From: Bacteroidales bacterium
Lineage (GTDB): Bacteria; Bacteroidota; Bacteroidia; Bacteroidales; JAAYUG01
Assembly (NCBI GenBank): GCA_012517825.1
Contig: JAAYUG010000075.1
Location: 1 to 32,097 of the forward strand
Direction of reading: 5' to 3'
Length of the DNA stretch: 32,097 bases
In this document: positions 1 to 32,097 of the stretch, one piece after another
Numbering within the stretch: the stretch's first letter is position 1
How the letters are laid out: every line of letters starts with the position of its first letter
The notes under the pieces: model-generated
Databases searched by the model: none
Told to the model about the DNA's origin: nothing
The model's input: only the letters and a program-made list of their open reading frames with translations
Made by a program: the position numbers and the translations under genes

Positions 1-303
1 ACAGACGAAATGCCAAAATTTAATGGTAGTGAATTTGGTTTTAGGGACTATATCCAAAAAAACCTCAATTATCCGAAAGATGCTTACGAAAAAGGCATAC
101 AGGGTAGAGTTTTCATAAAATTTGTTGTAAACCAAAATGGTGATGTCTGCAATGTCAAATTGGCTAAAGGATGCCATCCTCTATTGGATAATGAAGGCTT
201 ACGCGTTGTATCTTCTTCTCCAAAATGGACTCCTGGCAAGGCAAATGGCAAAAATGTTGCGGTTCAGTTCACTTTCCCGATAGTATTTTCTATTCAGAAA
301 TAA
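1..303 (+). CDS. TonB C-terminal domain protein (5' end outside the window)
   Basis: The reading frame is open from base 1 (codons for T-D-E before the first ATG at 10), so this is the 3' end of a longer gene and not a 97-residue protein starting at 10. The visible part is one full TonB C-terminal domain: an MPKFNGSE start, the YPKDAYEKGIQGRVFIKF segment, PLLDNEGLRVV, then a PKWTPGKANGK turn and a final beta strand ending in TFPI. In TonB this periplasmic domain contacts the TonB box of outer-membrane receptors. In Bacteroidota the same domain also ends BlaR1/M56-type membrane proteins, and the missing N-terminal part would decide between these. A decayed second copy lies just downstream. The domain call is firm; the type of full-length protein is open. 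Confidence 0.85.
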   Translation, partial: TDEMPKFNGSEFGFRDYIQKNLNYPKDAYEKGIQGRVFIKFVVNQNGDVCNVKLAKGCHPLLDNEGLRVVSSSPKWTPGKANGKNVAVQFTFPIVFSIQK

Positions 304-322
304 TACGGTACTATTCATATAA

Positions 323-433
323 AAAATAGTCAAAAGCGTCCATCCATTACTGGATAAAGAATCTGTGCGGATTGCATCAAATTCTCCCGGAGGGCGGCTG
401 GCTAAAAATGTTAAGCAAAAAGTTCCGATATAA
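323..433 (+). pseudogene. Decayed TonB C-terminal domain remnant
   Basis: No start codon is present, but frame 323-433 translates to a recognisable end of a TonB C-terminal domain: KIVKSVHPLLDKESVRIA, then NSPGG, then KNVKQKVPI and a TAA stop at 431-433. It lines up with CHPLLDNEGLRVVSSSP and KNVAVQFTFPI of the intact domain that ends at 303. The PKWTPGK segment is largely gone and an in-frame TAA sits at 320-322. The simplest reading is a tandem duplicate, or a second repeat of the same protein, that has lost its front half and part of its turn. It is probably not expressed. Confidence 0.6.
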
Positions 434-780
434 TTTGCAATACCGGTTTTTCTCATATTGCAATGAAAACGAATTTCAACTTGATTTTTTTGTGTCTGAA
501 TAACTCTTTAATCTATCAAGAAATTCTGATGTAACGATTTCTTGAATTATCCTACGGAGCCAAAATACAGAGCAACGATAAGATAAAGACGGAGGCTTTA
601 AAACCCGAATAATCATAAAGAATTCAAAATAACCAATGCATAGCGGGTTGGTATTTTGTGGTGGCATTCGTCTTAACCAGGATTCTTAATTACAAGGCTA
701 CCAACTGATACATTAGTCTGTCCTTGATGATGTGCACTTCCCCATATCGGGGTAATCACTTCAGTTTTCCCAGGATGTCC
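434..780. other. Intergenic stretch without a recognisable gene
   Basis: About 350 bases between the TonB remnant and the end of the flavodoxin-fold gene. No reading frame here looks like a protein. Two small inverted repeats are visible: TTGCAAT at 435-441 with ATTGCAA at 457-463, and CAAGAAAT at 517-524 with ATTTCTTG at 537-544. Neither is followed by a T tract on either strand, so neither is a convincing terminator. The stretch may be further decayed sequence from the TonB-domain duplication. Confidence 0.5.
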
Positions 781-1356
781 TTAACAGGCCTTCATTCCCA
801 TTCTCCGGAATCCTGCTGTCAGTATTTTCAGTTTTTGGTCAGTGATGGCACGGATTTTCCCTATGGTGGTTATTCGCACCGGTGCTACTCCGCAGAAATT
901 AAGCACCGCTTTTTTCAGTGCCCTGCTCCCGGCGCCACCAAGAACATATCTGTAATACCAGGCAGACTGATCCATTGTGACAACAATGCGGGCCGATTTA
1001 CCGGTGAGCAGTTTCTTCCTTCTGCCCCCGTTGGCATACTTAAAGGCAAAACCCGGAATGAACACCCTGTCGATAAAGCCTTTCAGCATGGCAGGATATG
1101 TCGCCCACCAGTTGGGATAAATAAAGACCAGGTGATCAGCCTTGCTTATTAAATCCCAGGCCTGCCGGATGTGTTCTTCCGGCTCGGGTAATTGACGATA
1201 CCCTTGCGGCAGGTCGTAACGAAAATTAAGTTCACGGAGATACAGCTGATAAACAGTATGGCCGGCCGATTCAGCGCCTTCTACATAAGCCTTCTGCAGG
1301 GCTGAGCCAATGCTGTCCTCATAAGGATATCCGTTAATTATCAGTATTTTCTTCAT
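781..1356 (-). CDS. Flavodoxin-fold NAD(P)H oxidoreductase (quinone reductase family)
   Basis: A 191-residue protein of the Flavodoxin_2 family, which binds FMN/FAD and reduces quinones or similar acceptors with NAD(P)H in the cytoplasm. Visible family marks are the N-terminal strand KKILIINGYPYEDS, whose loop would bind the flavin phosphate, and the diagnostic block at residues 79-104: IYPNWWATYPAMLKGFIDRV followed by PGFAF. There is no signal peptide. Length is usual for the family. Its start overlaps the end of the upstream AlkD-like gene by 23 bases, so the two are very likely one transcript. A link to electrophile or alkylation stress is attractive, but it is inferred from the neighbour only. 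Substrate unknown. Confidence 0.85.
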   Translation of the reverse strand: MKKILIINGYPYEDSIGSALQKAYVEGAESAGHTVYQLYLRELNFRYDLPQGYRQLPEPEEHIRQAWDLISKADHLVFIYPNWWATYPAMLKGFIDRVFIPGFAFKYANGGRRKKLLTGKSARIVVTMDQSAWYYRYVLGGAGSRALKKAVLNFCGVAPVRITTIGKIRAITDQKLKILTAGFRRMGMKAC

Positions 1357-2035
1357 ATTTTCTTTTCAGTACTTTTAATGCTTCGCGCTCGCTGAGCGGG
1401 GAAAGCCGGTTATTCTGCACAAATTCCAACACCCAGTCAGCATCCGTTTTTGAGTATTCCCGTAACGCCCAACCTATCGCCTTGCGGATAAAAAAATCCT
1501 TTTCTCCGGCAAGGCGGCGGATCGTGTTGCCGAGCAGTTCCACGTCGGTTGCCTTCTTATACTTTAACTGGAAAAGCAGACTCGTACGCCACAGCCAGAT
1601 ATTTTCCTGCCCCAACCAACGCTGAACAGAAGAACTGATCAAATCCGGATTGTGCATGAACAAGGTGCCAATGAAACGGGCTGCTATCAGGTCAGCCGTG
1701 TCCCACCAGGGTTTAGTAACAATGCAATATTCAAAAAGTTCAAGATGTTCCCTGCTGAATTTTTTCCGGAATTTTTCCATTATATCCATCGCGGCATACT
1801 GGCATTCCCGTTCGGGAAGCTCCCAGAGCAACCTGACTGTCCGGGGCATCTCAGACAAGGAAGGAAGCCCGTAGTCCCTGAAAAAATCCTTTTCCAGTTC
1901 CTGTCGCTTGTCCTTTTTCAGCCCGAAAAAAGGAAACTGGTTCTTCATGTACTTCGCCATTAAAAAAGCATCGTCCTGCGATGCCTTCGTGCGAAAGCAT
2001 TCATACAGTTGCGCTGTATATTCGCCGGTATTCAT
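1334..2035 (-). CDS. AlkD-type DNA alkylation repair glycosylase
   Basis: A 233-residue all-helical HEAT-repeat-like protein of the DNA alkylation repair (AlkD) family. AlkD enzymes remove cationic alkylated bases such as 7-methylguanine and 3-methyladenine without flipping the base. The Bacillus cereus AlkD key residues W109, D113, R148 and W187 each find a match here at a constant offset of two: W111 and D115 in KPWWDTADLIAARF, R150 in WLWRTSLL, and W189 in IRKAIGWALREY. The enzyme is therefore probably active. Initiation at 2035 gives normal family length. The gene is the first of a two-gene minus-strand unit, with a 23-base overlap into the flavodoxin-fold gene, and it is divergent from the TPR gene across a 158-base spacer. 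Confidence 0.9.
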   Translation of the reverse strand: MNTGEYTAQLYECFRTKASQDDAFLMAKYMKNQFPFFGLKKDKRQELEKDFFRDYGLPSLSEMPRTVRLLWELPERECQYAAMDIMEKFRKKFSREHLELFEYCIVTKPWWDTADLIAARFIGTLFMHNPDLISSSVQRWLGQENIWLWRTSLLFQLKYKKATDVELLGNTIRRLAGEKDFFIRKAIGWALREYSKTDADWVLEFVQNNRLSPLSEREALKVLKRKYEENTDN

Positions 2036-2176
2036 GAAATTTCATTATATTAAATCCGATAGCCAGCTGTATTCTCTTCAAATTTAGTTAAACGTTTATT
2101 ACGACCGGAGTTTTTCCAAGGAATCAGCAATTAACAACCTGTTAATAATATCCTGCCTTTCAAAACCGTTTTATTG

Positions 2177-2184
2177 TAACTTCG
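2177..2184 (+). promoter_or_regulatory. Possible Bacteroidota -7 promoter box for the TPR/barrel operon
   Basis: TAACTTCG matches the Bacteroidota -7 consensus TAnnTTTG at all but one position. No clear -33 TTTG is seen about 19 bases upstream. A start site near 2190 would leave almost no leader before the ATG at 2194, which would favour the in-frame ATG at 2206. Weak evidence. Confidence 0.3.
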
Positions 2185-2193
2185 GCACAATTA

Positions 2194-5100
2194 ATGCGAC
2201 TGGCTATGCGATTCAGATTCAAAGTACTATTGGTCATACTGGCAACAGGATTCCCTTATTTTTCCTCTACCGCGCAGGAACCTGTTCAGGCCGTTTCGGT
2301 TGAAAAAGAATATCACCGTGGCCTGGAACTCTATGAAAAACAAAAGTACGGGGCAGCCCGGCAATGCTTTGAGAACCTGCTTGCCGACGAAAAGCTGCAC
2401 CACACCCTGCTCGAAGCCGACGCAAGGTACTTTGTGGCCATGTGCGCCATCCAGCTTTATCACAAAGACGCAGAATACCTGGTAAACAATTTTGTGGCCT
2501 ATCATCCGGAAAGTCCCCGCGTAAACGGCTTACGGTTTGAGATGGGACGCTACTTTTACGGCCTGAAGCGCTTTCGCGATGCAGCACAATGGTTGTCGGA
2601 GGTTGATAAGAAACGCCTTTCCCGTGATGATCTTTCGGAATACTATTTCAAGCTTGGCTACGCGTATTTTATGACCAACGATCTGGACAAGGCCCGCTAT
2701 GCTTTCAGTGAAATAAAAGACGTTGACACAAAATACACTCCACCTGCCGTTTATTACTACTCGCACATAGCCTATACCCAGCAGAACTATGAAACAGCGC
2801 TGGAGGGTTTCCGCAGGCTTGAAAATGACGAGACATTTGCCCCGGTGGTGCCCTATTACATCATTCAGATTCTGTATCTGCAGAAAAAATACGACGAACT
2901 GATCAGTTACGCACCCGATAAAATGAAAACCATCAGCGAGAAACGGCTCCCTGAAACAGCCCGCCTGGTTGGGGATGCCTTTTTCCGCAAGAATATGTTT
3001 TCCGAGGCCATCCCTTACCTCGAAATCTATAAGGAAAAGAACCAGTACATGAGCAATGAAGACAAGTATGTACTGGGATTTGCCTATTATAAATCCGGCC
3101 GGTTTGAGGATGCATCGAAAATGCTCGAGCAAATCACTGCCGGTGAATCAGAATTGAAGCAGAATGCCATGTATGTACTGGGAGACTGTTATGTGCGATC
3201 CGCGAGGAAGGACGAGGCAAGAATGGCTTTTTCGGCGGCCGCCCGAATGAATTTTGACGAAAAAATTGCGGAAGATGCCCTGTTCAATTATGCCAAGCTG
3301 ACTTACGAACTTTCCTATTCCCCCTTTAATGAAGCCATCAGGGCATTTAATGAGTACCTGACAAAGTACCCTGGTTCAGATCGCGCCGATGAGGCTTACA
3401 ATTACCTGCTTCAGGTTTACATGAGCACCCGCAATTACAAAGACGCTCTTGCTTCAATTCAGAAAATACGGGTGAAGGACGACCGGGTTAAAAAAGCATG
3501 GCAGAGAGTTGCCTTTTTCAGGGCACTGGAACTTTACAGCAACCTTGATTTTCAGGGCGCTGTCAGTTTACTGGATGTTTCCCTGCAGTATGGCAATTAC
3601 GACAGAACTCTCAAAGCCCTTGCTTTTTACTGGAAGGGGGAAGCCTGGTACCGGCTGGGGGACTATACCGAAGCCATTGACCAGTACCAGAACTTTCTTG
3701 CACAACCTGCAGCTCCTTCCACGGATGTGTATTCCACCGCCCTTTATAACACGGGGTATGCGTGCTTCAATCTGAAACGCTATGCCGATGCTGCTCTCTG
3801 GTTTGGCAAATTCCTTGACCGTGAAGGAGGAAAAGCCACTGACCTGGTGGCCGACGCATACAACAGATTGGGCGACTGTTATTTTATTCAGCCCGATTAT
3901 CAGAAAGCCATTGAAATGTATAACAAGGCTATAGCGCTCAATAAATACGATGCCGATTATGCCCTGTTTCAGAAAGGATTTTCCCTTGGTTTGCTGGAGA
4001 AAACGCGCGACAAAATTACGGTTCTCAATCAGTTGCTCACTTCCTACCCCCGTTCCCGCTACGTACCCGATGCACTTTTTGAACTGGGAAACAGCTACAT
4101 GAAACTTCAGGAACCACAAAAGGCTCTGGACTTTTATCAGCGCATACTAGCCAGTTATCCCTCGAGCAGTTATTACAGTAAGGCAATGGTACAGACAGGT
4201 TTGGTGTACAGAAACCTGGACCGCGATAACGAGGCGCTGGAAATGTACAAAAAAGTTGTGGCAGAGTTTCCCGGCACCACAGAAGCCAGAAGCGCCCTCA
4301 ACGGCATCCAGAACATCTATGTGGAACAGGGAAAAGCCGATGACTATGTAAACTATCTGAAAACAATCGGAACAATGGGAGAACTCAGTGCCGCTTCGCA
4401 GGATTCCCTGATGTACCGCTCGGCCGAAAATATTTATCTCACCGGTGACTGCAGTCGTTCGCAGGTATCCTTTCAGCGTTACCTTGACCGTTTTCCGGAA
4501 GGCATTTTTGCGCTCAATGCCCACTATTATCTTTCGGACTGTGCCCTGCGCTCAGGTTCCGAACAGGATGCCCTCCCCCATTTACTCTACATTGCAGGAA
4601 AACCGCGTAACATGTTTACAGAAGAAGCCCTTCTTTCTGCAGCACGTATTGAATACAAGATGCAGAATTACATGGACGCCGTGGCACATTACAAAACCCT
4701 GGAAAGTCTGGCCGAAGTCCGCAATAACCAGATGGAAGCACGCATCGGCCTGATGCGCTGCTACGATAAACTGAATGAATTCAAAGATGCTTATGATGCT
4801 GCCGACAGGGTACTGTCAACAGAAAAAATTCCACCCGACGTAATACGGGAGGCCCGCTTCATTCTGGCCAAATCGGCTGCCGCCCTTGACCGGACTGATG
4901 TTGCCCTGGAAAATTACCGCAAAGTGGCTACGGAAGTCAAAAGTATTCAGGGAGCAGAAGCTAAATTCAGGGTGGCAGAAATTTACTGGCAAAGAAAACA
5001 ATACGACAAGGCGGAGAAAGAAATTTTCGATTACATCGATATGAATACTCCGCACCAATACTGGATGGCAAGGGCCTTTATCCTTCTGGCCGATATTTAT

Positions 5101-5286
5101 ACCCTCCGGAAGGATTATTTCCAGGCCCAGCAAACCCTGCAGAGCTTGATTGATTATTACGAAAACCCGAATGACGGGATCATTGACATGGCCCGCCAGA
5201 GAAAAGTCGCCATTGATCAGGCAACCCAGAAAGGAACCGCCAGAGAACAGGACACCCTTGAAATAAAAATGCCCAACAGGAAATGA
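2194..5286 (+). CDS. Large secreted tetratricopeptide-repeat protein
   Basis: A 1030-residue protein with an N-terminal signal peptide (hydrophobic core VLLVILATGFPYF, likely cleaved near STAQE at residue 28). Nearly all the rest is TPR-like helix pairs. Clear repeats include DALFNYAKLTYELSY, YNRLGDCYFIQPDYQKAIEM, DALFELGNSYMKLQEPQKAL and KFRVAEIYWQRKQYDKAEKE. Such arrays are protein-binding scaffolds, and this one would sit in the periplasm or on the inner face of the outer membrane. There is no lipobox and no enzyme domain. The stop codon overlaps the start of the next gene (ATGA), so the barrel protein is made by coupled translation and is its probable partner. ATG 2206 is an equally good start because it keeps the whole signal peptide. 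Function unknown; roles in envelope assembly or outer-membrane secretion are inference. Confidence 0.85.
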   Translation: MRLAMRFRFKVLLVILATGFPYFSSTAQEPVQAVSVEKEYHRGLELYEKQKYGAARQCFENLLADEKLHHTLLEADARYFVAMCAIQLYHKDAEYLVNNFVAYHPESPRVNGLRFEMGRYFYGLKRFRDAAQWLSEVDKKRLSRDDLSEYYFKLGYAYFMTNDLDKARYAFSEIKDVDTKYTPPAVYYYSHIAYTQQNYETALEGFRRLENDETFAPVVPYYIIQILYLQKKYDELISYAPDKMKTISEKRLPETARLVGDAFFRKNMFSEAIPYLEIYKEKNQYMSNEDKYVLGFAYYKSGRFEDASKMLEQITAGESELKQNAMYVLGDCYVRSARKDEARMAFSAAARMNFDEKIAEDALFNYAKLTYELSYSPFNEAIRAFNEYLTKYPGSDRADEAYNYLLQVYMSTRNYKDALASIQKIRVKDDRVKKAWQRVAFFRALELYSNLDFQGAVSLLDVSLQYGNYDRTLKALAFYWKGEAWYRLGDYTEAIDQYQNFLAQPAAPSTDVYSTALYNTGYACFNLKRYADAALWFGKFLDREGGKATDLVADAYNRLGDCYFIQPDYQKAIEMYNKAIALNKYDADYALFQKGFSLGLLEKTRDKITVLNQLLTSYPRSRYVPDALFELGNSYMKLQEPQKALDFYQRILASYPSSSYYSKAMVQTGLVYRNLDRDNEALEMYKKVVAEFPGTTEARSALNGIQNIYVEQGKADDYVNYLKTIGTMGELSAASQDSLMYRSAENIYLTGDCSRSQVSFQRYLDRFPEGIFALNAHYYLSDCALRSGSEQDALPHLLYIAGKPRNMFTEEALLSAARIEYKMQNYMDAVAHYKTLESLAEVRNNQMEARIGLMRCYDKLNEFKDAYDAADRVLSTEKIPPDVIREARFILAKSAAALDRTDVALENYRKVATEVKSIQGAEAKFRVAEIYWQRKQYDKAEKEIFDYIDMNTPHQYWMARAFILLADIYTLRKDYFQAQQTLQSLIDYYENPNDGIIDMARQRKVAIDQATQKGTAREQDTLEIKMPNRK

Positions 5287-6968
5287 AATGCATTCATCCT
5301 ATGATATCACTCAGGTATAAAACACACATCGGCAGGTTGTCAGCCAGCCTTTTCTGTGCATGGTTTATTTCTTTTTCCCTCCCTGCCCAGGAAAAAATTG
5401 ACAAGGAAGTTTACGTGGTAAAGCCCTACGAGCCTACCCTGTCGGATGCATACAAAATCAGCCGGATGCCGGAAATCAACGATACCGTGCAGGAAAAGCC
5501 CGTTTTTGATTATTCCATTGCCGGCCGCAAAATTTCGCCCGATGTGCAGGTAGCGCCGATTCCTGCTGCGCGCATGGTGCCGGATCCGATTCCCAGGTTG
5601 TACAAATCGTACCTGAAGCTGGGCATGGGAACCTATACCACCCCCCTCTTTGAACTGAATGTCAATAGCCTGCGCTCCAAAAAATATAATCTGGGACTGG
5701 AGGCGCGCCATCTTTCCTCGCATGGAAACATCGCACTGGAGGATAAAACAAAAACCTACGGAGGATTTTCCCGTTCATCGGCTGCCCTCTACGGAAAAAC
5801 ATGGTTCAGCAACATGGTGCTCAGCGGCGATCTGGGGGTTGCTTCCAATACCTTTTACCGTTATGGCAATGCCCTCGATTCGGTGCTTAAAAAAGAGGAT
5901 ATGCGGCAGGGATATTTTTCCCTTGTACCTTCGTTCCGTTTAAAAACGCTTCAGGAAGATTCGACCCGCATGAACATTGATATCAGTGGTAATTATTCCT
6001 TTTTCAGGGAATCGGGAGGCGGGTACGAAAATGCTTTCCGGCTTGGCGGCAGTTTTAACAAACTGTACAGGAAAAACTGGCTGGGAGCCGATGTTGATGT
6101 TCATTACCGCCGGCCTTCGGAAGGGATTGACACGGCTTATGCCACTGTATTATCTTTCTCTCCCTATTTTAACCGGCATTCTTCTGAATGGTCATTTGTG
6201 GCAGGATTTGGAACCACGGTGGATATTTACGGGGGGAAAGCCTCCTTTCATGTTTATCCGAGAGCCCAGCTGGAATTTCAGGTTCTGCCAGGGATCCTGA
6301 CGGCATATTTTGGGGCTTCAGGACAAACCATTCTTAATGAATACCGTTTTATAGCAGACGAAAATCCTTATATCAACCCGACGCTGTATGTAAAAACCAC
6401 CAATGAAAAGATCCGCGGTTACGGCGGAATTCGCGGCAGTGCAGGAGATTTTTCCTTCCGGGCAGGCGCTTCCTATTCCCTCCTCGACCGTCTTCCATTC
6501 TTTGTGAACGACACCATAACCCCGCTGCTGAATGAATTCAGCGTTTTGTATGATAATGCCGAACTAACTACCATTTCAGCCGAAGCAGGTTACCAGGTAA
6601 ATTCAAAACTGAATATCATGCTCCGGGGAAATTACTATCACTATTCCATGGATTTACTGGAGCATCCCTACCAGCGGCCTCCCTTTGACATTTCCCTCAC
6701 AGGTGTTTACAATCTGCGCGACAAGATTGTCGGCCGGGCAGAACTGTATATATGGGGAAAACGGTATGCCCGCAGCAATGCACTGGTCTACGAAACAAGA
6801 GAACTTCCGGCTTTTGCTGATCTGAACCTGCATCTGGAATACAGGTTTACCAAAGTACTGTCATTTTTCTTTTCCGGAAATAACCTCACTGCCAGCCGGT
6901 ATCAGTTATGGAACTATTACCCTGTGCAGCGTTTCCGCATAATGCTCGGATTTACCTATGCATTGTAA
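5283..6968 (+). CDS. Outer-membrane beta-barrel protein (TonB-receptor-like, no plug)
   Basis: A 561-residue protein with a signal peptide (core LFCAWFISFSL, cleavage near PAQE), then a short conserved-looking N-terminal region containing VYVVKPYEPTLSDAYKISRM. From about residue 105 to the end it shows alternating amphipathic strands rich in Tyr, Phe, Arg and Gly. The C-terminus RFRIMLGFTYAL is typical of the last strand of TonB-dependent receptors. The protein is too short to hold the roughly 120-residue plug plus a 22-strand barrel, and no TonB box or plug motif is visible, so it is probably a plug-less relative. Its ATG overlaps the TPR gene stop by four bases. In-frame ATG 5301 is an alternative start. 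Cargo unknown. Confidence 0.75.
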   Translation: MKCIHPMISLRYKTHIGRLSASLFCAWFISFSLPAQEKIDKEVYVVKPYEPTLSDAYKISRMPEINDTVQEKPVFDYSIAGRKISPDVQVAPIPAARMVPDPIPRLYKSYLKLGMGTYTTPLFELNVNSLRSKKYNLGLEARHLSSHGNIALEDKTKTYGGFSRSSAALYGKTWFSNMVLSGDLGVASNTFYRYGNALDSVLKKEDMRQGYFSLVPSFRLKTLQEDSTRMNIDISGNYSFFRESGGGYENAFRLGGSFNKLYRKNWLGADVDVHYRRPSEGIDTAYATVLSFSPYFNRHSSEWSFVAGFGTTVDIYGGKASFHVYPRAQLEFQVLPGILTAYFGASGQTILNEYRFIADENPYINPTLYVKTTNEKIRGYGGIRGSAGDFSFRAGASYSLLDRLPFFVNDTITPLLNEFSVLYDNAELTTISAEAGYQVNSKLNIMLRGNYYHYSMDLLEHPYQRPPFDISLTGVYNLRDKIVGRAELYIWGKRYARSNALVYETRELPAFADLNLHLEYRFTKVLSFFFSGNNLTASRYQLWNYYPVQRFRIMLGFTYAL

Positions 6969-6978
6969 AAGAAGCATA

Positions 6979-7017
6979 AAAAAAAGAGGGTGGCGCTAAA
7001 TGCCACCCTCTTTTTTT
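6979..7017. terminator. Bidirectional Rho-independent terminator
   Basis: A perfect nine-base stem, GAGGGTGGC at 6986-6994 and GCCACCCTC at 7002-7010, with a seven-base loop. It is flanked by an A tract on the left (6979-6985) and a T tract on the right (7011-7017). On both strands it therefore ends in a U run. It lies between two convergent genes, ending at 6968 (plus) and 7022 (minus), and can stop transcription from both sides. Confidence 0.92.
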
Positions 7018-7021
7018 CTTT

Positions 7022-8635
7022 CTACTTTTCAAAGGAAAACTTGTACATCTCGTTTTTCTTCGGAGCTGTATCAAAGATAATTGCAGAAGTTATATAAACA
7101 CGGGTATCCTTCGATTCCGGACGTTTTTCCCCTGTAACCACAAGCCGCACCGTATGGGTACCCGGCTTAAGGCCCATGACATGCCAGATGCTTGTTGTAT
7201 GCTGCTGATTGGCAAAATCATAATAGGTATCAATCGTGCGGTGAAGTTTCCCATCTACGTACACATCAGCTTTACCGCCATCCCTGTACCAGTTTCCTTC
7301 GATTGAAATGCCTGTCCCCTGAAATTCCAATACCAGTTCATCGCCCTTAGCGAATGCATACATAGACTGTTTGGTTTTCTGATTATTCCGTTCAACTTCA
7401 AAAGGTTTCCAGTTACCTTTGAAGGACCAGCCCGGTTCAAAAACCGAGATCTTCCTTGAGAAGACCACATCCGGGAAGGAAACTTCAAGGGCAGGTGCCA
7501 CAGGTTCCTGCCTTTTGATTTTTATCTCATTTTCCCCTACCTTTCCCCCATTCCGGGCAATCAGGTCAAGGGCATATTTATATGTATTGTCCACTGCCGA
7601 ATTGAAGGAATAGCTGGTGTGAATAAAAACCGAATCAGCCACATTGCGGACGCCTTCCTGCATATATTCAGGCAGCCCGCTGAAACCCTTTATGACGCCC
7701 AGAACAGCCAGTGCGTTGGATGGATTGCAGTCGGAATCCTGACCGCACCGGGTTGCGATCTCCAGTGTTTTCATAGGATCCCCCTCTCCGTAAAGGAGGC
7801 CCATTGCAATGTAGGCTCCATTGAGCTTGGCGTCAATATTAAACGGATTGCCTGCACCGCAAATGTCCACATCGCCCCACTTTGCCTCCAGTTCCTTCCA
7901 TGCAGCCTTCCAATCGTCAGGATAATGCCTGTGCAACGCTATCACATCCTGAATGATTTTGTAATAATCGCTTTCCGCAGGAAGTGACCTAAGAGCATTT
8001 TCAATTATTTTGTTAATGTCGGATTCAAAGAAAGCTTCGGCGTACAATGCAGCTACAAAAACGCCGCCATATACGCCGTCACCATAATTCATAATATGCC
8101 CGATTTTATCAGCCATCTGCAGGGCAGTTTGCGGCATACCCGGACACATAAATCCGATATAATCTGCTTCTATTTGAAAATCAATATCATCGGCATGAAT
8201 ATTGTACTCAGGACTTCCTGAAGCAGGAGGGAAAATGCTGTCGTAATAGTTTTTCCGGGCCTGCATATTGGCATGCCATAACCAGTAACCGGCCTTGGCA
8301 AACATTTCGTGAAACTGTTTGGCCGGGGCATCGATGCCGTACTTGTCCATTGTCATCATGAAGGTAAGCTGAACGTACAGGTCGTCCTGCCAGATGCTTC
8401 CTTTTATATCGGCCGGTGTCCAGCGGATGGAATCCTCAAAGATCCGGTTCATGGCATGGAATTCGGTCGGAGCGCCATACGTCACCCCTATCATTTTGCC
8501 GGCCCAGCCCCCGGAAATTTTGTCTTTCAAAACATCTGGACGGATGGTTTTGTATTCGTTTGCCTGTTTGCAGCCAGCAACTTCAATAAGAAACAGAAAA
8601 AGAAAAAGATACTGAACAGACACTGCTTTTTTCAT
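7022..8635 (-). CDS. ADP-ribosylglycohydrolase-family lipoprotein with C-terminal beta-sandwich
   Basis: I start at 8635, not at an in-frame ATG 60 bases upstream, because this gives a clean lipoprotein signal: MKKAV, a hydrophobic core, then VAGC with the lipidated Cys at residue 22. The 537-residue product has a helical ADP-ribosylglycohydrolase (DraG-like) domain at about 30-345. Metal-site motifs are WQDDL (residues 82-86, the TDDT position of classical enzymes), HADDID near 148, and GQDSDCNPSNALAVLG from 298. A C-terminal part at about 385-537 looks like a carbohydrate-binding beta-sandwich (GKADVYVDGKLHRTID, then GLKPGTHTVRLVV). The family cleaves bonds to ADP-ribose. Export and its place at the end of a PUL argue for an exogenous glycoside or nucleoside-like substrate here, which is inference. 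It is probably anchored on the cell surface or in the periplasm. Confidence 0.85.
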   Translation of the reverse strand: MKKAVSVQYLFLFLFLIEVAGCKQANEYKTIRPDVLKDKISGGWAGKMIGVTYGAPTEFHAMNRIFEDSIRWTPADIKGSIWQDDLYVQLTFMMTMDKYGIDAPAKQFHEMFAKAGYWLWHANMQARKNYYDSIFPPASGSPEYNIHADDIDFQIEADYIGFMCPGMPQTALQMADKIGHIMNYGDGVYGGVFVAALYAEAFFESDINKIIENALRSLPAESDYYKIIQDVIALHRHYPDDWKAAWKELEAKWGDVDICGAGNPFNIDAKLNGAYIAMGLLYGEGDPMKTLEIATRCGQDSDCNPSNALAVLGVIKGFSGLPEYMQEGVRNVADSVFIHTSYSFNSAVDNTYKYALDLIARNGGKVGENEIKIKRQEPVAPALEVSFPDVVFSRKISVFEPGWSFKGNWKPFEVERNNQKTKQSMYAFAKGDELVLEFQGTGISIEGNWYRDGGKADVYVDGKLHRTIDTYYDFANQQHTTSIWHVMGLKPGTHTVRLVVTGEKRPESKDTRVYITSAIIFDTAPKKNEMYKFSFEK

Positions 8636-8753
8636 ACTTTTTGTTTTTATTAGTTTTACAATCGCTATTGTTTTTAAACAGAAACCACAATGCATTCCTT
8701 TGTGGGTACTTCTTCCGGATGGCGGAACACGTCATATATAGGCCGAAATTCCC

Positions 8754-8795
8754 AAAAAAGCCGAGCAGGTCCTTTCACGGATCCCTGATCCTGCT
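8754..8795 (-). terminator. Possible terminator downstream of the beta-helix gene
   Basis: On the minus strand AGCAGG (8795-8790) can pair with CCTGCT (8769-8764), followed by CGGCTTTTTT. Within the loop a smaller GGATC/GATCC hairpin (8779-8791) competes. The six-T tract sits after the stem as expected, but the stem is short and the loop long. It falls in the 254-base gap between the beta-helix gene and the ADP-ribosylglycohydrolase gene. If it works, it would lower expression of the last PUL gene or mark a separate transcript. Confidence 0.3.
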
Positions 8796-8889
8796 TCCGC
8801 CTGCTGAAATTAAGAACTCGGTATTTACCCGGACCATCCATGGCTTATAAGTTAACAAATCTATGTAAAAGAACCTGAATATGAATGAA

Positions 8890-10663
8890 TTATTTCATAA
8901 CAGCCTTCCGATTGGAAGCATTAACATATCCCCCTTTACCGTTGATAATACTTTTTACAATACTTTCCCTGTTGCCGTTTAACCAGAAGATTACCTTGTG
9001 GTAAAGGGAATCTTCCAGGGCCGGAGGTGTTTCAATCGCCTGGTCAACTACAATGGGTGCATCATAAAATACGTTATATATACCAAGTCCCCATGCATGA
9101 TGTACATTCACAGAGTCAGCCACTTTATACGAAGCATACCCAAATGTAGTGCCGTGTTTCCATTCATCGACCGATGGTGGGTCATATGGCATTTCGCTCT
9201 GGTAAAAGTACACCCGGCCATTTTCTCCATTCCAGATAGTCTGGTATTCCTGAAAATGTTCATTGAACAATCCATAAATCGTAACATCATTGCCGTTAAC
9301 AACCAGACCATTGGCACACCGGTTTTTGTTCCAACCTACTCCGTTGCCATGATCAGCTCTCCAGATCCATATATGATCAACATAAACATCATTACTGTTG
9401 ATCGTTAAACAACGGGAAACATTACCTTCGCGAGCACCACCCACACGGAAGAATAAGTCAAACAAAAAAGACGGATTGGATTCGTGATCATTTTTTGATC
9501 CCGGTTCTCCTACCTGCATTAAAGTTTCTGAAGGAATTTTCCCAGCATCAATCAGCAGGCCCGCAACAGTTATGCCGTCTTTGTCAGAAATTTCGATAAC
9601 CTTGTTTCCATTCACCGGTATTAATGTAGGAAAACCGAGTCCTATAATCACTGTTCCCGGACGAAATACCCGGATACTTTCTGACAGAAAGTAGATTCCC
9701 GGAGTAAAAAGTATATGCTTTCCTTTTTTCAGGGCTTTGTTAATGGTTTTTGAATTGTCGGCAGCGGCCTTCGCGATATAAAAATCCTTCAATGCAAGCG
9801 TTCTTTCCTGATGATTGCCATTCCAATCCACACCGCATGAATTTTTCTTTATGCCGGGAATTTTCAACATCAGTTCTTTTCCTGAAAATACCCAATAGGG
9901 TTTTTCACGAACTTCCGGAGTAACTGCAACGGCAGTATAAGGCTTCTCCGGCCAGTTTTCTTCCGGTGCATTGATTGTTCCCACGTATACCATATTCCAG
10001 ACTCCGCCGATCCATTTATTGAAAACAGAATTTCTTGTGAGCCATTGCTGTTGTGAACCGGAATAGACTGTTCCGTCGATTCTGCAATTGGCCATAAAGC
10101 CTCCGCTGGAAGGACCATCAAACAATTTCAGGTCGCCCTTGATATAAACACGCCGCAAGGGAGAAGCCTGGGAAACAGCCCAGGTATTCACTGAATCGGA
10201 AGCCGGCAGGATGGTAATGTTTTCCGCCGCCCGCCAGAAATTGCACAACACATGCCCCCCCTGCGATGCAACTGACCGAACGGCCCCCACTATAACCGTT
10301 TCTTCAGGGGAAATCCCGAGCCCCATCACATGTGTATAGTAACCCACTTTCACATCAAGATGATAGACTCCGGGCTTGAAAAGCAAGGCATACCGATTCT
10401 GGGTAAACTCATTTTCGGGAAATAGCTGACCGGAATAAATCGTATCAATAAGTGCCTGTATTTCGGCCATATTCATTGAAGGATCAAATACAAATACATT
10501 CTCACCTAATGGTGACCTGTTGAAACGGGAGGCTTGTTCTCCGGCCCTTTTTGACAAAGGGATCGATGTGTTTCCTTTTAAAGGCTGGGCATAATTCTCC
10601 TGCCAGCCAATTATGCAAAAAAAAAATACCTAACAATAACCAATGTCTCATTGCTTCAATCAT
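8890..10663 (-). CDS. Secreted right-handed beta-helix glycan-active protein, frameshifted in its signal peptide
   Basis: The body (8890 to about 10616) encodes a pectate-lyase-fold protein with PLGENVFVFDPSMNMAEIQ, LFKPGVYHLDVKVGYYTHV, VDHIWIWRADHGNGVGWN and YFYQSEMPYDPP. From memory, this set of motifs is shared with actinobacterial secreted proteins often mislabelled adenylyl cyclase and with GH55-like beta-helix glucanases. The exact CAZy family is uncertain. In its own frame the body has no ATG; the first usable start is TTG at 10557 and leaves no signal peptide. A good start exists upstream in another frame (ATG 10663, overlapping the GH27 stop, or ATG 10651), encoding MRHWLLLGIFF. The two frames meet in the ten-base homopolymer at 10617-10626. 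With nine T (or twelve) the product reads through as a normal signal peptide ending near ENYAQ. This could be phase-variable, a fresh mutation or a sequencing error. Confidence 0.75.
10617..10626. repeat. Ten-base poly-A/T tract at the frameshift point
   Basis: Ten A on the plus strand, so ten T in the coding strand of the beta-helix gene, sit inside the hydrophobic core of its signal peptide. Length 10 puts start and body out of frame. Length 9 or 12 puts them in frame. Mononucleotide runs of this size are prone to slipped-strand mispairing and also to sequencing error. Confidence 0.9.
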
Positions 10664-12206
10664 TTTTAATTTTCTTTTTGCTGATTCTCACCATCACAAC
10701 TCCCTGCGGGGGCACCCTGGCCGTAAATGCCTCTTTATAGAAGCCCAGATTTTTCTGATGCCAGAGATCCCGGACAGCATATTTTCCGGAAATACCAAGT
10801 TTTGGCCAATCAACGCTCATCTCCTCTTCGTTTTTTCCTCGGTTAAAAAGACCAACAGCAACAGAACCATCAGAAAGATGCTTGAACATGATAAAAGTAT
10901 TCTGTGTTTCGGAAATAACCTGTCCGCATTCACCCAGAATATCCTGATTCACTTCAATTACTTCAGGATTGCATAGCACGTTTAAAGTGAACGCGTCCAG
11001 CTTCGACATATCTCCGCTATAGATCAGAGGAGCCGCCATCAGGCACCAGAGCGACATATAGGCATATTGCATAGCCGGTTGCATAAGGGTATGTTCTGGC
11101 ATTCCCATTTTGTGGGCATTTCCAATCCATCCAATCTGTATATAGTCCGGGTCATTCCATTCGCCGGGTTTAGAGTACTGTCGGTGCTTTGCGTTATTGA
11201 CCGCAACGTCAAAAATACGATCCAGTTCAAAACCCAGATCACCCGAAGTACGCCAGCAATGGCCACCCACTTCAGCGCCCCATTCCCATACATTTGCCAT
11301 TCCGTACTGGCAAAGATTGAATACAACATCATGGTCTAATGATTTCAGGATATTTCCCATCAGCCGGTATGGTTTCTTAAAAGTTTCGGGGCTGGTATCT
11401 TTTCCCGCAATTTCAAAATACGAACACCAGTCATATTTGAGAAAATCAAAGCCCCAGTCAGCAAACTGCCTTGCATCCTGTTCTTCATGCTGATAAGAAC
11501 CTGCGAAACCGCCACAGGTCAAAGGTCCGGGTGAAGTGTAAATGCCTGCTTTAAGCCCAAGGGAATGAATATAATCCGTAAGCCCTTTCATATCTGGGAA
11601 ATAGTAATTGGGAAGGATGTTACCATTTTGATCCCTGAGAGGCCCAGTACGCATTGTATCCTTATTTTTCGGTGCATTGGCCCATCCATCATCAATGTTT
11701 ACGTATTGGTAACCGACATCGGCCATTCCGCTGCTTATTATTTTATCGGCCGCCTCACGTACCAGGGAATCTGTTATCCTGTCGTAATGAGCATACCAGT
11801 GATTCCATCCCATAGGCGGCGTTAGGGCAAGTTTGTCGCCTGCAACGATTCTCAGTTTCCGTTTGTCTTTCCCTTTAGAGTTTTCGGCGGTAATAATCAG
11901 ATCATATTCTCCTTTTTCCGGAGTAATCCCGCTGATAATTCCCTTCACAGGATCCAGCTGTAATCCGGATGGCAAATTCTTAACGGTAAACCGTAAAGGC
12001 CTTTCCCCCTGGCAGGGGATTCGGTAAAGGAATGGTTTGCCGGGTCGGCATCCATATACCAAAGGGCCATTAATCCGGGGTTTGGATTCCGGAGAAGGGG
12101 TCCATATCAAAGCATCTTCATGGGCATTATCAGAAACCTGCTGAGCCGATAAAGGAAATACCGAAATGCACCCAATGGCAAGAAAAAGCAGGAAAGGCCT
12201 TTTCAT
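10656..12206 (-). CDS. GH27 alpha-galactosidase-like enzyme with N-terminal Ig-like domain
   Basis: A 516-residue secreted enzyme with a signal peptide ending near PLSAQQ. A putative Ig (He_PIG-like) domain covers about residues 50-122 (GLQLDPVKGIISGITPEKG, then YDLIITAENSKG). A GH27 TIM barrel starts at PPMGWNHW. Catalytic marks are all present: NIDDGW at 170-175, the nucleophile D259 in KYDWC, and the acid/base D323 in WRTSGD. GH27 enzymes are retaining and mostly alpha-galactosidases; some act on alpha-N-acetylgalactosamine or beta-L-arabinopyranose, and the motifs alone do not separate these. It is the first enzyme gene after the susD terminator. Its stop overlaps by eight bases the upstream start candidate of the beta-helix gene, which suggests coupled translation. 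Location is periplasmic or surface. Confidence 0.93.
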   Translation of the reverse strand: MKRPFLLFLAIGCISVFPLSAQQVSDNAHEDALIWTPSPESKPRINGPLVYGCRPGKPFLYRIPCQGERPLRFTVKNLPSGLQLDPVKGIISGITPEKGEYDLIITAENSKGKDKRKLRIVAGDKLALTPPMGWNHWYAHYDRITDSLVREAADKIISSGMADVGYQYVNIDDGWANAPKNKDTMRTGPLRDQNGNILPNYYFPDMKGLTDYIHSLGLKAGIYTSPGPLTCGGFAGSYQHEEQDARQFADWGFDFLKYDWCSYFEIAGKDTSPETFKKPYRLMGNILKSLDHDVVFNLCQYGMANVWEWGAEVGGHCWRTSGDLGFELDRIFDVAVNNAKHRQYSKPGEWNDPDYIQIGWIGNAHKMGMPEHTLMQPAMQYAYMSLWCLMAAPLIYSGDMSKLDAFTLNVLCNPEVIEVNQDILGECGQVISETQNTFIMFKHLSDGSVAVGLFNRGKNEEEMSVDWPKLGISGKYAVRDLWHQKNLGFYKEAFTARVPPQGVVMVRISKKKIKND

Positions 12207-12226
12207 TGTTTTACAGATTAATGATT

Positions 12227-12260
12227 AAAAAAAGGAGGAGTCAGTGGTATTGACTCCTCC
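12227..12260 (-). terminator. Rho-independent terminator between susD and the GH27 gene
   Basis: On the minus strand GGAGGAGTCA (12260-12251) and TGACTCCTCC (12243-12234) form a perfect ten-base stem with a seven-base loop, followed by seven T (12233-12227). It lies 53 bases after the SusD stop and 21 bases before the GH27 start. It should make the SusCD transcript much more abundant than the downstream enzyme genes. Confidence 0.9.
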
Positions 12261-12312
12261 AAATATACTTCACTATTTCACAACAAAAATGGTTGCCGGT
12301 GAGAACATAATC

Positions 12313-13848
12313 TCATGGCTTCAGCCACCAGGGAATCTGATTGATTCCGTCATATCCCCCGTACTGCTCATCAATGGCTTTTTTATAGTTTTCGGGGTTA
12401 GAGACTTGTTCGTCGGTGGGATATTTCCAGCGTTTCGGATAAACGGTTTTGTCATCGGGGTTCATGCTGGTGTTGGGATCCAGAGGAAATTCGGGATATC
12501 CCGTCCGCAGGAACTGAGCATAATTTAAACCGTTACCCTGGAAGAAGTCAATAAGCCACCTCTGGTACCAGATCTGGTGCAGACGATCTTCCTTGGTTCC
12601 TGATGTTGCATATGCTGCAGCACCGGTGAAATAATTATCGATATACGCCTGGTCGATAGCCATGCCATGGGTATAGGACGCAGGAGCAGAAGGCAGAGTT
12701 CTGTAAAAATCAAGCATAGCCCTTACTCCGTTTTCATAATAATCTTTTGCATTTCCTGTAACCCATCCTTCTTCAATAGCTTCAGCAATAATGAAGCATT
12801 GTTCGGCGTAAGTAAACTTGAACATCGGATCGCCGGCCCTGAAATCTCTGTACCGTTTATTGATCAGGGAATACATGCCATTCTGATTGTTAACCGAAAG
12901 TTGTTCGGCTATTAATTCCGTAGGTGCACCTACATAAGCATCAAAATCGCTTTCCAGTTTACCGGCACTTATCTGAGCCGGTGCAGGTTCTGCAAAGTAG
13001 AACAACCTGCGGTCCTGCAGTTGGATTAATCCGTCAACAACGAGTTTGGACAGGGCGATGTACTTTCTTCTGTCTTCACCATTCCAGAAAGGATGGGATG
13101 CGTTGGGATTATCGGAATAAGCCAGCTGGAAATTGTCAGCATTACCGGTCATCAGGTTGCCGGCTGCCACAATTTCAGCAAACCGGGCTTTCTGTGCCGC
13201 AGTTGCTTTTTTACTGATGGTCTGAATGACCTTCAGTTGCATGGCATTGCAAAGCCTGCGCCATTTGGCAGCATTGCCTCCCAGCATTATGTCACCTTTG
13301 AAGTCTGCACCATTGGCAAAATCTTCTTCAGCGGCTTTCAGATCATCCAGGATTTCCTGAAACACATCCTGTTGTTTGTCATATTTAGGCCTGACAATTC
13401 CTTCTTCTGCCTTACCGGCTTCAGAATAAGGAATATCGCCCAGGTCCAGAGTTATCCAATAACCGTACCAGGCTTTCATGAACAAATACAACCCTTTAAG
13501 TGAAGATTCATAAGGGGTTCCGGCAGCAAATTCAACTGCTCTCTTCAGATCGGTAAGATTCTTGAACGACCCGAAACCGCCGTAAGGCCAGTATGAGTAA
13601 TAGTATTGATACGGATTGGGGTTTGGTTCACAAATAGCGGTATGCTTGCACCACAGATTTCCTGTGCCAAAATCGGTAGGGTTTGGATTCCAGAACCTGA
13701 AAGAATTTTTCAATACCTGTGTAACAAGCATTTCAGGTGCCACCGATGTCGGTGCATCCGGATTTGTATTTAATTCCTCAAAATTACTGCAGGAAACAGT
13801 AATTGCAAGAGAAATTACAAATAGAAAGATATAATGGATCTTTTTCAT
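12313..13848 (-). CDS. susD: SusD/RagB-family surface glycan-binding lipoprotein
   Basis: A 511-residue lipoprotein with a signal peptide whose lipobox ends in VSC (Cys20), followed by SNFEELNTNPDAPTSV, the usual mature N-terminus of SusD-like proteins. The central region is rich in Trp, Tyr and helices, with KAWYGYWITLDLGDIPYSEA and WRRLCNAMQLKVIQ, typical of the TPR-containing SusD-like fold. The C-terminal part carries YQRWLIDFFQGNGLNYAQFLRTGYPEF and the WKYPTDEQ segment of the SusD_2-like subgroup. SusD binds oligosaccharide at the cell surface and forms the lid of the SusC transporter. It follows susC after 12 bases and ends 53 bases before a strong terminator. The glycan bound is not readable from sequence. 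Confidence 0.95.
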   Translation of the reverse strand: MKKIHYIFLFVISLAITVSCSNFEELNTNPDAPTSVAPEMLVTQVLKNSFRFWNPNPTDFGTGNLWCKHTAICEPNPNPYQYYYSYWPYGGFGSFKNLTDLKRAVEFAAGTPYESSLKGLYLFMKAWYGYWITLDLGDIPYSEAGKAEEGIVRPKYDKQQDVFQEILDDLKAAEEDFANGADFKGDIMLGGNAAKWRRLCNAMQLKVIQTISKKATAAQKARFAEIVAAGNLMTGNADNFQLAYSDNPNASHPFWNGEDRRKYIALSKLVVDGLIQLQDRRLFYFAEPAPAQISAGKLESDFDAYVGAPTELIAEQLSVNNQNGMYSLINKRYRDFRAGDPMFKFTYAEQCFIIAEAIEEGWVTGNAKDYYENGVRAMLDFYRTLPSAPASYTHGMAIDQAYIDNYFTGAAAYATSGTKEDRLHQIWYQRWLIDFFQGNGLNYAQFLRTGYPEFPLDPNTSMNPDDKTVYPKRWKYPTDEQVSNPENYKKAIDEQYGGYDGINQIPWWLKP

Positions 13849-13860
13849 GACTGAACAAAA

Positions 13861-16800
13861 TTAGAAGGTAAGTTTAACATTAAAGCCCACGTATCTGACG
13901 GAAGGATCCTGGAAATCGGAAGCACCGCCCGCGTTGGTTCCATAAAGGCTGTTTTCACCTCCGTCAGGGTCAGAGTAAACAAAGTCTTTTGCCCAGAGCA
14001 GAATATTCTGGCCAACAAAGCTGACCGAAGCAGATTTTGCCAGCTTGGGAATGTATTTGCCCGGAAGATCGTAGGTCAAAGATACTTCGCGTAATTTCAG
14101 GAAGGTCTTTGAGTAGGTATCAGGCCTGGTTCCGCGGCCACCCCATGCACTACTGTTGTGCAAATCAATGATATATTGTTTGTAGCTGGTATAAACATCA
14201 TTGGGAGCATATTGGCGGGTATCGCTCGTGATGTTACCAAACTGATCATAGGTTACTGAGCCGGAAACTACCTTAACACCCTTTCCGAGGAAGTTTCTTG
14301 AACCGGGAGTTGCAACATCCAGTTCTCTTTCCTTGGTAACAGATTTTGGATGAACACCTGCCTGCCACATATAGCTTTCTGTACGTTCGGTTATCAGACC
14401 ACCAACCACACCATCCATTGAAACGAATAATGTGAAATTTTTAAATTTCAAGGTTGAATTCAACCCCCAGATCCAGTCAGGATCATAGAATCCAAACCTT
14501 GAATCATACTGGCTTGTCATGAGCCTTCCGTTATTAAAGATATATTCTCCGGTTGCAGGAACCTTCACAAAATCTTTGCTCACAAAAGCATCGACGCGTT
14601 CACCAACCTTTACCCATGGTTTCTTGTCTGAATATACAGAATCCAGCTGTGTATAGTAGCGGGCGTAAGTTGTCCAGTTAATGCCCAGATCCCATTGTAC
14701 ATCCCTGCTTCTTACAGGAGTAGCGTTAACAGCCACTTCCCAGCCACGACGGGATATTTCCTCATCGATGTTCACATAAAAGCTGGTGTAGCCTGAAGCT
14801 GCGGAAAGGGGAGCGTTCTTCAGGAAGTTGAACATGTGTTTGTCATAGTAGGCAACATCAACTGAAAGTCGGTTTTTGAAAACAACTCCCTGCATACCAA
14901 CCTCAAATGTTGTAGAGGTTTCGGGGAGAACACTCGGGTCGTACAGAGAGGAAGGTGCGGTTGCTCCATTCAGCGTATTCCAGGTAGAACTATTCAGTGT
15001 ATAGGTGCTCTTGACAGCATAAATTGCCGGGGGTGTCTTTGACATGGTCCATGATCCCCTGAGCTTCAACAGATCGAGCCAGCTTTTTGTTCCGGGGAGA
15101 AGTTCCGACAGAATAAAACTGGAAGAAATCGACGGGTAGAAGTACGAACGTGTAGATTCCGGTAATGTTGAACTCCAGTCATTTCTGCCTGTTGCTTCAA
15201 CATAGATCAGTTTATTCCATGAAAGAGCCAACCGGCCGAACAATGAGTTCACCTGCTGGCGGTAGGTGCTCTGAGAAATTGTCGGAGGATTTACCGAGGC
15301 CTTGATGGAGAAAAATCCCGGAACAGAAATTCCGCCCACGGTCTGGGCATACATATTGTAATCCTGTGTATAATAAATTGTTCCACCGGCCAGGTATTCG
15401 ATACCGAACTTTCCAAAAGTTTTATCACCTGTTAACAGCAGGTCATTGTTCATACTCAGACCCTGTGTCTGGCCAATGTTATACCCGCCTGTCCATGCTC
15501 CGTTCCATGTCCACGGGTTTCCGGGAATAGGCGTGTTCCCTGTGGATGTATATGAACCCCAGGAAACTCTTTGCACGCCCCTGTCGGTATAAAAATCAAG
15601 ACCGGAACGGATACTGGCTTTCAGCCAGTCAGTAATCTGATAACTGCTTAGCACATCTGCATTGAAAATATCGCGCGATACTTCATTGGTTCTCTCATAT
15701 CTGTCGAAATAGGGATTGTTGGATTCGGACCGGTATGTCCAGTTTTGTGACTGTTTTGGTATGAGCCAGTAGTCCTTATAATCCCGAACGTCGAAATCAC
15801 TTGGAGTCCATATGAGAAGCGAGTACATGGGATCGTAGGATGTATACCCATTGGAACCCATGTTGGGTGAATACCTCCGTGCATAAGACAAATTGGAACT
15901 GATTTTGAATCTGCCAGTATTGACATCTCCGCTTAATTTGTAAGCATATTTATCCAGCATGGAATTAGGGTATATTCCTTTGTTTTCAGTCCAGTTTACT
16001 GAGCTTCTGAGAGAGATAACCTCACCTTTATACCCGACGCTGAAATTATTGTTGGTGACATACCCCTGTTCCAGAAAATTTTTGAAGTTGTCTTTCCCAA
16101 GGGGTAAATATTCATAGTCACGGTAATCTTTCAGTACAGGATCCCATTGATTCTGTATCGATCCGTCCATTTTGGTACCCCAGGAACTGGTAGAGTTCTT
16201 ATCGTACGTATTATTACTTCCGCGACCATAAACAGCTTGTTTTTCAGGTAGTGCCAGAAAGCCCGCCGTAAACATGGTGTTGGTAGTAAAATCGGCTGTT
16301 ATTCCTGACTGATTAGCACTTCCGTTTTTGGTGGTAATGAGGATAGCCCCGCTTGCTCCGCGATAGCCATAAAGTGCGGAAGCAGTAGCACCTTTCAGAA
16401 CACTGATTGATTCAATGTCTTCAGAAGCTATATCACTTAATTTTTTATTGTTATAAGGTACTCCGTCAATAACCAGAAGGGGATTTTCACCACGCAAAGT
16501 ATAGCTGGGAGCTACAGCAAAATCGGTAGTATTTTTAACCAGAAGCCCGGCCACCTTACCGGTCAGGGCTGTGGCAGCTTCAACTCCCATTACTTTCTGG
16601 AGGCTCTCTCCATCTACTTTCTGTACAGCATAACCCAGAGCCTTTTCTTCACGTTTGATACCCAGAGCCGAAACCACAACTTCTTCCAGATTGACGACTT
16701 CTTCACTCATCTGAACATCAATGGTATTGTCAGTACCGATATTTATCTGAACCGACTGCATACCAATAAATGAAAAAGTAAGGCTTTTGGCTCCCTGAGG

Positions 16801-17319
16801 GATTTCAATACTGTACTTTCCGTTAACATCGGTTATAGTGCCGATCGTCGTTCCGGTAACAACTACATTTACCCCCGGCAGAGGATTCCCGTCCTTATCC
16901 TTCACCGTACCGGTAATTGTACGCTGCTGAAAAGGCGATAAAATACCCGCCTGATCACCAGAGGCAAGAATTATCTGCTTGTCGTATACAGCAAACTTGA
17001 CTTCTCCTTTGAAAAGGTCATTGAGAATGTCCTTGATGCTTTTATTTTCTGCCTGAATATTGACCTTTTTGTCAACATCTATCAGCTTTGGGCTGTACAG
17101 AAAATAAAATTCACTTTGATTCTCAATTTCCTTTAGAGCATCAGAGATTTTAACATTTTCAAGTTTCAGAGTCAGTTTTGTGGCCTGCGAATAACTCTCA
17201 GTTGCGAAAATCTGAAATACTGCCACAAATGTCAGTAGAATGGTTAGCTTCATGATTCTGATGGTTTTTTTTAACAAGTATCCATTAGGAAACTTATTAT
17301 CATCTCGAAAATCTTTCAT
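13861..17319 (-). CDS. susC: SusC/RagA TonB-dependent transporter with N-terminal STN signalling domain
   Basis: A 1152-residue outer-membrane transporter. Order of domains: signal peptide (core KLTILLTFVAVFQIFA, cleavage near SYSQA at residue 45); STN secretin/TonB short N-terminal domain at about 50-105; carboxypeptidase-like regulatory domain from RTITGTVKDKDGNPLPGVNV; TonB-box-like EEVVVSALGIKREEKALGY; plug with LVIDGVPYNN and SVLKGATASALYGYRGASG; then a 22-strand-type barrel to the C-terminus VRYVGFNVKLTF. The STN domain is the part that reports substrate to a FecR anti-sigma factor, and fecR and a sigma gene lie directly upstream. It imports, with SusD, an oligosaccharide that is not identified here. 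In-frame starts further in (IMKLTI) are possible, but a long leader is common in this family. Confidence 0.96.
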   Translation of the reverse strand: MKDFRDDNKFPNGYLLKKTIRIMKLTILLTFVAVFQIFATESYSQATKLTLKLENVKISDALKEIENQSEFYFLYSPKLIDVDKKVNIQAENKSIKDILNDLFKGEVKFAVYDKQIILASGDQAGILSPFQQRTITGTVKDKDGNPLPGVNVVVTGTTIGTITDVNGKYSIEIPQGAKSLTFSFIGMQSVQINIGTDNTIDVQMSEEVVNLEEVVVSALGIKREEKALGYAVQKVDGESLQKVMGVEAATALTGKVAGLLVKNTTDFAVAPSYTLRGENPLLVIDGVPYNNKKLSDIASEDIESISVLKGATASALYGYRGASGAILITTKNGSANQSGITADFTTNTMFTAGFLALPEKQAVYGRGSNNTYDKNSTSSWGTKMDGSIQNQWDPVLKDYRDYEYLPLGKDNFKNFLEQGYVTNNNFSVGYKGEVISLRSSVNWTENKGIYPNSMLDKYAYKLSGDVNTGRFKISSNLSYARRYSPNMGSNGYTSYDPMYSLLIWTPSDFDVRDYKDYWLIPKQSQNWTYRSESNNPYFDRYERTNEVSRDIFNADVLSSYQITDWLKASIRSGLDFYTDRGVQRVSWGSYTSTGNTPIPGNPWTWNGAWTGGYNIGQTQGLSMNNDLLLTGDKTFGKFGIEYLAGGTIYYTQDYNMYAQTVGGISVPGFFSIKASVNPPTISQSTYRQQVNSLFGRLALSWNKLIYVEATGRNDWSSTLPESTRSYFYPSISSSFILSELLPGTKSWLDLLKLRGSWTMSKTPPAIYAVKSTYTLNSSTWNTLNGATAPSSLYDPSVLPETSTTFEVGMQGVVFKNRLSVDVAYYDKHMFNFLKNAPLSAASGYTSFYVNIDEEISRRGWEVAVNATPVRSRDVQWDLGINWTTYARYYTQLDSVYSDKKPWVKVGERVDAFVSKDFVKVPATGEYIFNNGRLMTSQYDSRFGFYDPDWIWGLNSTLKFKNFTLFVSMDGVVGGLITERTESYMWQAGVHPKSVTKERELDVATPGSRNFLGKGVKVVSGSVTYDQFGNITSDTRQYAPNDVYTSYKQYIIDLHNSSAWGGRGTRPDTYSKTFLKLREVSLTYDLPGKYIPKLAKSASVSFVGQNILLWAKDFVYSDPDGGENSLYGTNAGGASDFQDPSVRYVGFNVKLTF

Positions 17320-17377
17320 AATTTTGAATGGATTAAGGTTACTAATGTTTTTTTACAGGATTTGGTACTTAGTCCGG

Positions 17378-17403
17378 CGGGAATGTGTGCCAGCACGTTC
17401 CCG
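17378..17403 (-). promoter_or_regulatory. Hairpin in the fecR-susC spacer
   Basis: CGGGAATGTG at 17378-17387 pairs with CACGTTCCCG at 17394-17403 (one G-T pair), with a six-base loop, in the 159-base spacer ahead of susC. On the minus strand no T run follows, so it is not a terminator for fecR. It may be a structure in the susC leader or a protein-binding palindrome. On the plus strand a T-rich stretch follows it, but no plus-strand gene ends here. Confidence 0.4.
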
Positions 17404-17478
17404 TTTCTTTTTGTTTTCGCATCACTTGTTATGTTTTCATAGGCATTCGGTTTTTGGTTATAGTTAAGGATTTCATGT

Positions 17479-18561
17479 TTATTTATTCCGGTAATACAGA
17501 ACAACTTTTCTTTTCGAAAAAATTCCCTGACTTTTTTCCTGCCGGTTTGAAATGGTGTAGTTTACAGGAGAGATCAGAGACATGAGTTCCATTACCTGCT
17601 GAAGGTTTTCGTCAACAAAAGTAGCTGTGTATGTAAGTTCAAGAAGTTTCGGATCAGCAATTTCAATTTCAACATTAAACCATCTGCTCAGTTTTTTAGC
17701 CACCTCACCGAGTGGTTCATTATGAAAAACAAGCTTCCCGTCTTTCCAGGCAAAATACCTGTCATCATCTATGATGCGTTGGGTGATTTTCTTATCAGAC
17801 TTGTGATAAATGACCATATCAGCAGGTTTCATTTCCACAAGGGTTACCTTTCTCTTTCCAGGGTCCGAGCGCTGTAAAACCACCACTCCTTTAATCAGGG
17901 AAGTTTCGATTTTATCCTCTTCCGGATAGGCCATAACATTGAATTCGGTTCCAGTTGCCATTATCTGAATATCTCCGGCTGAAACCACAAATGGTACCCT
18001 GCGGTTGGAAACCACCTCAAAATAGGCTTCTCCGTGAAGTTCAACATCACGGCTTCTGCCCCTGAATACAGCAGGGTATTTCAGAGAACTGCCATGATTT
18101 AACCATACCCTTGAACCGTCGGGCAAAGTAACCTTTGAAATGGCATCCACCGATGAAAATACTTCATTATAAGCCTGATTGCCTGAAGCTATGCCATTCT
18201 GCCCGGTATAAAACTTAACCGACATCAACACACTGAATCCAAGGAGAGGAAGCATCAGCACGGCTGCAATCCGTGAAAAAACACGCCAAAAGGTTCCAGT
18301 ACCTGATGATAAAAACCCGAAAGGTTTTTCTTCCAATGTTTTTGTGTGGATCAGATTGACCTTGTGATGGATTCTGTCAAGAATACCTTCATAGTTTGCA
18401 GGCAATTCCTCTTCATCAGCCTGTATCTCTTCCCAGTAAGTATATAACAGATTTCTGCCTTCTGTGGTTTCAGCACCTGATGTAAACCATTCCAGAAGAG
18501 TTTGCAATTCTTCCTGTGTGCATCTGTTACTGAAATATTTTCGCAGAAGTTCGATGTTCAT
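17479..18561 (-). CDS. FecR-type anti-sigma factor
   Basis: A 360-residue inner-membrane regulator. The N-terminal cytoplasmic part (MNIELLRKYFSNRCTQEELQ onward) is the anti-sigma segment. One membrane span lies at about residues 92-118 (SRIAAVLMLPLLGFSVLMSV). The periplasmic FecR domain follows (VTLPDGSRVWLNHGSSLKYP, ELHGEAYFEV, TGTEFNVMAYPEE). The C-terminal DUF4974-like domain (LVFHNEPLGEVAKKLSRWFN, then VEIEIADPKL) is similar in fold to STN and would touch the SusC STN domain. It keeps the sigma factor at 18799-19386 inactive until SusC senses substrate. It is separated from the sigma gene by 237 bases with a strong hairpin, and from susC by 159 bases. Confidence 0.95.
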   Translation of the reverse strand: MNIELLRKYFSNRCTQEELQTLLEWFTSGAETTEGRNLLYTYWEEIQADEEELPANYEGILDRIHHKVNLIHTKTLEEKPFGFLSSGTGTFWRVFSRIAAVLMLPLLGFSVLMSVKFYTGQNGIASGNQAYNEVFSSVDAISKVTLPDGSRVWLNHGSSLKYPAVFRGRSRDVELHGEAYFEVVSNRRVPFVVSAGDIQIMATGTEFNVMAYPEEDKIETSLIKGVVVLQRSDPGKRKVTLVEMKPADMVIYHKSDKKITQRIIDDDRYFAWKDGKLVFHNEPLGEVAKKLSRWFNVEIEIADPKLLELTYTATFVDENLQQVMELMSLISPVNYTISNRQEKSQGIFSKRKVVLYYRNK

Positions 18562-18583
18562 TTATTTCTCCTTTCATTCTTAA

Positions 18584-18628
18584 GGGTAAACAAGCACCTC
18601 TGCAGCATGCCCGAGGTGCTTGTTACCC
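18584..18628 (-). promoter_or_regulatory. Long inverted repeat ahead of fecR
   Basis: GAGGTGCTTGTTACCC at 18613-18628 pairs with the complement at 18584-18600 with a single bulged base, a stem of about 16 base pairs around a 12-base loop. It ends 23 bases before the fecR start. On the minus strand it is followed by TTAAGAATGAAAGGAG and no T tract, so it is not a classical terminator. It could trap the fecR leader, stabilise an RNA end or bind a protein. Confidence 0.6.
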
Positions 18629-18650
18629 ATTCTGACTAATCAACCAACCA

Positions 18651-18674
18651 TACTAACTAACCGACTAACTAACC
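18651..18674. repeat. Short tandem repeat in the sigma-fecR spacer
   Basis: Two copies of a 12-base unit, TACTAACTAACC and GACTAACTAACC, lie side by side, each built on ACTAACTAACC. Looser versions (ACTAATCAACCAACC) continue to their left. The array sits next to the long inverted repeat ahead of fecR. Function unknown. Confidence 0.6.
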
Positions 18675-18798
18675 AGCCCTTTTGTTAAACCTTTTTCAGG
18701 AAATCTATCCTGTTTTGATAGTATGACGCAAAAACAAAAAAATACCACTACCGGGAATTAAAAAAAAGTAAAAAAAATTAAAACCTAGAAAATCAATG

Positions 18799-19386
18799 CT
18801 ATACAAAAAGAAACCAGAAAAGCAACCCCATTAAAGAATAGGAACCGAGTTTGTCGCGGATAGTCCTCAGTGCCCTTGCCATATGGTTTTCAATGGTATT
18901 AACAGAGAGATTCAGACGCTCAGCGATTTCAGCATATTTTAAACCTTCCACTTTGTGCATTAAATAAATCTCCTTCTGACGCTGAGGCAGGCCATTAATT
19001 ATTTCCTCGAGCCTCGTTTCCAGTTCCCTGTAATTCAATGCAACATCAACAGGTACATCACTTGGTTCCTGCAATGATTTCAGATACTTAAAGAATTCAT
19101 TATCCTTTGCCTTTTTCCTTAAAAAGGATATGGCCGAATTGTAAGTAACCGTAAACAGAAAGGATTTTACCGAAGCATTATTTTCCACATTGAATCTGTG
19201 CTCCCATAAGCTCAGAAACACTTCCTGCAGAAGATTTTCTGTTTCTTCCTTTGATTTAAGAAGGGAATAACCAAATTTATAGATGCGACCACAATATTTT
19301 TTGTATAGCAGGTCAAAGGCCAGCATATTGCCCGCCTTTATTTCCATCATAAGATCCTCATCCCTGCCAATGGATATTTCTTTCAT
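18799..19386 (-). CDS. ECF sigma-70 factor (FecI-like)
   Basis: A 195-residue extracytoplasmic-function sigma factor of the Bacteroidota PUL type. Region 2 is at about residues 20-92 (FDLLYKKYCGRIYKFGYSLL, EETENLLQEVFLSLWEHR, SVKSFLFTVTYNSAISFLRK). Region 4 is at about 125-178 (GLPQRQKEIYLMHKVEGLKY, AEIAERLNLSVNTIENHMAR), which reads the -35-like element. The protein ends in an unusually hydrophobic tail, SLMGLLFWFLFV. It is held by the FecR protein encoded just downstream and should switch on the susC operon when SusC is loaded. It is divergent from gyrB across a 643-base gap. Confidence 0.94.
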   Translation of the reverse strand: MKEISIGRDEDLMMEIKAGNMLAFDLLYKKYCGRIYKFGYSLLKSKEETENLLQEVFLSLWEHRFNVENNASVKSFLFTVTYNSAISFLRKKAKDNEFFKYLKSLQEPSDVPVDVALNYRELETRLEEIINGLPQRQKEIYLMHKVEGLKYAEIAERLNLSVNTIENHMARALRTIRDKLGSYSLMGLLFWFLFV

Positions 19387-22015
<2,629 letters not shown>

Positions 22016-22041
22016 GCAAGCAAAACAAGAATTTGAAAACC

Positions 22042-22749
22042 ATGTCTGACGAACCCATTATTGAATTTCATGATGCTGTTATTTACCAGGATGATCATCT
22101 TGTTTTTCCGGGAATAAACTTCGAAATTCACAAGGGAGAATTTGTTTATCTGATAGGAAAAGTAGGCAGCGGAAAAAGCTCAATTATCAAAACCCTGAAT
22201 GCAGAAATGCCCCTGCGGGGAGGGGAAGTTCGGGTAGGCAGATTTTTCCTTTCCCGGTTGAAAAGAAAGGAAATACCTCTGTTACGCAGATCGCTGGGGA
22301 TAGTATTTCAGGATTTTCAGCTACTGACAGACCGGAGTATTGAGAAGAACCTCGAATTCGTGCTGCGTGCCACAGGGTGGAAGGACAAGAAACTCATTGA
22401 TGCCCGCATTGCAGAAGTTCTTACTCAGGCTGGCCTTGAAAGAAAGGGGTATAAAATGCCGCACCAGCTTTCAGGGGGTGAACAGCAGAGGGTTGTCATC
22501 GCCCGGGCCCTGCTGAACAACCCCGATATCATCCTGGCGGATGAACCCACCGGAAATCTTGATCCGGAAACATCGGCCGAAATCCTGAAGCTTCTTCTTG
22601 AGATCAGTGCTTCCGGCCGCACTGTTGTGATGGCAACCCATAATTACACTTTGCTGAAAAAATACCCTTCGCGTACCTTACGGTGCGAAAATGGGGAAGT
22701 AACCGATATTACAAAAGAACAGGAGATAGATATTTCGGGCTTGGAATAA
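22042..22749 (+). CDS. ftsE: FtsE-type cell-division ABC ATPase
   Basis: A 235-residue ABC ATPase. I use ATG 22042 rather than the in-frame TTG at 22033. Motifs: Walker A GKVGSGKSS at 39-47, Q-loop VFQDFQLL, signature LSGGEQQR at 143-150, Walker B ILADEPTGNLD ending near 174, and H-loop His200 in ATHN. The DRSIEKNLEF segment after the Q-loop and the overall size are typical of FtsE. FtsE works with membrane partner FtsX to control peptidoglycan hydrolases at the septum. No ftsX is next to it, which is common in Bacteroidota. It sits between gyrB and a flippase gene (16-base gap), so the three may share a transcript. LolD-like ATPases are the main alternative. Confidence 0.85.
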   Translation: MSDEPIIEFHDAVIYQDDHLVFPGINFEIHKGEFVYLIGKVGSGKSSIIKTLNAEMPLRGGEVRVGRFFLSRLKRKEIPLLRRSLGIVFQDFQLLTDRSIEKNLEFVLRATGWKDKKLIDARIAEVLTQAGLERKGYKMPHQLSGGEQQRVVIARALLNNPDIILADEPTGNLDPETSAEILKLLLEISASGRTVVMATHNYTLLKKYPSRTLRCENGEVTDITKEQEIDISGLE

Positions 22750-22765
22750 GAGAAGCAGATACTTC

Positions 22766-24064
22766 ATGAAATTACGCAGGATTCCTCAGTTGTTTCAGGT
22801 AGAATATTTCCGGCATACTGTTACACTGGTTTCTTCTGCAGCTGTGGCCCAGTTAATCGGCCTGCTTGTTTACCCCCTTCTTACGCGACTTTTTACTCCG
22901 GCCCATTTCGGAGAGCTGTCGGTTTACCTTTCGGTGTCAATGATTCTTTCCATCCTGGCCAGCGGGAGATACGAACAGGCCATTTTGCTCCCCCGGCGCA
23001 ACGAACATGCTCTGCAGCTTCTGCAACTGGCCCTCTTTGTGTCGGTTATTACCATGGCCATCCTCTTTATCTTTCTGCTTTTTACACGAAACTGGGTTTC
23101 TTCTGTGCTGGGAGTTCCGGAAATTTCCTTCTGGTTATTGACACTGCCGCTGTATGTTTTCATCATGGTTGCCTGCCAGGCATTTACTTTTTATTTCAAC
23201 AGGCACAAGCAGTATAACGCCATTGCCGCCTATAATGTAACCCAGAGCGCCGCATCATCGGCCATGCGCGTTGGATTCGGCTTTCTGAAAACCGGGGGCG
23301 GCGGACTAATCCTTGGCTCCCTTCTCGGATATGCCGGAGGACTGGTGGCCTTTCTTTTCCCTTTTCTCAAAAAACACAGAAACAGCAAAATCTTGTTTAA
23401 AAGCGCACCGGTAAAGAAAAGAGCAAAGGAGTACATTAACTTTCCGCGCTTCCGGATGGTGCATCTGTTTCTGAACTACTTTTCCGGAAACCTGCCTGTG
23501 CTTTTGCTTTCATCCTGGTTTTCCTCTTCGGCAGCCGGAATTTATTCCCTCGGGTACACAGTGGTGTCGCGTCCGGCCAATCTTTTTCTCAATTCGGTGG
23601 AACGGACATTTTCGCAGCGCATTATAGAAAAAAAGAACAACGGACAAGCTCTGCTATTTGATTTCCGGCGTTTTGTTCGAAGCATGTTTCTGCTGGCACT
23701 TGTTACTTTTATTCCCGTCTGGCTTGCCGCTCCTTTTGTTTTTACCCTGGTTTTCGGCAGTGCATGGGCTGAATCAGCCACCTACTTCCGCATTATCCTT
23801 CCGTGGATGTTTATGTTCTTCCTGGCTACTCCGTTGTCGTTTCTGCCTGACTTTTTTATGCAGCAAAAAAAAGCCATGTGGATTGAAGCTGTGCAACTTG
23901 TTTTGCGGATGGCTGCCCTAACGGCCGGATTATTGCTGAAAAACCCGCATCTCGGTATGGTTTTTTACAGCGCCATTGGAGTGGGCATTTACGGATATTG
24001 CCTCTGGTGGTACTATACCCTTGTGAAACAACACGACAATCAGTTGCAGATTAGTATTACGTAA
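22766..24064 (+). CDS. Polysaccharide flippase (Wzx/MATE-like O-antigen translocase family)
   Basis: A 432-residue polytopic membrane protein with about twelve hydrophobic segments and the family opening SSAAVAQLIGLLVYPLLTRL followed by FTPAHFGELSVYLS. The middle has PRFRMVHLFLNYFSGNLPVLLL and SSSAAGIYSLGYTVVSRPA, as in oligosaccharide flippases of the RfbX/Wzx type. These proteins move undecaprenyl-linked glycan units across the inner membrane. It follows ftsE by 16 bases. Its end overlaps by eight bases the end of the minus-strand glycan-modification operon, which it faces. That placement fits a role in the same surface glycan, but this is inference. No glycosyltransferases are in the window. 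Confidence 0.88.
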   Translation: MKLRRIPQLFQVEYFRHTVTLVSSAAVAQLIGLLVYPLLTRLFTPAHFGELSVYLSVSMILSILASGRYEQAILLPRRNEHALQLLQLALFVSVITMAILFIFLLFTRNWVSSVLGVPEISFWLLTLPLYVFIMVACQAFTFYFNRHKQYNAIAAYNVTQSAASSAMRVGFGFLKTGGGGLILGSLLGYAGGLVAFLFPFLKKHRNSKILFKSAPVKKRAKEYINFPRFRMVHLFLNYFSGNLPVLLLSSWFSSSAAGIYSLGYTVVSRPANLFLNSVERTFSQRIIEKKNNGQALLFDFRRFVRSMFLLALVTFIPVWLAAPFVFTLVFGSAWAESATYFRIILPWMFMFFLATPLSFLPDFFMQQKKAMWIEAVQLVLRMAALTAGLLLKNPHLGMVFYSAIGVGIYGYCLWWYYTLVKQHDNQLQISIT

Positions 24065-25160
24065 AAACCGAATCCCCGTCTCCATCCTGCAGTTCGAAGC
24101 TGGTATCAAGAACCTCTGATAATACCAGATTGTAAGCGGTTCGCTTATACACTTTCCTTTTGATCACAGCCGGCAGATTCAACCGTTTCAGTTCTCTGAG
24201 CAGGTATTGATTCCAGGTCAGCAACCCGTGGGCCGGTTGGCGGAGCAACCAAAACAGTAACGCCTGAGCAACGGGTTCTTCACTTCCCTGAAGAACATAG
24301 AGGTAAGGCACTTTTGCTATGCCGTCACGGAAATTCACAACAGCCACTCCAACAAGCAACTGGTTGTGATCAATCCTAAGAACATGCTGAACAAAGGATT
24401 CAACTTTCCAGGAGAAAGGATACTGGTGAGTACCTTTTTTACATAATTTGCACGGAATAAGCCAGGGAGTGCGCAAAATCCATTTCAGATCAGATGCGCG
24501 CCTTGTGAGGGGGTTTCCGGCACACATCCTGTCGATAAATTCGTTTACATCCTGCTGTTCAACGGAAGCCGGACGAACCGTAAAAGTGTCTGATCCGGCA
24601 GCTATTTGCATACCCTGAAGGCGGAGGTACTGCATTCCGTTTATAGCAAGGTCCACCGGAGAAGCAAGAAGTTTAACCCATGGCCTGTATCCTGATTTCC
24701 GGCTCAGAAAGGTACCGGCACCTCCCCTGAACCACAGATATATGCCTTCGGCAGGTTTCTGAACCCTGAACCTGCCTGTACCATCAACGATCTTCTCTGT
24801 ATGCTCTGTCATATCGGCCAGCACCATGCGCCCGCGGGTTATTTCGAGCATTCGGTAGAAAAGGGGCATAGATACTCTTCGTCCCTTATCGGGGTGAATC
24901 CACCAGCAGCTGTTGTAGAAAAAGCGTTCCGGCTCAGCACGAGCGAGATAGAGCCGTGCCGGCAAAATTCCAGCAAAACCAGCCAGGGAATCGTCCTCTG
25001 CAACCGCCATCAGAAGAGCAATATCATTCGGGTAAGCATTCGGATTGATGGCCTGGGAAATAGCCCTTGAAGGGGTAATGGGAATAATTTTCTGCCGGCG
25101 GTACCAACCGGATGCGATCAGATCATCGAGTTCGCCAACTCGTATTTCACGGAACTTCAT
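24057..25160 (-). CDS. GNAT-like acyltransferase, last gene of the seven-gene operon
   Basis: A 367-residue soluble protein that I recognise only at the fold level. The N-terminal half has a GNAT-like pattern: ALLMAVAEDDSLAGFAGILP as the central strands, then CWWIHPDKGRRVSMPLFYRM in place of the acyl-CoA phosphate-binding loop and helix. The second half (ILRIDHNQLLVGVAVVNFRD, then PYLYVLQGSEEPVAQALLFW) may be another degenerate GNAT unit, as in FemAB-like two-domain enzymes. Its start overlaps the acyl carrier protein stop by four bases (ATGA), so it is a good candidate for the enzyme that takes the acyl group from that carrier. Its 3' end overlaps the flippase gene by eight bases. Substrate unknown. 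Confidence 0.6.
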   Translation of the reverse strand: MKFREIRVGELDDLIASGWYRRQKIIPITPSRAISQAINPNAYPNDIALLMAVAEDDSLAGFAGILPARLYLARAEPERFFYNSCWWIHPDKGRRVSMPLFYRMLEITRGRMVLADMTEHTEKIVDGTGRFRVQKPAEGIYLWFRGGAGTFLSRKSGYRPWVKLLASPVDLAINGMQYLRLQGMQIAAGSDTFTVRPASVEQQDVNEFIDRMCAGNPLTRRASDLKWILRTPWLIPCKLCKKGTHQYPFSWKVESFVQHVLRIDHNQLLVGVAVVNFRDGIAKVPYLYVLQGSEEPVAQALLFWLLRQPAHGLLTWNQYLLRELKRLNLPAVIKRKVYKRTAYNLVLSEVLDTSFELQDGDGDSVFT

Positions 25161-25405
25161 ACCGAGGACTTCTGTACAATAATCCTGATTATGTCGCCCA
25201 CGGTTTCTATCTCAACAAGTTCAGAAAATTCGAAGCGCAGGGCGAATTCTTTTTCCAGCGCAGCAATCAGCCGCACATGCTGCAGTGAGGTCCATTCCGG
25301 CACATCGGCAGCCGAAAGTCCGGGAGTAAGAACTAATGATGGTTTGCGGAATACTTCCCTGAACACTTTTTCTACACGCTGTCGAATCACATCGTAATCA
25401 TCCAT
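25157..25405 (-). CDS. Acyl carrier protein
   Basis: An 82-residue acidic carrier protein. The phosphopantetheine attachment site is Ser40 in PEWTSLQHVRLI. The usual DSL is TSL here, with Thr in place of Asp, while the Trp-x-Ser-Leu-x-His pattern is that of free-standing carriers in biosynthetic clusters. Helix 3 and the end (ELVEIETVGDIIRIIV) match the carrier fold. It should hold the group activated by the adenylation enzyme encoded at 26281-27774 and hand it to one of the GNAT-like enzymes. It overlaps the next gene by four bases and follows the GNAT gene after a 99-base gap. A fatty-acid-synthesis AcpP is unlikely because of the site variant and the neighbours. Confidence 0.88.
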   Translation of the reverse strand: MDDYDVIRQRVEKVFREVFRKPSLVLTPGLSAADVPEWTSLQHVRLIAALEKEFALRFEFSELVEIETVGDIIRIIVQKSSV

Positions 25406-25504
25406 ACACCTTATTTCTTTTCTGAGACAAACAATTACGCAGGATGTAAATTTAGTTTTTTTACTGATAATTCAGTTGGTGATGCCGCTCCAACGGGCTG
25501 ATAA

Positions 25505-26284
25505 TTATCTTCCCCATTTCAATATCCAGAGCCGGGAGACCGGTTGAAAACCCAGTTTCAGATACACCGGCTCACCCATTTTGCTGGCATGAAGAATAAA
25601 ACGGTTACAGCCTTCATCCAGAGCCTTTTTTATGACCCATGCTGTGGCAGTTTGAGCAATTCCCATTCTTCTGAACTCCGGTTTTACCGTAACCAGATAA
25701 ATTCCGCACAAATTGCCAATGCGGTGCAGAGCAATACTCCCGGCCAGACGGTCCTCAAATACAACACGGTAAAACCACAACCCTGCGCTTTCGGAGGTCA
25801 CAACAAGCCCGGGAGAAATGCGTTTCGCGGCAAAAAGCACTTCATTCACAACACCAGCAAATTCTTCAGCCTGAACAGTATTACAGGTTTCCTCCAGGCG
25901 GACCTTTTCATTCACCGGCAAAAAGTTTACCATTTCTTCCGTGCACCACATTCCTTTCCAGGAAAGCACAGGAACAAAACCGGCATGAGCCAGAAGGTTC
26001 AGCAAATCGCTTGAGCGATGGTCAGAAACAACCAGCGAATCGGGGAATATACCTTTTTCAGCCGACAGTTTCAGCTCAGCTATATCCTTCACCTGCGGAG
26101 CGTAAGGGAAACGTATGCTGAATATAAAGGAGGGCCATCCGGTATCAGGATTGTGCACCCAATAGAAGCAGGGTTCCTCACCCCATGGCAGGTTTCCGTA
26201 TTTTGCCAGTGAAAGATAGAATTGTTCCAGCCCGTATTCAACAAGGCCGGCAGGGGCCATATTGTACAGGCTTTCTCCTTTCAT
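25505..26284 (-). CDS. GNAT-family N-acetyltransferase
   Basis: A 259-residue protein with a C-terminal GNAT domain at about residues 165-255. Core marks are GSIALHRIGNLCGIYLVTVK, the acyl-CoA pyrophosphate loop EFRRMGIAQTATAWVIKKAL (RxxGxA), then FILHASKMGEPVYLKLGFQP, where the Tyr is the usual general acid position. The N-terminal 150 residues form a second, more degenerate domain with WVHNPDTGWPSFIFSIRFP and WKGMWCTEEMV. It moves an acetyl or other acyl group from CoA or a carrier protein to an amine. Its ATG overlaps the stop of the adenylation gene by four bases, so the two are translationally coupled. The acceptor is probably a sugar amine made by the operon's deacetylases, which is inference. 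Confidence 0.82.
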   Translation of the reverse strand: MKGESLYNMAPAGLVEYGLEQFYLSLAKYGNLPWGEEPCFYWVHNPDTGWPSFIFSIRFPYAPQVKDIAELKLSAEKGIFPDSLVVSDHRSSDLLNLLAHAGFVPVLSWKGMWCTEEMVNFLPVNEKVRLEETCNTVQAEEFAGVVNEVLFAAKRISPGLVVTSESAGLWFYRVVFEDRLAGSIALHRIGNLCGIYLVTVKPEFRRMGIAQTATAWVIKKALDEGCNRFILHASKMGEPVYLKLGFQPVSRLWILKWGR

Positions 26285-27774
26285 ATCATTTCATACAGCT
26301 TTCTCCGGTCGATTTTTCCGCTTACGCTGACCGGAAACTGTTCAACCGGGATAATTTCTGATGGCACCATGTAATCGGGCAATTTCCGGCTCAGAAATTC
26401 CCTGAGGGCGACCGGATCGTCGCATTTTTCAACAAACAGATGTATCTGCTGGGTTCCCAGGTAATTTTCCTTGGCCAGAGCCACAGCCTGGGTTCGCAAA
26501 TACGTTCGTGTATGGTATTCAATTTCACCCAGTTCAACCCGGAATCCCTGCACCTGCACCTGCCCGTCGGAACGCCCGCAAAAAAGATAATCACCATCCC
26601 TGTCAGTCAGAACAATGTCGCCGGTAGCATACCATCGTTCCTTTTTTTTGCCCGAAGAAAGTTCAAAAAAGACCTGGGTGGTTTTTTCATCATCTTTCCA
26701 GTATCCGGGGCTTATCTGGGGACCTCCTACGCACAATTCCCCCTTCTGTTCCAGGTCCAGGGCATTTCTGTTCTTCCCCGCTACAAAAGCCCGGTTTTTT
26801 CCAAAGGGTTTCCCGATTGCGACAATACCGTTAAAATGCTTTATTTCCCCGGGATCAGAAGGAATTTTGTATTCAAGACAATTGACAGTGGCTTCGGTAG
26901 GGCCGTACACATTCTGCACCACGGCATTCGGAACACATTGCCTCCATTCGGTTACAAGATCCCTGTCAAGAGGTTCACCTCCGAAAAGGCAGTAACGCAG
27001 TTTTTCAAGACGAATCGAAGGGAAATAAGGACGCAGAAAAGCAATGGTTGAGGGAGGCAACTTGGCAAAAGTCAGCCCGTGATTCTGAAGCAGGCGGAGG
27101 GCATACATATATTTTACCTCATTCCACGGTACCGTATAAACCGATGCCCCAAGGGAAAGCGGAACAATATAGCAATGCAACGATGCATCGAATGTAAGGT
27201 CGTAAATCTGAAGGAATTTGTCGTTTTCGGTAAACGAATAACCAATATCCAGAAAAGCTTTAACAAAAGCATTGAAATTGGAATAGGTAATCTGCACCCC
27301 CTTTGGCTTTCCTGTACTTCCTGATGTAAACAGAATGTACATCAGGTCATCAGGATCTCTTTCTGCTGGCTCAATATGGATTCCTTTTGATTTCAATCCC
27401 TTTACATCAATCATTTGAATGTGGGTCGCAGACAAAATGGTACGTGGCACAGGACCAGCCGACAAAACAAGCTCAGCGCCGGTTTGCCGTAAAATTTCGT
27501 TATTCCTGGTGGCAGGATTTCTCGGACTCAGAGGCAGAAAGGTTTTTCCTTCAAGCCAGATGGCATAAGCAGAAGCATAGCTGTAAATATCATCCCATGC
27601 AAGCACCGCCACGATTTTCTGTCGGCTTTTGCCTGCTTCTTTTTTCAAAACAGACCGGACTGCGGAAATGCAGGAGGCAAAATCCTCATAGGAATACAGA
27701 TCTTTCCCGATGCAGAAAGCATCTTTTTGAGGCCAGCGCCGGACTGATTCACTGAACTTCTGAAGAAAATCCAT
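26281..27774 (-). CDS. Stand-alone adenylation enzyme (NRPS A-domain/DltA-like)
   Basis: A 497-residue AMP-forming ligase with all core motifs: A3 LFTSGSTGKPKGV at 148-160, A4 FDASLH with D196, A5 NVYGPTEATV at 288-297, A7 YATGD at 382-386, A8 QGFRVELGEIEYH at 409-421, and A10 SGKIDRRKL with catalytic K487. D196 stands at the position (D235 of GrsA) that binds the alpha-amino group of amino-acid substrates, so an amino acid is more likely than a fatty acid. There is no fused carrier or condensation domain. The carrier is the separate protein at 25157-25405, an arrangement like DltA/DltC. The gene overlaps the GNAT gene by four bases and follows the NodB gene after three. Substrate not predictable by eye. 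Confidence 0.9.
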   Translation of the reverse strand: MDFLQKFSESVRRWPQKDAFCIGKDLYSYEDFASCISAVRSVLKKEAGKSRQKIVAVLAWDDIYSYASAYAIWLEGKTFLPLSPRNPATRNNEILRQTGAELVLSAGPVPRTILSATHIQMIDVKGLKSKGIHIEPAERDPDDLMYILFTSGSTGKPKGVQITYSNFNAFVKAFLDIGYSFTENDKFLQIYDLTFDASLHCYIVPLSLGASVYTVPWNEVKYMYALRLLQNHGLTFAKLPPSTIAFLRPYFPSIRLEKLRYCLFGGEPLDRDLVTEWRQCVPNAVVQNVYGPTEATVNCLEYKIPSDPGEIKHFNGIVAIGKPFGKNRAFVAGKNRNALDLEQKGELCVGGPQISPGYWKDDEKTTQVFFELSSGKKKERWYATGDIVLTDRDGDYLFCGRSDGQVQVQGFRVELGEIEYHTRTYLRTQAVALAKENYLGTQQIHLFVEKCDDPVALREFLSRKLPDYMVPSEIIPVEQFPVSVSGKIDRRKLYEMI

Positions 27775-27777
27775 GGG

Positions 27778-28818
27778 TCAGTATTTATCAGCCCTCCTGA
27801 GAATATTTTTTCCCATCAGGGCTTTGAACAAAAAGTAAAGGTACTCAGAAAAAATGATTCCGGGGGCGTTAACGAAAGGCTTCTCCATTCCAATCCGCTG
27901 GGCAGACCGGGGAGCCATATCTTTTTTAATACCTGAAGTACCAAATGTCACCGGCGGAGCGCTGGGCACTGAATGAAGGTTTTGGTAGAACTCCAGAGGA
28001 AGGAAATGATCGGTAAACGGAAAAGCAAAAACCGGGAACAGTTCTCCATACATATTTCTCACAAAATCAACACTTTCCAGGGTTTGCCGCAGCTGTTCAC
28101 CGGGAGCCAGGTCAGGATACCAGGGATGGTCAATGCTATGGGCTCCGATATGAAATCCTTCTGCCTGCAACCACCGGATCTGCTCATCATCCATATAGGG
28201 TTTCTGCTCCCGAAGATACTCTTCAAAACTGATACCCGCCACAAGGCCGAGATGATCGAGCATTTCCCTGTGCCGGTAAGGAATTTCCAGAACAGCTTTC
28301 CTGAAATCGGGAACAGGAAGCCCTTTTTTCATGAATGCCCGGGTGATGCCCGACGGAATGCATTCGGGCAAATTGGGCCTGAGAAGCTGATGATAAACCA
28401 GCGATGCCTTACAGCGGTATGATAGATCACGATTACCGACAAAAGCAGGCGATATAAAAAAGGTGGCCGGAACACCCAGATCTTTTAATATCGGGGCAAT
28501 AAAATCAAAAGACTCCCGGAACCCGTCGTCAATGGTAACATGCATTACAGGCTTCTCAGGGGAAGCCTCCCTGGTTATATAGCGAATTGCTCCGGAAAGA
28601 TCAACAGGCTTAAAATACCGTAAAAGCCATTCCACATCCCGGCGGAATTGTTCGGGCGACGGAACAGGATACAAGTGCCTGATGTGCGGGGGTGGCACAG
28701 GTGCTACGGCATGCCAGAAGGGAAAGAGCATTTTCTGCCGGCTGATTTTCACCAGCAGGGAAAAAGGGATTAGTCTCCTTAAGGGACTTGTAAATACGTA
28801 TAGTTTACTTTTGTCCAT
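27778..28818 (-). CDS. NodB-type polysaccharide deacetylase
   Basis: A 346-residue carbohydrate esterase 4-like protein. The metal-binding motifs are visible: VTIDDGF with D97 and D98 (TFDDG motif 1), and GAHSIDHP with H227 and H231 (motif 2). The later AFPFTDHFLP segment matches motif 3 (RxPxG/xFPYG-like). The usual reaction is removal of an N-acetyl or O-acetyl group from a hexosamine polymer or lipid-linked sugar. No clear signal peptide is seen; the N-terminus is basic and mildly hydrophobic (LRRLIPFSLLVKI), so a cytoplasmic or membrane-associated site is likely. It overlaps the FemAB-like gene by 14 bases. A freed amine would be the acceptor for the operon's acyltransferases. Confidence 0.88.
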   Translation of the reverse strand: MDKSKLYVFTSPLRRLIPFSLLVKISRQKMLFPFWHAVAPVPPPHIRHLYPVPSPEQFRRDVEWLLRYFKPVDLSGAIRYITREASPEKPVMHVTIDDGFRESFDFIAPILKDLGVPATFFISPAFVGNRDLSYRCKASLVYHQLLRPNLPECIPSGITRAFMKKGLPVPDFRKAVLEIPYRHREMLDHLGLVAGISFEEYLREQKPYMDDEQIRWLQAEGFHIGAHSIDHPWYPDLAPGEQLRQTLESVDFVRNMYGELFPVFAFPFTDHFLPLEFYQNLHSVPSAPPVTFGTSGIKKDMAPRSAQRIGMEKPFVNAPGIIFSEYLYFLFKALMGKNILRRADKY

Positions 28819-29707
28819 ACGTTAACCATCCGAAAAGACAACGGCTGACAAGGGGATAAACGGTGGTGGCCGCACCAAATCCTTTAAAAAATCTTGCAAT
28901 ACCTGGTACGGTGGAGCCTTCAAAATCGAGAAGCCGGCCCGTGCCGGCATAGGTTTCAATAAATCTGCTTACCAGCAGAAACATGGCGCCTGTTTCCTTA
29001 CCCTCCGGGGAAGAGGCCGAAATCAGATAAACGGAACGAAGATCATCCTTAAGGAAAAAGCAGCCGGCTAAAGGTTCATTGTCCGGAGCAAAGGCATACC
29101 ATATTTCCCCCTCGTTTCGTTCCAAAGCCTTATGCATGATTTTCCCGGCCAGTTGAAGGTGCTTTTCCTGCATACCTGACGGCCTGGCTTTCCACTTCAG
29201 CTGAAGCAGAAAACCGGGCTCACCGCTTTTTCTGATTTCCAGTCCCGCCTTCATTGCTTTCCTGATATTGCGATGGGTATTCTCGTCAAAGCCCGAAGAT
29301 AATTCACTGTATGGTTTATCGAGGGAAAGCAGGTTATCGGGCCGGAAGTACAATCCTTTCGTTCTTTCCAAAAGCTGGTTCGAAGCATTCAGGGCTATGT
29401 GCAACTGTATAACCCGGAGCGAGCCATGGCTTAAAAATTCATCACAGACGAATGAATCAGGAATTTGCTGACCGAAGATTCCCAGCTGCTGGCAATAAGG
29501 AGGTTGCAGAATACGTCTTACTCCAATCGTGTGTTTTTCAGGAACCGGCATAAAGTAACCCCGCGCTTCGTCGAGCAAAATTCCCCAGCCCGGGCAGACC
29601 AGATCAAGGTACCAGGCGCGAGCATAAGGAACCCTGTTGGGCGCCATGGCAAGCTGCTGATCCCACCATGCCCCGCCGATAAATTCATGTGCCAGATGCC
29701 TGATCAT
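28805..29707 (-). CDS. FemAB/GNAT-like acyl- or aminoacyltransferase
   Basis: A 300-residue protein of the broad FemAB-like GNAT group. The C-terminal block LLDFEGSTVPGIARFFKGFG near residues 258-277 is the hallmark of this Bacteroidota family and corresponds to the FEGS/PG loop of FemAB-like folds. GFDENTHRNIRKAMKAGLEI near 140 is the segment that in FemAB proteins links the two GNAT halves. EIWYAFAPDNEPLAGCFFL is a core strand pair. FemAB enzymes form amide bonds with tRNA- or carrier-bound aminoacyl groups. It overlaps both its neighbours (23 bases upstream, 14 downstream). Together with the adenylation enzyme and carrier it suggests aminoacyl transfer to a glycan or lipid. Exact acceptor unknown. 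Confidence 0.72.
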   Translation of the reverse strand: MIRHLAHEFIGGAWWDQQLAMAPNRVPYARAWYLDLVCPGWGILLDEARGYFMPVPEKHTIGVRRILQPPYCQQLGIFGQQIPDSFVCDEFLSHGSLRVIQLHIALNASNQLLERTKGLYFRPDNLLSLDKPYSELSSGFDENTHRNIRKAMKAGLEIRKSGEPGFLLQLKWKARPSGMQEKHLQLAGKIMHKALERNEGEIWYAFAPDNEPLAGCFFLKDDLRSVYLISASSPEGKETGAMFLLVSRFIETYAGTGRLLDFEGSTVPGIARFFKGFGAATTVYPLVSRCLFGWLTYGQK

Positions 29708-31025
29708 TGGATGGGTTTATTGCCAAAGCTAGTATTTTCTGATAGAAATCCCTCCATTCTTTCCCCGGACCAGCAAACGTTTCGTTATGAAAAATGAAAA
29801 TCAGAGTCCCCTTTACACGTTGAACTGACTGTATAATATTTCCTGCAATTTCTGCGGCCTTTTCCGTCACCTTACCGTCAGGACCGTAAAATGTTCTGTC
29901 CATAAAGGCAAACGGATACAGCATCAGGCCTGTGGTTTCCTCCCTGAGCAGGTCATAGAAAAGGAAAGGAGTGGTGATGCCGGCCCTGAAACCAGGGTGG
30001 GTTGAATATCCGAGAGAATAGTCTTCGCGGATCCCAATCCGGATAAGGTTACGGAAGGTTTCAGGAAACCGCATCCGCAGGAAATGCTGTCGGCTCATAG
30101 TAACGGACTGCCTGAGAACCGACTCGGCCAGTTCTTTTTCCCGCCTCATCTTCTGTTCGCTTCCAAAGGAATGGTATGAAGGATGGATACCCACTGAACC
30201 ATTGGCGGCACAGTCCTGTAAAATCTTTTGCATGGCAGGATGGACAGGCGATATGTTTTTGTCATACCTGCCGTACCTGCCCAAAAGGAAAAACCAGCGG
30301 GCAGAAATCCTGAAACGGCTGTGAATCTGATGAATCCATTCGAAGGTATAAAAAGGATCTTCCTTTTTCCCCGTCAGGCAGGCAATTCGCTCAGACAATC
30401 CGGGTTTTCGGTTAAGAAAAACATCCCGAACGGCTCCACCCAGATTCCGGAAAAAGCCCTTGTGGCAATAGGCAAAGGCACTGTCCACATCAATGGTAGG
30501 AATACACTGATATGGCGGTTCGTTAAAGGAAAAATCAGGAAAAACCGATGCAAGTTTTGATGCCAGCCAGAGTGCCCATTCATTGACCAAAGGCCTGCCA
30601 AGCCATCCCTGCCGGTAAAGCATGGACTCAGTAGCCGGAAACCTCCCGTGCTGATCGGGATGAAAAGCCAAATACTCCTCGTACCGGGTAACCAAATAAA
30701 ATGCTGCTGAAAAAACATCAAAACAACCATCAGCATCCTTGGCAGGAAACAGAACAGGCATTCCTTCAACCACATCCGCAACGGGCAAAAAATTCCGAAG
30801 CCCTGTTTCAGACAGCAATCCTGAAGGGATAATATGAAAAGCCTGTGCAAATTTTTCCTTTCCATAGCTGATCTTTGGCCCTTCGTAACGCGCGAATTCT
30901 TCCCTGTCGGCGGTTATGCCGGATGGAATGCGCAGGACCGTTTCCAGGAGAAGGCGCACCGCGTATTTCAGACGGGGAGTAACTGCGTCAGCATAGATCA
31001 ATACCGGCCTGTTTTCCATCTTCAA
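29685..31025 (-). CDS. Polysaccharide deacetylase-like protein (large Bacteroidota type)
   Basis: A 446-residue protein, first gene of the operon. The N-terminal 150 residues (LIYADAVTPRLKYAVRLLLE, then DVFSAAFYLVTRYEEYL) form a domain found before deacetylase domains in Bacteroidota. The C-terminal part has a deacetylase-like barrel: PTIDVDSAF with D179 and D181 in the place of motif 1, GIHPSYHS with H281 and H285 in the place of motif 2, and LIFIFHNETFAG near the end. Motif 1 is DxD rather than the canonical DDG, so the reaction may differ. There is no signal peptide. It overlaps the FemAB-like gene by 23 bases. An alternative start is ATG at 31019. It may deacetylate the sugar or have become a glycan-binding partner. 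Confidence 0.75.
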   Translation of the reverse strand: MKMENRPVLIYADAVTPRLKYAVRLLLETVLRIPSGITADREEFARYEGPKISYGKEKFAQAFHIIPSGLLSETGLRNFLPVADVVEGMPVLFPAKDADGCFDVFSAAFYLVTRYEEYLAFHPDQHGRFPATESMLYRQGWLGRPLVNEWALWLASKLASVFPDFSFNEPPYQCIPTIDVDSAFAYCHKGFFRNLGGAVRDVFLNRKPGLSERIACLTGKKEDPFYTFEWIHQIHSRFRISARWFFLLGRYGRYDKNISPVHPAMQKILQDCAANGSVGIHPSYHSFGSEQKMRREKELAESVLRQSVTMSRQHFLRMRFPETFRNLIRIGIREDYSLGYSTHPGFRAGITTPFLFYDLLREETTGLMLYPFAFMDRTFYGPDGKVTEKAAEIAGNIIQSVQRVKGTLIFIFHNETFAGPGKEWRDFYQKILALAINPSNDQASGT

Positions 31026-31134
31026 TAACGAAAGATACGAAGATAATACATTGATGCCGATTAACGAATCCGTGTTCTGTTTTGGTTTTATCTAACTCAA
31101 ATACTCCCGTATGAATATTCTGGAGCAATTGAAT

Positions 31135-31142
31135 TACCTTTG
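31135..31142 (+). promoter_or_regulatory. Bacteroidota -7 promoter box for typA
   Basis: TACCTTTG is an exact match to the TAnnTTTG -7 consensus of the primary Bacteroidota sigma factor, and lies 33 bases before the typA start. A start site about six bases downstream would give a leader of about 27 bases. The -33 element is not clear. The same 149-base spacer must also hold the promoter of the divergent operon; TATCTTCG on the minus strand (31045-31038) is a weak candidate for it. Confidence 0.6.
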
Positions 31143-31174
31143 CGCTTCCATTTACAAGCGACAATTAAGACAAA

Positions 31175-32097
31175 ATGCAGAATATCAGAAACATAGCAAT
31201 AATTGCCCATGTCGATCATGGTAAAACCACACTGGTTGACAGGATGTTGTATCAGGCAAAACTCTTCCGTGACAACCAGAATCCCGGCGAATTGATTCTC
31301 GACAGCAATGAACTGGAAAGGGAAAGAGGAATCACTATCCTTGCCAAGAATGTTTCTGTACGTTATAAGGGCATAAAGATCAATATTATTGACACACCCG
31401 GGCACAGCGATTTCGGAGGTGAGGTAGAGAGGGTGCTGAATATGGCTGACGGCGTGCTTTTACTGGTTGATGCCTTTGAAGGCCCCATGCCGCAGACCCG
31501 TTTTGTTTTGCAGAAGGCACTGGCCCTGAATCTCAAGCCCATTGTGGTGATCAACAAAGTGGACAAGCCCAACTGCGATCCCGAAGGGGTTCAGGAAGCC
31601 GTTTTTGACCTGATGTTCAACCTCGATGCCACAGAGGATCAGCTTAATTTTCCCACTGTCTTCGGTTCGTCCAAGGAAGGATGGATGGGCCCTGACTGGA
31701 GAAAACCCACCAAGGACATTACCTATCTTCTCGACACCATTCTGGAGTACATTCCACCTCCCAAAGTCGGTGAAGGTACCCTGCAGCTGCAAATCACCTC
31801 TCTCGATTATTCGAGCTATGTAGGAAGAATTGCTGTAGGACGTCTCTCACGCGGGGTATTGCGCTGGGGCATGAATGTTTCTCTCATTAAACAGGACGGA
31901 CGCGTTTTCAAGAGTAAGGTTAAAGAATTGTACGTATTTGAAGGCCTGGGAAAAGAAAAGGTCAAAACGGATGTTTACCCGGGAGAAATCTGCGCCATAC
32001 TGGGAATCGATGATTTCGAAATCGGGGATACTATTGCTGATTTTGACAACCCTGAACCTCTGAAACCTTTGCAGATTGATGAGCCAACTATCAGCAT
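31175..32097 (+). CDS. typA: Ribosome-associated GTPase TypA/BipA (3' end outside the window)
   Basis: The first 307 codons of a translation-factor GTPase. The G domain shows G1 AHVDHGKTT near residue 11, switch I with ERERGITI, G3 DTPGHSDF, and G4 NKVD. Then [17 protein letters not shown] and the domain II start [20 protein letters not shown] follow. The sequence after G1 ([12 protein letters not shown]) and the short G domain match TypA/BipA and not LepA or EF-G. TypA binds the 70S ribosome and is needed for ribosome assembly and growth under stress or cold. The start at 31175 gives the normal N-terminus. It is divergent from the glycan operon and has a good -7 box upstream. The frame is still open at the end of the window. 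Confidence 0.96.

Follow-up and report, generated by a model that had tools for sequence, protein, structure and literature searches.

A run of ten T separates the start codon from the body of a predicted GH55 exo-beta-1,3-glucanase gene in a Bacteroidales polysaccharide locus

The window, by which we mean the whole stretch of 32,097 nucleotides analysed here, comes from a draft genome of 3.30 Mb in 207 contigs that is 95% complete, and the genes discussed below all lie on its minus strand. Furthest upstream are genes which we take, having named them by eye from their sequence, to encode a FecR-like anti-sigma factor and an ECF sigma-like factor (17479..19386), followed by what are presumably SusC-like and SusD-like genes (12313..17319). 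These are followed in turn by a GH27 (alpha-galactosidase-like) gene at 10656..12206, the GH55 gene with which this analysis is concerned, and a gene of the ADP-ribosylglycohydrolase fold (7022..8695), recognised by a profile match and belonging to the same PUL-like cluster. The PUL setting that had been proposed from the letters alone is thus upheld by the SusC/SusD-like genes and the GH27 gene upstream. The TGA of the GH27 gene overlaps the start region of the GH55 gene, an arrangement also seen in the sister genome described below. The ADP-ribosylglycohydrolase-fold gene, which adjoins the glucanase gene, additionally displayed a sub-threshold CE2_N-like match at its C-terminus.

The body of the GH55 gene occupies an open frame at 8890..10629. 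It gave no match to the Pfam, NCBIfam or PHROGs models; a PDB sequence search matched residues 15-524 to the structures of SacteLam55A from Streptomyces sp. SirexAA-E (4pew and 4pex) with an E-value of about 1e-140 (best 1.8e-140). The residues could be mapped onto the Streptomyces enzyme with an offset of 44, and all 11 residues named in the available text of PMC10637969, from which the residue roles were taken, agreed with the letters of the chain. Ten of these 11 active-site and subsite -1 residues are identical in the window protein, namely Phe152, Gln174, Ser198, Trp444, Trp446, Asp449, Glu480, His481, Glu502 (the general acid in SacteLam55A) and Tyr505 (its helper, PMC10637969), while the position of Thr149 is taken by Leu. 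On the strength of the PDB match and the conserved active-site residues, the body is assigned from its sequence as a predicted enzyme of the GH55 exo-beta-1,3-glucanase type. It is present in a single copy in the genome and, in contrast to SacteLam55A, is found in a SusC/SusD-type cluster with its export signal out of frame.

The frame break was located as follows. Two minus-strand ATG codons, at 10663 and 10651, lie upstream of a homopolymer of exactly ten T (plus-strand A10, 10617..10626) that falls within the signal-peptide codons. The first of these opens MIEAMRHWLLLGIFF and begins a frame of 53 codons (10502..10663), which encodes the start and the hydrophobic core and then continues through out-of-frame residues to a TGA at 10504-10502. 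The open frame of the enzyme extends from 10629, directly after a TAG at 10632-10630, to 8890, and scanning this frame for alternative starts revealed no ATG, GTG or TTG ahead of a TTG at 10557. The sequence-only reading, in which a start in one frame and the enzyme body in another were separated by ten T, is therefore borne out by the sequence and its frames. When read by hand with nine T, the gene encodes MIEAMRHWLLLGIFFCIIGWQENYAQ followed by P (PLKGNTSIPL...), a signal peptide of the usual kind, cleavage region included; twelve T also restore the frame, with one extra Phe. The enzyme frame is reached, again by hand reading, through one U fewer or two more in the message, which is equivalent to a +1 shift at the ribosome. 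Ordinary -1 ribosomal frameshifting was considered as a means of rescue and rejected, as by hand reading it leads into the third frame and an immediate TAA. A role of the T-run as a terminator was likewise set aside, with no terminator-like hairpin adjoining it and no T-run in the sister genome.

The comparison set offered two genomes in the genus and three in the family, our own included, with one genome per species. The same-genus sister genome (76% complete) carries the orthologous GH55 locus on JAKPTE010000037.1. The encoded protein is 82% identical, has the same overlapping start, homologous to that of the 53-codon frame, and is read in an intact frame through MTDKIRMWLLFGILCIMMNWLENFAQ followed by P at the end of the signal peptide, without any T-run. 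Where the sister has ATT TTA TGC ATA, the window has ATT TTT TTT TTG CAT A. Alignment placed the gain of bases past GGT/C-A and ahead of the shared anchor TGCATAAT (read by hand), that is, in the T-run; counted by hand, the window has four bases more than the sister before this anchor and three fewer after it, so that with one T less it is in frame. The expectation that nine T would give a secreted protein thus agrees with both the hand reading and the frame of the sister. The further claim that the run is the only place where the two frames could be joined needs some softening. The junction itself is correct by alignment to the sister; the ATG frame and the enzyme frame, however, overlap from 10629 to about 10502, though a join away from the T-run would cost the protein its hydrophobic core or its YAQ end. 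The frame break in the assembled sequence is thus real and well placed, in a single-copy, constrained gene for an exported GH55 enzyme.

The break would be harmless if translation began at TTG 10557, which is in frame with the body and lies past the signal peptide, to give a cytoplasmic enzyme. This was examined against 80 GH55 loci from named genomes, of which three were partial and two cut at the 5' end, leaving 75 with complete 5' ends. In 72 of these 75, an in-frame Met precedes a hydrophobic stretch, the exceptions being L008, which has the hydrophobic stretch but no ATG, together with L060 and L068. A start at TTG 10557 would forfeit this signal peptide, and a cytoplasmic exo-glucanase would make little sense in a PUL; we consider this explanation barely credible.

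Selective constraint on the body was assessed by the method of Nei and Gojobori. Over 555 codons, which contain no stop, the window and its sister differ with a dN of 0.101 and a dS of 1.015 (dN/dS about 0.10), and the two halves of the body are alike (dN 0.108 and 0.095). The corresponding values of dN and dS in the neighbours are 0.110/1.017 for the GH27 gene and 0.076/0.814 for the ADP-ribosylglycohydrolase-fold gene. Against two outgroup loci, L005 and L009, for which dS is saturated, dN was 0.179 and 0.202 for the window, and thus not raised above the 0.190 and 0.214 of the sister. The GH55 body thus displays no sign of decay and is under constraint like that of its neighbours, although a break of very recent date would leave the same dN/dS as none at all. 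The lack of decay implies that the break is very young, bypassed or not real.

The last of these possibilities, an error of sequencing or assembly, had been named as the main alternative from the outset, and homopolymers were surveyed across the genome. Maximal A/T runs of exactly eight numbered 415, those of exactly nine 50 and those of at least ten 16, a steep fall such as selection against long runs would produce. A crude gene caller with a minimum ORF length of 90 codons was applied to all 66 A/T runs of at least nine, and flags were inspected by eye. Twenty-seven of the 66 lie inside uninterrupted ORFs, a transposase OrfA and a handful of questionable ORFs among them. A scan for fusions flagged ten loci, eight of which were natural starts past the tract, antisense to an intact gene, or noise (L152 being judged noise by eye); the remaining two were the GH55 gene and an insertion-sequence transposase. 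In a sample of runs of eight A (30 loci from the 415 matches), 18 of the 32 tracts fall within intact ORFs; of the two flags, one proved to be a natural start and the other an artefact of the antisense strand. All three G8 tracts of the genome lie in intact ORFs, and a further flag, L168, belongs to the sister genome. Since frames are intact at other long runs and appear broken only at the GH55 gene and the transposase, general miscalling of homopolymers in this assembly is unlikely. Among the 16 A/T runs of at least ten, the GH55 run was the sole gene-breaking one found; as such runs are rare, we judged this break to lie beyond chance.

An error confined to this single site is another matter. 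If the cells in fact carry nine T and secrete a normal GH55, one wrong base suffices to explain the assembled sequence, the corrected frame is exactly that of the sister, the ordinary constraint on the protein is accounted for, and the sequence does come from a draft genome in many contigs. Against this stand the intact ORFs at other long runs, by the crude caller, in the survey of A/T runs of at least nine and in the A8 and G8 samples described above. Thus while systematic error has become less likely, a single-site error, somewhat unlikely in our estimation, is the most serious competitor of the explanation we prefer.

The transposase break (locus L146, contig C160 of the genome) concerns an IS3-like element with an A9 run at the OrfA/OrfB junction and Pfam matches to HTH_Tnp_1 and rve. 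Frameshifting between OrfA and OrfB is a known habit of insertion sequences, and the A9 run is likely to be the site of a programmed frameshift.

The sequence-only reading had also suggested that the T-run might serve as a slipped-strand on/off switch. As a frame-setting repeat tract in a single locus, the ten-T run has the form of SSR-mediated phase variation, and an evolved switch between nine (ON) and ten (OFF) at a high rate could draw on the location of the tract, which falls in the signal peptide of an enzyme that is exported and single-copy, on the exact plus-one state and on the undecayed body. A slipped-strand variable sialidase gene of Gardnerella, nanH3, is moreover cited as SSR-mediated phase variation in the available portion of a 2025 review (PMC11868660); slippage in a glycosidase gene is common to both, though the GH55 tract is known from one assembled sequence. 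No T-run of nine or longer was found near the start in any of the 77 GH55 loci scanned, the longest being of eight T (L014, L016 and L031), with an A9 in L006. Retention of the tract in relatives, which would support but is not required for such phase variation, was thus not observed, and the ten-T tract is, across the sequences compared, private to this genome. A scan of viral contigs for further occurrences of the locus, whatever its tract length, gave no matches. Grounds for abandoning the switch had been seen in relatives that encode the segment without a homopolymer, and the same-genus orthologue takes the case half of the way. The same review, in the text available, requires reversibility and a minimal rate for a gene to be called phase-variable and cautions against chance tracts. 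A strict literature search, with all terms required, returned no paper on homopolymer phase variation in Bacteroidetes. With the tract private and long tracts scarce in the genome (16 A/T runs of at least ten and three of G8), an evolved switch appears very improbable.

A different route to export would be open if ten T were fixed and RNA polymerase produced a mixture of U9, U10 and U12 messages, a fraction of which would then be exported as protein. The locus has the form looked for in transcriptional slippage, an A/T run of at least nine at the break with an indel in the RNA of that run restoring the frame. The body is constrained and a +1 shift is needed, so that -1 ribosomal slippage offers no rescue. 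T10 falls in the class of runs described as slippage-prone (PMC1088944, available text), poly(T) is given as the preferred slippage substrate of the E. coli RNA polymerase (PMC6260861, likewise), and a break at an A/T run need not prevent a gene from yielding full-length protein (PMC1088944; PMC4256274). The precedent in the available text of the latter, tssM1 of Citrobacter rodentium, is also broken at a long mononucleotide run with the remainder intact; in contrast to the GH55 gene, its run is A11 and the insertion in RNA was shown there, while our T-run is known from DNA alone. The sister and the 77 relatives checked lack the tract, and the homologues thus displayed neither the conserved run nor the conserved frame break expected of functional slippage; the break at the A9 of the transposase, moreover, could be ribosomal. 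We therefore regard tolerated or functional slippage at a fixed T10, as the whole explanation, as doubtful. Slippage nevertheless qualifies the assertion that ten T turn the gene off, which overlooks it: on a T8 run, E. coli RNA polymerase restored the frame by deletion in about 10% (PMC6260861, available text), and the GH55 gene with ten T is probably leaky in this way.

In our preferred explanation, to which we assign close to an even chance, the tenth T arose very recently, by slippage, as an indel in a tract that happens to be mutation-prone. The privacy of the tract and the paucity of long tracts in the genome speak against an evolved switch. The gene product would be a secreted GH55 exo-beta-1,3-glucanase. 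The codons for the signal-peptide core, ATT TTA TGC in the sister, may at first have held a short stretch of T that lengthened to an in-frame run of nine T, and a further, very recent replication slippage may then have taken nine T to the ten of the assembled consensus. On this view the sampled cells, or at any rate most of them, would truly carry ten T; most messages would then lead to a dead-end peptide of 53 residues, and one-U slippage by RNA polymerase together with frequent back-mutation could keep some export-competent enzyme. Comparable cases are siaD 7C of Neisseria meningitidis serogroup B and mga of group A streptococci, accidental or mutation-prone tracts in which indels switch a gene off and which, in the available text of the review, are not classed as evolved phase variation (PMC11868660); variants have been observed for both, in contrast to the GH55 tract with its one assembled sequence.

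A slippage indel in a functional gene is also favoured by a second exported glycosidase of the same genome. This GH116-like gene (locus L141, contig C142, 2192-4343) contains a run of nine T that leaves its signal peptide in frame, and its tract shares the wording TATTTTTTTTTGCAT with that of the window except for one T; no orthologue of the gene was found in the sister genome, which is 76% complete. Quite apart from any switch function, T-runs are likely in signal peptides on account of their Phe codons.

If the ten T are real, a single slip turns off, or makes leaky, the single-copy exported enzyme of a polysaccharide locus; the Phe-rich codons of a signal peptide would be an easy site for T-runs, and export of a public-good enzyme a natural mutational target. 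It could even be envisaged that a T9/T10 slippage switch, at the level of DNA or RNA, sets glucanase export so that clonal exporters live beside non-exporters, 'cheaters' using the sugars released by others, a proposal that we hold to be improbable. If the tenth T is an error, the locus illustrates how apparent pseudogenes in draft genomes can hinge on one base.

Two further features of the gene were observed. In a predicted fold of the minus strand (window 10590-10680), the A-rich end of the GH27 gene pairs with U10 through weak A-U pairs, with a z-score of -2.5 and 4 of 200 shuffles equally good. A G7 run at 10255-10261 of the same GH55 gene is in frame; in the sister the same codons hold G6 and then A.

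Follow-up and report, generated by a model that had tools for sequence, protein, structure and literature searches.

With moderate confidence, we read a seven-gene operon in a Bacteroidales genome as an addition, fed by a carrier protein, to the Wbp/Vim pathway by which Bacteroidota with a type IX secretion system (T9SS) make their linking sugar. In Porphyromonas, VimE and VimA produce a linking sugar that bears an amino acid, and PorU, the sortase of the T9SS, uses this sugar to attach cargo to LPS (PMC7468200). The operon lies on the minus strand of the window (the whole stretch of DNA that was analysed, 32,097 nucleotides of contig JAAYUG010000075.1), and its genes are designated A to G in order of transcription (Table 1).

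A previous sequence-only reading of the window described seven packed minus-strand genes, and our open reading frames agree with it exactly in position and spacing: A and B overlap by 23 bases and B and C by 14, C and D are separated by 3, D and E overlap by 4, E and F are separated by 99, and F and G overlap by 4. It also proposed a single operon that frees an amine, activates an acid, loads a carrier and forms an amide, a logic that our analysis supports. Because hydropathy indicates no signal peptide or membrane helix in any of the seven proteins, these probably work inside the cytoplasm, on a glycan that has yet to arrive at the surface; the surface glycan that the reading had named as substrate does not fit seven products that look cytoplasmic. 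Separately, a defence system was considered and set aside, with no PADLOC match for A, B, E or G.

Table 1. Genes of the operon and the convergent neighbouring gene
Gene	Assignment	Position	Strand	Basis or remark
A	VimE-like deacetylase (DUF7033 + NodB-like)	29685..31025	-	TTG start listed; in-frame ATG 6 bases further in
B	VimA/FemAB-like aminoacyltransferase	28805..29707	-	weak FemAB/Acetyltransf_6, FemX structure profile match, VimA homology
C	second NodB-type N-deacetylase	27778..28818	-	PF01522 1e-14
D	amino-acid adenylation enzyme (DltA/NRPS A-domain type)	26281..27774	-	PF00501 5e-58, TIGR01733 6e-87
E	GNAT N-acyltransferase, CoA loop intact (RRMGIA)	25505..26284	-	PF00583 2e-9, motif alignment
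F	phosphopantetheinyl carrier protein	25157..25405	-	PF00550 3e-5
G	GNAT-like transferase without canonical CoA-binding loop	24057..25160	-	GNAT via homologs
	Wzx/MOP-type flippase, convergent, outside the operon	22766..24064	+	PF13440 6e-22

Genes A and B in a T9SS genome

Judged by their sequences, A and B are homologs of VimE and VimA over nearly their full lengths. Gene A matches PF23019 (DUF7033) at 8e-33, shares 28% identity over 416 amino acids with VimE from a recA-vimA-vimE locus and carries D179, D181, H281, H314 and H413, all invariant across 23 homologs; it is the only DUF7033/VimE-like gene in the genome. Since it scores 157 bits (4e-46) against the VimE family NF053580, versus an equivalog cut-off of 440, we call it a VimE homolog and not a certified VimE, which still makes the earlier label ‘deacetylase-like’ too general. 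Gene B is 27% identical to VimA over 291 amino acids (6e-21), including the stretch DFEGS..PG..RFF, and its profile matches FemX structures at 1e-3. That similarity links it to the aminoacyl-tRNA-dependent FemX/FemAB transferases, although their acceptor is the peptidoglycan stem peptide and that of gene B would be a sugar amine. Homologs of B directly adjoin homologs of A in 10 of 17 further VimE-like loci, and do so in true recA-vimA-vimE loci as well.

The same genome holds wbpA, wbpB, wbpD and wbpE in one cluster (contig C89, locus L266, 5807-9893). WbpB scores 378 bits, WbpE and a WlbB-type acetyltransferase were matched against solved structures, and the identity of wbpA rests on a match to UDP-GlcNAc 6-dehydrogenase (TviB-like). 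PorU (1277 bits; cut-off 420) and PorV (493 bits; cut-off 250) are both above their thresholds, and 41 T9SS cargo tails (CTDs) are encoded. Adjacent VimE-like and VimA-like genes, this wbp set, PorU, PorV and the many cargo tails are features shared with the Wbp/Vim pathway of Porphyromonas gingivalis and Tannerella forsythia (PMC7468200, PMC13086638), as is the logic by which an amino acid takes the place of an N-acetyl group on a 2,3-diamino uronic acid. The operon differs in its extra deacetylase (C), transferase (G) and adenylation-GNAT-carrier module (D-E-F), in a VimE score under the family cut-off, in having no vimF alongside and in the Wzx gene next door. The five genes C, G and D-E-F are the new part: D-E-F seems to load a carrier with an amino acid that then passes to a sugar, which is not described for the Wbp/Vim pathway, and we found no literature on a carrier- or adenylation-dependent linking sugar. 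The earlier suggestion of a glycan decoration not yet described thus survives for these five genes, but not for A and B, which are homologs from a published pathway.

The gene kinds had also drawn a comparison with the PEP-CTERM/exosortase-A loci (ligase_PEP_1, FemAB, deacetylase, carrier). This likeness is real: VimA is among the matches of the PEP-CTERM FemAB family (Veith et al. 2020, PMC7468200), and a Nitrospira locus contains a set of XrtA-type amidotransferase, carrier, AMP ligase and NodB. That the operon belongs to a PEP-CTERM/exosortase polysaccharide system in Bacteroidota is nevertheless very improbable, as no exosortase (PF09721) is matched in this genome (G000, 95% complete), a full T9SS with PorU as its sorting enzyme is present, and D, at 172 bits, falls far under the TIGR03098 cut-off of 592.

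Putative amino-acid activation and transfer by genes C to G

Gene D branches within the DltA-like enzymes, many of which come from operons with a carrier and an MBOAT-type gene, and groups in one clade with its counterparts from other copies of the operon; a scan of named genomes with gene D returned mostly unrelated NRPS adenylation domains. Relative to the published DltA pocket residues (PMC4176424, PMC8972799), the amine-binding Asp is kept, Leu, Met and Cys of the D-Ala pocket are replaced by Ala, His and Gly, and Lys occupies the 278-equivalent position. The resulting pocket reads DAHKLGVVN, versus DLMLLCVIF as the commonest pocket among dlt-like homologs, and DAHKLGV(V/I)N is identical in six genomes from five families. 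Because the Asp is retained and the rest of the pocket is both changed and conserved, gene D probably activates an alpha-amino acid other than D-Ala. We take its K278/G301 to resemble Asn/Asp-type NRPS codes. In the carrier F, Ser40 is invariant across 32 homologs.

A free-standing adenylation enzyme among DltA-like proteins, together with a carrier, could also indicate that Bacteroidota have a relative of the dlt system, with D as DltA and F as DltC in glycan D-alanylation. We consider this very improbable: MBOAT (DltB) and DltD are absent from the seven genes and their neighbours, the D-Ala pocket residues are replaced, and ester alanylation has no need of two deacetylases, whereas the logic here is that of an amide. 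The same enzyme and carrier could instead make a diffusible metabolite by a small non-ribosomal pathway. We see only a very slight chance of this, given that the operon has no condensation, thioesterase or exporter gene, encodes a homolog of VimA along with two polysaccharide deacetylases, and is conserved alongside glycan genes.

Residues D97, D98, H227 and H231 of deacetylase C are unchanged across 15 homologs, and C and G form a pair in genomes without D-E-F. Gene G itself has no Pfam match, and its homologs match GNAT. Where CoA-type homologs carry RGxGxA, gene G reads KGRRVS; the CoA loop is missing in all nine G proteins that accompany D-E-F and present in 13 of the 16 that do not. This loss represents one or two evolutionary events and not nine, with eight of the nine proteins in one clade. 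It is as expected if the donor of these proteins were the carrier thioester. Comparison of G with B and with E by thin hhalign profiles gave no match, and deeper profiles of G and E gave 89% over 44 columns; structure prediction for G from its single sequence reached a pLDDT of 32. An E-type gene occurs in 17 of 344 genomes of the order, in part of them outside this operon, and E is fused to D in one genome (G461).

Modular occurrence across genomes

The sequence-only reading proposed a search for the seven-gene order in Bacteroidota; because that exact order is found in G725, from a different Bacteroidales family, and the six-gene B-G order in G009 and G608, the set is not a product of chance. 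Partial sets recur in eight families. A-B and C-G are each often found without D-E-F, so the operon consists of three modules: A-B, C-G, and D-E-F inserted between C and G. D-E-F is accessory, being patchy while VimE-like and T9SS genes are near universal. The earlier reading had named, as evidence against a single system, a break in the order that separates the deacetylases from the adenylation and carrier genes, and on this point the genomes are mixed: A-B and C-G do often stand without D-E-F, but D-E adjoins C and/or G in ten other genomes and the full order is held in two families.

This modularity also bears on a reading in which A-B make the T9SS linking sugar and C, D, E, F and G, merely co-transcribed, decorate a different sugar (an O-antigen or capsule unit), to which D-E-F-G would add the amino acid. 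Gene A is missing beside the operon in most relatives, leaving C-G and D-E-F without A nearby, and C-G is often away from A-B. Here the gene next to the operon encodes a Wzx flippase; a homolog of it also adjoins the operon in G002, and G557 has a Wzx-type flippase in that place. E is found, too, in dlt-like operons of the D-E-MBOAT kind, of which L292 is one. We nonetheless think a separate sugar rather unlikely, in view of the full order retained in two families and of three loci (L112, L113 and L116) that lack D-E-F and still have a vimA-type gene next to C-G. A further argument against it comes from one genus (f77/g82), in which G074 has the order epimerase-A-B-upp and, at the same locus of G155, A and B are separated by an adenylation-carrier-GNAT-AAC(3) block. 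In G155, then, a different adenylation-carrier block was independently inserted between the vimE and vimA genes.

A proposed route to the T9SS anchoring sugar

In the carrier-fed extension of the Wbp/Vim pathway that we prefer, WbpA, WbpB, WbpE and WbpD would produce UDP-2,3-diacetamido-glucuronic acid, from which the VimE-like A would take off one N-acetyl group. The VimA/FemAB-like B would then place an amino acid on the freed amine, presumably from aminoacyl-tRNA, as in FemX. C would take off a second N-acetyl group, from the same sugar or from a neighbouring sugar of the linker, and D would adenylate an amino acid other than D-Ala and load it onto carrier F. The CoA-using GNAT E would probably N-acylate or otherwise modify the carrier-bound amino acid, and G would accept the group from the carrier and join it in amide linkage to the amine that C had exposed. 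Once complete, the sugar would enter LPS, and PorU would join the C-terminus of T9SS cargo to it. The sequences directly show the gene content and order, the homologies, the genome context, the conservation of catalytic residues, the altered pocket of D and the missing CoA loop of G; we infer the amino acid used, the role of E and the order of the steps, as well as the action of C-G and D-E-F on the linking sugar itself.

More tentatively, and as a possibility that we hold with some doubt, the T9SS linking sugars of these Bacteroidota may carry a second, carrier-delivered amino acid, with G a GNAT whose donor changed from CoA to an aminoacyl-carrier thioester. If true, G would represent a novel type of sugar aminoacyltransferase, one that forms amides and adds variety to the protein anchor of PorU.

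A 2025 study of Prevotella intermedia described an alanyl-sugar for which no biosynthetic route was known, and its authors proposed that there are several pathways (PMC11969387). The operon would offer a concrete second route to an anchoring sugar, in which an adenylation enzyme activates the amino acid and a carrier protein delivers it to the sugar. The C-G pair and the unnamed family of gene G gain a functional hypothesis, and the resemblance to PEP-CTERM loci may be tied to a biochemical logic common to sortase-type systems.

Seven packed genes and their families

The seven tightly packed minus-strand open reading frames (A to G, lettered in transcription order) and all six spacings claimed for them in the sequence-only reading were borne out on re-reading of the window. 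Members of the G family match GNAT models weakly, and a deep profile of G aligns with E at the GNAT motif.

Features of the window and their family assignments
Feature	Position	Strand	Assignment
TPR pair	2194-6968	+	TPR protein and ~560-residue protein without Pfam match
Polysaccharide utilisation locus	7022-19386	-	SusC, SusD, FecR, ECF sigma factor, GH27 alpha-galactosidase, ADP-ribosylglycohydrolase
G	24057-25160	-	Own sequence without Pfam or NCBIfam match
F		-	Carrier (Pfam, NCBIfam)
E		-	GNAT (Pfam, NCBIfam)
D		-	Amino-acid adenylation enzyme (Pfam, NCBIfam)
C		-	NodB deacetylase (Pfam, NCBIfam)
B		-	Weak FemAB match (Pfam, NCBIfam)
A	29685-31025	-	DUF7033 and VimE-type deacetylase (Pfam, NCBIfam)

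A and B as probable members of the linking-sugar pathway

The VimE model NF053580 matches A at 4e-46, under its cut-off; three genomes above the cut-off carry the order recA-vimA-vimE-glycosyltransferase, which fits published work that places vimF next to vimE and vimA (PMC13086638). A is 28% identical to VimE of such a locus over 416 residues and B 27% identical to its VimA over 291, with a DFEGS...PG...RFF stretch shared by B and VimA, and on these alignments A is a VimE homolog and B a VimA homolog. A B homolog directly adjoins a VimE-like gene in 10 of 17 further loci of the class, often with upp and sometimes with a UDP-GlcNAc 2-epimerase as neighbour. Of 395 Bacteroidia genomes, 345 have a VimE-like gene and 391 have T9SS tails; all four tail-less genomes lack a VimE-like gene, a co-absence that is statistically weak because three of them belong to one order. 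An open reading frame resembling a PIG-L-type deacetylase lies between vimA and vimE of another genome (L157, 6190-6825).

In Porphyromonas gingivalis the pathway product is 2-N-seryl-3-N-acetylglucuronamide, to which PorU joins its cargo (PMC7468200). The window's genome, a 3.3-Mb draft (95% complete) of the order Bacteroidales in which the window itself is contig C75, contains this linking-sugar pathway: contig C89 carries a wbpE-wbpD-wbpB-wbpA cluster whose WbpB candidate reaches 378 bits against the solved WbpB structure, whose WbpE candidate matches solved WbpE, whose WbpD candidate matches the lipopolysaccharide acetyltransferase 3mqg and whose dehydrogenase (wbpA) is TviB-like. PorU and PorV are above cut-offs, 41 cargo tails are present, and a search of the 95% complete draft found no exosortase. 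It is very probable that A and B are part of this pathway.

Two modules and their gene order

A G homolog, present in 20 of the 395 genomes, adjoins C without D-E-F in most loci read, which marks C and G as a module of their own; D-E-F is a second module, sited between them. In three loci (L112, L113, L116) a B homolog lies within or beside the C and G block, near upp. Sets that are complete or nearly so were read in several genomes: the exact A-to-G order recurs in G725, B through G in G009 and G608, B-C-(D-E fused)-F-G in G461, C through G in G334, D through G in G435 (plus B) and in G002 (at a contig end), C-D-E in G638 and the same-order G054, and C, G-F-E-D, B in G557. The gene ftsE adjoins G in G725, G009 and G608 and lies one gene further on in the window.

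Pairs that resemble the window's TPR pair, by protein size and N-terminal sequence alone, stand beside ftsE in G009 (L016) and G608 (L290); in the window, the utilisation locus and gyrB separate the pair from ftsE. In a same-order genome (L125, 4086-9485), a G-B pair has as neighbours an XrtA/WbpS-like amidotransferase and what looks like a glycosyltransferase.

The GNAT CoA loop [RQ]xxGx[GA] is found in none of nine G proteins accompanied by D-E-F and in 12 of 16 G proteins without D-E-F by script, or 13 counting L126, whose loop lay outside the script's search window. Eight of the nine loop-less proteins form one clade, so the loss represents one or two events; the pattern is consistent with, but not proof of, a switch of the G donor from acyl-CoA to a carrier thioester. 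Nearly all E copies keep the loop. The fusion of E to D in G461 and a D-E-MBOAT operon with E directly after D (L292) indicate that E most likely works together with D and F and not on the sugar itself.

Two genomes of one genus (g82) offer a close comparison: G074 reads epimerase-A-B-upp and G155 epimerase-A-(toroid protein)-D-F-GNAT-AAC(3)-B-upp, a difference that speaks for carriers having been recruited to the vim locus. The G155 insertion looks like a separate recruitment, since its D sits on another branch of the adenylation tree. At two loci (L085, L088) the VimE-linked adenylation set is of a second type that includes an alpha/alpha-toroid protein and an acyltransferase of the AAC(3) family.

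Clues to the substrate, site and target of the chemistry

Catalytic residues are conserved in all homologs compared: D97, D98, H227 and H231 of C (15/15), D179, D181 and H281 of A (23/23) and Ser40 of F (32/32). DltA binds its substrate amine through an Asp (PMC4176424) and forms its D-Ala methyl pocket from Leu, Met and Cys (PMC8972799); D keeps the Asp, whereas the pocket residues are Ala, His and Gly, with an added Lys. The D signature DAHKLGV(V/I)N is identical in six genomes from five families; among dlt-like homologs the commonest pocket is DLMLLCVIF. Six D proteins, including the window's, form one clade of the adenylation tree (five from operons, one at a contig end), and two more operon D proteins are unplaced. 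In many Bacteroidia (L051, L054, L061, L071 and others) the gene for a DltA-like enzyme precedes a carrier gene and genes with the sizes of MBOAT and DltD. These Gram-negative bacteria thus have dlt-like operons, with MBOAT Pfam-confirmed only in L292.

No hydrophobic segments were found in the seven proteins (maximum 19-residue hydropathy 1.38), so their chemistry is probably cytoplasmic, with a sugar nucleotide or a lipid-linked sugar as substrate. The main rival account has the co-transcribed genes decorating a second glycan. Conservation of all seven genes in order in two families, the proximity of C and G to vimA and the G155 insertion argue instead for the best single reading, held with modest confidence: C, G and D-E-F would act on the same sugar as A and B, or on its neighbour.
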